From the NCBI RefSeq assembly GCF_013155295.1, contig NZ_JABJXT010000001.1, positions 310,001 to 374,000 on the forward strand: DNA of 64,000 nt, given 5' to 3'. The notes below the pieces were generated by a model. That model did not search any database. It saw nothing but the letters and a program-made list of their open reading frames with translations, and was not told the DNA's origin. How positions within the stretch are numbered: position 1 is the stretch's first letter; every line of letters begins with the position of its first letter. The translations under genes and the position numbers were made by a program. This document shows, in pieces, positions 1 through 64,000 of the stretch. Source of the stretch: Pseudogemmobacter hezensis. Its GTDB lineage: Bacteria > Pseudomonadota > Alphaproteobacteria > Rhodobacterales > Rhodobacteraceae.

Positions 1-111
1 CGGTTTTGCCAGCCGGGGCGCATGATCAAATCCCGCAACCAGGTCGAGGGCCGCCCCATATTGCGAGCGGATCAGATCCTCTTTCAGTTCCATCGTATCA
101 CGCGCAACCAT
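1..111 (-). CDS. Unidentified protein, N-terminal fragment (runs off left edge)
   Basis: The reverse strand opens with ATG at 111, preceded by a purine-rich AGGAAGGTGAAGAG that serves as a strong ribosome binding site, and stays open for 37 codons to the window edge. The visible peptide begins MVARDTMELKEDLIRSQYGA. It is too short to assign to a family. It lies downstream of the three-gene minus-strand operon, beyond a palindrome-rich gap at 164-257, so it may be separately expressed. The start is supported by the ribosome binding site; the function is unknown. Confidence 0.45.
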   Translation of the reverse strand, partial: MVARDTMELKEDLIRSQYGAALDLVAGFDHAPRLAKP

Positions 112-163
112 CTCTTCACCTTCCTGCCGGAACGCCCGGCTGTAACCGTTGATGCCTCCGGCG

Positions 164-257
164 GGGATATTTAAGGACAGATGAAAAATGGCATTCATCT
201 GTCTCTAAATATCCCGGGGGAGTCCGCGCTGTAAGCGCGGGCGGGGGCAGAGCCCCC
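164..257. repeat. Three consecutive intergenic hairpins (Rhodobacterales-type palindromic element)
   Basis: Three inverted repeats lie back to back. The first, 164-215, has nested arms: 164-173 pairs perfectly with 206-215 (GGGATATTTA/TAAATATCCC) and 176-185 with 194-203 (GACAGATGAA/TTCATCTGTC). The second, 224-240, has a 7-bp stem CCGCGCT/AGCGCGG. The third, 243-257, has a 6-bp stem GGGGGC/GCCCCC with loop AGA. The block ends directly at the stop codon of the 374-aa gene, so it may terminate that operon or protect its 3' end. From memory, similar gggggctctgccccc and ccgggatattt blocks recur between Rhodobacteraceae genes; this was not searched. Confidence 0.7.
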
Positions 258-1382
258 TTAACCCGGGATCAGCCTGTTCCCGCTGCCGACGACAAATTTT
301 CGAATGCCGCGAAGCCCGGGCGGGTCCTGCTCGGTCAGCACCTGATAGGGACGCTCGGGCAAAACGATCATCCGTTCAAGGGTTGTCGCGCCACTGTCGG
401 CGCCCATCAGCGGCGCAAGTCGCCAGATCTGGCCAGGGCGCGATGAGAACCAGCCGTCTTTGACCGGCTCTTCGCGGTCGGAAATCAGATCTTCCAGCGT
501 CCAGACCAGCGCCCAATCATCACCTTCGGGTGCACGGGCATCGGCCAGAACATGTGAGATCGGGCCGGATTGCAGGGTGAACCCCGAGGAATACATCGGC
601 CCCAGCGTGATGCGGCGCAGGCGTTTGGGATAGGCGTCCTCAAAATCCTTGTCGAAACCGGTGGCCATGGTCACCAGTTTCAGCCCGCCCATGCTTTGCG
701 CCAGCAGCTTTTGCTGGATCCCCGGCCAGCGCCAGGCGTCCTCGGGCAGCGGGCGGCGACCGGCGTCCTCAACCTCGAGCAGATAGACCACCGGCAGGTT
801 CAGGCTGCTGTCCCAGACCGCCCAATGGATCAGATAGCGTCGCCGCGCCTTTGTCCCCGACAGCCATTGCGCATCTGGATCGTTGCGGGCGTGAAAGAGG
901 CCGCCCGCCCGCAGCGCCTCATAGTAAAGGCGTTGGCTCAGCGCGAATTGCAGCTGCAGCGGGACTTTGCGCTCGCCGACGATGGTGCGCACCATACGGT
1001 CGCGCAGCTCTGCCTCGGTCGCCATGCCTGCAAGATGGCGCTCGGCCTGCTGGGCATCCACCGCCATCATCATCAGCTCCTGCGCCACCGGGAAGCCGCT
1101 TTCATGGCGGTCGATGGTCAGGCGTGGCGCGCCCTCGGCAAGACCCGTCATCAGATATTTATGGCTAAGCGCCCGGAACGTGCCCAAAAGCCCGTTCAGG
1201 TAATGGCCAAGCACCCGCGTCTCGACCCGCGAAAAGCGGGATTCACGTTCCAGTTCGGCGGCGATACGGCTGAAACAGCTGCCGATACGGCCGAATTTCG
1301 CAAAATACCGCCGCGCCACCGCCTGATCGTAAAGTTCGAGATGGTCACTGCTCAGCGCCTCTTTGACGCTTTTCTCAGTCAT
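258..1382 (-). CDS. Conserved-looking hypothetical protein, 374 aa
   Basis: I do not recognise the family. The protein is soluble, without a signal peptide or obvious membrane segment, with a helical charged N-terminal half (residues 1-150) and a C-terminal half rich in Trp and short strands. No catalytic motif stands out. Its ATG at 1382 overlaps the stop of the upstream 79-aa membrane protein gene by 4 bp, so the two are translationally coupled. It is the last gene of a three-gene operon with the coiled-coil protein at 1621-2691. Co-transcription suggests a joint role at the membrane or envelope, but the task is unknown. Coding is supported by length and tight spacing. Confidence 0.8.
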   Translation of the reverse strand: MTEKSVKEALSSDHLELYDQAVARRYFAKFGRIGSCFSRIAAELERESRFSRVETRVLGHYLNGLLGTFRALSHKYLMTGLAEGAPRLTIDRHESGFPVAQELMMMAVDAQQAERHLAGMATEAELRDRMVRTIVGERKVPLQLQFALSQRLYYEALRAGGLFHARNDPDAQWLSGTKARRRYLIHWAVWDSSLNLPVVYLLEVEDAGRRPLPEDAWRWPGIQQKLLAQSMGGLKLVTMATGFDKDFEDAYPKRLRRITLGPMYSSGFTLQSGPISHVLADARAPEGDDWALVWTLEDLISDREEPVKDGWFSSRPGQIWRLAPLMGADSGATTLERMIVLPERPYQVLTEQDPPGLRGIRKFVVGSGNRLIPG

Positions 1383-1618
1383 TGCGGGCGACCATTCTCA
1401 TCTTCATCTGCAAGATCACCGCCCAGCAGGATCGCAATCACCGCCGCCAGCGCCAGCAGGCTGCCAAGGCTGAACACGACGATCCCCGCCTCGCCCGCAT
1501 ACCATTCGGCGCGGGTCATATCATAGTGATCCAGCACCGCGCCCAGCCCGATCAGAACGATGCCAAGCGCCACCAGAAACAGGCCGGGCGAGAAGGCCCG
1601 GCTAAGAAGCCGGGTCAT
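1379..1618 (-). CDS. Small membrane protein with two transmembrane segments, 79 aa
   Basis: The 79-residue protein has two hydrophobic segments, roughly residues 11-30 (LFLVALGIVLIGLGAV) and 44-66 (IVVFSLGSLLALAAVIAILL), separated by a short polar loop, and a charged acidic C-terminal tail (DLADEDENGRPQ). It is therefore predicted to be an inner-membrane protein. It begins 2 bp after the stop of the coiled-coil gene and overlaps the next gene by 4 bp. The family is not recognised. Its position between a coiled-coil protein and a soluble protein suggests a membrane anchor for that set, which is inference. Confidence 0.8.
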   Translation of the reverse strand: MTRLLSRAFSPGLFLVALGIVLIGLGAVLDHYDMTRAEWYAGEAGIVVFSLGSLLALAAVIAILLGGDLADEDENGRPQ

Positions 1619-1620
1619 GA

Positions 1621-2691
1621 TCAGCCACCATATGCGTTTTTGTCGTGCTTTTCGACGATGGTCGCAAAGCGGCGGGCGAAACGCTCATCCGCCTTGGCCT
1701 TTTCCTCAAGGATCTTGCGGGCGAAAACCATATTGCCCTCATGCGCCTCAAGCATATCGGCCATTTTCGCATTGGTGGCCGAGCCGATCGCCGCCATGGC
1801 CGCCTGGGCCTCCTGATCGGTTTTCACGCCGATCTCATTGATCCGGTGCGCCACATCCTGCTGCTGCGCGGTTTTCAGAGACGAGGTCAGCGCATCATAA
1901 AGCACCACGCGCTGGCGGGTGTCGGTTTGCAGCTTGTTGATCAGCACCAGCTGGGTGGCGGCCTGATTGGTCAGACTGTCGACCCAGGTCTTGCCCTTTT
2001 CGATATAGCGCTCAAGCGTCTGGCTGCGGGCGAGTTTGACCTGCTCATCCTGGATCAGCGCATTGTGTTTGGCGTTCAGGCCCGCAAGCTCGGTTTCCAG
2101 TTTTGTGCGCGCCGCCGCGTCCATCTCGACCGCGATCTTATTCTCCAGCTCGATCAGGCGCGGATCCATCGCCGCCACCTCACGGCGCACGGCCTCCAGT
2201 TCGGCCACGGTGGTCTCACGGTCGGTCAGCGTGCCTGCAAGATTGGCCTCGACCTTTGCCTTCTGGCCGTTCAAGAGCTCCAGCTGGCCCTGCAGCAGTT
2301 TGACGATCACATCGGATTTCGAGATCAGATCCTGCAACTTGTCATCAATGGTGGCCGAGCGCAGACGCTCCTGACGCAGGCTTTCGGATTTGCCCGAGGA
2401 AAAGATGCCGACAAAGCTTTCCCAGCCCGTCTTGTTGCGCATCTCATCGAAGTCTTTCGAGAAGGCAGCCGTCACATCGTCGAGGCCCATGATCAGCTCG
2501 GCGATATTGGCGTTCATCACGTCGGTATGTTTGTGAACATCTTCCAGCGTGGCGTTTTCGACATCAATTTCAATGCCCTGATCGGCCTTGATCCTTGCGC
2601 TTTCGATCACCGAAGTGATGGCGGTGATCTTTTCCTGCGCGGCCCGAACCTGCTTTTCGCTTTCGAGAATTTGTGTTTCAAAATTTGCCAT
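1621..2691 (-). CDS. Coiled-coil protein of unknown function (weakly TelA-like), 356 aa
   Basis: Nearly the whole protein is predicted long alpha-helix with heptad-like spacing (for example around residues 130-210 and 240-330), so it should form an extended coiled coil. A short non-helical stretch near residue 100 contains GWESFVGIFSSGKSE. Overall organisation recalls TelA/toxic-anion-resistance proteins, but I see no diagnostic motif and do not assign it. I chose the ATG at 2691 because GGAGAG lies 5 nt upstream; an in-frame ATG at 2703 would add four residues and overlaps that same GGAG. It is first in a minus-strand operon with the small membrane protein 2 bp downstream and the 374-aa protein. 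Confidence 0.75.
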   Translation of the reverse strand: MANFETQILESEKQVRAAQEKITAITSVIESARIKADQGIEIDVENATLEDVHKHTDVMNANIAELIMGLDDVTAAFSKDFDEMRNKTGWESFVGIFSSGKSESLRQERLRSATIDDKLQDLISKSDVIVKLLQGQLELLNGQKAKVEANLAGTLTDRETTVAELEAVRREVAAMDPRLIELENKIAVEMDAAARTKLETELAGLNAKHNALIQDEQVKLARSQTLERYIEKGKTWVDSLTNQAATQLVLINKLQTDTRQRVVLYDALTSSLKTAQQQDVAHRINEIGVKTDQEAQAAMAAIGSATNAKMADMLEAHEGNMVFARKILEEKAKADERFARRFATIVEKHDKNAYGG

Positions 2692-2830
2692 ACCGCTCTC
2701 CATAGACCACGCAAATCACTGCTTGCGCGGAATCTTACGCGCAGATTTTGTCCACCGAAAGGCAGAATGCGTGGGAAGTGGGGTATTCCGCAGCCGAAGC
2801 CCTACCGAAGCCGCTGGCCGACATGCGTCG

Positions 2831-2903
2831 CCACATTCGCCCCCATTCAGGCCCCCATTCTGACCCCAATTCTGGCCCCAATTCTGGCCCCAGTTCTGAC
2901 CCC
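2831..2903. repeat. Degenerate 12-bp tandem repeat, about six units
   Basis: Units of the form CCCATTCTGGCC/CCAATTCTGGCC follow each other with a 12-bp period. The two central copies (CCAATTCTGGCC) are identical; the outer ones differ at one to three positions. It lies between the divergent genes at 2691 and 3058. It resembles several other short tandem arrays in this window in unit size and degeneracy. Confidence 0.8.
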
Positions 2904-2994
2904 GGATCAGCACAAAACGGGTGCATCGAAAAACGTGCCAGAAAAGCAACATCATTCTACCTATGCGGGAGCCTGATGTTAACACTCATTTACC

Positions 2995-3012
2995 AGCTGT
3001 CAGGCGACAGCT
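2995..3012. promoter_or_regulatory. Palindrome upstream of porin gene, possible operator
   Basis: AGCTGTC (2995-3001), AGGC, then GACAGCT (3006-3012) forms a perfect 7-bp inverted repeat ending 45 bp before the porin start codon, where a regulator could bind. It could instead fold in the leader RNA. No regulator is identified. Confidence 0.35.
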
Positions 3013-3057
3013 AGCACTTGCCTCACAAAACAAAAAACTTCTCTGAGGACGAGAGCC

Positions 3058-3765
3058 GTGAAAAACACTTTTGTATCAATCATTTCCGCATGTGTAATTT
3101 CTGCCGCCAGCGCTGCAGGGGCCGCAGAATTTGTTGGCGGGACCATCTCGCTGTCCTATTCCGGCCTTGCTGACAGCGATCTGAACGAGATCAACAAGAC
3201 CAGCCTCAATGGCCGGGTTCAGGTCGGCTTCAGCCGCGAATTTTCGATCCAGGCCGGTCTGGGCCAGACATGGCTGGGCCTCTCGGATTTCGACAGCACC
3301 TCGCTGGATCTGCACGGGATCTATCACCTCAGCGAAAGCAGCTCGGTCGGCGCCTTCTTCGGCCGCGACGAGATCGAAGGCTATGGCGCGAATTTCGCCG
3401 GCCTGGAAGCGGGGCATAAGGTGGGCCAATTTGGCGGCGAAGCCTATATCGCCCACGCCAAAGACGGCGACAGCAGCGGCAATCTCTATGGCATCCGCGC
3501 CGCCTATGACCTGTCTGACTATGGCAATATCGGTGCCCGTTTCGACCAGATCGACATTGAGGGCTTTGACGTCTCGCGGCTGTCGCTGACCGGCGAATTC
3601 AAGCCAACCCCCGGCTTCAGCCTGACCGCCGAAGTGGGCAGCGCGAAGTTTGACAGCCTGGGCAGCGAGATGTTCGTGGGCGTCGGCCTGAACGTGCATT
3701 TTGGTGCAAACAACGGCACCACCTTCGACAAGCGCAGCCTGCTGGACATCCTTCCCGGCCTCTGA
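3058..3765 (+). CDS. Porin-like outer-membrane beta-barrel protein, 235 aa
   Basis: Residues 1-23 form a typical Sec signal peptide ending in AAGAA. The mature part is a series of alternating amphipathic strands with Gly and aromatic residues (GRVQVGFSREFSIQAGLG and similar), as in small porins and OmpA-like barrels of alphaproteobacteria. No peptidoglycan-binding domain is present. The start is GTG at 3058 with GAGGACGAGAG just upstream; no in-frame ATG precedes it. The gene is monocistronic, followed by two hairpin terminators. Transported substrate cannot be predicted. The barrel call is confident; a porin versus adhesin role is not settled. Confidence 0.8.
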   Translation: MKNTFVSIISACVISAASAAGAAEFVGGTISLSYSGLADSDLNEINKTSLNGRVQVGFSREFSIQAGLGQTWLGLSDFDSTSLDLHGIYHLSESSSVGAFFGRDEIEGYGANFAGLEAGHKVGQFGGEAYIAHAKDGDSSGNLYGIRAAYDLSDYGNIGARFDQIDIEGFDVSRLSLTGEFKPTPGFSLTAEVGSAKFDSLGSEMFVGVGLNVHFGANNGTTFDKRSLLDILPGL

Positions 3766-3795
3766 GGCAAGCGGCCCTTCTGCCACGCGACATTT

Positions 3796-3826
3796 GCCCG
3801 GGCTGCAGCCCTGCGCCCGGGCTTTT
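3796..3826 (+). terminator. Rho-independent terminator after porin gene
   Basis: GCCCGGG (3796-3802) pairs with CCCGGGC (3816-3822), a perfect 7-bp stem with a 13-nt loop, followed by TTTT. It starts 30 bp after the porin stop codon. Confidence 0.7.
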
Positions 3827-3858
3827 GATGCGTAGGGTCGCACCCAGAGCCCTGATCA

Positions 3859-3888
3859 CGCGCCCCGAAACCCTTCGGGGCGCGTTTT
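3859..3888 (+). terminator. Second, stronger hairpin terminator
   Basis: CGCGCCCCGAA (3859-3869) pairs with TTCGGGGCGCG (3874-3884), an 11-bp perfect stem with a 4-nt loop, followed by TTTT. It insulates the porin gene from the downstream fds regulator. Confidence 0.85.
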
Positions 3889-3983
3889 CATACATGCCGC
3901 AGGATACGATCAGCAGCGCTTGCGTCCTGGTGTGCAAACGGGTTCTCTTCGGGCAGGATCGGATCTGCGCGGCACCGCCGCCC

Positions 3984-4037
3984 AACCGCCCTGCCACCAT
4001 CACCCGCTCTGCCACCATCACCCGCCCTGCCCCCATC
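3984..4037. repeat. 18-bp tandem repeat, three units
   Basis: Units AACCGCCCTGCCACCATC, ACCCGCTCTGCCACCATC and ACCCGCCCTGCCCCCATC follow directly, ending 16 bp before the LysR start codon. The array occupies the spot where the leader of that gene would lie. Confidence 0.85.
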
Positions 4038-4053
4038 ACCGCCCGAGCCCGGA

Positions 4054-4941
4054 ATGATCGACAAGCTGCAAATGTTCATCGCCCTCGCCAAAGAGCGCCA
4101 CTTCGGGCGCGCGGCCGAGGCTTGCGGCGTCACCCAACCCTCGCTTTCATCGGCGATCCGCCAGCTTGAGGAACAGCTGGGCGTGCAGCTGGTCCATCGC
4201 GGCTCGCGGTTCCAGGGCCTGACACCCGAGGGCAAGCGGGTGCTGGAACGCGCCCTTCGGATCGTTGGCGATGTGCGGGCGCTGAAAGATGAGATGCGCG
4301 TGGCGCGGTCCGGCCTGTCCGGCCATCTGCGCATCGGCGTGATCCCCACCGCGCTGCCGATGGTGGCCGAGCTGACCCGCCCCTTCCTGGCCCGCCACCC
4401 CAATGTCACGCTCTCGGTGCTGTCGCGCAATTCGACAGAGATCCTGACCGGGATCGAAAGCCTCGATCTGGATGCGGGCATCACCTATCTCGACAATGAG
4501 CCACTGGGCCGCGTCAGCCAGGCGCCGCTTTACGCCGAATTCTACCGCTTCATCTGCTCGCCCGCCTCGGAACTGGCGGGGCGCGACCGTATCAGCTGGT
4601 CAGAGGCGGCGGCGCAGCCCCTGTGCCTTCTGTCCCAGGACATGCAAAACCGCCGCATCATCGACCAGAACCTGGCCGCTGCCGGCAATCTGCGCCGCCC
4701 CGGCGTCGAGAGCAATTCGTCAATCGTGCTGGTCAGCCATGTGCTTTCGGGCGACTGGTGCTCTATCGTGTCAAAGCGGCTGGCGGATATTTTCGCAACC
4801 GGCGGCCAGATCGTCCCCATCGCCCTGGTCGAACCCGAGGTCGAACATCTGGTCGGCCTGATCTGCGCAAGACGCGAGCCGCAGACCCCGATCATCGCCG
4901 CCCTGATGGATGAGGCGCAGCGCTTCCGCGCCCGGCAGTAA
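4054..4941 (+). CDS. LysR-family transcriptional regulator of formate dehydrogenase (FdsR-like)
   Basis: The 295-aa protein has the LysR arrangement: an N-terminal winged helix-turn-helix (residues 1-60, with HFGRAAEACGVTQPSLSSAI as the recognition unit), a linker helix, and a periplasmic-binding-protein-like effector domain from about residue 90 (LRIGVIPTALP) to the C terminus. It lies directly upstream of, and in the same direction as, fdsGBACD, with a LysR-type palindrome in the gap, so it probably controls that operon in response to formate or another small effector. LysR regulators next to fds operons are known in other proteobacteria. The ATG at 4054 has only a weak ribosome binding site. 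Target and effector are inferred from position. Confidence 0.88.
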   Translation: MIDKLQMFIALAKERHFGRAAEACGVTQPSLSSAIRQLEEQLGVQLVHRGSRFQGLTPEGKRVLERALRIVGDVRALKDEMRVARSGLSGHLRIGVIPTALPMVAELTRPFLARHPNVTLSVLSRNSTEILTGIESLDLDAGITYLDNEPLGRVSQAPLYAEFYRFICSPASELAGRDRISWSEAAAQPLCLLSQDMQNRRIIDQNLAAAGNLRRPGVESNSSIVLVSHVLSGDWCSIVSKRLADIFATGGQIVPIALVEPEVEHLVGLICARREPQTPIIAALMDEAQRFRARQ

Positions 4942-5005
4942 CCCGGACAGCGGCCCTGCGGGCGCTGCGGATCACCAAAGAAAACCCACCAAATACCTCA
5001 GAAAC

Positions 5006-5024
5006 CGATAGGCATTGCCTATCG
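5006..5024. promoter_or_regulatory. LysR-type operator upstream of fdsG
   Basis: CGATAGGC-ATT-GCCTATCG is a perfect 8-bp inverted repeat with a 3-nt centre. It contains the canonical LysR T-N11-A pattern (T5009 to A5021). It lies about 70-90 bp upstream of the fdsG start, the usual place for a recognition-binding site of an activator encoded next door. Confidence 0.7.
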
Positions 5025-5096
5025 CCTGACGGGCAATAAGAATTGATTGGGCTTTCATAAGGCTTTCAAATGAAGGGGCCAGCGAAAGGCCCGCAC

Positions 5097-5564
5097 ATGC
5101 TTGATTCTGTAGATATCGCCGCCCGGATTGACGAAATTCTGGCCAGCCATACCGGCACCGAAGGGGCGCTTTTGCCCATCCTGCACGCCGTTCAGGACAG
5201 TTTCGGATATATCCCCGAAGAGGCGCTGGTGCAGATCGCCCGGCATCAGAATATCTCAAAAGCCGAAGCCTATGGCGTGATGACCTTTTACCATGATTTC
5301 CGCGCCAAACCTGCCGGAACGCATGTGCTGAAACTGTGCCGCGCCGAAAGCTGCCAGAGCATGGGCGCGGACCGCCTGGCAAGCCATGCCAAAGAGCAGC
5401 TGGGCCTCGACTGGCACCAGACGACGCCCGACGGAAAAATCACCCTGGAGCCGATCTTCTGCCTTGGCCTTTGCGCCTGCGGCCCTGCGGCGCTGGTCGA
5501 TGGCAAGGTGGTTGGCCGGGTGACGCCGGCCAAACTGGATCAGATCGTAAAGGGGATGCGCTGA
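5097..5564 (+). CDS. fdsG: NAD-dependent formate dehydrogenase gamma subunit FdsG
   Basis: This is a NuoE-like thioredoxin-fold subunit that carries one [2Fe-2S] cluster. The four ligands are visible as C-x4-C (CRAESC) followed by C-x3-C (CLGLC) in the C-terminal half. FdsG passes electrons between FdsA and FdsB in the cytoplasmic, oxygen-tolerant molybdenum formate dehydrogenase. I prefer the ATG at 5097 (MLDSVDIAARI), preceded by GAAAGG, giving 155 aa; an in-frame ATG at 5070 would add nine residues (MKGPAKGPH) without a better ribosome binding site. Its stop TGA shares one base with the fdsB ATG. First gene of fdsGBACD, behind a LysR-type operator. Confidence 0.93.
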   Translation: MLDSVDIAARIDEILASHTGTEGALLPILHAVQDSFGYIPEEALVQIARHQNISKAEAYGVMTFYHDFRAKPAGTHVLKLCRAESCQSMGADRLASHAKEQLGLDWHQTTPDGKITLEPIFCLGLCACGPAALVDGKVVGRVTPAKLDQIVKGMR

Positions 5565-7084
5565 TGAGGATCTGGATCCCCCGTGACGCGGCCGCCAAAG
5601 CGCTTGGTGCCGAGGATGTGGTCGCCGCCGTAAAGGCCGAGGCCGCGCGGCGTGGCATTGAGGTAACGATTACCCGCAACGGCTCGCGCGGGATGGTCTG
5701 GCTGGAGCCGCTGGTCGAGGTGGAAACACCTGAGGGCCGCCTGGGCTTTGGGCCGATGACGCCCGAAGATGTCGGCCAACTCTTTGACGGCGGGCCTTTG
5801 TCGTTGGGCCTGACCGAGGATCTGCCCTGGATGAAGGCGCAAACCCGGCTGACATTTGCCCGCTGTGGCGTGATCGACCCGCTTTCGCTGGCGGAATACC
5901 GGGCGCATGGCGGGCTGAAAGGGCTGGAACGTGCGCTGAAAATGACCGGGGCCGAGGTGGTCCAGGAGGTTCTTGATTCAGGCCTGCGCGGCCGGGGCGG
6001 TGCGGGTTTTCCGACCGGGATCAAGTGGAAAACCGTCCATGATGCGCCGGGTGAGCGGAAGTATATCGTCACCAATGCCGATGAGGGCGATTCCGGCACC
6101 TTTGCCGACCGGATGATCATGGAAGGCGACCCCTTCACGCTGATCGAAGGGATGATCATTGCAGGCATCGCGACAGGGGCAACGAAAGGCTTCATCTATT
6201 CGCGCTCGGAATACCCAGACGCCAATGAGGTGATGGCGGCTGCGATTGCGGTTGGCCGGGTCGAGGGGCTTTTGGGCCAGAACGTGCTTGGCTCGGGCAA
6301 AGCATTCGAGCTGGAGCTGCGGGTCGGTGCCGGGGCCTATGTCTGCGGCGAGGAAACCGCGCTTCTGAACAGCCTGGAAGGCAAGCGCGGCACGGTTCGC
6401 GCCAAACCACCGCTGCCCGCGTTGCAGGGGTTCATGGGCCGCCCGACGGTGGTGAACAACGTGATCTCGCTGGCCTCTGTTCCGGTGATTCTGGCGGAAG
6501 GCGCGGCCCATTACGCCAGCCTCGGCATCGGTCGCTCTAAGGGCACCATCCCGCTGCAGATCGCCGGGAATGTGAAATATGGCGGGTTGTTCGAGGCGGC
6601 TTTCGGCCTGACGCTGGAGAAGATCGTCAATGAGATCGGCGGCGGCACGGCATCTGGCCGCCCGGTCAAGGCGGTGCAGGTCGGCGGGCCGCTGGGCGCC
6701 TGGATCCCGGTCAGCCAGTTTGCAACGCCGTTCGGATATGAGGAATATGCCGGGCAAAACGCGCTGATCGGCCACGCCGGACTGACCATCGCCGATGACA
6801 CCGCCGATATGATGGCCTTCGCGCGTTTTGCGATGGAGTTCTGCGCGATTGAAAGCTGCGGCAAATGCACGCCCTGCCGGATCGGCGCGGTGCGCGGTGT
6901 CGAGACCCTGGACCGGATCGCCGCCGGTGACCGAGCGGCCATCCCGCTTCTGACAGACCTCTGTGAGACGATGAAAGCTGGCTCGCTCTGTGCGCTTGGC
7001 GGTTTCACGCCCTACCCCGTGATGTCGGCGCTGACACATTTCCCCGACGATTTCACCACCAACATCCGCGAGGCGGCCGAATGA
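5564..7084 (+). CDS. fdsB: NAD-dependent formate dehydrogenase beta subunit FdsB
   Basis: The 506-aa NuoF-like diaphorase subunit binds FMN and NAD+ and holds a [4Fe-4S] cluster. Visible landmarks are the NADH/FMN-binding Gly-rich stretch LRGRGGAGFPTGIKW (residues 141-155), GAYVCGEETALL near residue 255, and the cluster ligands in ESCGKCTPCR (C432, C435, C438) with C476 in GSLCALG. The N-terminal 110 residues form a thioredoxin-like extension typical of FdsB. The open frame extends upstream to 5336, but the start at 5564 is set by the one-base overlap with the fdsG stop (TGATG). It is followed by a 109-bp palindrome-containing gap before fdsA. Confidence 0.94.
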   Translation: MRIWIPRDAAAKALGAEDVVAAVKAEAARRGIEVTITRNGSRGMVWLEPLVEVETPEGRLGFGPMTPEDVGQLFDGGPLSLGLTEDLPWMKAQTRLTFARCGVIDPLSLAEYRAHGGLKGLERALKMTGAEVVQEVLDSGLRGRGGAGFPTGIKWKTVHDAPGERKYIVTNADEGDSGTFADRMIMEGDPFTLIEGMIIAGIATGATKGFIYSRSEYPDANEVMAAAIAVGRVEGLLGQNVLGSGKAFELELRVGAGAYVCGEETALLNSLEGKRGTVRAKPPLPALQGFMGRPTVVNNVISLASVPVILAEGAAHYASLGIGRSKGTIPLQIAGNVKYGGLFEAAFGLTLEKIVNEIGGGTASGRPVKAVQVGGPLGAWIPVSQFATPFGYEEYAGQNALIGHAGLTIADDTADMMAFARFAMEFCAIESCGKCTPCRIGAVRGVETLDRIAAGDRAAIPLLTDLCETMKAGSLCALGGFTPYPVMSALTHFPDDFTTNIREAAE

Positions 7085-7092
7085 GGGCGTCG

Positions 7093-7137
7093 CAAAATTC
7101 TTCGAAGAATTTTGTCCGGATTTTTGAAAAAATCCGG
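7093..7137. repeat. Two adjacent perfect palindromes between fdsB and fdsA
   Basis: CAAAATTCTTC|GAAGAATTTTG (7093-7114) is a perfect 22-bp palindrome. CCGGATTTTT (7116-7125), GA, AAAAATCCGG (7128-7137) is a second perfect 10-bp inverted repeat. They begin 9 bp after the fdsB stop and sit within what is otherwise a tight operon. AATTC-rich palindromes of this sort are, from memory, dispersed between Rhodobacteraceae genes. They could fold into mRNA stem-loops that set the ratio of subunits, or be a dispersed element. Confidence 0.8.
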
Positions 7138-7193
7138 GCCGTTGCGCCCTGGGCCAGCCTGATCACAGCCATTCCCAGCCGGGAGACAGCCGA

Positions 7194-10115
7194 ATGAAAG
7201 ACTTCATCATCCCCGCGCCCATGTTCTCGGATCGCGACATGGGGACGCCCGCGTCCAAATCAAAAACCCAGGTCACGCTGGAGATCGATGGCTTCGAAGT
7301 TACGGTTCCTGAGGGCACCTCGATCATGCGGGCTGCAGCCGAGCTGGGGATCACCGTCCCGAAGCTTTGTGCGACCGACAGTATTGAGGCCTTTGGCTCA
7401 TGCCGCCTCTGTCTCGTTGAGATCGAAGGCCGCAATGGGACGCCCGCGTCCTGTACCACTCCGGTTGCGCCCGGCATCAGGGTCAAGACCCAGACCGGCA
7501 AACTGAAACAGCTGCGCAAGGGGGTTATGGAGCTTTACATCTCTGACCACCCGCTCGACTGTCTGACCTGCGGTGCGAATGGTGATTGCGAGTTGCAGGA
7601 TATGGCCGGGGCCGTGGGCCTGCGCGATGTGCGCTATCAGGCAGCCGAAAACGCAGAAATGGCCACCCACTTCGCGAAGAAGAACACCTCTGGCGAGGCC
7701 AATATCGACTGGCTGCCGAAGGATGACTCAAACCCCTATTTTTCTTACGATCCGTCGAAATGCATCGTCTGCAACCGCTGTGTGCGCGCCTGCGAAGAGG
7801 TGCAGGGCACTTTCGCGCTGACGATTGAGGGCCGGGGCTGGGACTCGCGCGTCCATGCCGGGCTGAAAGACGATACTTTCCTCGCCTCGGACTGCGTCTC
7901 CTGCGGCGCCTGCGTCCAGGCCTGCCCGACCGCCACGCTGATCGAGAAGTCGGTGCTCGACATCGGCACGCCCGATAAATCCGTCGTCACCACCTGCGCC
8001 TATTGCGGCGTCGGCTGCCAGTTCAAGGCCGAGATGCGCGGCGATGAGCTGGTGCGCATGGTGCCCTACAAACACGGCAAGGCGAACCGCGGCCACAGCT
8101 GCGTCAAGGGCCGCTTCGCTTATGGTTACGCCAGCCACAAAGACCGCATCCTGAGCCCGATGATCCGTGACAGCATCAACGACCCCTGGCAGGAAGTGAC
8201 CTGGGCCGAGGCCATGTCTTTCGCGGCAAACCGCATGAAGGCGATCCAGGCGAAATACGGCCGTCAGTCGGTCGGCGTGATCACCTCGTCGCGCTGCACC
8301 AATGAGGAAACCTACCTTGTGCAGAAGCTGACGCGCGGGGTGTTTGAAAACAACAATACCGATACCTGTGCCCGCGTCTGCCACTCGCCGACCGGATACG
8401 GTCTGGGGCAAACCTTCGGCACCTCGGCGGGCACCCAGGATTTCGACTCGGTTGAATCCGCCGATGTGATCCTGGTGATCGGTGCCAACCCGCATTCCGG
8501 CCACCCGGTTTTCGCCAGCCGTATGAAAAAACGCCTGCGCCAGGGCGCGAAGCTGATCGTCGTCGATCCGCGCCGCACGGAATCTGTCGAGGGGCCGCAT
8601 TATCGCGCACGTCACCACCTGGCGCTGAAGCCCGGCACCAATGTCGCCGTGGTCACTGCGCTGGCGCATGTGATCGTGACCGAGGGCCTTTACAACGAGG
8701 ACTTCATCCGCACCCGCTGCGACTGGGATGAATTCCAGGACTATATGGAATTCGTATCCGACCCGCGCCACAGCCCCGAAGCCATTGAAATGCTGACCGG
8801 CGTTCCGGCAGCAGAGGTGCGCGGTGCTGCCCGGCTTTACGCCACCGGCGGCAATGCGGCGATTTACTACGGCCTCGGCGTGACCGAGCACAGCCAGGGC
8901 TCGACCACGGTGATCGGCATCGCCAATCTTGCGATGCTGACCGGCAATATCGGGCGTCCGGGTGTGGGCGTGAACCCCTTGCGCGGGCAAAACAACGTCC
9001 AGGGCAGCTGCGATATGGGATCCTTCCCGCATGAGTTGCCGGGCTATCGCCACGTCAAGAACCCCGAGGTTCGCGCGATCTATGAAAACCTCTGGGGCGT
9101 GAAGATCGACGCCGAGCCCGGCCTGCGCATCCCCAATATGCTGGATGCGGCGGTAGAAGGCACCTTCAAAGGCCTCTACTGTCAGGGCGAAGACATCCTG
9201 CAATCCGACCCCGACACCCATCATGTCGCGGCGGGTCTGGCGGCGATGGAATGCGTCATCGTGCATGACCTTTTCCTCAATGAGACCGCCAATTACGCGC
9301 ATGTCTTTTTCCCGGGATCGTCCTTCCTGGAAAAAGACGGCACGTTTACGAATGCCGAGCGCCGGATCAACATGGTCCGCAAGGTGATGGCCCCGAAGCA
9401 GGGCTATGCCGACTGGGAAGTCACCCAGATGTTCGCCAATGCGATGCTGGAAGGCAGCGGGCGCAGCTGGGGCTATACCCATCCTGCCCAAATCATGGAA
9501 GAAATCGCCATGACCACGCCCTCTTTCGCGGGCGTCAGCTATGAAAAGATCGAGAGCATGGGCTCGGTGCAATGGCCGGTGAACGACAAGGCCCCGAATG
9601 GCACGCCGCTGGTCCATGTCGACGGTTTCGTGCGCGGCAAGGGCAAGTTCATCCGCACCGAATATGTCGCGACCGATGAAAAGACCGGGCCGAAGTTCCC
9701 GCTTTTGCTGACCACGGGCCGCATCCTCAGCCAGTATAACGTCGGCGCGCAGACCAGGCGCACCGGCAACACCGCCTGGCACCCCGAGGATATGCTGGAG
9801 ATCCACCCGCATGACGCCGAGAACCGTGGCATCCGCCAGGGCGACTGGGTGCGGCTGGCGTCGCGTGCAGGTGTCACCTCGCTGCGCGCGGATATCACCG
9901 ACAAGGTCTCGCCCGGCGTGGTCTATACCACCTTCCACCACCCCGACACCCAGGCTAACGTCATCACCACCGATTTCTCGGACTGGGCGACGAATTGCCC
10001 GGAATATAAGGTGACAGCGGTGCAGGTCAGCCCCTCGAACGGGCCATCGGACTGGCAGGAAGAATATGCGGCGCAAGCCACCCTGTCGCGCCGGATCCTG
10101 CCCGCCGCAGAGTGA
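7194..10115 (+). CDS. fdsA: NAD-dependent formate dehydrogenase alpha (catalytic) subunit FdsA
   Basis: The 973-aa molybdenum bis-MGD catalytic subunit oxidises formate to CO2. The N-terminal NuoG-like part carries [2Fe-2S] ligands C59, C70, C73 and C87, then H119/C123/C126/C132, two ferredoxin-type sets (C190/C193/C196/C200 and C234/C237/C240/C244) and the C268/C271/C275/C303 cluster next to the cofactor. The active-site pair is C396-H397 in DTCARVCHSP, matching the molybdenum-ligating Cys and neighbouring His known in Rhodobacter capsulatus FdsA (there Cys386). The C-terminal region holds the molybdopterin dinucleotide-binding domain. The start at 7194 follows GGGAGA; an in-frame ATG ten codons on is an alternative. 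It is cysteine-dependent; no selenocysteine codon is involved. Confidence 0.96.
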   Translation: MKDFIIPAPMFSDRDMGTPASKSKTQVTLEIDGFEVTVPEGTSIMRAAAELGITVPKLCATDSIEAFGSCRLCLVEIEGRNGTPASCTTPVAPGIRVKTQTGKLKQLRKGVMELYISDHPLDCLTCGANGDCELQDMAGAVGLRDVRYQAAENAEMATHFAKKNTSGEANIDWLPKDDSNPYFSYDPSKCIVCNRCVRACEEVQGTFALTIEGRGWDSRVHAGLKDDTFLASDCVSCGACVQACPTATLIEKSVLDIGTPDKSVVTTCAYCGVGCQFKAEMRGDELVRMVPYKHGKANRGHSCVKGRFAYGYASHKDRILSPMIRDSINDPWQEVTWAEAMSFAANRMKAIQAKYGRQSVGVITSSRCTNEETYLVQKLTRGVFENNNTDTCARVCHSPTGYGLGQTFGTSAGTQDFDSVESADVILVIGANPHSGHPVFASRMKKRLRQGAKLIVVDPRRTESVEGPHYRARHHLALKPGTNVAVVTALAHVIVTEGLYNEDFIRTRCDWDEFQDYMEFVSDPRHSPEAIEMLTGVPAAEVRGAARLYATGGNAAIYYGLGVTEHSQGSTTVIGIANLAMLTGNIGRPGVGVNPLRGQNNVQGSCDMGSFPHELPGYRHVKNPEVRAIYENLWGVKIDAEPGLRIPNMLDAAVEGTFKGLYCQGEDILQSDPDTHHVAAGLAAMECVIVHDLFLNETANYAHVFFPGSSFLEKDGTFTNAERRINMVRKVMAPKQGYADWEVTQMFANAMLEGSGRSWGYTHPAQIMEEIAMTTPSFAGVSYEKIESMGSVQWPVNDKAPNGTPLVHVDGFVRGKGKFIRTEYVATDEKTGPKFPLLLTTGRILSQYNVGAQTRRTGNTAWHPEDMLEIHPHDAENRGIRQGDWVRLASRAGVTSLRADITDKVSPGVVYTTFHHPDTQANVITTDFSDWATNCPEYKVTAVQVSPSNGPSDWQEEYAAQATLSRRILPAAE

Positions 10116-10127
10116 AGGCGAAAGCAG

Positions 10128-10997
10128 ATGACCACGGCAGGCAAGCTGGACGGGGCAGGCAAGGTTGACGGGGCGGGCAAAGTGGATGGGGCAAAGCCGG
10201 TTCCGCGCCTTTTCTTCGGGGCGCGGGATGGGCATGAGACCATCGAACAGGGCAGCCGCACCCTGCCGCAGGAATTTGCCGTGGCCCTGTCGTTCAACGG
10301 AACCACCCAGGCTGTGATGATGGCAACCCCCGCCGATCTGATTGATTTCGCTTATGGTTTCGCGCTGACTGAGGGCATCGCCCAGCCCTCCGAGGTCGAA
10401 GAGATCACCGTGGTTCAGGGGGAGCGCGGCATCGACGTGCAATCCTGGCTGGTCCCAGAGGCCGAGGCCCGGCTGGCCGCCCGCCGCCGCACTATGGCAG
10501 GCCCGGTCGGCTGCGGCCTTTGCGGCATCGACAGCATCAATGAGGCCCTGCGCGAGCTGCCGCCGGTGCCGCCAACCACCTTCCGCATGACGCCGGCCCA
10601 GGTGCGCGAGGCCATTGCCGCCCTGCCCGCCCATCAGCCGCTGCATGATGCGACCCGCGCCGCCCATTGCGCCGCATATTGGACGCCCGCCGGGCTGTTC
10701 GCGGCCCGCGAAGATGTCGGCCGCCACAATGCGCTGGACAAGCTGGCGGGCCATCTGATCCGCCATGACCACCTCGAAGGCGCGGTCGTCCTGACCAGCC
10801 GCGTCTCGACCGATATGGTGCAAAAGGTTGCCGCCATCGGCGCGGGCGTGCTGATCGCAGTCTCTGCTCCCACGGCGGATGCGGTGGCGCTGGCCGATCA
10901 TCTGGGCATCACCGTGATCGCGCTGGCGCGGCCAGAGCGGTTCGAGCTTTTCACCCATTCAGACCGGATCGTGACCGAGGACACCCATGCAAGCTGA
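10128..10997 (+). CDS. fdsC: FdsC, FdhD-family formate dehydrogenase maturation/sulfuration factor
   Basis: The 289-aa protein belongs to the FdhD family, which receives sulfur from a cysteine desulfurase and transfers it to the molybdenum cofactor before insertion into FdsA; R. capsulatus FdsC does this for FdsA. The family motif GCGLCGI (C-x2-C) and the downstream AREDVGRHNALDKL and SRVSTDMVQK stretches are present. The N terminus is unusual: residues 5-22 are three copies of a hexapeptide (GKLDGA, GKVDGA, GKVDGA) encoded by an 18-bp tandem repeat and not part of the fold. It starts 12 bp after fdsA and overlaps fdsD by 11 bp. Confidence 0.93.
   Translation: MTTAGKLDGAGKVDGAGKVDGAKPVPRLFFGARDGHETIEQGSRTLPQEFAVALSFNGTTQAVMMATPADLIDFAYGFALTEGIAQPSEVEEITVVQGERGIDVQSWLVPEAEARLAARRRTMAGPVGCGLCGIDSINEALRELPPVPPTTFRMTPAQVREAIAALPAHQPLHDATRAAHCAAYWTPAGLFAAREDVGRHNALDKLAGHLIRHDHLEGAVVLTSRVSTDMVQKVAAIGAGVLIAVSAPTADAVALADHLGITVIALARPERFELFTHSDRIVTEDTHAS
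10140..10193. repeat. In-frame 18-bp tandem repeat in fdsC, three units
   Basis: Units GGCAAGCTGGACGGGGCA, GGCAAGGTTGACGGGGCG and GGCAAAGTGGATGGGGCA begin at codon 5 of fdsC. The third positions differ while the hexapeptide is nearly kept. Confidence 0.9.
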
Positions 10998-11220
10998 CCA
11001 GATCAACCCGAAAATCGCCCGCATGGCCAATCAGATCGCCATGTTCATGGAGTCAAAGCCCGAGGCCGAGGGCGTCGAGGGCCTCTCCAGCCATATCAAC
11101 GACTTCTGGGAGCCCCGGATGCGCCGCCAGTTCTTCGCCTTGGTCGATGCAGGCGGTGACGGCCTGCGTCCGCTGGTGCTGAAAGCCGCCGAAAAGATCC
11201 GCCGCCCCGCCGCCGACTGA
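10987..11220 (+). CDS. fdsD: Formate dehydrogenase delta subunit FdsD
   Basis: The 77-aa protein matches the small FdsD family in length and in the IARMANQIAMFM and SHINDFWEPRMRRQF segments. FdsD is an accessory subunit required for stable, active soluble formate dehydrogenase. It has no metal ligands. It is the last gene of the operon, overlapping fdsC by 11 bp, and is followed by a convergent gap to the phosphopantetheinyl transferase gene. Confidence 0.92.
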   Translation: MQADQINPKIARMANQIAMFMESKPEAEGVEGLSSHINDFWEPRMRRQFFALVDAGGDGLRPLVLKAAEKIRRPAAD

Positions 11221-11243
11221 CGCAAAACCAGGGCGCAATTTCC

Positions 11244-11279
11244 CTGTCAGCAGCCGGTCACCTGTCAGCAGCTGGTCAG
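11244..11279. repeat. 18-bp direct repeat, two units, in convergent gap
   Basis: CTGTCAGCAGCCGGTCAC and CTGTCAGCAGCTGGTCAG are adjacent, followed by a partial third copy (CAGCTGAC). The array lies between the fdsD stop and the end of the biosynthetic operon. No classical terminator was seen in this gap. Confidence 0.75.
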
Positions 11280-11322
11280 CAGCTGACATCCAGGCCTGCC
11301 GGGCAGCCAAAACCAGCAGGCG

Positions 11323-12003
11323 TCATATCCAGGCGACAGCCAGGATATGGCCTGCGCAAATTGCGATCCGACCATTGATGCGCCCTGTCGGCAATGCGGG
11401 CGAAGCCGCCAGACACGCCTCAAACCGATCCCCCTCAATCGAGATCACGATATCTTCTGGCCCAAGGATACGCTGCGACAGCGGATATTGCGCCTTATAG
11501 GCGGCCTCTTTGGCGCAAAACAGCATCAGCGCGGGGTCACCCCCGGCCATTGCGGCATCCGCCTGAACCTGATCCAAAGGCCCGGTGATCAAAGCAGCCA
11601 ACCCCGGATCCAGCGCATGCAGCGGCTCTGCATCCAGCCCGATCCCGCTTAGCCCCTTCCCTGACAGATCGCCCGCAGAGCGCTTCAGGGCAACCGCCGC
11701 GATACAGGCCTCAGCCGAATGGGTGATCGAGCCGACCAGCCCATCGGGCCAGACAGGCGCCCGGTCCGGGCCTTTGGGAATGGCAGAGCGCACCCGCCCC
11801 AGCCCGGCCATCGCCTGCCGCGCCGCATGGCGGCCAGCGGAAAACTCGGCCGCCCGCCGCGCGACCATACCGCCGGTATCCTCACCCGTAAGCAGCGGAT
11901 AATGCTGCCAGGGAAGCGCCGCGCCCAGCGAGACGCCGGATGACACATCCGCTGGCAACAGGGCCAGGGCCCTCGCCGCCAGGGCCTCCCCCCGCTCAGG
12001 CAT
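11323..12003 (-). CDS. 4'-phosphopantetheinyl transferase (Sfp/EntD type)
   Basis: The 226-aa enzyme activates carrier proteins by moving phosphopantetheine from CoA onto their serine. Motifs present: RRAAEFSAGRHAAR (residues 49-62), as in EntD-type enzymes; GSITHS (91-96); the magnesium-binding IGLDAE with D124 and E126; and FCAKEAAYK (162-170) with the catalytic K165-E166. The ATG at 12003 overlaps the NRPS stop codon, so it is co-translated with its likely substrate; a longer frame reaching upstream to 12414 only shadows the NRPS gene. It is the last gene of the PKS/GT/NRPS operon, and the ACP (PKS Ser1839) and PCP (NRPS Ser1445) are its obvious targets. Confidence 0.93.
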   Translation of the reverse strand: MPERGEALAARALALLPADVSSGVSLGAALPWQHYPLLTGEDTGGMVARRAAEFSAGRHAARQAMAGLGRVRSAIPKGPDRAPVWPDGLVGSITHSAEACIAAVALKRSAGDLSGKGLSGIGLDAEPLHALDPGLAALITGPLDQVQADAAMAGGDPALMLFCAKEAAYKAQYPLSQRILGPEDIVISIEGDRFEACLAASPALPTGRINGRIAICAGHILAVAWI

Positions 12004-15000
12004 CAGGGGCCACGCCACGCCGCGCCAGCCGCAGGGCACGCCGCCGCGCCATGGCCTCATCCAGCCCGCCAGGCATCGGGGCGGGTCGCGCCGCAAGCGG
12101 CTGCGAGCTTGCCACACCCACCGGGGAAACGGCCGGGACAACAGCCGGGGCAGCCTGCGCCGCCGCATAGGCCGGGGCCTGCAGCGGCACAATCGCCGCC
12201 ACGCCCGCAGGCCCGGCAATATGCGCGACCAGCGCCTCCAGCACCGGGAAGCGGAAGATGTCGGTGATCGAAACCTTCGCCTGCGGCAAACGCTCGCGGA
12301 TCTCGCGGTGGGTCTGCACCGCCAGCAAAGAATGGCCGCCAAGGGTGAAGAAATTGTCCTTCGGCCCCACCCGCGCCACACCCAGCACCCGCGCCCAGAT
12401 CCGGGCGATCTCATTGCCGATCGCCGGATCAGGCGCGCCAGCCGCAGCCAAAGGCACCCCTTGCGCCGCCACCACAGGCGTCGCGGCCTCAGGCGCTGCG
12501 GGCCCGGCCTCGGGCAAGAAGCGGTTCGGTGCCGGCAGCGCCTTACGGTCGACCTTGCGGTTCGGTGTCAAAGGGAAGCGCTCAACCGCCACATAATGCG
12601 CGGGCCGCATATGTTCGGGCAATTCGCGGGCCAGCGCGGCCCGCAGATCCGCCTCTACGGCCCCACCACTGATATAAGCGACCAGGCGCAGATCGCCGGG
12701 GCTGTCCTCACGCGCCATTACCACCGCCTGGGTCACGCCAGGCTGCGCCTCCAGCACCGCCTCGATCTCGCCCAGCTCGATCCGGTAGCCGCGCAGCTTC
12801 ACCTGCGCATCGGCCCGCCCGATATAGTCGATGCGACCATCCGCCCGCCACCGCACCAGATCCCCGGTCTGATACATCCGCCCCGCCCCATCGGCGCCCG
12901 GATGAAACGGATTGGCGCGGAACCGCTCGGCAGTCAGATCCGGGCGCTGCCAATAGCCGCGCGTCACCCCCTCGCCGCCGATCCACAGCTCGCCCTCAAT
13001 GCCAGGAGCCACGGGTTGCCGCGCCTCATCCAGCACATAAAGCTGCTGGTTCGCCAGCGGCGTGCCGATATTGACCACCGCCTCGGCCGCGCCAACCTCT
13101 TCGACCGAGGACCAGATCGTCGTCTCGGTCGGCCCATACATGTTCAAAAGCCGCCCCACGCCCGCCGCTTTCAGATCAGTCGCCAGCGCACCGGGCAGCG
13201 CCTCACCACCGACCATCATCGTGCGGATCCCGCGCAAGGCGCTGCGGCTTTCCTCCGCCATCAGGATCATCCTGGCCATCGAGGGCGTGCATTGCAGATG
13301 CGTCACGCCATGGCGATGGATCTGCGCCGCGATTGAGAAATCATCCGCCGCAGGCCCGCCCTCATTGGCCAGCCGCACCACCTCGGCCAGGGGCCTCAGC
13401 CCCTCCAGCACCACATCCGGCGCGATGCCGTAATCGACAAGGCAGGCCACCTCGCCAACGCCGATTGCCTTCAGCTCTTCAACCCGGGCCAGCGCATCGT
13501 CAATGGTGCCGAAAAGGCCTGATTCCTCGAAATAGCGCTGGAAGGCGAAATCAAGGATCGCCTCGTTTTCCTCAGCCGACAGCGCCGCCAGATCAATATC
13601 CATCGGATTGGCCGCGCCTGCGGGTTTTTTAAACGCCGGAAAGGCCCAGGCATATTGCTTGACCAAAGCCGCAGCCGAGGCGAGGTAGGATTTCATCGGT
13701 CCTTCCGCCACCCGCCGCGCCTCTTCGCGCGTGGCCGCAATATAGGAATGCAGCATCAGCGTGACGGTGAAATCCGCCGGATCATGGCCTGCCTCACGCA
13801 GGGCCGCGTGATAGATCGCAATCTTTTCAGCCACTTCGGCAATCGACTGGCCCAAAAGATGGGTCAGCACATTGGCGCCCGCCCGCCCTGCCTCGGCCCA
13901 GGTCTCAGGGTTGCCGGCGGTCGTCACCCAGACCGGCAGCTCGGATGAGACCGGGCGCGGCTGGGTTTTGACCGTGAAACTGCTGCCATCGGCTTTGGGG
14001 AAATCCACCCCCTCACCGCGCCACAACGCCCGCACATCGCGGATCGCCTGGAACATCGCCGCCTTGTTCTTTGGCGGCGCATTTTCCGGGCGCAGCACGA
14101 AATCATCGGGGTGCCAGCCAGAGGCAAAGGCCAGCCCCGCCCGGCCTGCGGTCAGATTGTCGATCACCGCCCATTCCTCGGCAATTCGCGCCGGATGGTG
14201 CAAAGGTGCCACGACAGACCCCGCCCTGACGCCGATATTCGACGTCACCGCCGCCACCGCCGCCCCCGTCACACTCGGGTTCGGATAGGGGCCGCCGAAG
14301 GCATGGAAATGACGCTCGGGCGTCCAGACGGCGACGAAGCCATGCTGATCGGCAAAGCGCGCCCCATCCAGCAAAAGCTGGTATTTCTTCGGCCCCGGCC
14401 CGTCATCATTGCCCCAGTAGTAAAGCGAGAAATCCATCCTGGCAGCCGATGTGATCCGCCCATTCGAGACCAGCGCCCGGTTCTCATCCGAGGAAATCAC
14501 CACTTTAAAACCACGCGCCAGCGTCCAGAACAGCTCCAGCACCGAGATATCAAACGACAGCGAGGTCACCGCCAGCCAGCAGCCAGGCCCGTTTTCCTGC
14601 CCGGCCCCGATCCGCTGATCCATGCCGGTAAAGAAATTCGCCACATTGCGATGCTCGACCTGCACGCCCTTGGGCCGCCCCGTCGAGCCAGAGGTATAGA
14701 TCATATAGGCGACATCTGCAGGGCTGACGCCGCTTTGCGGGTTGGCCTCTGGCGCAGTCGCCAGACGCGGATCGCGGTCCAGCACCAGCTTTGCAACGTC
14801 CCCCGGCAGGCCCGCCAGCAGATCCGATTGCGTGACGATCACCTTGCAGCCGCTGTCCTCGGCAAACAGCGCCAGCCGTTCCGCCGGATAGGCCGGATCC
14901 ATCGGCACATAGGCGCCGCCCGCCTTCAGGATGGCCAGCGCCCCCGCCACCAGATCAACGCTGCGCCGGGTCGCAAGGCCGACCAGAACCCCCGGCCCCA

Positions 15001-16663
15001 CACCCATATCGCGCAAAACATGCGCCGCCCGGTTGGCGCGGGCGTTAAGACCCGCATAGGTCAGGCTCTCGCCCTCAAAGGCCAGAGCCACCGCATCCGG
15101 GCTGCGCAAGACGGCGGCTTCAAAGGCGGTGTGAACCATGACCCTGCGATCATGGTCCTGGTCCGTCAGGTTGAAGCCATTGATAACCTGCTCATATTCC
15201 GCAGACGTCAGCCCGGGAAGCGCGGCAGGCGGCGCCTCTGCATGCCCAGCCAGCTCACCCGCAATATAGGCAATCCGCGCCGCCAGCGCCGCCGCTGTAT
15301 CCGCATCCAGCCGCCCCGCGTCCCAGAGCATCGCCCCGGGCGTCAGCACCAGCGCCGCGCCGGGCACCCCCCCCTCACCCGAGATCGCAACAGGCGGCAT
15401 CACCAGCCCCGCCAGCGCCCGATCCCTGGTCATCAGATCCAAAGGCCAGCCGCTGGCAGGCCGCGCCAGTTCCGCCCGCAAAGCCGCCAATGCCGCGCCA
15501 ACCGTCTCGCCCGCGATGCGCAAAGGCTGCCACGGCGCGATATAGCCGGGGCGACCTGCCGCTGCCCTGGCGAAATCGCCCGCGCTCATACCAAGCGCCC
15601 GGATACCGGCCAGCGCAAGTTCCGCCAGATCACGCGCTCCGCCAGGCCAGGCAATCTGACGCCAATCCGCAACCCCGGCCCCGCGATCCAGCGGCACCCC
15701 AACCGGATGCAGATCCTGCAATGCCGCCCGCAGCTGCGCTTCATGCGGCGCAACCGCAGCCAGATCAGCCGTCAGCGCTGCCCCCTCTTCCGCCGACAAA
15801 ACAGGCAACCAGGCCGCATCCACAGACGCGGCCGAAACCGCCCCACCAGAAACCTGACAGCTCAGCCGAGCCAGCCGCACCGCCCCATCCGCGCAGGCCA
15901 CAACCAGCCCATCCGCTCCGGCTGAAAGCACCGTGCCGGGCTGCCCCTCGCCCACAACTGCCGTCGCTTCACCGACATTCAGCACCTCATGTCCGGTGTC
16001 GATCTTCGCCGTCGCAACCGGGTTCCAGTAGCGCCCATGATCGAGGCCCCGCACCAGCCGCACCACCTCGGCCACAGGTCGCGTGAAATCGATCCGCCCC
16101 ATTGCCACAGGCCTGTCCGCCCCGCGATGCATCACCCCCGGCACATCCGCCTGCGCCCGCGCCTCAGCGCCGCTCTCAAGCGCCGCTATCACCTCGGGGA
16201 AGCTGTCCAGGCCTTCCTCAAAACAGCGCGTGTTCAGCGTCAGCGCCGTCTCATCCGGGGCCAGATCAAACCGCCGCTCGGCCAGGATGCGCCCCTGATC
16301 GACGCCGCCCTCAATCAGATGCCAGGTCACGCCATGCCGGGCCTCACCGCCCAGGATCGCCCAGACCGGCGCATTCAGCCCGGCATGTTCGGGCAAAGGC
16401 CCATCGTGGAAATTCACCGCCCCCTTGCCTGCCCGCGCCAGCACATCGCCCCGCAAGAGCCGCAGATTGGCAACCGAGAGGATCCAGTCCGCCGCCGGCA
16501 GATCCGCCAGATCACAAAGCGCGATCCCCCCGGCCCGCGCCCAGTCCCGCAGCGCAGGCGCCTCGCTGACCACCGCGACGATCTTATGGCCCCGCGCCAG
16601 CCACAGCGCCCCGCATTCGCGGGTCAGAGTCTCATTGCCGATCAGAATTGCGCTTTGGCTCAT
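11996..16663 (-). CDS. NRPS with formyltransferase, split adenylation/luciferase-like monooxygenase and PCP domains
   Basis: Domains of the 1555-aa protein: (a) residues 1-290, formyltransferase and its C-terminal subdomain, with N84, H86 and D122 spaced as in methionyl-tRNA formyltransferase; (b) 300-490, a C-domain-like remnant with no HHxxxDG; (c) 500-735, adenylation first half, with YTSGSTGRPKG (654-664) and SLSFDISVLELF; (d) about 743-1090, a luciferase-like flavin monooxygenase of the MupA/Atu3671 kind; (e) 1107-1380, adenylation second half with NMYGPTETTIW and LRGYRIELGEIE; (f) PCP with LGGHS, Ser1445. Binding-pocket residues read by eye are DILQMGMIWK, close to the glycine code. There is no thioesterase. 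It overlaps both neighbours by about 4-8 bp. I expect a formylated, perhaps oxidised, glycyl-S-PCP; the chemistry is inference. Confidence 0.93.
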   Translation of the reverse strand: MSQSAILIGNETLTRECGALWLARGHKIVAVVSEAPALRDWARAGGIALCDLADLPAADWILSVANLRLLRGDVLARAGKGAVNFHDGPLPEHAGLNAPVWAILGGEARHGVTWHLIEGGVDQGRILAERRFDLAPDETALTLNTRCFEEGLDSFPEVIAALESGAEARAQADVPGVMHRGADRPVAMGRIDFTRPVAEVVRLVRGLDHGRYWNPVATAKIDTGHEVLNVGEATAVVGEGQPGTVLSAGADGLVVACADGAVRLARLSCQVSGGAVSAASVDAAWLPVLSAEEGAALTADLAAVAPHEAQLRAALQDLHPVGVPLDRGAGVADWRQIAWPGGARDLAELALAGIRALGMSAGDFARAAAGRPGYIAPWQPLRIAGETVGAALAALRAELARPASGWPLDLMTRDRALAGLVMPPVAISGEGGVPGAALVLTPGAMLWDAGRLDADTAAALAARIAYIAGELAGHAEAPPAALPGLTSAEYEQVINGFNLTDQDHDRRVMVHTAFEAAVLRSPDAVALAFEGESLTYAGLNARANRAAHVLRDMGVGPGVLVGLATRRSVDLVAGALAILKAGGAYVPMDPAYPAERLALFAEDSGCKVIVTQSDLLAGLPGDVAKLVLDRDPRLATAPEANPQSGVSPADVAYMIYTSGSTGRPKGVQVEHRNVANFFTGMDQRIGAGQENGPGCWLAVTSLSFDISVLELFWTLARGFKVVISSDENRALVSNGRITSAARMDFSLYYWGNDDGPGPKKYQLLLDGARFADQHGFVAVWTPERHFHAFGGPYPNPSVTGAAVAAVTSNIGVRAGSVVAPLHHPARIAEEWAVIDNLTAGRAGLAFASGWHPDDFVLRPENAPPKNKAAMFQAIRDVRALWRGEGVDFPKADGSSFTVKTQPRPVSSELPVWVTTAGNPETWAEAGRAGANVLTHLLGQSIAEVAEKIAIYHAALREAGHDPADFTVTLMLHSYIAATREEARRVAEGPMKSYLASAAALVKQYAWAFPAFKKPAGAANPMDIDLAALSAEENEAILDFAFQRYFEESGLFGTIDDALARVEELKAIGVGEVACLVDYGIAPDVVLEGLRPLAEVVRLANEGGPAADDFSIAAQIHRHGVTHLQCTPSMARMILMAEESRSALRGIRTMMVGGEALPGALATDLKAAGVGRLLNMYGPTETTIWSSVEEVGAAEAVVNIGTPLANQQLYVLDEARQPVAPGIEGELWIGGEGVTRGYWQRPDLTAERFRANPFHPGADGAGRMYQTGDLVRWRADGRIDYIGRADAQVKLRGYRIELGEIEAVLEAQPGVTQAVVMAREDSPGDLRLVAYISGGAVEADLRAALARELPEHMRPAHYVAVERFPLTPNRKVDRKALPAPNRFLPEAGPAAPEAATPVVAAQGVPLAAAGAPDPAIGNEIARIWARVLGVARVGPKDNFFTLGGHSLLAVQTHREIRERLPQAKVSITDIFRFPVLEALVAHIAGPAGVAAIVPLQAPAYAAAQAAPAVVPAVSPVGVASSQPLAARPAPMPGGLDEAMARRRALRLARRGVAPDA

Positions 16664-17712
16664 ATCTCTTCTTCCCTGCTTTGCGGCATCGCCGCCCAGA
16701 GCGGTAAATCATGTTCAGGCGTCGCCCCTTCGGGCATGGGCGTCATGCCAAAGCCGCGCCGCATATCGTGCGCGACCAGATCGCGCAGGTAATGCGGCGG
16801 ATCCATCCGGTCGCGCCCGCGCTGCACCAAAAGCCGCGCCCGCCAGATCAGCCCGCCAAGCGCCGCAAACACCGTCGCCGCCGCCGCATAGGCACGACCA
16901 TGGTTCTTGGCGAAATAATGCAGCCTGGAATCCAGCCAAAAGCCCGGAATCCGCTGCCAGCGCCCCATACCTGTCGAGACTGATCCGATATGCGCCACCC
17001 GGCTTTCTGGCACATAATCCGTGGGCCATCCGGCGCGGGACGCCCTGAGGCAAAGATCCGTCTCTTCGTAATAAAGGAAGAACCGCTCATCAAAGAGGCC
17101 GATCTCTTCCAGCACATCCATCCGCATCATCAGGCTGGCCCCCGCCAGCCAGTCCACCCGGGTGACCGATGCCAAAGGCGGCATCGCCACCATGCTGTTT
17201 TTCATCGCCTTTGAGACCAGTCCCAGCCGGATATGGCGCTCAAAATCATTCAGCGCGGTCGGATAGCGAAAGGCGGTGTGATGCGGCGTGCCATCCTCGC
17301 CATGGATAAAGCTGCCCGCAAATCCGGTGCCGGGGTTCTGGTCCAGATGATCGCGCAAGACCCGTATCGCATCCGGCGCAGGAAAGGCGTCCGAGTTCAG
17401 GATATAGACATAGTCAGGCCGCACCCCACCCGGAAACCCGGGCGGCAGACCTGCGCGGATACCGACATTATTGCCCGCGCCGAAACCGCCATTGCGCCCT
17501 GACTGCAGCACCCGAACCGGGGTCTCGCCCTGGTCCCAGCCACGCGCAGTGACCGCCTTTTCCATCACCTCAAACGAGCCATCCCCCGAGGCGTTATCCA
17601 CGATGGTAATCGCGCCCCGGACACCCTGCATCGCCGCCAGCGCGCTCTCGGCCGAGCGCAAACTCATCTCAGCCGAGCGCCAGTTCAGAATGATCGTCAG
17701 AACGCTTGCCAT
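16660..17712 (-). CDS. GT2 glycosyltransferase, rhamnosyltransferase-like, inside the PKS/NRPS operon
   Basis: The 350-aa protein is a GT-A fold, family 2 enzyme: VDNASGDGS near residue 40, RNGGFGAGNNVGIR, the DxD-like NSDAF, and FDERFFLYYEETDLCLRASR, a set typical of WbbL/rhamnosyltransferase-type enzymes. A hydrophobic stretch near residue 290 may attach it to the membrane. The ATG at 17712 is preceded by GAAGG and lies 10 bp after the PKS stop; an upstream frame to 17883 only overlaps the PKS tail. Its stop overlaps the NRPS start (ATGA). It may decorate the PKS/NRPS product; dTDP-rhamnose genes are present at 32.9-36.2 kb. Donor and acceptor are not proven. Confidence 0.9.
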   Translation of the reverse strand: MASVLTIILNWRSAEMSLRSAESALAAMQGVRGAITIVDNASGDGSFEVMEKAVTARGWDQGETPVRVLQSGRNGGFGAGNNVGIRAGLPPGFPGGVRPDYVYILNSDAFPAPDAIRVLRDHLDQNPGTGFAGSFIHGEDGTPHHTAFRYPTALNDFERHIRLGLVSKAMKNSMVAMPPLASVTRVDWLAGASLMMRMDVLEEIGLFDERFFLYYEETDLCLRASRAGWPTDYVPESRVAHIGSVSTGMGRWQRIPGFWLDSRLHYFAKNHGRAYAAAATVFAALGGLIWRARLLVQRGRDRMDPPHYLRDLVAHDMRRGFGMTPMPEGATPEHDLPLWAAMPQSREEEI

Positions 17713-17722
17713 CACTTTGCCT

Positions 17723-20700
17723 TCACTCTGCAGCCGTTGCCGCATCTGCACTGGCCCTGCCTGCTGTGGCCCTGCCTGCTGTGGCCCCGTCTGCCTTGGC
17801 CCGGTGTGCCTTGACCGCACCGTCATCGCGCAGATCCAGCGCCTCCAGCATCCTGGCCAGGTTTGCAGCCAGCACGCGGACATTGGGCTCCAGCACCATG
17901 GAATCGTGATCGCCCGGCACTTCGACCACCTGCAGCACGGGCGCGAAACGCGTCAGGTCATTGTCCTCAAAGACATATTCCTTCGCCGCCGAGACCCATT
18001 TCCCGCCCGAGACCTGCCAGTGACGATCCAGCGCCGGACGGTAAAGCACCGTCGCGCCCTCGTGCTGCGTCATCTGATAGCGTGGCAAAGCGGCGCGGAA
18101 AGCGGCCTCAATGGCGCGATTGTGGAAGCCCTCTTCCTCGGCGGGGGTGGCCCGCTTGCGCCGCTCCCATTCCATACGGTTTTTCGCCCATTCGGCCAGA
18201 TAGCCCGGTCCTTTGCGCCGCAGCTCGGCCAGTTTGATCAGCGCCCTGTCGCGGCGGCTAAGCCCTGGGCGCATCGGCAAAGGCGTGTCCAGCAGCACCA
18301 GCAGCGCGACCTCTTCGCCCGCCTCACGCAGCTGGCGCGCCATCTCCCAGGCGATCAACCCGCCGCCGGAAAAGCCGCCAAAGCGGTAGGGGCCATGCGG
18401 CTGCACCTGCCGCAGCTCGGCCAGATAGTCGCGGGCCGCGAGGGTGAAGTCCTCATGCGGCTGATCCTCGCCGAAAAGGCCCCGCGCCTGCAGGCCATAG
18501 AAGGGCCGGTCACGCCCGATCAGCTGCGCCAGATGACGCAGGTTCAGCACATTGCCAAACATCCCCGAGACCAGGAAGAAGGGCGTCTTGCCGCCCCCCC
18601 TCTTGCCATCGGCCATCTGCACCAGATGCGTGAACCGCCGCGCAGGCTGCGCCGTATCAGACCGCCCGCTGCCCAAAGACGCAGCGCCCGGCGCGCCATC
18701 GCCCTGCGGCTGATCGGTCGCATCGGGCAGGCCCGCCGCCTCACGGATCAGCCGGGCGCAGGCCGCGATCGTCGGGGCCTCGAAGAGAACCGAGATCGGG
18801 AAATCCACCGCCCAGGTCTTTTTAACCATCGCAAAAAGGCGCACCGCAATCAGGCTGTGGCCGCCGAGGTCGAAGAAATTATCCTCGACGCCCACCTGGC
18901 CCACCCCCAGCAGATCCTGCCAGAATCCGGTCAGCACGCGCTCGGTCTCATCACGCGGCGCGATATAATCGGTGTCGAGATCGGGGCGCTCAAAGCTCTG
19001 GCCCTGTTTGCGCGGGGCCTCGACCAGGGCGGTCTGACGCATCAGCGCCGGCAGATCCAGCGAAGAGACGATGATCTGCGCCAGCCCGCCTTGCTGCCCC
19101 GCCGCCACAGCGCGGCCAAAGGCCTCTGCCCCCTCATCAGGCCGGATGCCCTGACGATAGGCGGTCAGCAACCGCTCTTCGGCGGGCGAGGGCTGCGGCA
19201 AGGCGGTGCTTTCCGCCTCCAGCAGGCGCGGATCCGGGGGCGCGATCTGCAAAGGCCCATCCAGGCGGCGAATAGTAAAGCCCCGAATCTCAGCCAGAAC
19301 CCGCCCGTCAGGCGTGGCAAGCGTGATGTCAAACACCGCCGTCGGGCGGTCGGCAGCATTCGGGCCGGCATTGCGGATATGGCTGATCAGCGCAGGCTCC
19401 AGCGGCGCAAAAAACCGGGCTGAGGCATAGCCCAAAGGCACCCAAAGCCGATCCGGCTGATAGCCCGCGATCAGCCCCATCGCCCAGCCGGTGGCCAGAT
19501 CCAAAAGCGCCGGGTGCAGATGCCACCCCTCAGCAGGCTCATCACGGAAGGGCGCGGCCAGCGACAATTCCGCCAGCCCCTCATCCACACCAAAGGCCTG
19601 GGACCGCAGCACATGCCAGCGCGGGCCAAAGCGCAAAAACGCCTCTTGCGGGCTGGTCAGCCAGGCCTCGGCGCCACCCTCACGCGGTTGCGCCTCTTCC
19701 CGCGCGCGAAGCCGCGCCGCGATTGCTGCGGGGTCGATCCCCGCTGCAATCGCATCCGGTGCAACAGATAACACCCGCCCCGTCGCATGCGTCAGCCAGC
19801 CATCACGCCCCTGAACCTGCAGCCGCGACTGAACCTCAAACGCGTAAGCCTCTCCCTCAGGCAGCAGCCGCACCCGCAACTCGCGCGTCTCACCATCGGC
19901 CAGATCCAGCGCGGCAAGGAAAGTCAGATCGCGCAGCTCGATCCCATCCGGGCCAAAGCCAGCCGCCCCCGCCTCTGGCCCGCCACCAGCCGCCAACCGC
20001 ACCTCTGCCAGCCAGGCCTCAGCCACCAGCTGCAAATAGCCGGTGCCGGGCAGCAGTGCCTGGCCCTCTTTGGTGCGGTGCCCGTCAAAGATCCAATCCG
20101 CCGCATCGGCCCTGGCAAAGAACACCCGGTTCCCGGCCTGATCATATCCCGCCTCAGCGAGCATCGCGCCCGCCCGCGGCGCCAGCGGCACCCGGGGGGC
20201 CTCAGGGCGGCCCATCCGCTCGCCCAGGCTGTCAGCCGCCATGCCGACGCCCTGCCAGATCCCCCAGTCCAGCGCCACAATTCGACGCCGCGCCGCATAG
20301 CGCCGCCCATCTGCGCCATCTTCGGCCCCATTCGCCCTTTGCGCGAAAGCGTTCAGATATTCATTCGCCGCCACATAATCGACCTGGCCCGCAGGCCCGG
20401 TCACCGTCGAGCTTGACGAAAACAGCACCATCAGCGCGATGCTGCCATCCGGGAACACCCGGTCCAGAACCCCTGTTCCATGCAGTTTTGGCGCGAAAAC
20501 CTCTGCAACCGCCCCCGGCTCTTTGGCCAGAAGCGGGCCATCCGCCACCATCCCAGCCGCATGGATCACCGTATGCACCGGGCCAAAACCGGCCTCGGCC
20601 TGATCGCGCGCCGCCTGCATCTGCGCCAGATTGGCCACATCCGCCGCCAGCACCTGCACCCCGGCACCGCTTAAACCGGCACCGCTTACCCCGTCAGCCA

Positions 20701-23700
20701 GTGCCTCCAGCCGTTCCAGCGCGAGGATCCGGCGCGAGACTGGATCGCCGGGCGCATGGCGGACCAGCCAGGCCGCCCGCGCCGGCCCCTCGGGCAAAGT
20801 GCTTCGCGCGATCAGCGTCACCCTTGCGCCATAGCGGCGGATCATATCCTCGGCAATCGTCAGCCCGATGCCACCGAAACCGCCCGTAATCAGCAGATGC
20901 GCGCCCTGGGGCAGATCAATCTGCGCCTCTGGCAAGGGCGCGGGCCGCAGCCCCAACTGGTAACGCCGCCCGCCCCGCAGCGCGAAAGCCTGGCCGCTTT
21001 CGTGATCCGACAGCGCCTCTTCCAGAACTGCGTCAACCAGCGCCTGGGGCAAAACCTCACCCCGTTTCAGAGCGGGCAGTTCAAGATCCAGCTGCGACAG
21101 CACCAGCCCAGGAAGCTCTTTGCCCGCGACCAGCACCGGCCCGCGCAAAAGCGCCTTTTCCGGCCAGCGCAGGCCCGAGCCCTTCACCGCCGCCGCGCCA
21201 TTGGTCAGGAAGGTCAGCCGCAGCCCATCCGTCAGATCCTCTCCCGCCAGCGCCTGCAACAGATAGAGCGCCGACCAGAAGCCCTGCTCGACTATCCTTT
21301 GGGCAAAATCCGATCCGGGGCGGAAACTCTCGTCTTTGGTCAAAAGCCAGCCATGCACGATCCGCGCAGGGGCCAGATCAGCCGCCAGCAGATCACGGAT
21401 CAGCGCCTCATACCCCTCACGCCCCTGCTCTGGCGCAAGGCTATAGCGGCTGGCCGAGTGGCGGCGGTAGCCATCGCCCGGCGTGATCCGCGCAACGCGA
21501 TGGCCTGCTGCCTCAAGCCTGGTGGCAAGCGCGGCGCAAAGCCCGGCATCATCCTCGAATATCGCCCAGGTCTGCGCCGGGGCGGCGGCCAGGTCATCAA
21601 TGTCAAAGCTGGCGGCCGCCGCGCTCCAATGTGGTTTCCAGCCCCAATCGGTCAGATCCCCCATGCGGGCGGGGGCCTCTTCGCGCGGCGCTGCAGCCGC
21701 GCCGGGCGCGATGAAATAGGGTTTGCGCTGGAAGGCATAGCCCGGCAGCGGCACCCGCTTGCGCCTGCGCCCGCCCCAGATCGGGGCCCAGTCCACCGCC
21801 ACACCGCAAGCCCAAAGCCGCGCGATCGAGCCGATCAGCCAGGCATCATCGGCGATCTTCTGTTCAGGATGGCGCAGCGCAGGCACCACCTGGCCCGGCG
21901 CCACCCCATTCGCCCCCGCCAGCGATGAAAGCGCCCGGCCCGGCCCCATCTCGATATAGACGCGGCCCGGCGTGGCGGTCAGATGCGCCAGCCCGTCGCG
22001 GAAGTTCACGGTATTGCGCAGATGCGCGACCCAGTAATCGGGGCTGGTCGCCTGATCCGCAGCCAGCACCTGGCCCGTGCGGTTCGAGATGATCGGGATC
22101 TGCGGCGCGGAAAGCCGGATCCCGCGCAGATAATCGCCAAACGCCCCCAGGATCGGATCCAGCATCCGGCTATGGGCGGCGATATTGATGGCGATGCGCT
22201 GCGTCTCGACCTCATCCGCCAGGAGCCGCGCCGCCAGCGCATCAAGCGCCGCATCCGGGCCAGAGACCACGCAAAGCCCCGGCGCATTGACCGAGGCCAT
22301 ATCCAGATCATCGGCCCAATAGCGGGCCAGATCAGCCTGCGACAGCGGCACCGAAAGCATGCCGCCCGCAGGCACCGTGTCAAACAGCCGCCCCCGCAGC
22401 AGCACCAGCCCGATGCAATCCTCGAACGACATCACGCCCGCCAGAGCCGCGGCGGTATTCTCGCCCATTGAATGACCGATCAGCGCGGCGGGGCGGAGGC
22501 CCCAGCTCTCATAAAGCTTTGCCAGCGCATATTCGGTGATCATGATCAAAGGCAGCTGGGCCGAGGGCTTTTTCAGCGCCTCATCCGCCGCTTTCTCTGC
22601 GCCGGGCGCGGGCAACCACAGCGCCCTGATGTCATAATCCAGCTGCGGCTGCAGGATAGAAAGGCCGCGCTCCATCCAGTCGCGGAAGACCGGCTCGGTC
22701 TCGTAAAGATCACGCGCCATGCCCGCAAACTGCGCCCCGCCACCGGGGAACATGAAGACGGTCTCGGGGTCGTCACCCAGGTAATCATGGTTAAAGACCA
22801 GGCGCGGATTGGCCCCTTCCAGAAGCGAAGCCGCCTCTGCATGGCTTTGCGCCACGATCACCCGGCGTTTCTCGAACGCGCGGCGGCCCTCTTTCAGCGT
22901 CCATGCCACATCGGCCAGCGGCTGATCAGGATGGTCGCGCAGATGCGCCGCCAGCCGCGCTGCCTGCCCGTCCAGCGCCGATTTTGAGCGCGCCGAGAGC
23001 ACCAGCGGCTGGAACGGCCAGTCGCTTTCCTCTGACGCGGCGACTGCAGGGGCCTCTTCCAGCACCGCATGGGCATTGGTGCCGCCGACGCCCAGGCTGT
23101 TGACGCCCGCCCGCAGCACAGGCGCATCCCAGGGCTTCAGCCGGTCATTGACGTGAAAGGGCGAGGTCTCAAAATCAATCGAGGGGTTCGGGGCCTCAAA
23201 CCCCAGGCTCGGCGGCAGCTCACGGTGATGCAGCGACAGCGCCACTTTGATCAGGCTGGCCACACCCGCCGCCGTGTCGAGATGGCCGATATTGGTTTTG
23301 ACCGAGCCGATGCCGCAATGGCCGATCCGGTCGGTGGTCTCGCGGAAGGCCTCGGTCAGGGCGGCAACCTCGATCGGATCGCCCAGATAGGTGCCGGTGC
23401 CATGGCATTCGATATAGGTGACCGTATCGGCGGTGACGCCCGCGATGGCCTGGGCCTCGGCGATGCAGGCCGATTGCCCATCGACCGAGGGCGCCAGATA
23501 GCCCGCCTTGGCCGCGCCGTCATTGTTGATCGCCGTGCCCTTCAGGATCGCCCAGATATGATCGCCGTCGCGGATCGCATCAACGGCGCGGCGCAGCACC
23601 ACACAGCCCGCGCCCGAGCCGAACACCGTTCCTTGCGCGCGGTGGTCGAAGGCGTGGCAATGGCCATCGGGCGAAAGGATCTCGCCCTCCTGGAACAGAT

Positions 23701-24370
23701 AGCCCCTGGCATGCGGCAGCTCGATGGTGACGCCACCCGCCAGCGCCATATCGCATTCGCCGCTCAGCAGCGCCTGAGCCGCGTAATGAATGGCGACGAG
23801 ACTGGTGGAACAGGCGGTCTGGACGTTGACCGACGGGCCTTTGAGATCAAGGATATGGCTGGCGCGGGTGGCCAGGAAATCCTTGTCATTTCCGGTATGG
23901 CGCAGCAGAAACATCCCCGTCTCTTCGACCAGATCCGGGTTCGAGCAGAGGTTGAAATAGAAATAAGATCCCATGCCGCAGCCCGCCCAGACGCCGATGG
24001 CGCCGGGGAATTTCTCGGGCGGGTGGCCTGCGTTCTCCAGCGCCTCCCAGGCGACCTCCAGGAACTGGCGGTGCTGGGGATCAAGGATCGCAGCCTCTTT
24101 GGGCGAAAAGCCAAAGAAATCCGCGTCGAAGTTTTCAAATCCGTCAAGGATGGCGGCCGAGGGGACGTAATTCGGCCGCTCGATCCGGGACGGGCTTTCG
24201 CCGGCAGCCAGCAGCTCTTCGCGGGAAAGAACCCGGATCGATTCAACGCCCGCCCGCAGATTGGCCCAGAAGGCGGCGATATCGGCCGCGCCCGGCAAAT
24301 GCGCCGCCATCCCGACAATGGCGATGTCAGTCTCGGCCAGGCCGCCAGCTTTACGCGTCATCTCACTCAT
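17723..24370 (-). CDS. Type I polyketide synthase, KS-AT-KR-DH-ACP-TE
   Basis: One extension module with release, 2215 aa. KS: residues 14-440, C187 (TACSTS), H323 (ECHGTGT), H363 (KTNIGH). AT: 535-830, S634 in GHSMGE and AAHSRML. A structural KR half lies at about 905-1110; catalytic KR at 1155-1345 with TGGFGGIG, a Ser cluster at 1318-1321, Y1332 and N1336. DH: 1415-1710 with H1431 before LLPGTGYL and D1624 in HPALLD. ACP: S1839 in LGGHS. TE: 1915-2175, S2001 in GFSGGG and H2155. DH follows KR, the reverse of most cis-AT modules. No methyltransferase or enoylreductase. The C-terminal 25 residues are a degenerate pentapeptide repeat. First gene of the operon; ATG with GGGACG upstream. Malonyl-CoA is the likely extender, not certain. 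Confidence 0.95.
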   Translation of the reverse strand: MSEMTRKAGGLAETDIAIVGMAAHLPGAADIAAFWANLRAGVESIRVLSREELLAAGESPSRIERPNYVPSAAILDGFENFDADFFGFSPKEAAILDPQHRQFLEVAWEALENAGHPPEKFPGAIGVWAGCGMGSYFYFNLCSNPDLVEETGMFLLRHTGNDKDFLATRASHILDLKGPSVNVQTACSTSLVAIHYAAQALLSGECDMALAGGVTIELPHARGYLFQEGEILSPDGHCHAFDHRAQGTVFGSGAGCVVLRRAVDAIRDGDHIWAILKGTAINNDGAAKAGYLAPSVDGQSACIAEAQAIAGVTADTVTYIECHGTGTYLGDPIEVAALTEAFRETTDRIGHCGIGSVKTNIGHLDTAAGVASLIKVALSLHHRELPPSLGFEAPNPSIDFETSPFHVNDRLKPWDAPVLRAGVNSLGVGGTNAHAVLEEAPAVAASEESDWPFQPLVLSARSKSALDGQAARLAAHLRDHPDQPLADVAWTLKEGRRAFEKRRVIVAQSHAEAASLLEGANPRLVFNHDYLGDDPETVFMFPGGGAQFAGMARDLYETEPVFRDWMERGLSILQPQLDYDIRALWLPAPGAEKAADEALKKPSAQLPLIMITEYALAKLYESWGLRPAALIGHSMGENTAAALAGVMSFEDCIGLVLLRGRLFDTVPAGGMLSVPLSQADLARYWADDLDMASVNAPGLCVVSGPDAALDALAARLLADEVETQRIAINIAAHSRMLDPILGAFGDYLRGIRLSAPQIPIISNRTGQVLAADQATSPDYWVAHLRNTVNFRDGLAHLTATPGRVYIEMGPGRALSSLAGANGVAPGQVVPALRHPEQKIADDAWLIGSIARLWACGVAVDWAPIWGGRRRKRVPLPGYAFQRKPYFIAPGAAAAPREEAPARMGDLTDWGWKPHWSAAAASFDIDDLAAAPAQTWAIFEDDAGLCAALATRLEAAGHRVARITPGDGYRRHSASRYSLAPEQGREGYEALIRDLLAADLAPARIVHGWLLTKDESFRPGSDFAQRIVEQGFWSALYLLQALAGEDLTDGLRLTFLTNGAAAVKGSGLRWPEKALLRGPVLVAGKELPGLVLSQLDLELPALKRGEVLPQALVDAVLEEALSDHESGQAFALRGGRRYQLGLRPAPLPEAQIDLPQGAHLLITGGFGGIGLTIAEDMIRRYGARVTLIARSTLPEGPARAAWLVRHAPGDPVSRRILALERLEALADGVSGAGLSGAGVQVLAADVANLAQMQAARDQAEAGFGPVHTVIHAAGMVADGPLLAKEPGAVAEVFAPKLHGTGVLDRVFPDGSIALMVLFSSSSTVTGPAGQVDYVAANEYLNAFAQRANGAEDGADGRRYAARRRIVALDWGIWQGVGMAADSLGERMGRPEAPRVPLAPRAGAMLAEAGYDQAGNRVFFARADAADWIFDGHRTKEGQALLPGTGYLQLVAEAWLAEVRLAAGGGPEAGAAGFGPDGIELRDLTFLAALDLADGETRELRVRLLPEGEAYAFEVQSRLQVQGRDGWLTHATGRVLSVAPDAIAAGIDPAAIAARLRAREEAQPREGGAEAWLTSPQEAFLRFGPRWHVLRSQAFGVDEGLAELSLAAPFRDEPAEGWHLHPALLDLATGWAMGLIAGYQPDRLWVPLGYASARFFAPLEPALISHIRNAGPNAADRPTAVFDITLATPDGRVLAEIRGFTIRRLDGPLQIAPPDPRLLEAESTALPQPSPAEERLLTAYRQGIRPDEGAEAFGRAVAAGQQGGLAQIIVSSLDLPALMRQTALVEAPRKQGQSFERPDLDTDYIAPRDETERVLTGFWQDLLGVGQVGVEDNFFDLGGHSLIAVRLFAMVKKTWAVDFPISVLFEAPTIAACARLIREAAGLPDATDQPQGDGAPGAASLGSGRSDTAQPARRFTHLVQMADGKRGGGKTPFFLVSGMFGNVLNLRHLAQLIGRDRPFYGLQARGLFGEDQPHEDFTLAARDYLAELRQVQPHGPYRFGGFSGGGLIAWEMARQLREAGEEVALLVLLDTPLPMRPGLSRRDRALIKLAELRRKGPGYLAEWAKNRMEWERRKRATPAEEEGFHNRAIEAAFRAALPRYQMTQHEGATVLYRPALDRHWQVSGGKWVSAAKEYVFEDNDLTRFAPVLQVVEVPGDHDSMVLEPNVRVLAANLARMLEALDLRDDGAVKAHRAKADGATAGRATAGRASADAATAAE
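17752..17811. repeat. In-frame 15-bp tandem repeat at the PKS 3' end, four units
   Basis: TGGCCCTGCCTGCTG occurs twice exactly (17752-17766, 17767-17781), followed by TGGCCCCGTCTGCCT and TGGCCCGGTGTGCCT. On the coding strand it gives the Ala/Gly-rich pentapeptide tail after the thioesterase domain. Confidence 0.9.
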
Positions 24371-24822
24371 ACGTCCCGTCCCGGTCGCTGCAGGTATCGG
24401 CCAGATTGCCCGCCTCAGCGCCGTCCCCAGTCCAGGCCCGGCATCCTGCCTGAATTGCAGCCGCCAGCCCTTTGATTACCCAAGCAATATAGCGCAGCCC
24501 CGCGCGAACTCATACCCTGGATACCATCGCTCCCCCTTCATCCCCAGAGCGGGAACAATGCCGCAATTTTGCCGCAATTCCGCTGCGCCAGCGGGCCGAT
24601 AGCGGATGGATCAGCAGCTGCCGCCGCAAAAACAACGCTTTGACGGCCAATCAGGCGCGAGATGCCCCGTCATTCCCCGTCAGTCCGGCAACAATGCCCC
24701 CAACAATGCCCCGGATCAAATTCATGGGAACCGGGGAAACCACAGCCGCCCCCAGCCCCCCGTATTCGCCCCGTATTCGCCCCACCCAAGCCCCGCCCAG
24801 GCCCTGGCTGAGCCCTGATGCC
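24371..24822. other. Intergenic region upstream of the PKS operon
   Basis: This 452-bp gap must carry the promoter for the biosynthetic operon. It holds direct repeats of 11 bp (CGTATTCGCCC at 24761-24771 and 24772-24782) and a doubled AACAATGCCCC near 24690-24710. A TATATT on the minus strand around 24491 could be a -10 box, but I found no convincing -35. No credible gene was seen. Confidence 0.5.
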
Positions 24823-26220
24823 TCAGATAATGGTGCGCCGGGGCGCGGCGGCCAGTTCGGCCTGATGTTTGGCCTGACGGGCCGCCAGCAGCGCCTCGGC
24901 ATGGCCCAAAAGAGCCCCCGCCATCAGCCAGGTCAGCGGCGTCAGCGTGCCATTGGGCAAAAGATCAACCAGGTTCAGCGCCAGGATCAGCGCCACCCCG
25001 GCTGCGTGCAGCCCGACCGCGCCGGGCTTTGCCGCAGCCTCGCGGCCCAGCAGCCACAGGGGCAGGCACAAAAGCCCGAACTGGATGATATAGCCAACCC
25101 AGCCAAAAGCGCCGATGCGGATGATCCAGGCGCCGTCGGCCACCGTTTCGACCTCACCCGTCTGCGCATCATAAACAAAGCCGCGCCCATAGCCGCCCCA
25201 GCCGAACAGCGGCCGCTCGGCGGCGCGGGCCAGCAGTTTGTCCTCATTCATCAGGCGGTAGCCGAAGCTTTGGGCGCGATCCTCGCTAAGCCCGTCAGCA
25301 ATGTCTGAGATCGCATCGACCGGCACCAGATGCGCCCCGCGCAGCAAGGGGTAAAGGATCACAATCGCCGCCAGCAGCCCCGTCACCGCCAGGATCTGCC
25401 GCGGGTTGGCCAGAAAGGCCAGCGGCAGCGCTGCCAGCGCATAGGCGATGGGGCCAAAGCTTTTGCACAGGATCAGAAGCGCACAGACCAGCAGGAACAC
25501 CGGCAGCTGCCAGACCCGTCGCTCAGCCGGGCCGACCCGCAGCGTGATCGCCGCCGCAATCAGGCACGACAGCACGAAAAACGCCACCCACAGCCCATGG
25601 GGCATGAAGACAAAGGGCCTCCAGCCGCCAAAACGCACTGCCTGGCCGAAATCATGCTGGAAATAGCCGTAGACCCAGATGTGCAGCTGCGGCGAAAGCG
25701 CCGATTCAATCAGGATCGGCACGGTGTAAAGCAGGGCCGCAATCACCAGCGCGGTCAGCAGATCGCGCATTGCCTCGGGCGTGGCAAGATCACGCCGCGC
25801 CAGAAACATCGGCAGCAGATACATGAATTCCGTGCCGGTGATGGCGATGCTGTCATAGATCCGCATTCCCGGAATCTCTAACCCGTAGCGCAGGAAAATC
25901 GGATCGGTGTTCAGGATGGCGGTGAAAAAGGGCGAGATCAGAAAGCCCGCAACCAGCACCCGGATCAGGATATTTCCGTTGAATATCTGCAGCCTGCGCC
26001 CCAGCATCAGCCAGGACAGCAAAGCCGCCGTCAGCGCGGGCAGCATATGTTTGTTCGGATCGGGCAGCATCGGCAGGTCGATCTTTGCCAGCTCTGGCAG
26101 CACCATATAGGCCCCCAGCACCGACCAGATCAGCGCCCGCCCCGGCCCCATCCGGCTGTAGAAAAGCCAGACCATCGCAGGCCAGGACAAAAGCGCCAGC
26201 AAGGCAATGGTGGATGACAT
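24823..26220 (-). CDS. O-antigen ligase/polymerase-like membrane protein (Wzy-type)
   Basis: The 465-aa protein is strongly hydrophobic, with about 10-12 transmembrane segments and a large polar loop around residues 300-345 containing FGYRLMNEDKLLARAAERPLFGWGGYGRG, the kind of loop seen in Wzy/WaaL proteins where ERPLFGWG is common. It would polymerise or ligate polysaccharide repeat units on the periplasmic face of the inner membrane. The ATG at 26220 follows AGGAG by 5 nt; the frame remains open to 26592 but the extra N terminus is Arg-rich and not membrane-like. It is divergent from the TagA-type gene and belongs to the exopolysaccharide locus. Confidence 0.85.
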   Translation of the reverse strand: MSSTIALLALLSWPAMVWLFYSRMGPGRALIWSVLGAYMVLPELAKIDLPMLPDPNKHMLPALTAALLSWLMLGRRLQIFNGNILIRVLVAGFLISPFFTAILNTDPIFLRYGLEIPGMRIYDSIAITGTEFMYLLPMFLARRDLATPEAMRDLLTALVIAALLYTVPILIESALSPQLHIWVYGYFQHDFGQAVRFGGWRPFVFMPHGLWVAFFVLSCLIAAAITLRVGPAERRVWQLPVFLLVCALLILCKSFGPIAYALAALPLAFLANPRQILAVTGLLAAIVILYPLLRGAHLVPVDAISDIADGLSEDRAQSFGYRLMNEDKLLARAAERPLFGWGGYGRGFVYDAQTGEVETVADGAWIIRIGAFGWVGYIIQFGLLCLPLWLLGREAAAKPGAVGLHAAGVALILALNLVDLLPNGTLTPLTWLMAGALLGHAEALLAARQAKHQAELAAAPRRTII

Positions 26221-26461
26221 CTGGCTCCTGCGGCGCTTTGATCGGCATGGTCTCTGGTCCGCAGTCTTTAGCACAGGCAGCCGCGCTCTGCCACGCACCG
26301 CCACCGGCAGGCAGCGGGTCTGGCAGCGCGTTTCGGCGCAAAGAATGGAAACATTCTGTTGCCACCTGGCCGGATCGCGCATTCCCCGTCGCCTTGGCAT
26401 CGCCCTGACGCTATGCTGCGGCCTGGCCCGGCGGGGCCAGATCCCGACAGGAGCCCTGCGC

Positions 26462-27226
26462 TTGCGCTTTACCTTTGACCAAAGCCCCTCACCCGTGACG
26501 ATCCGCGTGACCCATGCCGGGCGGCAGGCGCTGCTGGATGATGTGGCGGCGCATCTGGCGGCGGGGCGTGGCTTTGCGCTGGCAACGATCAACCTGGATC
26601 ACCTGGTCAAGCTGCAGCGCGATCCGGGGTTTCGCCAGGCCTATGCGGCGCAGGATATGGTGGTCGCCGATGGCAATCCGATCGTCTGGCTGTCAAAGCT
26701 GGCGGGAAAGCCGGTCGCGCTTTTGCCCGGATCCGATCTGGTGCTGCCCCTTTGCCAGCTGGCGGCGCAGGCGGGGCTGCCGGTCTCGATGCTGGGGGCA
26801 ACCGCGCCCGCGCTGGCCGAGGCCGCAGACCGGCTGTCAGCCAGCATTCCGGGCTTTCGCACCGGGCTGCTGATCGCGCCGCCGATGGGCTTTGACCCCG
26901 AGGGCCCGCTGGCCCGTGACGCGCTTTCGCAGCTGGCGGCCCTTGGCCCGGGCCTGTGCCTGATCGCGCTTGGGGCCCCCAAGCAAGAGCGCTTTGCCGC
27001 CCTTGGCCGTCAGCTGGCGCCGCAATGCGGCTTTGCCTCGGTCGGTGCGGGGGTTGAGTTCATCTCGGGCGATCAGAAACGCGCCCCGCTTTGGGTGCGG
27101 CGGATTGCGATGGAATGGGCCTGGCGGGCGCTGTCAGCCCCGCGCCGCCTGGTCCCGCGCTATGCGGCCTGTTTTGCGATCCTGCCCGGCCAAATCGTCA
27201 GTGCCCTGCGCCAGCGCGGCGGCTAA
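26462..27226 (+). CDS. WecG/TagA/CpsF-family glycosyltransferase (GT26)
   Basis: Family landmarks: TINLDHLVKLQRDPGF near residue 40, VVADGNPIVWLSKL, LPGSDLVLPLC, and LIALGAPKQERF followed by GVEFISGDQKRAPLWVRRI. These enzymes transfer an N-acetylmannosaminyl, glucosyl or similar residue to a lipid-linked acceptor at the cytoplasmic membrane surface. I chose TTG at 26462, with AGGAG 8 nt upstream, because it gives 254 aa, the normal family length; ATG at 26345 and 26207 would add Arg/Cys-rich sequence of no family resemblance and intrude on the divergent gene. Start remains uncertain. It converges on a GT2 gene 4 bp downstream. Confidence 0.87.
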   Translation: MRFTFDQSPSPVTIRVTHAGRQALLDDVAAHLAAGRGFALATINLDHLVKLQRDPGFRQAYAAQDMVVADGNPIVWLSKLAGKPVALLPGSDLVLPLCQLAAQAGLPVSMLGATAPALAEAADRLSASIPGFRTGLLIAPPMGFDPEGPLARDALSQLAALGPGLCLIALGAPKQERFAALGRQLAPQCGFASVGAGVEFISGDQKRAPLWVRRIAMEWAWRALSAPRRLVPRYAACFAILPGQIVSALRQRGG

Positions 27227-27230
27227 GCGG

Positions 27231-28337
27231 CTATTTATACTCGATCAGCCCGCGTTTGCGCCCGCGCAGACGGTCCAGGTAAAAGCCAATCGCGCCAATA
27301 GCTTCGGGGAATTTCCCCAGCACGGTGAAGAAGGCCGCCTCGCGCCCTGCCCGCCCCTCATGGCGCAAGCGCCAGGCCAGCCGCGCCACCTGCAAGGGCC
27401 AGGCCAGCGCCAGCAAAAGAAACGCCGGATGGATCAGCGCCAGCGCCACCACCGATAGCGGCAGCCCCGCGCCCCAGATCAGCGCCCGCCGCGCCTCGCG
27501 CCGCCAGTGGCGGTCGGGGCCAGCCCCATGCAGCGCCGCCCCTTCGGCAAAGGCATAGCCCGCCCGTTTCGTGCGCCGCCACCATTGCGGGAAACGCGTC
27601 ATCGCCGCGTCATGCAGCGTCATTTCCGCATCGATGCGCCAGATCTGCCCGCCTTTGCGGCGCAGACGCTGGCAAAGTTCAGGCTCTTCGCCGGCGATCA
27701 GATCCTCGCGGTAAAAACCCACCGCCTGCAAAGCCTGCCAGCGCATCAGCGCATCACCACCGCAAGCCAGAGCCTCACCCACGGGCGTATTCCACTCGCG
27801 GTCACACAGCCGATTGTAGACCGAGGCCGCGGGATAGCGCTCACGCCGGCGCCCGCAGATGACCACCGCGCCGCTATGGGCCGCAAAGCCCTGCAAAGCG
27901 GCCGCGATCCATCCGGGGTCCAGCTCGCAATCGCCATCCATCAGCTGCACGAAATCAGGCGGGTCTGCAGCCAGCGCGGCAAGGCCCGCATTGCGCGCCC
28001 GCGCGGCCGTGAAGGGGCGTGTCAGATCCAGCGCCACCACCTCTGCCCCCATTGCCGCCGCCAGCGCCTGCGAGCCATCGGTCGAGCCGCTGTCGACATA
28101 GATCACCCGGCGCACACGCCCGCCCCCCGCCCGCAAAGAGGCAAGAGCGATGCGCAGCCGCTGGCCCTCGTTGCGGCCGATCACCACCGCATCAATCACC
28201 ACCGCGTCAGGCTGCATCGGATTGGGCAGCACCGGATTGGGCTGCACCGGATCGGATAACACCGCATCAGGCGACGCCGGATTTTCACCGGGGCCTGTGG
28301 CCGAAGAGACGGGGGCGGGATCAACGGAATTTGTCAT
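27231..28337 (-). CDS. GT2 glycosyltransferase with repeat-rich N terminus
   Basis: A family 2 enzyme: AVVIGRNEGQRL begins the GT-A fold, followed by VIYVDSGSTDGS, RNAGLAALAAD, and the DxD-type QLMDGDCEL. The acceptor half contains ACGGDALMRW and EEPELCQRLRRKG. A hydrophobic C-terminal part (residues about 290-320) suggests membrane attachment. Before the fold lie about 50 residues rich in Pro, Asp and Asn, encoded by a 15-bp degenerate tandem repeat. I use ATG 28337 (MTNSVDP), 368 aa; TTG at 28373 or ATG shortly before the fold (MQPDAVVIDAVV) are alternatives. It likely adds a sugar to the exopolysaccharide repeat unit. Confidence 0.87.
   Translation of the reverse strand: MTNSVDPAPVSSATGPGENPASPDAVLSDPVQPNPVLPNPMQPDAVVIDAVVIGRNEGQRLRIALASLRAGGGRVRRVIYVDSGSTDGSQALAAAMGAEVVALDLTRPFTAARARNAGLAALAADPPDFVQLMDGDCELDPGWIAAALQGFAAHSGAVVICGRRRERYPAASVYNRLCDREWNTPVGEALACGGDALMRWQALQAVGFYREDLIAGEEPELCQRLRRKGGQIWRIDAEMTLHDAAMTRFPQWWRRTKRAGYAFAEGAALHGAGPDRHWRREARRALIWGAGLPLSVVALALIHPAFLLLALAWPLQVARLAWRLRHEGRAGREAAFFTVLGKFPEAIGAIGFYLDRLRGRKRGLIEYK
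28210..28284. repeat. In-frame degenerate 15-bp tandem repeat, five units
   Basis: Units GGCTGCATCGGATTG, GGCAGCACCGGATTG, GGCTGCACCGGATCG, GATAACACCGCATCA and GGCGACGCCGGATTT run head to tail within the N-terminal leader of the GT2 gene, encoding NPVLP/NPMQP-like pentapeptides on the minus strand. Confidence 0.85.
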
Positions 28338-28664
28338 CGCCAAAGGCCTAGGCTGCGGCTGCGGCAGTGTCAAAGCCCGCTTTTCCCGCGCTCGCCTGCA
28401 TGGCTGATCCAGGGTCGCTTTGCCCGGCCCGGCCGCCCCCCTGTGCAGGGTCTGCGCCCCCTGCCCGGGCTTTCTTTTTCACGGTCAATCTGCTAAAGAC
28501 AGACCTCTGGGCGGGGGCCCGGTCTGTGTCTCTCTTTCCGGCGCCAGCTGCGGCGACGGCTTGTGTATCAGGGTGTCCATCCGGTGCCGTGCCTGCCTTG
28601 TGGCGGGATCAGTTTTAACCAACGGCCGCGTCCGACGCAGCCGCCACCGGAACCGGAAGCGACC
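28338..28664. other. Divergent promoter region between GT2 and BY-kinase genes
   Basis: The 327-bp gap separates divergent genes and should contain both promoters. It is GC-rich with a C-rich segment and a run TTTCTTTTT at about 28469-28477 that follows CCCGGGC; this could act as a weak terminator or attenuator on the plus strand. No credible gene seen. Confidence 0.5.
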
Positions 28665-29705
28665 ATGAGCCACCACGATATCTATGGCCCATATGGTCAA
28701 AAACCCCAGGATACAGGACTTTCCCGGATGGCCGCAGACGAAGATGATCAGGATCACAGCCGGGATCGCAGCCCCGGGCAGGCCGCCCGTGCCGCCCAGA
28801 TTTCCCTGTTCCGCCCCGGCCAGCCACGCATCCAGCTGCCCGTCGCACTGGACCAGCGCACCGGGCGCGAAATCTCGATTTCGCCCGCCGTCTTTGCCGC
28901 GCCGAACCCCTCGCGGATCTGGGAATCAATCAGCGAATTGCAGGTCGACCCGGCAGCGCTGGTCAGAAACGGTTTGTTCCTGAAACCAGAACACCACACA
29001 ATCACCCGCTATTTCGACATGCTGCGCACCCGGATCGCCCAGGCCATGGCCAAAGAAGGCATGAGCCGCCTGGCCATCACCTCGCCGACCTCGGGCTGCG
29101 GGAAAAGCTTTGTCGCGGCCAATCTGGCGCTGTCTTTGGGGCGACTGCCCTCTTGCCGGACGGTGCTGCTGGATCTGGAGCTGCGCAGGCCCCGCCTTGC
29201 CTCGCTTTTCGCGCAGGCCTCGGCCCCGGCGCTGATCGACTTTCTTAACGCTGAGCAACCGCTTGAGGCACAGTTCCGCCGCATCGGGCCCAGCCTGGCG
29301 CTTGGCCTGAATGGCGAAAAGATCAGCCGCCCTGCCGAGACCCTGCAGGATCCGACCGTGCTGGCCTCGCTGCAAGTGGTAAGCGATCTGCTGCAGCCCG
29401 ATATCCAGCTTTTCGACACGCCGCCCGCGCTGGAATATGATGATATGATCGCGCTGACCGGCCAGGTTGATGCGGTTTTGCTGGTCGTTGACGGCACCCG
29501 CACCACCGCCGCCGAGATCACCGCCTGCGAGCGGATGTTTGAAAACCGCATCCCGCTGCTGGCGGTGGTGCTGAACCGCGCCCAGGACCGGGGCCTGCTG
29601 GGGCCCTTGTCGGGCGGCCCCCTCTCTCACCGGCTGCTGACCGCGGGGGCTGCGGCTGCGGGCCAGCTTTCTGCGCTGGTCTCGCGCATCCTTGGCCGCA
29701 AGTGA
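28665..29705 (+). CDS. CpsD/CapB-type tyrosine-kinase-like ATPase for polysaccharide export
   Basis: The 346-aa cytoplasmic protein carries the bacterial BY-kinase nucleotide fold: Walker A SPTSGCGKS (about 140-148), Walker A' VLLDLELRRPRL (167-178), and Walker B IQLFDTPP (247-254). The first 100 residues are variable and polar. BY-kinases work with Wzz/GumC-type chain-length proteins, and the Wzz-like gene follows 21 bp downstream, so this is the split kinase/activator arrangement. The C terminus (SALVSRILGRK) lacks the usual tyrosine cluster that is autophosphorylated, so it may control assembly without that switch. The ATG at 28665 is preceded by GGAAG; upstream sequence to 28563 is not needed. 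Confidence 0.87.
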   Translation: MSHHDIYGPYGQKPQDTGLSRMAADEDDQDHSRDRSPGQAARAAQISLFRPGQPRIQLPVALDQRTGREISISPAVFAAPNPSRIWESISELQVDPAALVRNGLFLKPEHHTITRYFDMLRTRIAQAMAKEGMSRLAITSPTSGCGKSFVAANLALSLGRLPSCRTVLLDLELRRPRLASLFAQASAPALIDFLNAEQPLEAQFRRIGPSLALGLNGEKISRPAETLQDPTVLASLQVVSDLLQPDIQLFDTPPALEYDDMIALTGQVDAVLLVVDGTRTTAAEITACERMFENRIPLLAVVLNRAQDRGLLGPLSGGPLSHRLLTAGAAAAGQLSALVSRILGRK

Positions 29706-29726
29706 AGAACGGGATCAGGGGCTGAC

Positions 29727-30977
29727 ATGGGGCATATCCGCAATATCGAAGATCTGATCGGCTTTCTGGCCCGTCGCTGGTGGCTGATCGCCCTGGTCGC
29801 CCTGGGGGTGACCCTGCTTGCAATCAGCTATGCGATGAAACGGCCCGACAATTACACCGCCTGGGCCTCAATTGAGATCCAGACCGCCCAGGTGACGGTT
29901 CCGGTGGCGGGAACGCCTGAAACCGCCGTGGTCAATGGCTCGGCGCAGCTGGTGCAATCGCTGCAGCACCGCCTGACCACGCGGCAAAACCTGGTCACCA
30001 TCATCGAGCGGCACGGGCTTTACGCCGACGCCCCCGCGATGTCGACCGAAACCAAAGTCAGCACGCTGCGCGCCGCGATCCGCTTTGACACCGTCGAGGT
30101 GACGGGCGATCCCGCCTATGGCCAGCCGACCCAGGTCTCGGCGGTGGTGATCAGCGTGCGCTTTGGCGATGCGGAAAACGCCGCCCGGATCGCCAATGAT
30201 CTGGCGCAAAGCGTGGTTGATCTTTCGGCCTCGGGGCAGCTTAGCCGTGCGCGCGAAAGCCACCGTTTCCATGCGGATCGGCTGACCGCGCTCAGCGCTG
30301 AGATCCAGGCGCAAGAGGCAAAGATCATCGCCTGGCGCAACCAGAATGCCGAAATGCTGCCGCCGGTCTCAGCCACGCGGCGCGAAGAGCTGGTGACACT
30401 GGAAACCGATCTGCGCGAGCTGGACCGCGAAGCGCTGCTGATCACCGAGGAACGCCGCCGCATCGCCGCGCGTGAAAATCTGCGCCCCACCGACCGCCAG
30501 CGCCTGCTGGAACTGGACGACCAGACCACCCTGAACCAGGGCCAGCAGGATGTGCTGCGCAACCGCGCCGCCACCATCGAGGCCGGGCTGGCAGGGGTGG
30601 CGGTGGCCGAGCGCGGCCTCGCCGATCTTGAACGTGATCTCGGCCAGATCCAGCGCAACTTCGACCAGGCCAGCGACGCGCTCGCCGAGGCCGATGCCCA
30701 GGTTCGGCTGGCCGAGCGCCAGCAGGGCGAGCGTTTTGGCATTCTGGACCGCGCGATCACCCCCGAACATGCCGACGGCCCGCGCCGCAAGACCTTTGTG
30801 ATGGCAGGCGCGGTCGCCGGGATCCTGGCGGGGGTCATCCTGGCGTTCCTGCTGGATTTGCTGAAACCGATCATCCGCACCTCGCGCCAGATGGAGCGTG
30901 AGCTGAACCTGCGCCCGATCATCGCCCTGCCAGAGCTGCGCAGCTCTGCGCGAAAAGGCCACTGGCACCTGAACTGA
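29727..30977 (+). CDS. Wzz/GumC-type polysaccharide chain-length determinant
   Basis: The 416-aa protein has the Wzz topology: a first transmembrane segment at about residues 17-37 (WWLIALVALGVTLLAISYA), a long periplasmic part with extended coiled coil (about 160-330, rich in Glu/Arg heptads), and a second transmembrane segment at about 352-372 (VMAGAVAGILAGVILAFLLDL). It would set polymer length and link the polymerase to the outer-membrane export channel. It is co-transcribed with the BY-kinase-like gene. No outer-membrane polysaccharide export (Wza) gene is in this window. Confidence 0.88.
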   Translation: MGHIRNIEDLIGFLARRWWLIALVALGVTLLAISYAMKRPDNYTAWASIEIQTAQVTVPVAGTPETAVVNGSAQLVQSLQHRLTTRQNLVTIIERHGLYADAPAMSTETKVSTLRAAIRFDTVEVTGDPAYGQPTQVSAVVISVRFGDAENAARIANDLAQSVVDLSASGQLSRARESHRFHADRLTALSAEIQAQEAKIIAWRNQNAEMLPPVSATRREELVTLETDLRELDREALLITEERRRIAARENLRPTDRQRLLELDDQTTLNQGQQDVLRNRAATIEAGLAGVAVAERGLADLERDLGQIQRNFDQASDALAEADAQVRLAERQQGERFGILDRAITPEHADGPRRKTFVMAGAVAGILAGVILAFLLDLLKPIIRTSRQMERELNLRPIIALPELRSSARKGHWHLN

Positions 30978-31265
30978 CAACAGGCGCTGAGAGGGGCGTT
31001 CAGCGCCCACGTCGAAAGCAACCATGCGGGAACCATGCGGGGCCCGGGGCATCCCCCAGGGCCCATGCTTTATGCGCGACAGCCCTGTTCACCTGCGGGC
31101 AGCCCCACCTTCGCTTTCGCCCGCGCCTTCGCCCGCGCCTGCATTCGCATGATAAGAAACCGGACCGGGCAAAGGTTTGCGCAGACAAAGAAAAACCCCC
31201 GTCACCGCTGACGGGGGGGCATCAATCTGATCTGACCGTGCTTCGCCAAACCCCTGAACGGGTCC
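30978..31265. other. Convergent gap with terminator
   Basis: A 288-bp gap between convergent genes. It contains a CTTCGCCCGCGC-type direct repeat near 31115-31140 and the minus-strand terminator at 31191-31217. No gene seen. Confidence 0.6.
31191..31217 (-). terminator. Rho-independent terminator of the sugar transferase gene
   Basis: CCCCCGTCA (31196-31204) and TGACGGGGG (31209-31217) form a perfect 9-bp stem with a 4-nt loop. On the minus strand it is followed by five T residues. It lies about 50 bp after the stop of the sugar transferase gene. Confidence 0.9.
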
Positions 31266-31976
31266 TCAGCAGCCGGTGCCGCGCAAGACCACGCCGACCG
31301 TCCGCGCCAGGATCGTCAGATCGGATTTCAGCGACAGCTGCTCTTCATAGATCGCGTCGAATTCGGCCCGCGCCTCAAAGGTTGTGCGATTGCGGCCGGC
31401 GGTCTGCCAATAGCCGGTGACGCCCGGGCGCAGCGCGTAATAGGCGGTGCCGGGATAGATCTCACGCTGGCTCAGCATCATCGGGCGCGGGCCGACCAGG
31501 CTCATATCGCCGATGAACACATTCCAAAGCTGCGGCAGCTCATCCAGTGACGAGCGGCGCAGGAAATGGCCAAAGGGCGTGATGCGCGGGTCATGGCGCA
31601 GCTTTTGCGTGCTGTCCCACTCGGCCCGGGCCTCAGGATTGGCGGCCAGCCAGGCCTCAAGCCGCTGATCGGCATCGATCACCATCGAGCGCAGCTTCCA
31701 CATGCGGAAAGGCCTTCCGCCCCTGCCCACCCGCATCTGCGTGTAGAAAGGCCGCCCGCCATCGCGGGCCACCATGATCGCCAGCATCAGCACCATAGGC
31801 AGGATGATCGGCACAGCCGCCAGAATCGCCAGGATATCCAGCGCCCGCTTAAAGAAATTTCTGTAAAGGCCACCCCTGCGAGGCAGCTTCACAGCAGGCT
31901 CGCATTCGGCAGGCAGGGCCCGCAACACCGACGACGCGCCCCCGGCGCGTGTGGACTTTGCTGAGATGATCGACAT
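31266..31976 (-). CDS. Undecaprenyl-phosphate sugar-1-phosphate transferase (priming glycosyltransferase, ExoY/WcaJ type)
   Basis: The 236-aa protein is a single-domain bacterial sugar transferase. One membrane segment (about residues 45-68, ILAILAAVPIILPMVLMLAIMV) precedes the catalytic core with MWKLRSM, FLRRSSLDELPQLWNVF, GDMSLVGPRP and RPGVTGYWQTAGR. It loads the first sugar phosphate onto undecaprenyl phosphate at the cytoplasmic membrane, starting each exopolysaccharide repeat unit. Its length fits the short ExoY form without the extra N-terminal membrane domain of WcaJ. The ATG at 31976 has no clear ribosome binding site. It ends in a strong terminator. Confidence 0.93.
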   Translation of the reverse strand: MSIISAKSTRAGGASSVLRALPAECEPAVKLPRRGGLYRNFFKRALDILAILAAVPIILPMVLMLAIMVARDGGRPFYTQMRVGRGGRPFRMWKLRSMVIDADQRLEAWLAANPEARAEWDSTQKLRHDPRITPFGHFLRRSSLDELPQLWNVFIGDMSLVGPRPMMLSQREIYPGTAYYALRPGVTGYWQTAGRNRTTFEARAEFDAIYEEQLSLKSDLTILARTVGVVLRGTGC

Positions 31977-32466
31977 TTTAATGCCCGATCAACAAAAAGG
32001 TCTGACCAGACACAACAAAACGCCCCCGAGGCGCGCAGAAGCCCCCGATGTCAACCTTTGGCAGAACGTCAAACTTCATAATAGCACTCGGTCAGAATGC
32101 CCCCAGAGACATATTACCCCAATCGAAGGCCGGGGGGGAAGCGAGATCGCCTTGTGTTCACCACAATTCGGACGCATTTCGCCAAAATTTTGCCAGATCA
32201 AGCGCCCAATTATTGCCGCTGACCTTAATCTCTACGCATTTCATCCTCAGCGCGCCCAAAACAGCGCCGATAGCGCCTTTCCAGACCAGGCCGATTCGTC
32301 ATCAGCGCCGCATGCGACCTGTCTGCCAGTATGAAGCCATTGTTTCTATTGCGGAAACCAAAAACCAATTTCGGCCAGACTGACCCTGAGAAGTTGCCAA
32401 AGCACGATCGCAGTCAAACAGCGCCTGTCACTGACATCAATGACGCAAAGATGTCATCAGGGGCCC
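31977..32466. other. AT-richer intergenic region
   Basis: This 490-bp stretch is visibly less GC-rich than its surroundings, with short A/T runs and many stops in all frames. It sits upstream of the priming transferase gene and should carry its promoter. Some open frames exist but give no recognisable protein. No repeat or clear promoter box was fixed by eye. Confidence 0.5.
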
Positions 32467-32637
32467 TTACAGCGGCGGGGTGCCACGCAACCTGAGGAAG
32501 GTCAGCGAGATCAGCGCCGTAATCCCCGCGAGGCTATAGGCAAAAATCCAGGCAAGCGGCGGATGCCCGGCGATGACCGAGGCCATCAGCACGAAAACCG
32601 CAAAAGCAACGGAAAGAGTAAGGTGTCCTGCAACCAT
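32467..32637 (-). CDS. Possible small membrane protein, 56 aa
   Basis: From ATG 32637 the peptide begins MVAGHLTLSVAFAVFVLMAS and contains two hydrophobic segments (about residues 5-22 and 29-47) ending in LRLRGTPPL. The GTG at 32664 would add nine residues (MTKREPPRI). AGGA is close to the ATG. The hydrophobic pattern argues for a genuine two-helix membrane peptide, but it is small, isolated between longer non-coding stretches and not recognised. Confidence 0.4.
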   Translation of the reverse strand: MVAGHLTLSVAFAVFVLMASVIAGHPPLAWIFAYSLAGITALISLTFLRLRGTPPL

Positions 32638-32886
32638 GATCCTGGGCGGTTCCCTCTTTGTCACTGTTACTTACCGGGCAAACGTCACTACATCTTCCGC
32701 AACACCCCAGAAGTTTCACACAATGACTGCGGGTTGCAATTGTTTGCAAGGACGCAGCCACCCCGGGGATAATCGCAGATTACCTGCCGATTAGTTAACA
32801 ATACCTAAAGATTTCGCAAGTTGCCTTCGCATTCCGGCCCCGAAAACGGGTCAGATTTCTGATCTTTCGCGAAGATTGTCTGCAAT

Positions 32887-33759
32887 TCACTCGTCGTGCA
32901 GACCCGCGAGGTAGCTGCCATAGTCATTTTTGCCGAACAGCTTTGCACGGGCGGCAAGCGCCTCGCGGCTGATCCAGCCCTGACGGAAGGCGATCTCATC
33001 GGGCGAGCCGACCTGCAGCCCCTGGCGCATGGTCAGGGTGCGCACGAAATTCCCCGCATCCAGCAGGCTGCCATGGGTGCCGGTGTCCAGCCAGGCATAG
33101 CCGCGGCCCATCCGCTCGACCCGCAGATTGCCCTCTTCGCGGTAAATCTCCAGCAGATCCGCGATTTCCAGCTCGCCACGCGGCGAGGGTTTTACCCGCC
33201 GCGCCAGCTCGGGCGCGCGACCGTCGAGGAAGTAAAGCCCGGTCACCGCGAAATTCGAGGGCGGGTCTTTGGGCTTTTCAATGATCGCCCGCACATTGCC
33301 GTCACGGTCGAAATCGACGACGCCATACCGCTCGGGGTCAGAAACGTGATAGCCAAACACCGTGCCGCCCGTTTCCCGCGATGAGGCCGCGGCCAGCACC
33401 TCGGGCAGGCCGTGGCCAAAGAAGATATTGTCGCCCAGCACCATCGCCGACGGGCTTCCGCCCAGGAAATCCTCGGCCAGCAGATAGGCCTGGGCCAGAC
33501 CGTCGGGCGAGGGCTGGGTGATCCAGGTCAGGCTAAGCCCCCATTGGCTGCCATCGCCCATCAGCCGCTGGAACTGCGCCTGATCGTCAGGGGTGGTGAT
33601 GATCGCAATCTCGCGGATGCCGCCCAGCATCAGCACCGAGAGCGGGTAATAGATCATCGGCTTGTCATAAAGCGGCAAGAGCTGCTTTGAGACGCCCATG
33701 GTGATCGGGTAAAGCCGCGTGCCCGAGCCGCCGGCCAGAATGATGCCCTTGCGTGTCAT
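32887..33759 (-). CDS. rfbA: Glucose-1-phosphate thymidylyltransferase
   Basis: The 290-aa enzyme makes dTDP-glucose from dTTP and glucose-1-phosphate, the first step to dTDP-L-rhamnose. Signature motifs are GIILAGGSGTRLYPITMGVSKQ (residues 5-26; nucleotide binding), KPMIYYPLSVLMLGGI, GDNIFFG and VIEKP-like AIIEKPKDPPSN, plus the C-terminal GYAWLDTGTH. The ATG at 33759 overlaps the rfbD stop by 4 bp; upstream frame to 33915 is not needed. It is the last gene of rfbC-B-D-A. It is followed by an AT-richer gap without an obvious strong terminator. Confidence 0.96.
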   Translation of the reverse strand: MTRKGIILAGGSGTRLYPITMGVSKQLLPLYDKPMIYYPLSVLMLGGIREIAIITTPDDQAQFQRLMGDGSQWGLSLTWITQPSPDGLAQAYLLAEDFLGGSPSAMVLGDNIFFGHGLPEVLAAASSRETGGTVFGYHVSDPERYGVVDFDRDGNVRAIIEKPKDPPSNFAVTGLYFLDGRAPELARRVKPSPRGELEIADLLEIYREEGNLRVERMGRGYAWLDTGTHGSLLDAGNFVRTLTMRQGLQVGSPDEIAFRQGWISREALAARAKLFGKNDYGSYLAGLHDE

Positions 33760-34610
33760 GCGCCCAGCTCCTTCAGAACATCCGAAAGCCCGGCCCGCCA
33801 GTCGGGGCGCGGAACAGAAAATGCCGCCTGCAGTGCCGAACAATCCAGCCGCGAGTTCAGCGGACGCGCAGCAGGCGTTGGATAGGCGCTGGTCGGGATG
33901 CCATTGATCTGGCACGAAAGCCCCGCCTGCGCCATGATCTCACGGGCGAAATCGGCCCAGGTGGTATCGGGGGCGCCTGCGAAGTGATGGGTGCCGCCCT
34001 CAGCGCCCGCAGCCATCGCCCGCGCAGCCGTGATCAGCGCATCGGCGATTGCAGCGGCAGGGGTAGGCCCGCCATGCTGATCGGCAACCACGTTCAGACT
34101 GTCACGCTCACGCCCCAGCCGCAGCATGGTTTTCACGAAATTCGCCCCATGGGATGAAAACACCCAGGAGGTGCGCAGGATCAGATGCCGGGCACCGCTG
34201 GCGCGGACCGCCTCTTCGCCCTGCAGTTTGGTGCGCCCGTAAGCGCCAAGCGGGCCAGTCGCATCGCCGGGGCGGAAGGGCTGATCGCCCGCGCCGGAAA
34301 AGACGTAATCGGTCGAGATATGCAGGAAGGGGATCCCGGCTTTCGCGCAGGCCCCGGCCATGGCGGCGGGGGCATCTGCATTGACGACCTTCGCCGCCGC
34401 TTCCTCGGTTTCGGCCTTGTCCACGGCGGTCCAGGCGGCAGCGTTGATCACCAGTTCTGTCCGCCCGTCCAGAATGGCCGCCGCGCAGCTGGCGGGGTCT
34501 GAGAGATCCGCATAATCGCGGCCAAGGAACACCGGCTGGAAATCAGCGGGCATGCGGCGGGCCAGTTCCGTTGCCACCTGGCCGGTTTTTCCAAAGACCA
34601 GAACCTTCAT
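33756..34610 (-). CDS. rfbD: dTDP-4-dehydrorhamnose reductase
   Basis: The 284-aa short-chain dehydrogenase catalyses the final NAD(P)H-dependent reduction to dTDP-L-rhamnose. It begins [16 protein letters not shown] (GxxGxxG-type nucleotide site), has [12 protein letters not shown], the STDYVFSG motif, and the YGRTKLQGE catalytic Tyr-Lys pair. The ATG at 34610 overlaps the upstream rfbB stop. Third gene of the rhamnose operon. Confidence 0.96.
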
Positions 34611-35656
34611 GCTTTCACACCCAGCCTGGTGCCGACCCCCTTGCGGGCCAGCAGCGGCTGCCACCAGGCCTCATTGCTCAGATACCAGTCGACGGTGCGC
34701 TCCAGCCCCTCTTCAACCGTGACCGAGGGCCGCCATCCCAGCTCCTCGCGGATGCGCGAGGGGTCAATCGCATAGCGCGCATCATGGCCAGGGCGGTCGG
34801 TCACAAAGGTGATCTGATCGGCGTAAGAGCCCGAGGCTTTGGGCCGCTTGCGATCCAGGATCGCGCAAAGCGTCTGCACCAGCTGCAGATTGGTGCGCTC
34901 ATTCTCGCCACCGATATTGTAGCTGCGGTTCAGCTGGCCCTTTTCCACCACCAGCAGCAAGGCATCGGCGTGATCCTCGACATAAAGCCAGTCGCGGATG
35001 TTGGACCCATCGCCGTAAATCGGCAGCGGTTTTCCGGCCAGCGCGTTCAGGATGATCACCGGGATCAGCTTTTCGGGGAAGTGGAACGGCCCGTAATTGT
35101 TCGAGCAATTCGTCAGCACCACCGGCAGGCCGTAGGTCTCGGCCCAGGCGCGCACCAGGTGATCCGAGGCCGCCTTTGACGCCGAATAGGGCGAGCGCGG
35201 ATCATAGGCGGTCGTTTCCGTGAACTTCACCGCCGGGTCATGCGGCAGCGATCCGAAGACCTCATCGGTGGAAATATGGTGAAAGCGGAAGCTGTCGGGC
35301 CTTCCGGCCTGCTGCCACCAGGCCCGCGCGGCCTCCAGCATATTATAGGTGCCGGTGATATTCGTCTCAACGAAATCGCCCGGCCCGTCGATCGAGCGAT
35401 CCACATGGCTTTCCGCCGCCAGATGCATCACGGCATCGGGCTGATGTTTGGCAAAAATCCGGTCCAGCGCGGCACGGTCACGAATGTCCGCCTGATCAAA
35501 GGCATAAAGCGGGCTATTGCCGACCGAGGCCACATTTTCCAGACAGGCTGCATAGGTCAGCGCATCGACATTCACGACGCTATGGCCGCGCGACACCGCC
35601 AGCCGCACCACGGCCGAACCGATAAAGCCCGCGCCACCCGTTACCAGCAGTTTCAT
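34607..35656 (-). CDS. rfbB: dTDP-glucose 4,6-dehydratase
   Basis: The 349-aa extended SDR enzyme converts dTDP-glucose to dTDP-4-keto-6-deoxyglucose. Motifs: [18 protein letters not shown] (NAD-binding), [19 protein letters not shown] with the catalytic Asp-Glu pair, and [11 protein letters not shown] with catalytic Tyr and Lys. NCSNNYGP and [15 protein letters not shown] are also standard. It overlaps both rfbC (upstream) and rfbD (downstream) by 4 bp. Confidence 0.97.
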
Positions 35657-36222
35657 AGGCTTACCTCATAGCGAAACGGACGGGCCGCGTCTTTCAGCAG
35701 GGGGGCGACGCGGTCCTTGTCAGACAGCACCGGCGCGGCGCCATTCAGCCCCCAGTCGATGCCGATTTCCGGGTCATCCCAGCGAACCGCGCCATCACAT
35801 TCGGGCGCATAGAAATCCGAGCATTTATACTGCACCTCGACATCATCGGTCAGGGTCAGAAAACCATGCAGGAACCCTTTGGGCACCAGCAGCTGACAGC
35901 CGTTTTCCGCCGTCAGCTCTTTGGCGACCCATTGGCCAAAACGGGGGCTGCCCTCACGAAAATCCACCGCCACATCCAGGATCGCGCCGCGCGTGCAGCG
36001 CACCAGCTTGTCCTGGGCATGCGGCGCAGACTGATAATGCAGGCCGCGCAAAGTGCCCTTCGCTGCCGAGAAAGAGTGGTTGTCCTGCACCCAGTCAATC
36101 GCAATCCCGGCCTCTTTCATACGCAGGGCGCTGAAGGTCTCGGTGAACCAGCCACGCGCATCGCCAAAGCGGCGCGGCGTCAGCAGGAGAACCTCTGGAA
36201 GGCTGGTGGCCTCGGTCTGCAT
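35653..36222 (-). CDS. rfbC: dTDP-4-dehydrorhamnose 3,5-epimerase
   Basis: The 189-aa cupin enzyme epimerises dTDP-4-keto-6-deoxyglucose at C3 and C5. It has the [14 protein letters not shown] start, [19 protein letters not shown] with the catalytic His, and [22 protein letters not shown]. Length is normal for the family. It opens the rhamnose operon, 77 bp downstream of the flippase gene, with which it may be co-transcribed. Confidence 0.96.
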
Positions 36223-36299
36223 GTCAGTTCCTGTCTTTCATCGTCTTCGGCACCGCGGCTGCCTGGTCCAGGCATCGGCCTTGTGCATCTCTGTTCTGT

Positions 36300-37643
36300 C
36301 TATCCGAAAAGCGCCGAAAGTGCGGCATGATGCGTGCCAACTATCGCCAGAATCATGACAATAGTCAAAATCGCGGCGATCAGATCATGGCGGGGATCCC
36401 AGGCCTGATGCCTGCGGGCCAGCGCGATCAGGAACGGATGCGTCAGCGCCAGCGCCAGCCCCTGGGCCAGCAGCGCCCCGCCCAGCCCCCCAAGCCCCGC
36501 GCCGCAGATCAGCGCCAGGGTCTGCAACAGGGCGCGCATCGCCTGGACGCGGAAAAACCCCTTGCCATCCCCCGCCGCCAGCGCCGCCTGATCATAGGTC
36601 AGCCCGATCAGCATCGGCATCTGCGCCATGGCCACCGCCGTGATGATCGCGCCGACATCGGCATAACGCGCGTCATACAAAAGCCCCGCAATCAGCGGCC
36701 CGCAAAGCGCCATGCCCCCCATGACAATCAGCATCGGCATGGTCAGCCCATCGCGCAGCATCCGCAGCTTTTTCGCCCCCGCCGGATCGGGATGGGCGAC
36801 CAGCTCGCGGTAGATCGGGATCATGATCCGCGTCACCACCAGCCCCGCCAGCAAAACCGGGAAAGAGGCCAGGAAATAGCCGATATTGTAATGCCCCAGA
36901 TCGGCCATCGTCAGCCAGGAGCCCAGCACCGCCTTATCGCCCTGCGTCAGCAGGAAGCCCGCCGCCGTTGACGCTAAGATCCACTTGCCGAAATGCACCA
37001 GCTCGCGGGCAGAGTCCCTTTCCCAGCGAAAACGGTTGGCGGGGCCGGGCAGGAATACCGACGTCAGGATCAGCTTGAAGAGGATCTGCGCCACCGCCCC
37101 CACCACCAGCGCCCAGACCGAGCCCGTGATCCAGGCATAGATCACCATGACGATAATGCCGAAAATCTGCGCCATCAGATCCATCAGCGTGACCCGCACC
37201 AGCAGCAGATGCCGGTTCGCGGTATCAATCCGCGTCGGGTTGAAGCCACCGATCAAGAGCGTCAGCCCCGCCACGGGCAGCATCAGCGCAAGCTCCGGCA
37301 CCTGATAAAACCAGGCGGCAGGCCAGGCGACAAGGCAGGTCAGCACCCAAAGAAACAGGCCGCGAAAAACATTCAGCGTCCAGGCGGTGTTCAGGAAATC
37401 CGGATCATCCCCCCTGGGGCTGCGCGAGATCGCCGGGCCGATGCCCACATCCGAGAACATCTGCAGCCCCACCAACACCACCATGACCAGCGCCATGACG
37501 CCAAAGGCCTCGGGGAACAAAAGCCGCGTCAGCACCAGGTTCGACAAAAGCCGGGCAAATTGCGCGAATATATAAGAGCCCGCGACGAACATGCCACCGC
37601 CAAGCGCCCGCCTGAACAGGCCCGACCGCCCCGCATTCCCCAT
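36300..37643 (-). CDS. Polysaccharide flippase (Wzx/MOP superfamily)
   Basis: The 447-aa protein has about 12-14 hydrophobic segments along its whole length and the N-terminal pattern of Wzx/MOP flippases (GSYIFAQFARLLSNLVLTRLLFPEAFGVMAL). It would turn undecaprenyl-linked repeat units across the inner membrane before polymerisation. I chose ATG 37643 because AAGGG lies 6 nt upstream (the adjacent ATG at 37646 is equivalent); a longer frame to 37676 adds a charged tail. It is directly upstream of rfbCBDA and diverges from a GT4 gene. Confidence 0.88.
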   Translation of the reverse strand: MGNAGRSGLFRRALGGGMFVAGSYIFAQFARLLSNLVLTRLLFPEAFGVMALVMVVLVGLQMFSDVGIGPAISRSPRGDDPDFLNTAWTLNVFRGLFLWVLTCLVAWPAAWFYQVPELALMLPVAGLTLLIGGFNPTRIDTANRHLLLVRVTLMDLMAQIFGIIVMVIYAWITGSVWALVVGAVAQILFKLILTSVFLPGPANRFRWERDSARELVHFGKWILASTAAGFLLTQGDKAVLGSWLTMADLGHYNIGYFLASFPVLLAGLVVTRIMIPIYRELVAHPDPAGAKKLRMLRDGLTMPMLIVMGGMALCGPLIAGLLYDARYADVGAIITAVAMAQMPMLIGLTYDQAALAAGDGKGFFRVQAMRALLQTLALICGAGLGGLGGALLAQGLALALTHPFLIALARRHQAWDPRHDLIAAILTIVMILAIVGTHHAALSALFG

Positions 37644-37810
37644 CATCTGCCCTTCTCTGCCGATCTGCCGCCCCATCCCGCCCCATCCCCGGGGATCGGG
37701 CCAGGATGCAACGCTTTCGCGCCATTGCGCATCATTTCAGGCTTTGCGCTTGCAAGCGCGGATGCCAGATTCAATGCTCGTCTCTGCTGCCGCTGCAAAT
37801 AAGCCTCTTC

Positions 37811-39067
37811 ATGAAAATCGCCTATCTGGTCAACAGCTATCCCCTGCCATCGCAGACCTTCATCCGCCGCGAAATCCACGCGCTGGAGCGGATGGACTGG
37901 CAGGTTCATCGCTTTGCCATGCGCTCTGAGCGCGAGCGCCTGGTCGATGCCGGCGATATTGCCGAGGATGCCCGCACCACGCATTTGCTGAAAGACGGGC
38001 TTTTTGCGCTGGCGCGACGCGCCCTGCCCTTCGCCGCGCGTCGCCCCGGGGCGGCATGGCGCAGCCTGCGCCTGGCGCTGGCCTGCGGCAAACGCGGTGC
38101 GGGGGGCGCGCCCGGCACGGGCGGGCGGCTCAGGCATCTGGTCTATTGGCTGGAGGGGGCCGATCTGGCGCGGCGCTGTCATGCGGCCCGCCTGCCCCAT
38201 ATCCACGCGCATTTCGGCACCAATTCGGCCACCGTCGCCATGCTGGCCGCCGAGATCGGCGGGCTTGGTTTTTCCTTCACCACCCACGGGCCAGAGGAAT
38301 TCGACGCGCCCCGCGCCCATAACCTGACCGAGAAAATCGCCCGCGCCGATTTTTCCGTGGCGATCTCGTCCTTCGGCCGCTCGCAGCTGTGCCGCTGGGC
38401 GGGGATCAATGACTGGCCCAGCCTGAAAATCGTCCATTGCGGGATCGAGCCCTGGCGCTTTCCAGAACCCGCCCCGATGCGCGACACCGGCCCACGCCGC
38501 CTGGTCGCCATCGGGCGGCTCTCGGAACAAAAGGGTTTCCCGCTGCTGATCGAGGCCATGGCGCTGGTCGCCAAAGACCTGCCCGATCTGCGCCTGACCC
38601 TGATCGGCGAGGGCGAGCTGCGCCCGATGATCGAGCAGCGCATCCGCGAGGCCGGGCTTTCGGACCGCATCACCCTGACCGGCTGGCTGGATGAGGCAGG
38701 CGTGCGCGACCAGCTGGCCCGCGCCCATGCGCTGGTGCTGCCCTCTTTCGCCGAAGGGCTGCCGATGGTGCTGATGGAGGCCTTTGCCGCCGGACGCCCG
38801 GCGATTGCCACCTCGATCGCGGGCGTGCCGGAACTGGTCACCCCCGGCACCGGCTGGCTGGTGCCCGCAGGCGATGCCGGGGCGCTGGCAGCTGCGATCC
38901 GCGGCTTTGCCGCCGTGCCGCTTGAGGTGCTGACCCGCATGGGCCGCGAGGCCCGCAGCACCGTGCTGGAGCAACACGACATCAACCGCGAGGCTGAAAA
39001 GCTGGCCGGGCATTTTCGCGCCGCGATGCGCCTGCCCCCCGAACCGGGTGCCAAAAGCGACGATTGA
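37811..39067 (+). CDS. GT4-family glycosyltransferase
   Basis: The 418-aa enzyme has the GT-B two-domain fold: N-terminal MKIAYLVNSYPLPSQTFIRREI, then the C-terminal nucleotide-sugar half with LVAIGRLSEQKGFPLLIEA, LIGEGELRPM, TLTGWLDEAGV and the EGLPMVLMEAFAAGRPAIAT donor motif with its E-x7-E pattern. It is a retaining transferase acting on the cytoplasmic side, probably one of the repeat-unit transferases. The ATG at 37811 was chosen because it begins the fold; the frame continues upstream to 37706 without family resemblance. It converges with the GT2 gene 16 bp downstream. Confidence 0.9.
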   Translation: MKIAYLVNSYPLPSQTFIRREIHALERMDWQVHRFAMRSERERLVDAGDIAEDARTTHLLKDGLFALARRALPFAARRPGAAWRSLRLALACGKRGAGGAPGTGGRLRHLVYWLEGADLARRCHAARLPHIHAHFGTNSATVAMLAAEIGGLGFSFTTHGPEEFDAPRAHNLTEKIARADFSVAISSFGRSQLCRWAGINDWPSLKIVHCGIEPWRFPEPAPMRDTGPRRLVAIGRLSEQKGFPLLIEAMALVAKDLPDLRLTLIGEGELRPMIEQRIREAGLSDRITLTGWLDEAGVRDQLARAHALVLPSFAEGLPMVLMEAFAAGRPAIATSIAGVPELVTPGTGWLVPAGDAGALAAAIRGFAAVPLEVLTRMGREARSTVLEQHDINREAEKLAGHFRAAMRLPPEPGAKSDD

Positions 39068-39083
39068 GGCCGCAAGACCAGGA

Positions 39084-40049
39084 TCAGCGCCCACGGGTAA
39101 ACTCGGCGCCATGGGCCTTGCGCCGCACGGCAAGGGTCACGGCGGCATAGGTGGCAAAGCCCAGCGGATCGCGCAGCGCCAGCCGCAGAAGCGCCCCCTT
39201 GCCCAGCCGCGCCTTGCCTTCGCGGGCGAAAATACCGGGGGAATGCGCCTCTAATTCGCGCACGCCCTGATCCTGGCGGCGGCGCACTTTGACCAGCGCC
39301 GCAAAGCCCTCGATCATCGGCCAGTCATAGGGGGCGGCGATCTGCACCCGCTCGGCCGGGGTGAATTGCAGCCGCACGAATGTGTCGTCTGAGATCAGGC
39401 GCGGGAATTCCCCCCAACGCGCCCGCCCCGCCGGGTTGACCGCATAAAGCCCAAAACCCGGCGCGACCGAGCGGGCAAAGGGCAGCCGCTGCCAGAAGCG
39501 CGCATAGGCCCGCGTCACCCAGGACCTCGCCCGGGGAATGACCGGGGTCGCACCCGCATAAAGCGGCGCGATGCCTGCAATATCGGGGGGCATATCCGGT
39601 TGCGCATCCGGGGCTACATCCGGGGCCACATTCGGGGCCACATCGGGGGCCACATCAGGGGTCAGGGCCGCCACCAGCCCCGGCATAACCCCGGGCGAGA
39701 CCACGCAATCCGCGTCAAGCCAGGCCCTGACCCGCCCGCTTGCCAGCCGATCCCCGGCATTCAGCGCCCCGGGCTTTGAGCCCTCGGCCAGTTCCTCAAC
39801 CCTCAGCCGCCAGCCATGGGGGGCAACAACATCCCGCGCAACCTCTGCCGTGCGGTCGCGGCAGCCATTGGCAACCACGATCACCTCTGCCCCGCCCGGT
39901 ACCGGGTCAGAGGCGAAAACGGCCTGCAGACAGGCCGCAATCCAGGCCTCTTCATTCGAGGCCGGGATGATTACACTCAGCGCGAGGCCTGCGCCCGCAG
40001 CCCCAGCCTCCGCTCCAGACCCAGCCCCGGCATTCAGCACGTCGCACAT
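39084..40049 (-). CDS. GT2 glycosyltransferase with an internal tetrapeptide repeat
   Basis: The 321-aa family 2 enzyme has SVIIPASNEEAWIAACL, VIVVANGCRDRT, SKPGALNAGD and LDADCVVSPG (DxD). About 20 residues after the DxD there is a run of Pro-Asp-Val-Ala-like tetrapeptides (residues about 130-153) encoded by a 12-bp tandem repeat, in a loop before the acceptor half. The repeat does not break the frame. A polar Ala/Gly-rich N terminus precedes the fold. The start at 40049 lies 16 bp inside the 3' end of the upstream GH-A-like gene, so the two are coupled. Confidence 0.87.
   Translation of the reverse strand: MCDVLNAGAGSGAEAGAAGAGLALSVIIPASNEEAWIAACLQAVFASDPVPGGAEVIVVANGCRDRTAEVARDVVAPHGWRLRVEELAEGSKPGALNAGDRLASGRVRAWLDADCVVSPGVMPGLVAALTPDVAPDVAPNVAPDVAPDAQPDMPPDIAGIAPLYAGATPVIPRARSWVTRAYARFWQRLPFARSVAPGFGLYAVNPAGRARWGEFPRLISDDTFVRLQFTPAERVQIAAPYDWPMIEGFAALVKVRRRQDQGVRELEAHSPGIFAREGKARLGKGALLRLALRDPLGFATYAAVTLAVRRKAHGAEFTRGR
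39591..39662. repeat. In-frame 12-bp tandem repeat, six units
   Basis: Units CATATCCGGTTG, CGCATCCGGGGC, TACATCCGGGGC, CACATTCGGGGC, CACATCGGGGGC and CACATCAGGGGT run consecutively inside the GT2 gene, giving repeats of the type PDVA/PNVA/PDAQ on the minus strand. Unit length and decay resemble the 12-bp array at 2831-2903. Confidence 0.9.
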
Positions 40050-41758
40050 CCCCGTATCAGCGCCTGCCAGCGCGGATTGTCATCCGAGAGATGCCGCAGC
40101 CCCCCCCAGGCCCCATGCCGCCCAGGGGTTGCCACATAACCGTAATGCGTAAACGCTTCGCCACTGACACCCGCCCAGGCCGTCAGCATCTCCTGGTAAA
40201 GCACACCCATCCCTTCGGAATAGTTAAGGGCAGTGAAAAAAGCCGTGACCTCTGCATCATCAGCCACCGGACCAATGCCGGTGACATGGGTGCCCCCCTC
40301 GTATATCGCCAGCCTCAGCCCGTGTTTCTTTGCGATTTCAGCGTGATAGGGCCAGACGGTGGTGATCTGATGCGCCAGGGTATCATCGGGCTTACCCGAG
40401 ACTGATCCATCGCGCAGCTCTTGCACCGCAAGCGCTATCGCCTGATCCAGCCCATATTTATCCGCCCATGCCTCAAGCGCCGGGCCCTTCAGCCCAAGGC
40501 CTGCGGCGTGATCACGCGCCGCCTGTTTGCTCTCTGCAATCCAGGATTTCACCATCGGCAGCCGATCCTCATGGCCAAGCGCCCCGGAGAAATAGCCCGA
40601 GATCGCCCAGGCATCAAAGCTATCAACCGGGGCGGGCCAGCCCTCATCCAGGATCAGCGAGGGCGTCAGGATCGCATCCTCCAGCCCCAGCCAGCCGGTC
40701 TGGGTCGAGAGCACCCGGACCAGGCGGTCCGCCTTCAGCTCTTCAGACCAGATCGCCATCACCTCACTTGCGCGCAGGGCGTAAAAGGCCAGCCAGGCGC
40801 CCTCGGTTCCCCAAAGCGCCTGCGCCTGCTGATCGGCCCAGCGGGCCTGGCCGAATTGCCAGTTCCAGACCTCATTGGAGTATTCGACCCAGGCGGTGCG
40901 CCCGGGCGAGAGGTCACGCGCCACCACCTGCGCCCAGTCCCGCACCAGCGCATCATCGGCCATATGCGGCACGGTGATCCAGGGATCGGCCTGCAGCTGA
41001 TTGGCCAAGGCTACCACGATCTCAATCGGCACGCCGCGCCGCGTCCAGGTGTAATCCTCGGGGCGGGGGCGGTCGGCGGAGGTGACAAGCGGCGAATCAT
41101 TGGTCTGCAGCCAGTCCATAAAGCGCAAAAGCCGCACGCCCTGCAGCCGCGCCAGGAAATCAGGGTTGAAGATCTCGCCACCCGCCAGCAGCGCGGCGCG
41201 ATCCTCACGCACCACACGGATGTTGCGGATCGGGTCAGCCGGGTCGGTGGCGGTGATCCTGAGATCGACAAGACCGGGGCCTGGGGTGAAATCAAAGACC
41301 AGCGCCCCCGGCCCGGTGGCCCTGGGATTGCGGGCCAGCCCCCCGACCGAGACCTGGCCCTGCCCCGTCCAGGTGACCAGATAGCGCCCGGCCAGATCGC
41401 GGGCCTCTGCGGGCATATCGGTCAGAAGAACGGTGCCGATAGCCTCAAGCCCCTCTGGCAGGCGGGTCGGCCAGCCCTGGGCATCCAGCACCCCCTGCGC
41501 GGCCAGCGCGTCATGGTCCATGCCGCCCCATTGGCCGGGCCGATGGCCGATCCAGTCACGCGCGGATTTCATCACATCAAGGAAAGGTTGCTCGGGCGAC
41601 CAGTCACGCCCGCCCAACAGCCCCATCCCCAGCGCGGGATTGCTGACGGGTGCAAAAGAGGCGGGCTCGGCACCGGCGGCTTGAGCGCGGGGCCCGAAAA
41701 TGCCGACCAGAATACCAGCCAGCACCAGCAAAAGGATGGGAACCAGTCTGCGCATCAT
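40034..41758 (-). CDS. Exported glycoside hydrolase-like protein (clan GH-A-like)
   Basis: The 574-aa protein has an N-terminal signal/anchor (MMRRLVPILLLVLAGILVGIFGPRAQA). In the middle it has WVEYSNEVWNW with an Asn-Glu pair (N295-E296), as at the acid/base position of clan GH-A hydrolases, and near the end AIYEGGTH with E487 suitable as nucleophile. The two Glu are about 190 residues apart, usual for a TIM-barrel retaining enzyme. The substrate may be the polysaccharide made by this locus. Assignment rests on motifs only. The start overlaps the SGNH-like gene stop (ATGA), and its end overlaps the GT2 start. Confidence 0.7.
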   Translation of the reverse strand: MMRRLVPILLLVLAGILVGIFGPRAQAAGAEPASFAPVSNPALGMGLLGGRDWSPEQPFLDVMKSARDWIGHRPGQWGGMDHDALAAQGVLDAQGWPTRLPEGLEAIGTVLLTDMPAEARDLAGRYLVTWTGQGQVSVGGLARNPRATGPGALVFDFTPGPGLVDLRITATDPADPIRNIRVVREDRAALLAGGEIFNPDFLARLQGVRLLRFMDWLQTNDSPLVTSADRPRPEDYTWTRRGVPIEIVVALANQLQADPWITVPHMADDALVRDWAQVVARDLSPGRTAWVEYSNEVWNWQFGQARWADQQAQALWGTEGAWLAFYALRASEVMAIWSEELKADRLVRVLSTQTGWLGLEDAILTPSLILDEGWPAPVDSFDAWAISGYFSGALGHEDRLPMVKSWIAESKQAARDHAAGLGLKGPALEAWADKYGLDQAIALAVQELRDGSVSGKPDDTLAHQITTVWPYHAEIAKKHGLRLAIYEGGTHVTGIGPVADDAEVTAFFTALNYSEGMGVLYQEMLTAWAGVSGEAFTHYGYVATPGRHGAWGGLRHLSDDNPRWQALIRGCATC

Positions 41759-42735
41759 CCGGCCCCGCCAACACCCGTCAGGCGATAAGAGGTCACGACA
41801 TCCCAGGTGATGCTTTGCATGACCCTTGCAGCCTCGGGGTCGATTGGGGTGATTTTCTGCCCATCGGCGCGGGTGACATCAAAGGGCAGCCCCAGCGGCG
41901 AGCGGTGATAGATCACCGCATAGTGAACCAGCGCCATCAGATAGGCACCGTTGTCGTTGAAATGGATATCGTCTGACAGCAGATCCCCGATACCGCGAAT
42001 ACCGGGGATCTGCCCGGCCTCTGCGGCGCGGGCCACGGCGGCCATCACCTGACCGCCGGGGATCACATAGATGGTGCCTGCATCGCCGCTCTGCATCGCG
42101 GGGGCCAGCAGCTGGCCTTCCCACAGGTTGGCCAGATCATGGTCGATCCGGCCCAGCCAGTCGCCGGAATCATTCGCGGTTTCATTCAGCGAATGCCAGG
42201 TCTCATAGAGATAGATCCGCGCATCGGGCCGGGCTGCCCGGATGCGGGCCGCCCATTTCGCCAGCTCGGCCGGGGCGTTGTGATAGCGAATCGCATCTTT
42301 CAGCGCGACCATCTCGGTCAGCACCACCACCGGATAATCGCCGCTGTCGATGGCCTCGGCGGCGGGGCGATAGGCGGGGGTGGCGTTTTCCTCGGCCAGA
42401 CCCGCCACAGTGCCGCGACTGTGATCGGCAAGGCTGGTGCCCCAGCCCAGCTGGCTGTTCCAGCTATGGCCGCCAAATTGCGCAAGGATCGCCGGCATGT
42501 CGCGCCCGGTCAGCGAATGGCCAAGGTGATAGACCGCCTGCACCTGCGCGGGCGGGGGCAGCGCCACCTGATAGCGGGCGGCCAGTTCTGCCTGCAGCTG
42601 CGAGGCTTCGGCCTCAGAAAGCGTCACCTGCGCCTCGGCCGCGTGATTTCGCAAGACCATGAAACCAAGCGCCGCCGGGACCGTCAGCAGCGCAAAGAAC
42701 GCCACACCCGCCAATACGAGCATCCCGGTATTCAT
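41755..42735 (-). CDS. Membrane-anchored SGNH hydrolase-like protein
   Basis: The 326-aa protein has one N-terminal membrane segment (about residues 5-27) and a periplasmic domain with YHLGHSLTG (S74 as GDSL-like nucleophile) and SDDIHFNDNGAYL, where D255-x2-H258 fits the SGNH catalytic Asp-His. Such proteins often add or remove acetyl groups on polysaccharides. The ATG at 42735 is preceded by GAGGG; the frame to 42828 is not needed. It is translationally coupled (4-bp overlap) with the GH-A-like gene, suggesting the pair modifies or trims the polymer. Substrate is not predicted. Confidence 0.72.
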   Translation of the reverse strand: MNTGMLVLAGVAFFALLTVPAALGFMVLRNHAAEAQVTLSEAEASQLQAELAARYQVALPPPAQVQAVYHLGHSLTGRDMPAILAQFGGHSWNSQLGWGTSLADHSRGTVAGLAEENATPAYRPAAEAIDSGDYPVVVLTEMVALKDAIRYHNAPAELAKWAARIRAARPDARIYLYETWHSLNETANDSGDWLGRIDHDLANLWEGQLLAPAMQSGDAGTIYVIPGGQVMAAVARAAEAGQIPGIRGIGDLLSDDIHFNDNGAYLMALVHYAVIYHRSPLGLPFDVTRADGQKITPIDPEAARVMQSITWDVVTSYRLTGVGGAG

Positions 42736-43134
42736 ATAATCGCCCTCTCTGGACTTATGCGGCACCACTGTCGCCGTCGTCACCATTGCCAAAGGCGCAG
42801 TTTGCCCGTTTTCCCCCCCTGTTACCACAGGCCGGGCGGGGATGCTGCGTTTCCAGGCGGAGAACGATGCGCCCTTCCACCCTCCTGCGGCCTTCCTGCG
42901 GCCTTCTTTTTCAGGCCAACCGGGCCCCTGGCCCAGAACAGTGCCAACCCGTGACCCCGCCCAAACCCTGGCCTACACCGGGCCGACACCGGGCTGGCAC
43001 CAGGCTGGGCTCAGAGCCTGTTCACAGGCTTGTAACCATCCGCGAAGAACGGGCGGCCAGTGACGTGACATGCCCCCATACTCCCGCTATCCTGGCGGCC
43101 TGTTGGGCCTGGCCGCCCCCGTGCGCCGGGCCCA
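42736..43134. other. Divergent gap between polysaccharide and core genes
   Basis: A 399-bp GC-rich gap between divergent genes. It holds an 11-bp direct repeat (CTGCGGCCTTC at 42885-42895 and 42896-42906) and a cluster of CCGGGC(C/T)GGCACC-like copies around 42980-43010. It should contain promoters for both directions. Open frames across it are low-complexity and not credible genes. Confidence 0.5.
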
Positions 43135-44997
43135 ATGCAAAGCAGATTGCAACCCCGGGACAGAACAGCGGTGACCACAGCAGCGACGACATCAGCGAAC
43201 GGGGCCAGCCTGGCACAGTCCCGGACGGGATCGCGCCGCGAGCGGCTGGCCAACCGATATGCGGTCTGGGCCGTGCGCCATGCACAGGCCGCCGCAGGTT
43301 TCACCCGCCCGCCGGAACCGCGCTCGATCGGGCTTTATGCCCGCGGCAAGCAGATCATGGCCGGGAACATCATGCTGGCCGGGCATCTGGCCGAGGCCCC
43401 TGATACCATCATCTGGGACATCCCCCTGCCCGCCGACACGCCCGGTTTCGCCGAAGAGGCGCAGGGCTTTGGCTGGCTGGATGACCTGGCGGCGCTTGGC
43501 AATACCGCAGCCAGGCGGCGGGCGCAGCTTTGGACAGGCGAGTGGATCCGCCGCTTCGGCGAGGGCCAGAAGCTGGGGCTGCGCTCTGATCAGACAGCGG
43601 CCCTGGGCTGGAGCCCCGCGCTGACCGGCCGGCGGGTCTTGCGCTGGATCCATCACGCCGATTTCCTGCTGACCGAGCAGGATCCGCAGGCGCGCAACGC
43701 TTTCTTTACCGCCCTGGCCCGCCAGCTGGGCTTTTTGCAGCGCCGGGCACAATCCGCTGCCCCAGGCCTGCCCCGGTTCGAGGCCCTGAGCGGCCTGATC
43801 TGCGCATCTCTCGCGCTTGAGGGGGGCAGCCCGCAAACCCTGGCCCGCCTGACCCCGGCCCTTGCCGCCCTGGCCCGCGACTGTGACACGCTGATCGACC
43901 GCAGCGGCGCCATAGCCACGCGCAATGCCGAAGAGTTGCTCGAGGTTTTCACCCTGCTGGGCTGGGTTGCCCGCAGCCTGACCGAGGCGGAGCAGCCAAT
44001 CCCGAATCAGCTTTCATCCGCGATTGACCGGATCGCGCCCTGCCTCAGGGCGCTGCGCCATTCCGATGGCGGACTGGCGCGTTTCCACTCCAGCGGCACC
44101 GGGGCCGAGGGGCGGCTGGATCAGGCGCTGGCGGCGTCAAAGGCCCTGCCAACGCCCGGGCATGTGACGCTTGCTATGGGCTATGCGCGGCTTTCGGCCG
44201 GGCGCTCTTCGGTGATTGTCGATGTGGCGGCCCCCCCTGGCGGGGATGGCGCCCAGACCGCCCATGCCTCGACTGCAGCGTTTGAGTTAAGCTCGGGTCG
44301 CCGCCCGCTGATCGTGAATTGCGGTCCGGGGCAGAATTTCGGCCCCGAGTGGCGGCTGGCGGCACGGGCCACCCAGTCGCATTCGGCGCTGTCGCTGACC
44401 GGATTCTCCTCTTCCCGTTTCGGGGCGGGCAGCGGCGGGCGGCTGAGTGAACGGGCCCTGACCGAGCGGGCCCATGTCTCTGACCTGCATTTCGCAGGCA
44501 CCGATGGGGCCTTTGTCCGGCTCAGCCATGATGGCTGGGCGGCAAGCCATGGGCTGATCGCCACCCGCGAGCTGCACCTCTCCCCCGATGGCAGACGGCT
44601 GAGCGGCACCGATATGCTGTCGGCCACCACCTCGGACGCGCGGGCGCAGTTTGAGCGGATGGTCGAACGCTCGCCCCTTGGCGGTCTGGCCTATACGATC
44701 CGCTTTCACCTGCATCCCGATGTCGATGCCTCGCTGGATATGGGGGGGGCGGCGGTCTCTATGCAGCTGCGCTCGGGTGAGATCTGGGTCTTTCGCCATG
44801 ACAGCCGCGCCGATCTGGCGCTGGCGCCCTCGGCCTGGCTGGAAAAGGGGCGGCTTGCGCCCCGCCATACGCAGCAGGTGGTGCTGACGGGCTTTGCACA
44901 GGATTATGACAGCCGTATCGGCTGGACCCTGGCCAAAGCCCAGGATACTCCGCTTGCCATCCGCGATCTGAACCGGGACGACCCGGTCCCGATCTGA
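43135..44997 (+). CDS. Heparinase II/III family protein
   Basis: The 620-aa protein has the family architecture: an alpha/alpha-toroid N-terminal half (residues about 70-330, with [19 protein letters not shown] and IWDIPLP) and a beta-sandwich C-terminal half (about 350-600, with [28 protein letters not shown]). No signal peptide is obvious. A polysaccharide lyase-like gene directly upstream of purH is a recurring Rhodobacteraceae arrangement. Substrate is unknown; chemical activity on heparin should not be assumed. The ATG at 43135 has no strong ribosome binding site. Confidence 0.85.
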
Positions 44998-45031
44998 ACT
45001 GCCGCATCTGAACTGCCATCAGGATCCTGTC

Positions 45032-46645
45032 ATGTCGATTTCCGCGCCCGGCTCTGCCATTCCCACCTCACCCGTGAAGATCCGCCGTGCGCTGCTCTCG
45101 GTCTCTGACAAGACCGGGCTGATCGACTTCGCCCGCGCCCTGCATGGCCATGGCGTCCAGCTTCTGTCGACCGGCGGCACCGCGAAAGCCCTGCGCGAGG
45201 CCAGCCTGCCGGTGACCGATGTGGCCGAGATCACCGGCTTTCCGGAAATGATGGATGGCCGCGTCAAAACCCTGCATCCGATGGTGCATGGCGGGCTTTT
45301 GGCGCTGCGCGACAATGCCGACCACGTCGCCGCGATGAAGGATCATCAGATCGGCGCGATTGATCTGCTGGTCGTCAACCTTTACCCCTTTGAGGAAACC
45401 GTGGCCAAAGGCGCGGATTACGCGACCTCGGTCGAGAATATCGACATTGGCGGCCCGGCGATGATCCGTGCAGCCGCGAAGAACCACGCCTTTGTCGCCG
45501 TGGTGACCGAGCCGCAGGATTACGCGGGCGTTCTTGCCGAAATCGAACAGAATGGCGGCACCAGCTATGGGTTCCGCCAGCGCCTGGCGCTGACCGCCTA
45601 TGCCCGCACCGCCGCCTATGACACGGCTGTTTCCACCTGGCTTGCCGCCGCAATCGCCGAGCCTGCGCCCCTTTATCGCGGCATGGCCGGGAAACTTGCA
45701 CAAACCCTGCGCTATGGTGAGAACCCGCACCAGAAAGCCGCCTTCTACCTGGACGGATCGAACCGCCCCGGCGTTGCCACCGCGAAACAGTGGCAGGGCA
45801 AGGAACTCAGCTACAACAATATCAACGATACTGACGCCGCATTCGAGCTGGTGGCCGAATTCGCGGACCAGGGCCCTGCGGTTGCCATTATCAAACATGC
45901 CAATCCCTGCGGCGTCGGCAAAGGATCCTCGCTGCTTGAGGCCTATAAGCGCGCCTATATCTGCGACACCACCTCTGCCTTTGGCGGTATCGTGGCGCTG
46001 AACCAGGAACTGGACGCCGCCACCGCCGAAGAGATCGTGAAGATCTTCACCGAGGTGGTGATCGCCCCTTCGGCCACTGACGCGGCGAAGGCGGTCTTTG
46101 CCGCGAAGAAGAACCTGCGCCTTCTGACCACCGGGGCGCTGCCCGACGCGGGCAAGGGTGTGCTCTCGTTCCGCCAGGTCGCGGGTGGCTTCCTCGTCCA
46201 GGATTCGGATGTCGACAGCGTCACGCTGGCCGATCTGAAAGTGGTGACGAAACGCGCCCCCTCGGCCCAGGAACTGGAGGATCTGTTCTTCGCCTGGAAG
46301 GTCGCCAAACACGTGAAATCCAACGCCATCGTCTATGTCAAAGACGGGGCCACCGTCGGCATCGGCGCAGGCCAGATGAGCCGCGTCGACAGCACGATGA
46401 TCGGCGCCCGCAAAGCCGCCGAGATCGCCAGCGCCCTGGGCCTTGCTGAAAGCCCGGCGGTCGGCTCGGTCGCGGCCTCGGACGCCTTCTTCCCCTTTGC
46501 CGATGGGATCGAGGTGCTGGCGGGCAATGGCGTGAAAGCGGTGATCCAGCCCGGCGGCAGCATGAAAGACCAGGACGTGATCGAGGCCGCCGACCGCCTT
46601 GGCCTTGCCATGGTCTTTACCGGCCAGCGTCATTTCCGGCACTGA
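45032..46645 (+). CDS. purH: Bifunctional AICAR formyltransferase/IMP cyclohydrolase
   Basis: The 537-aa protein catalyses the last two steps of IMP synthesis in the cytoplasm. Residues about 16-160 form the MGS-like IMP cyclohydrolase domain ([35 protein letters not shown]). The AICAR transformylase part has [25 protein letters not shown] and the C-terminal [11 protein letters not shown] and FTGQRHFRH. Length is normal. The ATG follows AGGATC. It lies 34 bp after the heparinase gene and 1 bp before lspA. Confidence 0.97.
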
Positions 46646-46646
46646 C

Positions 46647-47141
46647 ATGCGCAGCGCCTGGGCAACCGCACTCATCACCTTTGGCCTGGATCAGGCCTCA
46701 AAACTGGCGGTCGTCCAGGGGATGGATCTGATCAACCGCGGCGAGATCGACATCTGGCCGCCCTTCCTGACCTTCCGCATGGCCTGGAATCGCGGCATCA
46801 ATTTCGGCCTTTTCGCGGGCGATGCCGAGGCCGTCCGCTGGGGAATCGTTCTGGTCTCGCTGGTGATCTCGGTCTGGGTCTGGATCTGGGTCCGGCGCTC
46901 GCGCCCGGGGCGGCTTGCGCAGATTTCCGCCGGTCTGCTGGTGGGGGGGGCGCTTGGCAATGTGATCGACCGCATCTGGTATGGGGCTGTGGCCGATTTC
47001 CTGAACATGTCATGCTGCGGATTCGAGAATCCCTATGCGTTCAACGTCGCCGATATTGCGATCTTTGCCGGTGCATTCGGATTGGTTCTCTTTACCGGAA
47101 CCCCCGCCAAAACCCGCAAATCACAGGCGAAAAAGGGCTGA
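46647..47141 (+). CDS. lspA: Lipoprotein signal peptidase
   Basis: The 164-aa aspartic protease removes the signal peptide from lipid-modified prolipoproteins in the inner membrane. Four hydrophobic segments are visible. The catalytic motifs are GNVIDRIWYGAVADFL and FNVADIAI, each with one Asp; MAWNRGINFGLFAG is the conserved N-x2-x-F/GLF element. The ATG at 46647 is 1 bp after the purH stop; the longer frame from 46599 would overlap purH. A lipoprotein gene follows. Confidence 0.95.
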   Translation: MRSAWATALITFGLDQASKLAVVQGMDLINRGEIDIWPPFLTFRMAWNRGINFGLFAGDAEAVRWGIVLVSLVISVWVWIWVRRSRPGRLAQISAGLLVGGALGNVIDRIWYGAVADFLNMSCCGFENPYAFNVADIAIFAGAFGLVLFTGTPAKTRKSQAKKG

Positions 47142-47247
47142 GGGCACGGCCCCGGGCGCGGGTTTTCACAAGACCACGTGACGGGGGCGGCCCCATAGGC
47201 TAAGAGGCTGTAAGCAAGTGACGGATCTAGTAATGCCGGGGACCAGG

Positions 47248-47832
47248 ATGCAGGCAAAAACGCGCATGGGTGTGGTCGCGCTGACGATTGCGCTGACGCT
47301 GTCCGGCTGTGCCGCCGACAAGGGCGATGCGACCGATCTGATGCGGCTGCGCTCAAAAGGCGGGCCGGATGAGTTTGCGATCCTGCCGCCCAAGGCGCTG
47401 GAAATGCCCACCAGCCTGAACGATCTGCCCGCCCCGACACCGGGCGGCGCGAACCGCACCGACCAGCGCCCGCTTGATGATGCGGTGGTGGCGCTTGGCG
47501 GGCGTCCGGGCGCGACCGGCGGCATTCCGGCAGCGGATTCGGCGCTTTATGCCCATGCCGCCCGTCTGGGCCGTCAGGACGATATCCGCAGCCAGCTGGC
47601 CTCTGAGGATCTGGAATGGCGCCGTGACAACCGGGGCCGCATCCTGGAACGCATGTTCAGCGTGAACACCTATTACCGCGCCTATCGCAACCAGTCGCTC
47701 GATCAGCATGGCGAGCTGGATTACTGGCGTTCTCGCGGACTTTTGACCCCATCGGCCCCGCCGGAAGGCTATGATAAAAAGGCCGAAGAAAAGAAAAAAG
47801 AAAAAGAGAAGCGCGGCTTTTCTCTTTTCTGA
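47248..47832 (+). CDS. Lipoprotein of the DUF3035 type
   Basis: The 194-aa protein has a lipoprotein signal (MGVVALTIALTLSGC, lipobox LSGC) and then a mostly polar domain: DLMRLRSKGGPDEFAILPPKALEMP is characteristic of DUF3035 proteins of Rhodobacterales. The C terminus is very Lys/Glu-rich (KKAEEKKKEKEKRGFSLF). I use ATG 47248, with GGGG upstream; GTG 47218 and ATG 47233 or 47266 are alternatives, all leaving the lipobox intact. It follows lspA and precedes two M16 protease genes, a common neighbourhood. Role unknown, probably envelope. Confidence 0.85.
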   Translation: MQAKTRMGVVALTIALTLSGCAADKGDATDLMRLRSKGGPDEFAILPPKALEMPTSLNDLPAPTPGGANRTDQRPLDDAVVALGGRPGATGGIPAADSALYAHAARLGRQDDIRSQLASEDLEWRRDNRGRILERMFSVNTYYRAYRNQSLDQHGELDYWRSRGLLTPSAPPEGYDKKAEEKKKEKEKRGFSLF

Positions 47833-48049
47833 CGGCATTGCAGGCCCGGGCCCGTTTGACAAAGGCTCCGCAACAGGCCCCCTTGGACCGGCATTTCGAT
47901 GATGCCAACAAGGGGGCAAAGCGGAGACCCTGGCGGCGGCAAGGGGCGCGCAGCCATCACCCGGACAGGCCCAGGCCCTGGCGGCGCGGCCTGTCACAAA
48001 GGTTCAGAAAATATGCGGGGGCCCTTCCCCGCTGCCAGACGGAGGACGC

Positions 48050-49669
48050 ATGCGTCTTTTCACCAGAACTGCCCGCAAAGCAAAAAGGCTTGCGTGGCAC
48101 CTGAGCTTTGCCACCCCTCTTATGGCCGCATTTTCTGCATTTGCCGCCCAGGCCGAGGCCGTCACCGCCTTCACGCTGGAAAACGGGCTGGATGTGGTGG
48201 TGATCGAGGATCACCGCGCCCCTGTGGTGGTGCAGATGATCTGGTATCGCGCCGGGGCCGCGGATGAACCAGCTGGCAAATCCGGCATCGCCCATTTCCT
48301 TGAACATCTGATGTTCAAGGGCACCGACAAAGTGCCCGCCGGGCAGTTCTCGGCCACGGTCGAGGCGCATGGCGGCGATGACAATGCCTTCACCTCCTGG
48401 GATTACACCGCCTATTTCCAGCGCATCAGCGCCTCAAAGCTGGAAATGGTGATGGAGATGGAAGCCGACCGGATGCGCGGCCTGAAACTCGATCCTGAAG
48501 TGGTGCTGACCGAGCGCCAGGTGATCCTGGAGGAACGCGCCCAGCGCACCGATTCGGATCCGGGCGCGCTTTTGGGCGAGCAGATGCGGGCGGCTTTGTT
48601 CATGAACCACCGCTACGGCATTCCGATCATCGGCTGGCGTCATGAGATCGCCGAGCTGACGCGCGAGGATGCGCTGGCCTGGTATGAGAAATACTATGCG
48701 CCCAACAATGCGACCCTGGTGATTGCGGGTGATGTCACCCCCGATCAAGTGAAGACCCTGGCCGAGAAATACTATGGTCCGATCGCACCATCTGAGGGCA
48801 TTGCGCCCCGCATCCGCCCGCAAGAGCCGCCGCAGCTGGCCGAGCGCCGCCTGACCTATGCCGATGAGCGGGTCTCTGACCCCTATGTCTACCGCAGCTA
48901 TATCGCGCCCGAGCGCAATCCGGGCGATCAGAAAACCGCCGCTGCGCTGACGATCCTGGCCGAGCTGCTGGGCGGCAATGGCCAGACCGCCATCCTGCCG
49001 CGTGCGTTGCAGTTTGACAGCCAGATCGCGGTCTGGTCCTCGGCCTTTTATGACGGAACCGCGCTGGATGACGGGACATTCGGGCTTTATGTGGTGCCCG
49101 CGCCCGGGGTCAGCCTGGCCGAGGCCGAGGCGGCGATGGATGCGGCGATTGCCAAATTCCTGCTCGATGGCCCTGATCCTGAGGCCTTCCAGCGCATCAA
49201 GACCCAGGTTCGCGCCTCGGATATCTATGCCAAAGACGATGCGATGGGGCTGGCCAAACTTTACGGCGAAGAGCTGTCGGTTGGCCTGGGGCTGATTGAC
49301 ATCCAAAGCTATTCGGCGGTGCTGGATGCGGTCACAATCGAGGATGTGATGCAGGCCGCCCGTGAGGTTCTGCTGCGCAACAATGCGGTGACCGGCTGGC
49401 TGGAACGCCCGCCAGAGCCAGAGCCGGAGGCCGGAACAGACGCGCCGAAGAAGATGGATCAGTTCATCGTCACGCCGCTGACAGGCGAGACGCCCGCCGA
49501 CACCGGGACAGAGCCCCCCGCCGACAGCCCAGCCACCGACAGCCCGGCTACCGACACCCCGGCCGGGACAACGGATGAGGCGACGGCCGGGCCTCAGGAT
49601 GGGACCGCTGGCGAAACTACCACCGGCACCCTCCCCGGCACTCCCCCCGATCAGGAGGCTGCACAATGA
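48050..49669 (+). CDS. M16-family zinc peptidase, catalytic member
   Basis: The 539-aa exported protein has an N-terminal signal (ending near AAQAEA, residue 37) and the inverted zinc motif H82-x2-E85-H86 in GIAHFLEHLMFKGT with a downstream Glu in the ERQVILEE region. This is the active subunit type of paired bacterial M16 peptidases in the periplasm. The last about 70 residues are a Pro/Thr/Ser/Asp-rich tail with a pentapeptide repeat (ADSPA/TDSPA/TDTPA). GGAGG lies 5 nt before the ATG. It overlaps the next gene by 4 bp, consistent with a heterodimer with the inactive partner. Confidence 0.93.
   Translation: MRLFTRTARKAKRLAWHLSFATPLMAAFSAFAAQAEAVTAFTLENGLDVVVIEDHRAPVVVQMIWYRAGAADEPAGKSGIAHFLEHLMFKGTDKVPAGQFSATVEAHGGDDNAFTSWDYTAYFQRISASKLEMVMEMEADRMRGLKLDPEVVLTERQVILEERAQRTDSDPGALLGEQMRAALFMNHRYGIPIIGWRHEIAELTREDALAWYEKYYAPNNATLVIAGDVTPDQVKTLAEKYYGPIAPSEGIAPRIRPQEPPQLAERRLTYADERVSDPYVYRSYIAPERNPGDQKTAAALTILAELLGGNGQTAILPRALQFDSQIAVWSSAFYDGTALDDGTFGLYVVPAPGVSLAEAEAAMDAAIAKFLLDGPDPEAFQRIKTQVRASDIYAKDDAMGLAKLYGEELSVGLGLIDIQSYSAVLDAVTIEDVMQAAREVLLRNNAVTGWLERPPEPEPEAGTDAPKKMDQFIVTPLTGETPADTGTEPPADSPATDSPATDTPAGTTDEATAGPQDGTAGETTTGTLPGTPPDQEAAQ
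49521..49565. repeat. In-frame 15-bp tandem repeat in the M16 C-terminal tail
   Basis: CCGACAGCCCAGCCA, CCGACAGCCCGGCTA and CCGACACCCCGGCCG are adjacent and encode the Asp-Ser-Pro-Ala-Thr type pentapeptide. The array lies in a low-complexity tail outside the peptidase domain. Confidence 0.85.
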
Positions 49670-51003
49670 TCCTGCGCGCTTTTGTGACTGCCGTGGCCTT
49701 TGCCCTGCCCTCGCTGGTTGCAGGCCTGGCCCCAGGTCTGGCTTTGGCCGATATTGCGATCAAAGAGGTCAAAAGCCCGGGCGGCCTGACGGCCTGGCTG
49801 GTCGAGGATCACAATATCCCCTTCACCGCACTGGAGATCCGCTTTCGCGGCGGCACCTCGCTGGATGATCCGGCAAAGCGTGGCGCAATCAACCTGATGG
49901 CGGGCCTGATCGAAGAGGGCGCGGGCGAGTTGGACAGCAAGGGCTTTGCCGAGGCCCGTGACGGGCTGGCGGCCTCTTATTCCTTTGCGGCCTCATCGGA
50001 TTCGGTCTCGGTTTCGGCGCGGTTTCTGACGGAAAATCGCGATCAGGCGGTGGATCTGCTGGCGCTGGCGCTGAACAAGCCGCGCTTTGACGAAGATGCG
50101 GTGGCGCGAGTGCGTGAACAGGTGCTTTCCGGCCTGCGCTCGGACGAGCGCAATCCGACCTCGATTGCCTCACGGGTGTTTGACGGTCTGGCTTACGGCG
50201 ATCACCCCTATGCCTATAGCGGGCGCGGCAGCCTCGATTCGGTCGCAGCACTGACCCGCGATGATGTGGTCGCGGCCTGGAAAGCCGCCCTGGCGCGTGA
50301 CCGGGTCTATATTTCCGCCGCCGGCGATATCACCAGCGAAGAGCTGGGCCTGGTGATCGACCGCATTCTGGGCGGTCTGCCCGAAAGCGGCGCCCCCCTG
50401 CCCCAAACCGCGCCCTGGCTTTTGACGCCCGGCGTCAGCGTGGTCGATTTCCCCTCGCCGCAGTCGGTGGTGGTGTTCGGGCAATCGGGCATCTCGCAGG
50501 ATGATCCGGATTTCTTCGCCGCCTATATCCTTAATGAGGTGATGGGGGGCGGGCGTTTCTCGGCGCGGCTGATGACCGAGGTGCGCGATCGGCGTGGGCT
50601 GACCTATGGGATCGGCTCTTACCTGGTGGGGATGGACCATTCCGACAGCTATCTGGGGCAATTCCAGGCCTCAAATGACAAGGTGGCCGAGGCGATTTCG
50701 GTGATCCGCGCCGAATGGGCAAAGATCGCAGCCGAAGGGATTTCCGAGAAAGAACTGACGGATGCGAAAACCTATCTGACCGGGGCCTATCCGCTGCGCT
50801 TTGACGGCAATGCGCCGATTGCCTCGCTGCTGGTGGGGATGCAGATGCAGGGGATGGCGATTGACTACCCCAACAGCCGCAATGCCCGGGTTGAGGCGGT
50901 GACCATGGCCGATGTGAAACGGGTGGCGGCGCGGCTTTACCAGCCAGAGGCTTTGCGCTTCGTCGTGGTGGGCCGCCCGGAGGGCGTTGATGCGACACCC
51001 TGA
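49666..51003 (+). CDS. M16-family peptidase-like protein, non-catalytic partner
   Basis: The 445-aa protein has an N-terminal signal (to about residue 26, LAPGLALA) and the M16 fold (LTAWLVEDHNIPFTALEIRFRGG, DRRGLTYGIGSYL, AYPLRFDGNAPIAS). At the position of the zinc motif it reads NLMAGLIEEGAGE, so both histidines of HxxEH are missing and it should not bind zinc. Such R-Y-type partners complete the active site and bind substrate for the catalytic partner. It begins within the last four bases of the preceding gene. Confidence 0.92.
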   Translation: MILRAFVTAVAFALPSLVAGLAPGLALADIAIKEVKSPGGLTAWLVEDHNIPFTALEIRFRGGTSLDDPAKRGAINLMAGLIEEGAGELDSKGFAEARDGLAASYSFAASSDSVSVSARFLTENRDQAVDLLALALNKPRFDEDAVARVREQVLSGLRSDERNPTSIASRVFDGLAYGDHPYAYSGRGSLDSVAALTRDDVVAAWKAALARDRVYISAAGDITSEELGLVIDRILGGLPESGAPLPQTAPWLLTPGVSVVDFPSPQSVVVFGQSGISQDDPDFFAAYILNEVMGGGRFSARLMTEVRDRRGLTYGIGSYLVGMDHSDSYLGQFQASNDKVAEAISVIRAEWAKIAAEGISEKELTDAKTYLTGAYPLRFDGNAPIASLLVGMQMQGMAIDYPNSRNARVEAVTMADVKRVAARLYQPEALRFVVVGRPEGVDATP

Positions 51004-51019
51004 GGGCCTGCACCGCTTT

Positions 51020-51073
51020 GCCAGTGGCCAGACCTGCGCCAATGGCAAGGCCTGCGCCAGTGACAGAACGCCG
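51020..51073. repeat. 18-bp tandem repeat, three units
   Basis: GCCAGTGGCCAGACCTGC, GCCAATGGCAAGGCCTGC and GCCAGTGACAGAACGCCG run in direct order directly after the second M16 gene. The third copy is strongly decayed. Confidence 0.7.
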
Positions 51074-51093
51074 GGGAGGGCAACCCTCCCCGG
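51071..51093. terminator. Hairpin between M16 and mutL genes
   Basis: CCGGGGAGGG (51071-51080), CAA, CCCTCCCCGG (51084-51093) is a perfect 10-bp stem with a 3-nt loop. It lacks a T run, so it may be a transcript 3'-end stabiliser or dispersed element and not a classical terminator. Confidence 0.5.
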
Positions 51094-51171
51094 ACCCCTC
51101 CCCGCCACGGCACGGATCTCGCCGGGCTTTCCCCTTTTCTGATCGAGGGCTGGCTGCTAGATATTGCAGCC

Positions 51172-53088
51172 ATGACGCATCATTCCCCCAGGATATCAGG
51201 GCCCGAGGGCCTGCCGGTCATTCGCCAGCTGGATGAGGCGGCGATCAACCGCATCGCCGCAGGCGAGGTGGTCGAGCGCCCTGCTTCGGCGGTGAAAGAG
51301 CTGGTCGAGAATGCGATTGACGCAGGCGCCGGCCGGATCCGCATTGACTACACCGATGGTGGCAAGACGCTGATCCGGGTCACCGATGACGGCTGCGGGA
51401 TGACAGCCGCAGATCTGCCGCTGGCATTAAGCCGCCACGCAACCTCAAAAATCGACGGCAGCGACCTGTTGAACATCCGCTCTTTCGGCTTTCGCGGTGA
51501 GGCCCTGCCCTCGCTGGGTGCGGTGGGGCGGCTGGTGATCACCTCGCGGGTGGCGGGCGGTGAGGCGGCGCAGATCAGCTGCACGGCTGGGCGGATCGAC
51601 GGGCCGCGCCCGGCGGCGCTGAGCGGCGGCACCGTCGTTGAGCTGCGCGATCTGTTCCACGCGACGCCTGCGCGGCTGAAGTTCATGCGTACCGACCGGG
51701 CCGAGGCCCAGGCCATTCATGATGTGGTGCGAAAGCTGGCCATGGCCGAGCCTGCGATTGGCTTTACCCTCAATGAAGTCGGGCCGGATGGGGCGCGGGT
51801 GATCCTGCGGCTGGACCCGGAAAGCGGCGATCTGTTTGACGCGCTGCATGGGCGGCTGACGCGGATCCTGGGCGCGGATTTCACCGCCAATGCGGTGGCG
51901 ATTGATGCGGCCCGTGACGGGCTTTCGCTGCTGGGCTATGCGGCGCTGCCGACCTATTCGCGCGGCTCCTCAACCCAGCAATATCTTTTCGTCAATGGCC
52001 GCCCGGTCAGTGACCGGCTGCTATACGGCGCGCTGCGGGTGGCCTATTTCGACGTGCTTTCGCGTGACCGCCATCCGGCGGCGGTGCTGAACCTGATCGT
52101 CGATCCCGAGCGGGTCGATGTGAACGTCCATCCCGCCAAATCCGAGGTGCGCTTTCGCGAGCCCGAGGCCGCCCGCTCGCTGATCATCACCGCGATCCGC
52201 GCGGCGCTAAGCGGGGCGGGGCACCGCGCCTCGACCACGGTCGGGGCGGCGACGCTGGAGGCCTTTCGCCCCGGGCATGAGCTGGGGGCGCAGCCCGCCC
52301 CCCCGACTGCACAAAGCTGGCCCGGCTACACGCCGCCGCCGCGCCCCTCACAGTCAAGCCTCGCGGGCGCATTCGCCTTTCAGGCCCCGGCTTTCGCCGC
52401 CCCCACACCAGCCGCCGCGGCCCCTGGCTTTGCCGAGGCCGCAGGCGGGCCTGCCCCCTCTGCCCTGCCCGAGGCGGCCCTGCCCGAGGCCGCCCCCCAG
52501 ACCGAGGCCTTCCCGCTTGGTGCCGCCCGCGCCCAGCTGCATGAGAACTGGATCATCGCCCAGACCGGCGACGGCATTGTGATCGTCGATCAGCATGCCG
52601 CCCATGAGCGCCTGGTCTATGAGCGGCTGAAGGCGCAGATGGCCACCCGCCAGATCCCGCGCCAGGTGCTGCTGATCCCGGAAATCGTCACCCTCTCGCT
52701 GCCCGATGCCAGCCTGATCCTCTCGGCGGCAGAAAGCCTGGCAGAGGCCGGCCTGGTGATCGAACCCTTTGGCGGTACCGCAATCTCCATCACCGAGACC
52801 CCGGCGATCCTGGGCGCGATCAACGCCAGCGCCCTGATCCGCGACATCCTGGATGAGCTGGCCGATCAGGGTGACAGCCAGCTGACACGCGGCAAGATCG
52901 ACGCGGTCCTGTCCAGAATGGCCTGCCATGGCTCGGTCCGCTCTGGCCGCCAGATGCGCCCCGAAGAGATGAACGCGCTTTTGCGCGAGATGGAGGTCAC
53001 GCCCAATTCCGGCCAGTGCAACCATGGCCGCCCCACCTGGGTCGAGCTGAAACTGCATGATATTGAACGGCTTTTCGGGCGCAGATGA
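51172..53088 (+). CDS. mutL: DNA mismatch repair protein MutL (endonuclease-type)
   Basis: The 638-aa protein has the GHKL ATPase (ELVENAIDAGA, DDGCGM, GFRGEAL and the transducer KxxxDVNVHPAKSEVRF) and a C-terminal dimerisation/endonuclease domain. In the latter VDQHAAHERLVYE fits DQHA-x2-E-x4-E, and ACHGSVRSGR and CNHGRPTW are also present, so it should nick DNA as in organisms without MutH. A linker rich in Pro/Ala includes a doubled ALPEA. It is followed by rmuC with a 4-bp overlap. Confidence 0.96.
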   Translation: MTHHSPRISGPEGLPVIRQLDEAAINRIAAGEVVERPASAVKELVENAIDAGAGRIRIDYTDGGKTLIRVTDDGCGMTAADLPLALSRHATSKIDGSDLLNIRSFGFRGEALPSLGAVGRLVITSRVAGGEAAQISCTAGRIDGPRPAALSGGTVVELRDLFHATPARLKFMRTDRAEAQAIHDVVRKLAMAEPAIGFTLNEVGPDGARVILRLDPESGDLFDALHGRLTRILGADFTANAVAIDAARDGLSLLGYAALPTYSRGSSTQQYLFVNGRPVSDRLLYGALRVAYFDVLSRDRHPAAVLNLIVDPERVDVNVHPAKSEVRFREPEAARSLIITAIRAALSGAGHRASTTVGAATLEAFRPGHELGAQPAPPTAQSWPGYTPPPRPSQSSLAGAFAFQAPAFAAPTPAAAAPGFAEAAGGPAPSALPEAALPEAAPQTEAFPLGAARAQLHENWIIAQTGDGIVIVDQHAAHERLVYERLKAQMATRQIPRQVLLIPEIVTLSLPDASLILSAAESLAEAGLVIEPFGGTAISITETPAILGAINASALIRDILDELADQGDSQLTRGKIDAVLSRMACHGSVRSGRQMRPEEMNALLREMEVTPNSGQCNHGRPTWVELKLHDIERLFGRR

Positions 53089-54293
53089 TCACGTTCTTTG
53101 GCGAGGCCTATGCCTGGAATGACCCTGAAATCCTGATCATAGCCGCCGTCACCCTGGCGGTGCTGATCTTTTTGCTTTTGATCCTGCGAGCCGCGAACCG
53201 GGCCGGAAACTCGGCCAGCCCGCTGCTCAATGAGATCGCCTGGATGAGCCACCGCGTCCAGGCCCTGGCCGAGGGGCAAGAGCGGCTTTCCGGGGGGCTC
53301 AGCCATGTCTCAGAGGCCCAGGCGCTGTCACAGGGCTCGATGCTGCGGCTGATGGAGACGCGGCTTGCCGATATGCAGCGGCAGATGAATGAGGCCCTGC
53401 AGGGCAGCTCGACCCGCACCGCGCGTTCGCTGGGCGAGCTGCATCAGCGGCTGGAAACCATCGACAAGGCCCAGGAGAAGATCGAGAAACTCTCCGGTAA
53501 TGTGCTGTCTTTGCAGGATATTCTGTCGAACAAACAGACCCGCGGCGCCTTTGGCGAGATCCAGCTGAATGACATCGTCTCAAAGGCGCTGCCCAGTGAC
53601 AGCTATACGATGCAGGCGGTGCTGTCGAACAACCGCCGCGCCGATTGCCTGATCCATCTGCCAAAGCCGCCCGGCCCGATCGTGATCGACGCGAAATTCC
53701 CGCTGGAGGCCTATGAGGCGCTGCGCCGCGCCACCACCCCCCGCGACCAGCATGAGGCCGCACAGGCCCTGCGCCAGTCGGTCCGCGCCCATATCCGCGC
53801 CATTTCCGAACGCTATATCATCGAGGGCGAGACCGCCGAGGGGGCGCTGATGTTCCTGCCCTCAGAGGCGGTCTATGCCGAATTGCACGCCAATTTCCCC
53901 GAGGTGATCCGCGAGGGCTTTGCCGCCCGGGTCTGGATCGTCTCGCCCACCACCTGCATGGCCACGCTGAACACCATGCGGGCGGTGCTGAAAGATGCCC
54001 GCATGCGCGAACAGGCAGGCGCGATCCGCAAAGAGCTGTCCTTGCTGTCGCAGGATGTCGAGCGGCTGGGGGGCCGGGTTCTGAACCTGGACCGTCATTT
54101 CCAGATGGCCGCAAAAGATATCGAGGAAATCCGCATCTCTTCCGACAAGGCCGGCAAACGCGCCCGCAGGCTGGACAATTTCGACTTTGAGGAACTGGCC
54201 CCGGACCCGCTGCCAGGGCCTTTGCGGCCCTTGCGGCCCGCAGATCCGCCGGGGTCTGCCGCCCTGCCCCCCGGGCCGCCGGATCAGGCTTAA
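53085..54293 (+). CDS. rmuC: RmuC-family DNA recombination protein
   Basis: The 402-aa protein has an N-terminal membrane segment (residues about 15-37), a coiled-coil region (45-150), and the RmuC nuclease-like domain (about 160-350) with LSNKQTRGAFGEIQL, IDAKFPLEAYEAL and FLPSEAVYAELHANFPEV. RmuC limits some rearrangements, with mechanism not fully known. The C-terminal tail is Pro-rich. It overlaps mutL by 4 bp, suggesting co-expression. Confidence 0.93.
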   Translation: MITFFGEAYAWNDPEILIIAAVTLAVLIFLLLILRAANRAGNSASPLLNEIAWMSHRVQALAEGQERLSGGLSHVSEAQALSQGSMLRLMETRLADMQRQMNEALQGSSTRTARSLGELHQRLETIDKAQEKIEKLSGNVLSLQDILSNKQTRGAFGEIQLNDIVSKALPSDSYTMQAVLSNNRRADCLIHLPKPPGPIVIDAKFPLEAYEALRRATTPRDQHEAAQALRQSVRAHIRAISERYIIEGETAEGALMFLPSEAVYAELHANFPEVIREGFAARVWIVSPTTCMATLNTMRAVLKDARMREQAGAIRKELSLLSQDVERLGGRVLNLDRHFQMAAKDIEEIRISSDKAGKRARRLDNFDFEELAPDPLPGPLRPLRPADPPGSAALPPGPPDQA

Positions 54294-54417
54294 CCGCCGG
54301 AAAAGAGGCGCGCCCCCCGGGCCATGCGCCCCGCGCAAACCTGCCAGAATTGCCACGCCGCAGCGATTGCCGGGATCACCCCTGTTTTGTGTCATGGCCC
54401 CATGTTAGCGCTGCATC

Positions 54418-55305
54418 ATGAGCGCGCCCCAAAACACCCGACTCGGTATCACCCTGATGATCGTCACCTCGGCGATCTTCGCCCTGCAGGACGGCATTTC
54501 CCGCCACCTGGGCGAGGCGGTGAATATCTATATGGTCGTCATGATCCGCTTTTGGTTCATGTCAGCCTTTGTGATCGCCATTGCGGCCCGTTCGGCGGGC
54601 GGAATCCGGGGGGCGGTGCAAAGCCATTACCCCTGGCTGCAGGGGCTGCGCGCCTTTCTGCTGGTGGCGGAAATCGGCGTCATGGTGGTGGCTTTCATCC
54701 ATCTGGGCCTGATCGAGACCCATGCGGTTTTCGTGGTCTATCCGCTGCTGGTCACGCTGTTTTCCGGGCCGATACTGGGCGAAAAGGTCGGCTGGCGGCG
54801 CTGGCTGGCGGTGCTGGTGGGCTTTGGCGGCGTGCTGGTCATCCTAAACCCCGGCGGCGGCATATTCTCGATCTGGGCGCTGCTGCCACTGACAGCGGCG
54901 GCGATGTTCGCGCTATATGGCCTGCTGACGCGCTATGTCTCGCGCCAGGACAGCGCGGCGACCAGCTTTTTCTGGACGGGCGTTGGCGGCGCGGTCTTTA
55001 CCACCCCCTTAGGTCTTTACCACTGGCAAAGCATGAGCGGCTCTGACTGGGGCCTGATGCTGGTGCTTTGCGTGGCGGCGGTGGTCAGCCACGGGCTGCT
55101 GATCAAGGCCTATGACGTGGCCGAGGCCGCCGATATCCAGCCCTTCGCCTATTTCCAGCTGCCCTTCGTCTCGATCCTGGGGCTGGTGCTGTTCCAGGAG
55201 AACCTGCGCATCAATGTGGTGATCGGCGCGGTGATCGTGGTGGCGGCGGGGCTGTTTACGCTTTGGCGGCAGCGGATGCGGGCCAAAGCCGCAAAAGCCG
55301 GGTGA
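54418..55305 (+). CDS. EamA/DMT-superfamily transporter
   Basis: The 295-aa protein has ten hydrophobic segments in two EamA repeats (about residues 10-140 and 150-285), with ITLMIVTSAIFALQDGISR at the start and PFVSILGLVLFQENLRINVVIGAVIVVAAG at the end of the second repeat. It is predicted to export or import a small metabolite across the inner membrane; substrate cannot be named. The ATG at 54418 follows a 124-bp gap after rmuC. Confidence 0.88.
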   Translation: MSAPQNTRLGITLMIVTSAIFALQDGISRHLGEAVNIYMVVMIRFWFMSAFVIAIAARSAGGIRGAVQSHYPWLQGLRAFLLVAEIGVMVVAFIHLGLIETHAVFVVYPLLVTLFSGPILGEKVGWRRWLAVLVGFGGVLVILNPGGGIFSIWALLPLTAAAMFALYGLLTRYVSRQDSAATSFFWTGVGGAVFTTPLGLYHWQSMSGSDWGLMLVLCVAAVVSHGLLIKAYDVAEAADIQPFAYFQLPFVSILGLVLFQENLRINVVIGAVIVVAAGLFTLWRQRMRAKAAKAG

Positions 55306-55401
55306 AACCTGCGTGAGCGCGCGGGCTAGCGCGGTTTCAGCGGTTGCCCCGGGCCTGGGGCGGGCGTAAAACTCTGGCCAGTAATGCCTGAGAGGTCGCG
55401 C

Positions 55402-56925
55402 ATGTCTGCTCCCAAACCCGTCGTTCTTTGTATCCTGGACGGATGGGGGATCGGGCCCGACCCGGCAACCTCGGCCCCCGCCCAGGCCAATATCCCGACC
55501 TTCCGCGCCCTGATGGCCAGCCGCCCCAATGCGACGCTGATCACCTATGGCCCCGATGTCGGCCTGCCCACCGGGCAGATGGGCAATTCAGAGGTGGGCC
55601 ACACCAATATCGGCGCAGGCCGGGTGGTGGCGATGGATCTGGGCCAGATCGACCTGGCCATTGAAGATGGCTCTTTCGCCGCCGTGCCGGCGCTGCGCCA
55701 GTTCATCGCCGCGGTTGAGGCCTCTGGCGGGGTCGCGCATCTGGCGGGCCTGTGCTCGCCCGGGGGGGTGCATGCCCATCAGGCGCATCTGATCGAGGCG
55801 GCGAAGATCATCGCGGCTGAGGGCGTGAAGGTGGTGATCCATGCGATCACCGACGGGCGAGACGTGGCCCCCTCATCCGCCGCCGCCCAGATCGCCGCAA
55901 TCGAGGCCGCCCTGCCCCCCGGCGCCAGCATCGTCACCGTGACCGGGCGCTATTTCGCCATGGACCGCGACAACCGCTGGGAGCGGGTGGCGACAGCCTA
56001 TGAGGCCATGGTCCACGGCAAGGGCGCTGTTGCCGACAGCGCAGGCCAGGCCATCGCCCAGGCCTATGCCGCAGGTGTCACCGATGAATTCATCCCCGCC
56101 ACCGTGATCGGCGATTACCCTGGCATGAAAGACGGCGACGGGCTGTTCTTCCTGAACTTCCGCGCCGACCGGGCGCGTGAGATCCTTGCCGCCATCGGCC
56201 AGCCTGATTTCGACGGCTTCGACCCCGGCCCCCGCCCGCAGCTGGTCGCCCGCCTTGGCATGGTCGATTATTCCGAGGCCCATAACGGCTATATGACCAC
56301 GATGTTTCCGAAACAGGATATCGTGAACACGCTGGGCGAATGGGTGGCGAAACAGGGCAAGACCCAGTTCCGCCTGGCCGAGACCGAGAAATACCCCCAT
56401 GTGACCTTCTTCCTGAACGGCGGGCGCGAAGAGCCTTTCGCAGGCGAGGACCGTTTCATGCCAAAATCGCCAAAAGTGGCGACCTATGACCTGCAGCCCG
56501 AAATGTCCGCCCCCGAGGTCACCGCGAAATTCGTGGGTGCGATCGAGGCGGGCTATGATCTGATCGTGGTGAATTACGCCAACCCCGATATGGTCGGCCA
56601 TACCGGCAAGATCGAGGCAGCGGTCAAGGCCTGTGAGGCGGTCGATCAGGGGCTGACCGCTGCGCTGGCCGCGCTGGAGCGTGCGGGCGGCGCGATGGTG
56701 ATCTGCGCCGATCACGGCAATTGCGATGTGATGACCGATCCGGTCACCCACCAGCCCCATACCGCCCATACGCTGAACCCGGTTCCGGTGATCCTGGTCG
56801 GCGGGCCGCGCGGTGCGCATCTGCGCCCGGGCGGCAGGCTGGCAGATCTTGCGCCGACACTGCTGGATCTGATGGGGCTGGAAAAGCCACCCGAGATGAC
56901 CGGCGAAAGCCTGATCGTGATCTGA
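55402..56925 (+). CDS. gpmI: 2,3-bisphosphoglycerate-independent phosphoglycerate mutase
   Basis: The 507-aa glycolytic/gluconeogenic enzyme is of the alkaline phosphatase superfamily. It begins with VVLCILDGWGIG (metal site), the phosphorylated Ser lies in PTGQMGNSEVGHTNIGAG, and HAITDGRDVAP and the C-terminal ICADHGNCDVM and QPHTAHTLNPVP bear manganese ligands. The ATG at 55402 is preceded by GAGAGG; an ATG at 55384 would add six residues. It is the first of a run with the envC-like, ctpA and rppH genes. Confidence 0.96.
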   Translation: MSAPKPVVLCILDGWGIGPDPATSAPAQANIPTFRALMASRPNATLITYGPDVGLPTGQMGNSEVGHTNIGAGRVVAMDLGQIDLAIEDGSFAAVPALRQFIAAVEASGGVAHLAGLCSPGGVHAHQAHLIEAAKIIAAEGVKVVIHAITDGRDVAPSSAAAQIAAIEAALPPGASIVTVTGRYFAMDRDNRWERVATAYEAMVHGKGAVADSAGQAIAQAYAAGVTDEFIPATVIGDYPGMKDGDGLFFLNFRADRAREILAAIGQPDFDGFDPGPRPQLVARLGMVDYSEAHNGYMTTMFPKQDIVNTLGEWVAKQGKTQFRLAETEKYPHVTFFLNGGREEPFAGEDRFMPKSPKVATYDLQPEMSAPEVTAKFVGAIEAGYDLIVVNYANPDMVGHTGKIEAAVKACEAVDQGLTAALAALERAGGAMVICADHGNCDVMTDPVTHQPHTAHTLNPVPVILVGGPRGAHLRPGGRLADLAPTLLDLMGLEKPPEMTGESLIVI

Positions 56926-56931
56926 GCGCTG

Positions 56932-58194
56932 ATGCCACCCCGCCCCCTCTCGCTTTACGGCCTGCCTCTTTGTGGCCTGCCCCTGTATGGCCTTGCGCTG
57001 GCGCTGTCTTTCGCGCCGCTGCAATCCCATAGTCAGGAGGCAGCGGCAGAGACGGCCGAGACCGCCCCGGCAGAAAACGCAGCCTCTGAGGCGCCCACCG
57101 CTGAGGGAACAGTTTCAGACCAGGCCGCCCGCGCCTCAGCCCAGCTGCGTGAGGCGGTCAGCGCGATGGAAGAGGCCAGCACGGGCCGCGCCCAGGTCGC
57201 CGCCCTGACCCAGACCGTTCGCGCCTATGAAGAGGGGCTCGCCGCCCTGCGCGAGGCACTGCGCCAGGCGGAATTGCGCGAAGAGGTGCTGAAACTGCGC
57301 TTCAACGCCAAACGCGACCGGGTGGGCCAGCTGGTCTCGGTCCTGGCGAAAATGGAACAAAGCCAGGGGCCTTTGCTGCTGTTGCACCCCTCGGGGCCCG
57401 TTGGCACCGCGCGTTCCGGGATGCTTTTGGCCGAGGTCACCCCCCTGATCCAGGCCGAGGCCGATCAGCTGCGGGCGGAACTGCAGGAACTGGCCGATCT
57501 GCGGGCGCTGCAAATCTCGGCGGGGCGGCATCTGACCGACGGGCTGGCCGCCGCCCAGGCCGCCCGCACGGCACTGTCAAAGGCGATCTCAGATCGGACC
57601 GAACTGCCCAAACGCTTTACCGAAGACCCCGGCGTGCTGCGCGGCCTGCTCGAAAGCGCCGATACGCTGGACAGTTTTGCCGCCGGCCTGATCGCCAGCT
57701 CGACCGACAGCGCCTCGCCCCGGCCCTTTGCCTCCAGCATGGGGCAGCTGCCGCTGCCGGTGGTCGGCCATATGATCCGCCGCCCCGATGAGGCCGATGC
57801 AGCCGATGTGCGCCGCCCCGGCATGACCCTGGCCACCCGGCCCCGCGCCCTGGTCACCGCGCCCTGGCCTGGCACCATCCGCTATCTCGGCCCGCTGCTC
57901 GACTACGGAAATGTGATCATCCTCGAGCTGGGCGACGGCTATCTTCTGGTTCTGGGCGGGCTGGGAACCGTTTATGGAAATGTGGGCGAAGTGGTCGCAA
58001 CCGGCGCCCCTCTGGGGCTGATGGGCGGCCCTGATGGCAGCGCCCTGGCATCAGAGCCAGAGGTTCAACCGCCACTGACGAACAGCGGGGCTGGCGCAGA
58101 CGCGCCGGAAACGCTTTACTTGGAACTGAGAATGGGCGCCACTGCGGTTGATCCGACCGAATGGTTCGCCGCCACCGCCTCGACAGGAGACTGA
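56932..58194 (+). CDS. EnvC-like murein hydrolase activator with degenerate LytM domain
   Basis: The 420-aa protein has an N-terminal signal sequence of unusual make-up (LYGLPLCGLPLYGLALALS, a pentapeptide repeat), then coiled coil (about residues 60-240), and a C-terminal LytM/M23 fold (about 295-400: ALVTAPWPGTIRYLG and LLDYGNVIILELGDGYLLVLGGL). The usual zinc ligands are absent (no HxH where the sequence reads VLGGL), so it should not cut peptidoglycan itself but activate an amidase, as EnvC does. It starts 6 bp after gpmI and ends 7 bp before ctpA. Confidence 0.87.
   Translation: MPPRPLSLYGLPLCGLPLYGLALALSFAPLQSHSQEAAAETAETAPAENAASEAPTAEGTVSDQAARASAQLREAVSAMEEASTGRAQVAALTQTVRAYEEGLAALREALRQAELREEVLKLRFNAKRDRVGQLVSVLAKMEQSQGPLLLLHPSGPVGTARSGMLLAEVTPLIQAEADQLRAELQELADLRALQISAGRHLTDGLAAAQAARTALSKAISDRTELPKRFTEDPGVLRGLLESADTLDSFAAGLIASSTDSASPRPFASSMGQLPLPVVGHMIRRPDEADAADVRRPGMTLATRPRALVTAPWPGTIRYLGPLLDYGNVIILELGDGYLLVLGGLGTVYGNVGEVVATGAPLGLMGGPDGSALASEPEVQPPLTNSGAGADAPETLYLELRMGATAVDPTEWFAATASTGD
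56953..56997. repeat. In-frame 15-bp tandem repeat in the signal peptide, three units
   Basis: CTTTACGGCCTGCCT, CTTTGTGGCCTGCCC and CTGTATGGCCTTGCG encode LYGLP, LCGLP and LYGLA. The array forms the hydrophobic core of the EnvC-like export signal. Confidence 0.85.
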
Positions 58195-58201
58195 GGTCCT
58201 T

Positions 58202-59542
58202 ATGAAGAAACTCGTGCTTGCCGCTGCGAGCGGTGCAATCGCTGGAATCGCCCTGACGGCCCAGGTCGGCCCACTGATTGCCGAACAGGCGAGCCGTGAC
58301 AGCTCGGTCTATGAGCAGCTGGATCTGTTCGGAACCATCTTCGACCGCGTCCGCGCGCAATATGTCGAACCCGTTGAGACCGATAAGCTGGTCGAGGCGG
58401 CGATCAATGGCATGCTGACCTCGCTTGATCCGCATTCCTCATATCTTTCGGCGAAAGATTTTGAGGATATGCAGGTGGCAACCCGGGGCGAATTTGGTGG
58501 CCTGGGCATCGAGGTGACGCAGGAAGAGGGCTTCGTGAAGGTCATCTCGCCGATGGATGGCACCCCTGCCGACAAGGCCGGGATCCTGGCGGGCGACTAC
58601 ATCACCCATGTGAACGGCGAGTCGATCCTCGGGCTGACGCTGAACCAGGCCGTCGATCTGATGCGCGGCCCGGTTGGCTCGGAAATCATCATCACCGTGG
58701 CCCGCCAGGGCACCGACCAGCCCTTTGACGTCTCGATCATCCGCGAAACGATCAAGATGGACGCCGTCAAGGGCCGCACCGTCGGCAAGGCCGTCGTGCT
58801 GCGCGTGACCACCTTCAACGATCAGACCACCATCGGCGTGAAAGAGGCGCTTGCCAAAGGCATCGAAGAGCTGGGCGGCATCGACAATATCGAAGGCGTG
58901 GTGATCGACCTGAGGAACAACCCCGGCGGCCTGCTGAACGAGGCGATCTCGGTCTCGGATGCATTCCTCGATTCGGGCGAAATCGTCTCGACCCGTGGCC
59001 GCAACCCCGAGGATGGCGAGCGTTACAACGCACAGCCCGGCGATCTGGCCAAAGGAAAGCCCATCGTGGTGCTGATCAATGGCGGTTCGGCCTCGGCCTC
59101 GGAAATCGTGGCGGGCGCGCTGCAGGACCAGCATCGCGCCGTGGTCGTCGGCACCAAGAGTTTTGGCAAAGGCTCTGTCCAGTCGCTGATCCCGCTGCGT
59201 GGCGATGGCGCGATGCGCCTGACGACGGCGCGCTATTACACGCCCTCGGGCCGTTCGATCCAGACGCTGGGCATCTCGCCCGATATCGTGGTGCAACAGC
59301 CGCCCCGGGCCATGCCCTCGGCCGACACCCCGGCGGAAGAGCCGAAATCGGCCGTCAAACCCCGCACCGAGGCCGGTCTGCGCGGCGCGATCTCGAATGA
59401 CTCGATGACCGAGGACGAGAAAAAGCTCTATCTCGAAGAGCAGGAAGCCGCCGAGGAAACCGCGAAACTGCGCGATGAGGATTATCAGCTGGCCTATGCG
59501 GTCGACATCCTCAAAGGCCTCAACACGCTGAAAAACGAGTAA
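58202..59542 (+). CDS. ctpA: Carboxy-terminal processing protease (S41 family)
   Basis: The 446-aa periplasmic serine protease has a signal peptide (residues 1-27), a PDZ domain (about 80-170, with [13 protein letters not shown]), and the S41 catalytic part with the Ser in [14 protein letters not shown] and the Lys in [11 protein letters not shown]. The C-terminal acidic coil (about 395-446) is common in alphaproteobacterial CtpA. The ATG at 58202 begins the signal peptide; the frame from 58148 overlaps the EnvC-like gene. Co-occurrence with EnvC-like protein fits a role in cell-wall enzyme turnover. Confidence 0.95.
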
Positions 59543-59547
59543 TTTCA

Positions 59548-60048
59548 ATGAACAACGGCAAAGACCTTCCCTACCGCCCCTGTGTCGGCGTGGTTTTGGT
59601 GAACCACGACGGGCTGGTCTTTGCCGGGCAGCGCATTGATGGGGGCCGGGCAACCAGCCCCGCAGGCAAACTGGCCTGGCAAATGCCTCAGGGCGGCATT
59701 GATGAGGGCGAAAAGCCCAAAGACGCCGCCCTGCGCGAATTGTGGGAAGAGACCGGCGTTACTGCCGATCTTGTTGAAAAGATAGCGAAAACAGACGACT
59801 GGCTGACCTATGATCTGCCAGATGAGCTGATCGGCAAAGTCTGGGGCGGCAAATATCGCGGCCAGCGCCAGAAATGGTTCCTGCTGCGCTATCTGGGCGA
59901 GGACGATCAGATCAATATCGCCACCGAACACCCTGAGTTTTCGTCCTGGTGCTGGATTCGCGCGGATGAAATGGTGGCCTCGATCGTGCCGTTCAAACGT
60001 GCGGTCTATGAACAGGTCGCCCAGGCCTTCCGCGCCCATCTGGCCTGA
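59548..60048 (+). CDS. rppH: RNA pyrophosphohydrolase
   Basis: The 166-aa Nudix enzyme removes pyrophosphate from 5'-triphosphorylated RNA and so starts mRNA decay. The Nudix box is [23 protein letters not shown], with the three catalytic Glu. [11 protein letters not shown] and WQMPQGG at the start, and [10 protein letters not shown], place it in the RppH group rather than general Nudix proteins. It starts 5 bp after ctpA. Confidence 0.95.
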
Positions 60049-60168
60049 TTGCTAGCGGGCCAGATGGTTAGCGGGCCTGATGCTTATCGGATCTGACTGG
60101 GGCCCGGCCTGACTGACGCCCGGCCTGATTGCCGCCTGACCCGCTTTCAGCCCGGCCCCGCTTTCAGC

Positions 60169-60216
60169 CTGCCCTGCCGCCGATCTGCCCTGCCGCCGAT
60201 CTGCCCTGCCGCCGAT
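60169..60216. repeat. Perfect 16-bp tandem repeat upstream of recJ, three units
   Basis: CTGCCCTGCCGCCGAT is repeated three times exactly (60169-60184, 60185-60200, 60201-60216). It lies in the 236-bp gap between rppH and recJ, 68 bp before the recJ start, where a leader RNA would be. Degenerate CCCGGCCTGA-like copies precede it. The period is not a multiple of three, in line with a non-coding location. Confidence 0.9.
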
Positions 60217-60284
60217 CTGCCTGCCCCGCTGGCCCTGCCGCAAATAACCTTGCACCTGGCAGCGATTTCGGCCAGCCATGTCGC

Positions 60285-62033
60285 ATGTCAAATTCTTCAG
60301 CATTTCTTGGTATCGACAGCTCACTCACCGGGCGTCGCTGGATCGGGCCTGACGCCGCGCAAGAGCGCCTCTCTGAGGCGATGGGCCAGCAAACCCGCCT
60401 GCCGCTGCCCCTGTGCCGCATCCTGACCGCCAGGGGCGTCAGCGCCGATCAGGCCAGCGCCTTCCTGACCCCGCAGCTGCGCGACCTGCTGCCCGACCCG
60501 CACAGCCTGCGCGATATGCAAAAGGCCGCCGCCCGCTTTCTGACCGCGCTGCAGCGGCGCGAGAAGATCGCCATCTTCGCCGATTATGATGTCGATGGCG
60601 GCTCATCAGCGGCGCTTTTGTTGACCTGGCTGCGCGAGATGGGGCATCAGGCCACGCTTTACATCCCCGACCGCATTGATGAGGGCTATGGCCCGAATGT
60701 GCCCGCCATGCAGGCGCTGGCGCGCGATCACAGCCTTATCATCTGCGTCGATTGCGGCACCCTGAGCCATGAGCCGGTTGCCGCTGCAAAACCCGCCGAT
60801 GTGGTCATTCTCGACCACCACCTGGGCGGCGAAACCCTGCCCGAGGCGCTGGCGGTGGTGAACCCGAACCGCCAGGATGAGGATGGCAGCCTCGCCCATC
60901 TCTGCGCCGCTGCGGTGGTCTTTCTGATGCTGGTCGAGGCGGGCCGCCAGCTGCGCGAGGCGGGCACGAAAGGCCCAGACCTCATGGCGCTGCTGGATCT
61001 GGTGGCGCTGGCCACCGTCGCCGATGTCGCGCCGCTGATCGGCGTGAACCGCGCCTTCGTGCGCCAGGGACTGAAGGTGATGGCCCGGCGCGAGCGGGTG
61101 GGCCTGCGCGCCCTTGCCGATGTCTCGCGCATGGATCAGGCCCCGACCGCCTATTCGCTGGGCTTCGTGCTGGGGCCGCGCATCAATGCCGGTGGCCGTA
61201 TCGGCGCGGCGGATCTGGGCGCGCGCCTGCTGGCCACCGCAGATGAGGCCGAGGCCGCCCGCCTCGCCAAACGCCTGGACGAGCTGAACTCTGAGCGCCG
61301 CGAAATCACCGAACGCGTGCGCGAAGAGGCCCTGGCCCAGGCCGAGGCCCATGGCACCGGGGGGGCGCTGGCCTGGGCTGCGGGCGATGGCTGGCATCCC
61401 GGCGTCGTCGGTATCGTGGCCGCACGCCTGAAAGAGGCCACGGGGCGGCCTGCGGTGGTAATCGGCTTTGACGGCGACCAGGGCAAAGGCTCGGCCCGCT
61501 CGGTCGCGGGGGTCGATCTTGGCGCGGCGGTGCACCGTCTGGCCGCCGAGGGGCTTTTGGAAAAGGGTGGCGGCCATAAGATGGCGGCCGGCCTCAGCCT
61601 GACCCGCGCCATGCTGGCCCCGGCAATGGCGCGGCTGGAAGAACTGCTGGCCCGCCAGGGGGCCGGTGCCTCTGGCCCCGATGATCTGCGAATCGACAGC
61701 ATCGTTTTGCCCGAGGCCGCATCCGTCGCCTTTATCGAGCAGATCGCCGCCGCCGGGCCCTTCGGTGCCTCGGCCCCTGCCCCGCGTTTCGTGATTCCCG
61801 CGGTGCCCGTGCAGGCCAGACGCATTGGAGAATCGCATCTGAAGCTGACCCTGCGCGGCGCGGGCGCGGGAATCGAAGCGATGGCCTTTGGTGCCGCCGA
61901 TACGCCGATGGGCCAGGCGCTGGCCGCAGGCGGGCACCGTCTTTTCCACCTGGCGGGGCGGCTGGAGGTGAACAATTGGGGCGGAAAATCACGGGTTCAG
62001 CTGCGTCTTGATGATGCCGCGACAGCTGATTGA
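60285..62033 (+). CDS. recJ: Single-stranded-DNA-specific exonuclease RecJ
   Basis: The 582-aa 5'-3' exonuclease has the DHH phosphoesterase motifs: FADYDVDGGSSAALLL (motif I, with GGSS where GATS is usual), ICVDCGT, VVILDHHLGG (the DHH), and DVAPLIGVNR. The DHHA1 part has ARSVAGVDLG and GGGHKMAAG. A C-terminal OB-like domain follows. The ATG at 60285 lacks a strong ribosome binding site; the frame continues upstream to 60129 through the repeat and would add a Pro-rich N terminus of no family likeness. Confidence 0.95.
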   Translation: MSNSSAFLGIDSSLTGRRWIGPDAAQERLSEAMGQQTRLPLPLCRILTARGVSADQASAFLTPQLRDLLPDPHSLRDMQKAAARFLTALQRREKIAIFADYDVDGGSSAALLLTWLREMGHQATLYIPDRIDEGYGPNVPAMQALARDHSLIICVDCGTLSHEPVAAAKPADVVILDHHLGGETLPEALAVVNPNRQDEDGSLAHLCAAAVVFLMLVEAGRQLREAGTKGPDLMALLDLVALATVADVAPLIGVNRAFVRQGLKVMARRERVGLRALADVSRMDQAPTAYSLGFVLGPRINAGGRIGAADLGARLLATADEAEAARLAKRLDELNSERREITERVREEALAQAEAHGTGGALAWAAGDGWHPGVVGIVAARLKEATGRPAVVIGFDGDQGKGSARSVAGVDLGAAVHRLAAEGLLEKGGGHKMAAGLSLTRAMLAPAMARLEELLARQGAGASGPDDLRIDSIVLPEAASVAFIEQIAAAGPFGASAPAPRFVIPAVPVQARRIGESHLKLTLRGAGAGIEAMAFGAADTPMGQALAAGGHRLFHLAGRLEVNNWGGKSRVQLRLDDAATAD

Positions 62034-62100
62034 AGATTTTGTTATTTTTCCTCTTGCGCATCCTTTGGCACAGCATTAGACACCGCTTCACAGAAAGAGT

Positions 62101-62175
62101 GGCCCGTTCGTCTATCGGTTAGGACGTCAGGTTTTCAACCTGAAAAGAGGGGTTCGACTCCCCTACGGGCTGCCA
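62101..62175 (+). tRNA. tRNA-Glu (UUC)
   Basis: All arms can be folded by eye: acceptor GGCCCGT with ACGGGCT (first pair G-U), D arm GTC...GAC, anticodon stem CAGGT/ACCTG with loop TTTTCAA (anticodon TTC), T arm GGGG-TTCGACT-CCCC, discriminator G and encoded CCA. No intron. It is alone and downstream of recJ; no integrase or att duplication was seen nearby. Confidence 0.95.
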
Positions 62176-62547
62176 CTTCTGTCTGATCTCCCAGAAAAAT
62201 CAGTGACTTGGAAAAACGCTTCGCAGCTGGTGCTGCAGCGGCTTTCGAAACATCTCATGCGAACCGGCCTTGGGTGTCAGGCCCTGACACCGGGCAGATC
62301 CGCTTTCGCCGCCTGCATCGCATGGCGGCTTTCTCAGCCATCAAAACCCATCATTTTATGCGCGGAACCCGGCGCTGCAGGGACCTGGTTTTTCCTCAGC
62401 CACACCCGCCCCGGCATGCCCCCCAGAATGGCCCGCCCGCCGCGACTCATCTTGCGTGGCAGGCTGCCCGGGATGCCATTTCCAGCCTGCAACCAGGCCT
62501 GGTCGATTCGCGAATCGGACAGGCCAGACAGCCTGCCCACCAGGGCC
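62176..62547. other. Gap after tRNA-Glu
   Basis: A 372-bp non-coding stretch between the tRNA and the AsmA-family gene end. It has TGTCAGGCCCTGACA (62268-62282), a perfect inverted repeat with 7-bp arms around one C. Frames in it do not resemble proteins. No mobile-element sign. Confidence 0.5.
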
Positions 62548-64000
62548 TCAGTTGCCGCCCAGCAGGCCCTCAAGCAGGCGGCCCGCCTCTTTTGACACCG
62601 CCTCACGGGCGCGGCGTTTGGCGGCATCTTCCAGGCTTTCATTCGCCCCCGCCTCAACGCCCAGTTCCGATTTCAGCTTTGCCTCAAGATCGGCTTTGGC
62701 GCGGTCTTCGGCCTCTTTGGCCTGCAGGCGCAGACGCTCTGCTGCGGCCTTTGCCTCGGCCTCCATCTTCTCGCGGGCGATGGTCTCAAGATCGAGGCGG
62801 TATTTCAGATCGGCCCAGGGCCCGGTGATCCGCAGCGGCACCATCACGCCGCCGGTTGCGGCCCCGCTGCTGTCGGTGCCCGGGAAAGCGGTCGGGCGCA
62901 GGCGCAGATCCAGATCCCGCGCCCCCAGCCCGATCCGCCCTGCACCATCTGCGGTGACATAGGGGGCGACAAGGCGCAGATCGCTGGTGGTCAGATTGCC
63001 ATCTGCAATCGTGAAGGTGCCTGCGATGCCGTCAAAGACCGTCCGCTGCCCCTCGCCCACATAAGAGATGTCGAGATTGCGCAGCATCCCCGCGATATCG
63101 AGGCCCCGGATCTCGCCCTTGCCCAGCGTCAGCGTGCCATCGCCCTGCAGGCTTTGCATGATCTCATCAATCGAATTGCCAACGCCCAGGAATTTCAGCG
63201 TCATCCCGGCACGGGTGGTCAGACGGTCCCAGCCGGCCAGATCCATCATCAGCGGCCCGGAATCGAGGCCCGCCAGCACCAGGTTGCCCCCGACCGACAG
63301 GCCACCGCGGCCATTGACGACAAACTCGCCCCTGATCGCGCCGCCATAGGCCGCCAGCTCGCGCAGATCAAAGACCGCGCGCGCCCGGTCGATGGTCAGC
63401 ATCAGCTGCGTCTGGCCGAATTTCACCAGGCCCAGATCAACCGCCCCCACCGCAAGGCTGAGGTTTGCATCCATCAGCCCAAGCGCCGAGACATCGATCC
63501 GCTCTTTCGGCCAGCCCGCCGCCTGCATGCCGCCACCGCTGCCGCCGGGGCGCTCTTCGCCGGCGCTTTCCCCCGAAAGGCCGCGCAGATCGAGCGTGCT
63601 GGCCCGCAGATTGCCCGAGAGTTTCGGCCGCGCCGCGCCAGGGCTGAAATCCATATCGCCAAGGATTACATTGTTGTCGGCCTCGATCTTTGCGTCACGC
63701 AGATAGGCCGCGCCTTTGGCATCCAGCACCACCTGGCCGTTAACCGTCAGCTTGCGGGCGCCAAACCCCTCAGGCGGGGGCGAGATCTGCACGCCCGCCG
63801 CCGCGCCCAGAGCCGCAAGGTCGCCAAGATCGGCCTGCAGCACCCCTTCGGCCGCCATCGGGTTCCAGCCGCCGCGCCCCTCAAAATTCACCTGCGCGGC
63901 CCCCGTCGCCATGGTCAGGCTTAAAGGCGAGACGCGGCCTTCGGCAAAGGCCTGGAAAAGCCCGCCCTGCAGCGCCAGCGTCACCTTCTGGCCATGGCTT
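62548..64000 (-). CDS. AsmA-family outer-membrane assembly protein, C-terminal part (runs off right edge)
   Basis: The reverse frame stays open to the window edge, with at least 483 visible codons. The sequence is typical of the AsmA C-terminal domain: repeated beta-strand units such as DLRELAAYGGAIRGEFVVNGRGG, LQGDGTLTLGKGEIRGLDIAGML, and APYVTADGAGRIGLGARDLDLRLRP, followed by a charged helical tail (about the last 95 residues, rich in Ala/Glu/Lys). AsmA proteins move lipids or help assemble the outer envelope. The N-terminal membrane segment and start lie outside the window; the GTG at 63984 is not the true start since the frame continues upstream (SHGQK). Confidence 0.9.
   Translation of the reverse strand, partial: SHGQKVTLALQGGLFQAFAEGRVSPLSLTMATGAAQVNFEGRGGWNPMAAEGVLQADLGDLAALGAAAGVQISPPPEGFGARKLTVNGQVVLDAKGAAYLRDAKIEADNNVILGDMDFSPGAARPKLSGNLRASTLDLRGLSGESAGEERPGGSGGGMQAAGWPKERIDVSALGLMDANLSLAVGAVDLGLVKFGQTQLMLTIDRARAVFDLRELAAYGGAIRGEFVVNGRGGLSVGGNLVLAGLDSGPLMMDLAGWDRLTTRAGMTLKFLGVGNSIDEIMQSLQGDGTLTLGKGEIRGLDIAGMLRNLDISYVGEGQRTVFDGIAGTFTIADGNLTTSDLRLVAPYVTADGAGRIGLGARDLDLRLRPTAFPGTDSSGAATGGVMVPLRITGPWADLKYRLDLETIAREKMEAEAKAAAERLRLQAKEAEDRAKADLEAKLKSELGVEAGANESLEDAAKRRAREAVSKEAGRLLEGLLGGN

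Follow-up and report, generated by a model that had tools for sequence, protein, structure and literature searches.

Organization of the PKS-NRPS operon

The window (the whole 64,000-nucleotide stretch of Pseudogemmobacter hezensis DNA that was analysed) carries a compact operon on its minus strand, at positions 11323-24370, made up of four genes:

17723..24370, minus strand: type I PKS, one module KS-AT-KR-DH-ACP-TE, 2215 aa, stop codon TGA (Pfam/NCBIfam)
16660..17712, minus strand: family 2 glycosyltransferase (operon GT2), 350 aa (Pfam)
11996..16663, minus strand: NRPS starter module, formyltransferase (F), putative condensation remnant, adenylation (A) domain of probable glycine type with inserted monooxygenase (MOX), PCP and conserved C-terminal tail, 1555 aa
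11323..12003, minus strand: 4'-phosphopantetheinyl transferase (PPTase), 226 aa (PF17837, 4PPT_N)

The PKS and GT2 genes are separated by a 10-bp gap, GT2 and NRPS overlap by 4 bp, and NRPS and PPTase by 8 bp. The overall span and the junctions agree with those described in an earlier note on this DNA, and such spacing suggests that the genes are co-transcribed. The domain assignments (Pfam, NCBIfam) are far beyond chance. They place the KR (residues 1159-1372) before the DH (1413-1704) and, TIGR04020 included, agree on a formyltransferase and on an A domain interrupted by a monooxygenase, all of which the same note had read from the letters. Since a loading module, an extension module, a dedicated PPTase and a thioesterase are all present, the assembly line looks complete, as had been proposed.

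No characterised cluster of the same make-up was found in searches of an open-access full-text library. The combination is not unique to this genome: among the best 80 relatives listed, the NRPS is matched nearly full length in all, and a PKS match lies beside it in 79, the one without it being an 8.7-kb contig (L123). The operon GT2 is 50-83% identical in 15 other loci (15 of 18 loci were compared).

Catalytic residues of the PKS and the NRPS starter

The two proteins were aligned (A1, A2) using 14 of 19 loci and the P. hezensis window, leaving out L063, L064, L069 and L078, where one of the two genes gave no clean full-length frame, and the redundant L075. In the PKS, the residues that we take to be the catalytic or active positions are invariant in all 15 sequences, the window's own included: C187/H323/H363 of the KS, S634/H733 of the AT, Y1332/N1336 of the KR, H1431/D1624 of the DH, S1839 of the ACP and S2001/D2028/H2155 of the TE. 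No ER domain was found in this PKS (Pfam). The NRPS can be divided as follows:

15854..16663, minus strand: F domain, residues 1-270 (Formyl_trans_N and Formyl_trans_C, Pfam)
15224..15676, minus strand: putative condensation-domain remnant, about residues 330-480 (AlphaFold model and Foldseek)
14477..15136, minus strand: A domain, N-terminal part, residues 510-729 (PF00501)
13379..14431, minus strand: inserted FMN luciferase-like monooxygenase, residues 745-1095 (TIGR04020)
12536..13366, minus strand: A domain, C-terminal part, residues 1100-1376 (Pfam, alignment)
12218..12412, minus strand: PCP carrier domain with GGHS motif (PF00550)
12023..12061, minus strand: conserved C-terminal tail, residues 1535-1547 (motif [ML]..RR)

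The F domain has the fold of Fmt/ArnA formyltransferases, and its residues N84, H86 and D122, presumably the intact Asn-His-Asp triad of the active site, are invariant in 15/15 aligned NRPSs (own included). Part of the following region (residues 285-505) looks like a condensation-domain remnant in its AlphaFold model (maf3ac615920b, mean pLDDT 87.6). Foldseek gave 22 matches to this model at E<=0.001, every one of them an NRPS protein bearing a condensation-type or X domain; the TM-scores are moderate (about 0.44-0.60) and the rmsd is high. The HHxxxDG motif is absent from the sequence of this region, and PF00668 is not matched anywhere in the NRPS (Pfam).

The MOX is inserted in the A domain between FDISVLELFW and NMYGPTETT. 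It scores 471.5 bits against TIGR04020 (curated cut-off 244.45), which places it with the MupA/Atu3671-type domains, and aligns with PuwE (PDB 6KET) at E=1.3e-100. The code residues D705, I706 and L709 lie in FDISVLELFW, and Q1124, M1150, G1152, M1175, I1183, W1184 and K1370 in the C-terminal part. The resulting code, D-I-L-Q-M-G-M-I-W-K, has nine of its ten positions invariant in the 15 aligned NRPSs (own included) and is, we assume, close to the glycine code, from which the A domain is taken to be of glycine type. At the other end of the protein, the [ML]..RR motif occurs within the last 30 residues of 73 of the 78 NRPS ORFs (those of the 80 loci that give a full-length ORF by the filter used), and this tail is a possible docking peptide to the PKS.

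The adjoining exopolysaccharide (EPS) gene cluster

The operon forms one end of a Wzx/Wzy-type cluster reaching to about 42.8 kb of the window, as the PKS gene is adjoined by EPS genes at 24823-42828:

24823..26202, minus strand: O-antigen ligase/Wzy-like polymerase (PF04932, 26.7 bits, under the gathering score of 31.7)
26495..27226, plus strand: WecG/TagA-type glycosyltransferase (PF03808)
27231..28247, minus strand: family 2 glycosyltransferase (PF00535)
28728..29705, plus strand: EPS tyrosine autokinase-like protein (NCBIfam TIGR03018, below cut-off)
29727..30977, plus strand: Wzz chain-length determinant (PF02706, above gathering score)
31266..31928, minus strand: undecaprenyl-phosphate sugar transferase, WbaP-like (PF02397, above gathering score)
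32887..36222, minus strand: rfbA-rfbD-rfbB-rfbC-type genes for dTDP-rhamnose synthesis (Pfam; kept in relatives)
36300..37646, minus strand: Wzx-type flippase (PF13440, above gathering score)
37811..39067, plus strand: family 4 glycosyltransferase (PF13692; EpsE-like by NCBIfam, below cut-off)
39084..40040, minus strand: family 2 glycosyltransferase (PF00535)
40034..41731, minus strand: unk1, EPS-cluster protein (no Pfam, NCBIfam or PHROGs match)
41755..42714, minus strand: unk2, EPS-cluster protein (no family match)

The initiating sugar transferase, flippase and chain-length regulator of a Wzx/Wzy-dependent EPS pathway are thus all present. Unk1 occurs in 17/60 relatives, all 17 of which also carry the operon GT2, and unk2 lies near the operon in 30 of the best 80 relatives' loci. 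A Pfam scan of 29 neighbouring ORFs between 258 and 51003 gave just two transport matches, one being the EPS flippase and the other, below threshold, a porin (3058-3765). None of the scanned ORFs could be recognised as an acyltransferase for the product.

Co-occurrence of the operon and EPS genes

At least one of 15 EPS genes lies near the operon in 79 of the best-scoring 80 relatives, and at least three in 64 (each fetched locus being the match with 10-kb flanks where the contig allows), compared with 0/20 control stretches of 20 kb taken from 11 operon-carrying relatives. The sole locus without an EPS match, L082, is on the same assembly contig as G003, which ends inside the PKS. The GT2 gene lies between PKS and NRPS in most loci read, with no match at this place in L099, L111, L117, L124 and L129; in the 80-locus count it is missing from L117, and the other four have a GT2 match elsewhere in the locus, which may be a different gene.

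In 60 relatives (own genome included), the operon GT2 (E<=1e-40) and the Wzy-like gene (E<=1e-20) are found in the same 18 genomes. In a sample of 248 Rhodobacteraceae genomes, one per genus, GT2 is found in 81 (1e-60), the Wzy-like gene in 88 (1e-40) and both in 78. Lineages differ in gene order, yet they keep the EPS and operon genes together; the neighbourhoods compared are those of the 80 loci and, the own genome apart, of 16 operon-type relatives out of 18 (G009 and G034, on contigs of 3433 and 6768 bases, were left out). Physically and in its phylogenetic distribution, the operon is linked to a cluster for EPS biosynthesis. Of the earlier proposal of a complete small assembly line yielding one small product, the complete line stands; the free-standing natural-product cluster that it implied is not supported.

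Several genomes depart from the common pattern. Exclusivity of the Wzy-like gene to operon carriers holds for the 60 relatives and is broken by ten of the 248 genomes, which have this gene without the operon GT2. Seven of these ten also have no monooxygenase, and the 18-20 kb around Wzy, read in six of the seven, contain EPS-type genes without PKS/NRPS in 6/6. Conversely, the Wzy-like gene is absent from 7/85 monooxygenase-positive genomes of this sample, and GT2 occurs without it in G134, G191 (a contig of 7335 bases) and G280.

GT2 without a monooxygenase match is found in four of the 248 genomes. G121 encodes a clean F-A-PCP protein without MOX, with an intact F triad and the A-domain code DILQLGLIWK, which we take to be the textbook glycine code; G133 has a decayed operon inside an EPS cluster, its F triad and PCP motif lost and its PKS frame broken; in G150 and G191, the contig ends within the operon, leaving F and MOX matches in the former and F only in the latter. 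Eight genomes have the monooxygenase without GT2, including G034, G154, G183 and G221, the short contigs G194 and G252, an NRPS-PKS pair beside an unk2 homologue (G253) and a multi-module line (G180). The F-A-MOX starter heads multi-module lines in both G180 and Aliiroseovarius (L163), and in the latter its gene precedes that of a KS-AT-KR-DH-ACP-C-A-PCP-TE protein. None of the window's EPS query genes lies within about 18-20 kb of the starter in either genome, so the F-A-MOX module is not intrinsically an EPS enzyme. An annotated GT2 lies about 16 kb from the starter in L163.

Proposed role and chemistry

Taken together, we consider it probable that the operon encodes a dedicated assembly line of the exopolysaccharide, which makes a C4 N-formylaminoacyl unit; its substrate, oxidation, number of extension cycles and attachment to sugar are parts that we infer. 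The PPTase would arm the carriers. The NRPS would load glycine onto its PCP, judging from the A-domain code, and the F domain, with its intact triad, would formylate it there. The MOX may then hydroxylate the alpha carbon, as the MOX of glycine A domains does in described precedents (PMC11342130); this step would be optional, because a natural relative without MOX exists. The PKS would accept this starter and add one C2 unit, the KR reducing it and the DH possibly dehydrating it, to give a C4 chain, for example 4-formamido-3-hydroxybutanoyl or 4-formamidocrotonoyl, which may or may not carry oxygen at C4. This chain would be released by the TE or transferred by it onto the sugar repeat unit, at a hydroxyl or an amino group, and the neighbouring Wzx/Wzy-type genes would export and polymerise the decorated unit. 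The direction NRPS to PKS is suggested by the condensation remnant without active-site motif before the A domain, by the conserved tail and by the gene order in Aliiroseovarius.

Alternatively, the product may be a free small molecule (signal, metallophore or antibiotic) made beside EPS genes, both serving surface-attached life and being linked by co-regulation or a shared genomic island. A complete line with TE and PPTase would suit this, the TE, KR and DH being equally compatible with a free small acid, and L163 and G180 have the same starter at the head of ordinary multi-module lines. In the related Phaeobacter inhibens, the PKS Inhi_1972 and NRPS Inhi_1974, likened to the present pair by their numbering only, which leaves one gene between them as here, are listed under secondary metabolism, as roseobacter PKS/NRPS genes are presented in that source (PMC4062626). 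Against a free product, EPS genes accompany the operon in several different arrangements, its distribution over the genera follows that of the polymerase-like gene, Rhizobiaceae and Deinococcus show an EPS setting too, and the Pfam scan of 29 ORFs around it (258-51003) revealed no recognisable export, resistance or siderophore-receptor gene of natural-product type. We therefore regard it as unlikely. An EPS building block or substituent is the most likely product, in view of this link to the EPS cluster and of the presence of the operon GT2 in 81 of the 248 sampled genera.

Within the EPS reading, a chemical variant can be considered, in which the MOX cleaves the starter: alpha-hydroxylation would collapse to glyoxylyl-PCP, and the unit would derive from a C2 aldehyde-acid instead of formylglycine. 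In myxothiazol-type lines, hydroxylation of the glycine C-alpha is indeed described as leading to loss of the amine part, glyoxylate being left on the carrier (PMC11342130). The conserved F domain would then be hard to explain, and G121, the relative without MOX, has retained F, A and PCP, which makes this variant distinctly improbable.

A role as carrier or anchor has been proposed for the RkpA/WcbR-type capsule PKSs. By analogy, the PKS could iterate to make a lipid or polyketide carrier or anchor of the polysaccharide, to which GT2 adds the first sugar, a role that its position between PKS and NRPS in most loci read would fit. WbaP-like transferases normally use undecaprenyl phosphate, and the presence of such an initiating transferase in the cluster speaks against this role, as do the aminoacyl-PCP starter, the five loci without a GT2 match between PKS and NRPS, and the PKS itself, which has no ER domain found and hence could make no saturated chain without a partner. 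Like rkpA and wcbR, which occur in capsule clusters (PMC3908369), the PKS gene lies inside a polysaccharide cluster; by that description, it differs in its NRPS partner (none is mentioned there), its KR placed before the DH, the lack of ER, its TE and its aminoacyl starter. A carrier or anchor is thus very improbable. A siderophore of Atu3671 type was also rejected, no siderophore transport or receptor gene being recognised in the 29 neighbouring ORFs.

Comparison with known starter modules

MtaG and MelG are, as we understand it, the A-MOX proteins of myxothiazol and melithiazol. MOX-containing glycine A domains are described for these lines and for corallorazine relatives (PMC11342130). The present module resembles the MtaG type in its luciferase-like monooxygenase within a (here inferred) glycine-type A domain, and differs in that the MOX of that type is described in a chain-extending or -terminating module, whereas here it is in a starter with F and without an active condensation domain. 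PuwE has a similar luciferase-like monooxygenase, located between a PKS and an NRPS module according to its description (PDB 6KET; PMC4219810).

F-A(Gly)-PCP loading modules, with a proposed N-formylglycyl starter, are described for conglobatin (CongA), oxazolomycin and phthoxazolin (PtxE) (PMC4504003, PMC5764310). These share with the present module a formyltransferase, an A domain (here of probable glycine type) and a PCP in a separate starter protein feeding a PKS. In contrast, the A domain here has an inserted MOX and is preceded by a putative condensation remnant, the operon is set in an EPS cluster, and oxazole formation needs a keto group that the KR of this PKS would reduce. Among the ORFs of 258-51003, no CongE/OzmP-like cyclodehydratase was recognised by Pfam/NCBIfam annotation. 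An oxazole-forming starter of the conglobatin type, considered for the F-A(Gly) arrangement, is therefore not preferred, given the intact KR and the absence of a recognised cyclodehydratase.

Distribution and significance

It is common practice to score PKS and NRPS genes as natural-product clusters. If the operon builds EPS, a prediction often made for marine and freshwater Rhodobacteraceae is a misreading, and assembly-line enzymology would serve to decorate structural polymers. A simple testable claim follows: NRPS loss should remove a specific nitrogen-containing acyl group from the surface polysaccharide. Acyl groups of this kind could influence how biofilms form and how cells interact with algae, plants and phages.

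A wider proposal, which we make tentatively and with slightly more doubt than confidence, is that of an EPS class whose repeat unit regularly includes a C4 acyl group that derives from N-formylglycine and has its own NRPS-PKS line, in about one third of the sampled Rhodobacteraceae genera and in Rhizobiaceae, Hydrogenophaga and Deinococcus. On that view, many genes of this kind that are predicted to make a 'secondary metabolite' would belong to polysaccharide synthesis. The NRPS-PKS pair adjoins polysaccharide genes in Shinella, Neorhizobium and Deinococcus plasmids, and a plasmid search with GT2 gave 38 records, the best being plasmids also matched by the NRPS; a viral-contig scan with GT2 found no relative. 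Near the pair of Methylobacterium L161, only weak EPS-type matches are seen, and the Wzy-like gene was not found in three Hydrogenophaga genomes (search without a positive control). The Deinococcus PKS ends in a condensation domain with HHLAADA in place of the TE, as expected for a chain handed to an acceptor. In the NRPS tree of 83 proteins, from which Deinococcus was left out because a separate gene encodes its F domain, Hydrogenophaga nests within Rhodobacteraceae; the clade that holds it has 30 members and a support of 0.997.

Operon Organization and Surroundings

Four minus-strand genes make up the operon, at exactly the coordinates given in the earlier note, and the junctions, a 10-bp gap followed by overlaps of 4 and 8 bp, also agree with it.

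24370-17723, minus strand: PKS, KS-AT-KR-DH-ACP-TE (Pfam, NCBIfam)
17712-16660, minus strand: GT2 glycosyltransferase
16663-11996, minus strand: NRPS with a formyltransferase domain (F), an adenylation (A) domain split by a luciferase-like monooxygenase (MOX), and a PCP (Pfam, NCBIfam)
12003-11323, minus strand: phosphopantetheinyl transferase (PPTase), 4PPT_N match

Pfam and NCBIfam bear out the domain reading made beforehand, i.e., a PKS in which KR precedes DH, a formyltransferase, an A domain with an inserted monooxygenase (TIGR04020, 471.5 bits for a cut-off of 244.45), and a PPTase. Between 10900 and 25000, promoter- and terminator-like sites deviate by less than one standard deviation from the number expected after shuffling. 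The genes adjoining the PKS side are of the exopolysaccharide (EPS) type, and fdhD and a formate dehydrogenase lie on the PPTase side.

24823-42828, EPS genes: Wzy/ligase-like protein (below gathering score); WecG-type, GT2, and GT4 glycosyltransferases; tyrosine autokinase-like protein (below cut-off); Wzz; WbaP-like sugar transferase; Wzx flippase; rfbABCD-type genes (dTDP-rhamnose)
40034-42714, within this cluster: unk1 and unk2, two proteins without a match in Pfam, NCBIfam, or PHROGs
4054-10997, adjoining the PPTase: LysR regulator, NuoE- and NuoF-like subunits, formate dehydrogenase alpha subunit, fdhD

The four-gene operon stands as placed, and its interpretation as a small assembly line for one small product holds only in part. 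In all ten same-genus regions read, fdhA and fdhD adjoin the operon. Beyond the EPS cluster, 43135-51003 encodes a Heparinase II/III-like protein, purH, a type II signal peptidase, a DUF3035 protein, and two M16 peptidases; a tRNA-Glu (ttc) is found at 62101-62175.

Association with EPS Genes in Relatives

In 40-kb (or contig-limited) regions from 16 relatives and three plasmids, the operon is flanked by EPS homologues in 18 of 19 cases, the sole exception being a contig that ends within the PKS (genome G003). A contig scan confirmed 566 relatives, the best 80 of which were used, with titles nearly all from Rhodobacterales and three from Hydrogenophaga. Among these 80 loci, phmmer detected the PKS in 79, GT2 in 79, and the PPTase in 72, while at least one of 15 EPS query genes was present in 79, at least two in 75, and at least three in 64; the sample is biased in that it covers no more than the nearest relatives, and matches to glycosyltransferases are generic. 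None of 20 control stretches of 20 kb, drawn from 11 of the 16 relatives, carried EPS genes.

The association extends to distant lineages. On Shinella and Neorhizobium plasmids, a divergently oriented PKS lies together with an NRPS-PPTase pair between flippase and WecG-/WbaP-type genes; in Aminobacter, O-antigen ligase, export, and flippase genes adjoin the PKS, NRPS, and PPTase; and on a Deinococcus plasmid, F, A-MOX-PCP, and PKS genes are found amid capsule, UDP-glucose dehydrogenase, and sugar transferase genes. In Methylobacterium, the NRPS adjoins the PKS, and nearby EPS-type matches are weak (GT4, rfbB). As gene order varies among lineages, the EPS link does not merely reflect shared ancestry of a single arrangement. 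The Hydrogenophaga (Betaproteobacteria) NRPS copies, of 58% identity (loci L093, L094, and L095), are placed inside the Rhodobacteraceae NRPS tree, a nesting that suggests horizontal transfer.

GT2, used as the operon marker, and the Wzy-like gene occur in the same 18 of 60 relatives (own genome included), and unk1 in 17 of these 18 and in none of the others. TIGR04020 exceeds its cut-off in 19 of the 60, the additional one being a fragmented genome (G034). In a family sample of 248 genomes, one per genus (E ≤ 1e-60 for GT2, 1e-40 for Wzy, and 1e-70 for the monooxygenase), GT2 was detected in 81, Wzy in 88, both in 78, and neither in 157 (Fisher p = 5e-49, a value that ignores relatedness). 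The monooxygenase was present in 85, together with Wzy in 78 and with both GT2 and Wzy in 75. Nevertheless, ten genomes have Wzy without GT2, which counts against a strict link; three of them (G154, G183, and G221) carry the monooxygenase. Of the seven with neither GT2 nor the monooxygenase, six were used (G116, G128, G140, G173, G210, and G225; G113 was left out), and all six have EPS-type genes without PKS/NRPS in the 18-20 kb around Wzy. Since Wzy-bearing EPS clusters thus exist without it, the operon would serve to decorate or complete certain members of a broader EPS type. A decaying operon is found among EPS-type genes in genome G133 (L196:5496-16514), where the F triad and carrier motif are lost and the PKS frame is broken.

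The NRPS as a Starter Module

The predicted structure of NRPS residues 1-502 (mean pLDDT 89.7) has methionyl-tRNA and ArnA formyltransferases as top Foldseek matches. When residues 285-505 were modelled separately (mean pLDDT 87.6), all 22 matches with E ≤ 0.001 were NRPS proteins containing condensation-type or X domains, with moderate TM-scores (0.44-0.60) and high rmsd. The ordered part covers about 150 residues, far below the size of a full condensation domain, PF00668 was not found in the NRPS by Pfam search, and HHxxxDG is absent from its sequence. Model and sequence thus indicate that 285-505 contains a non-working condensation-domain remnant, which makes the NRPS a starter module.

Alignment of 15 NRPSs (own, 11 relatives, and three plasmids; 14 of the 19 loci in hand) shows that the formyltransferase triad N84/H86/D122 is invariant, as are nine of the ten A-domain specificity positions, with 1150 variable. 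The code in the window, D-I-L-Q-M-G-M-I-W-K, is one we take to specify glycine, after the textbook code DILQLGLIWK. The catalytic residues of the PKS domains (KS, AT, KR, DH, ACP, and TE) are likewise invariant in 15 sequences. After a variable linker, the C-terminal NRPS tail is conserved (motif [ML]..RR in 73 of 78 ORFs) and, judging from sequence, may be a docking peptide to the PKS.

In Aliiroseovarius (locus L163, 18007-31746) and genome G180 (L186/L187), the gene product after the F-A-MOX protein is large and has PKS matches; in L163 it reads KS-AT-KR-DH-ACP-C-A-PCP-TE and fits the order starter, then PKS. The EPS query genes were not found at these two multi-module NRPS/PKS lines, which show that the starter module is also used outside EPS. 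An xrtD gene and a VPLPA-CTERM protein lie near the L163 line.

Known Systems and Proposed Pathway

Capsule clusters with PKS genes (RkpA/WcbR) are already described (PMC3908369), and Roseobacter PKS/NRPS genes, e.g., Inhi_1972 and Inhi_1974, are classed as secondary metabolism (PMC4062626). Searches of an open-access library yielded no description of an EPS part made by an NRPS-PKS pair, a silence that argues only weakly for novelty. That assembly-line enzymes take part in polysaccharide synthesis is known already; the genomic signal of this operon is unusually clear, and its chemistry is a proposal.

Most likely, the operon is an assembly line dedicated to EPS. Its carriers would be armed by the PPTase, glycine would be loaded on the NRPS and then formylated, and the alpha carbon would be hydroxylated by the MOX, where present. 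The PKS would add a C2 unit, which would be reduced and possibly dehydrated, and the TE would release or transfer the product, putatively onto the sugar. GT2 and other transferases would build the repeat unit, with Wzx and Wzy exporting and polymerizing it. In the Deinococcus actinosclerus PKS (L162:22394-29761), no TE match was found; after KS-AT-KR-DH-ACP, the protein has a condensation domain with the motif HHLAADA instead. Condensation domains at the end of a line normally pass the chain to an acceptor, and this one fits attachment to a sugar.

The formylglycine-starter role is proposed by analogy with systems described in PMC4504003 and PMC5764310. Alpha-hydroxylation is likewise proposed because glycine-type MOX domains occur in myxothiazol and melithiazol (PMC11342130) and because the MOX matches the structure of PuwE (PDB 6KET), which PMC4219810 links to a 2-hydroxylation. 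In genome G121, the NRPS (L198:10405-13827) has the code DILQLGLIWK, lacks the MOX insert, and retains the F triad and carrier; this natural MOX-less relative offers a ready comparison for the contribution of the MOX.
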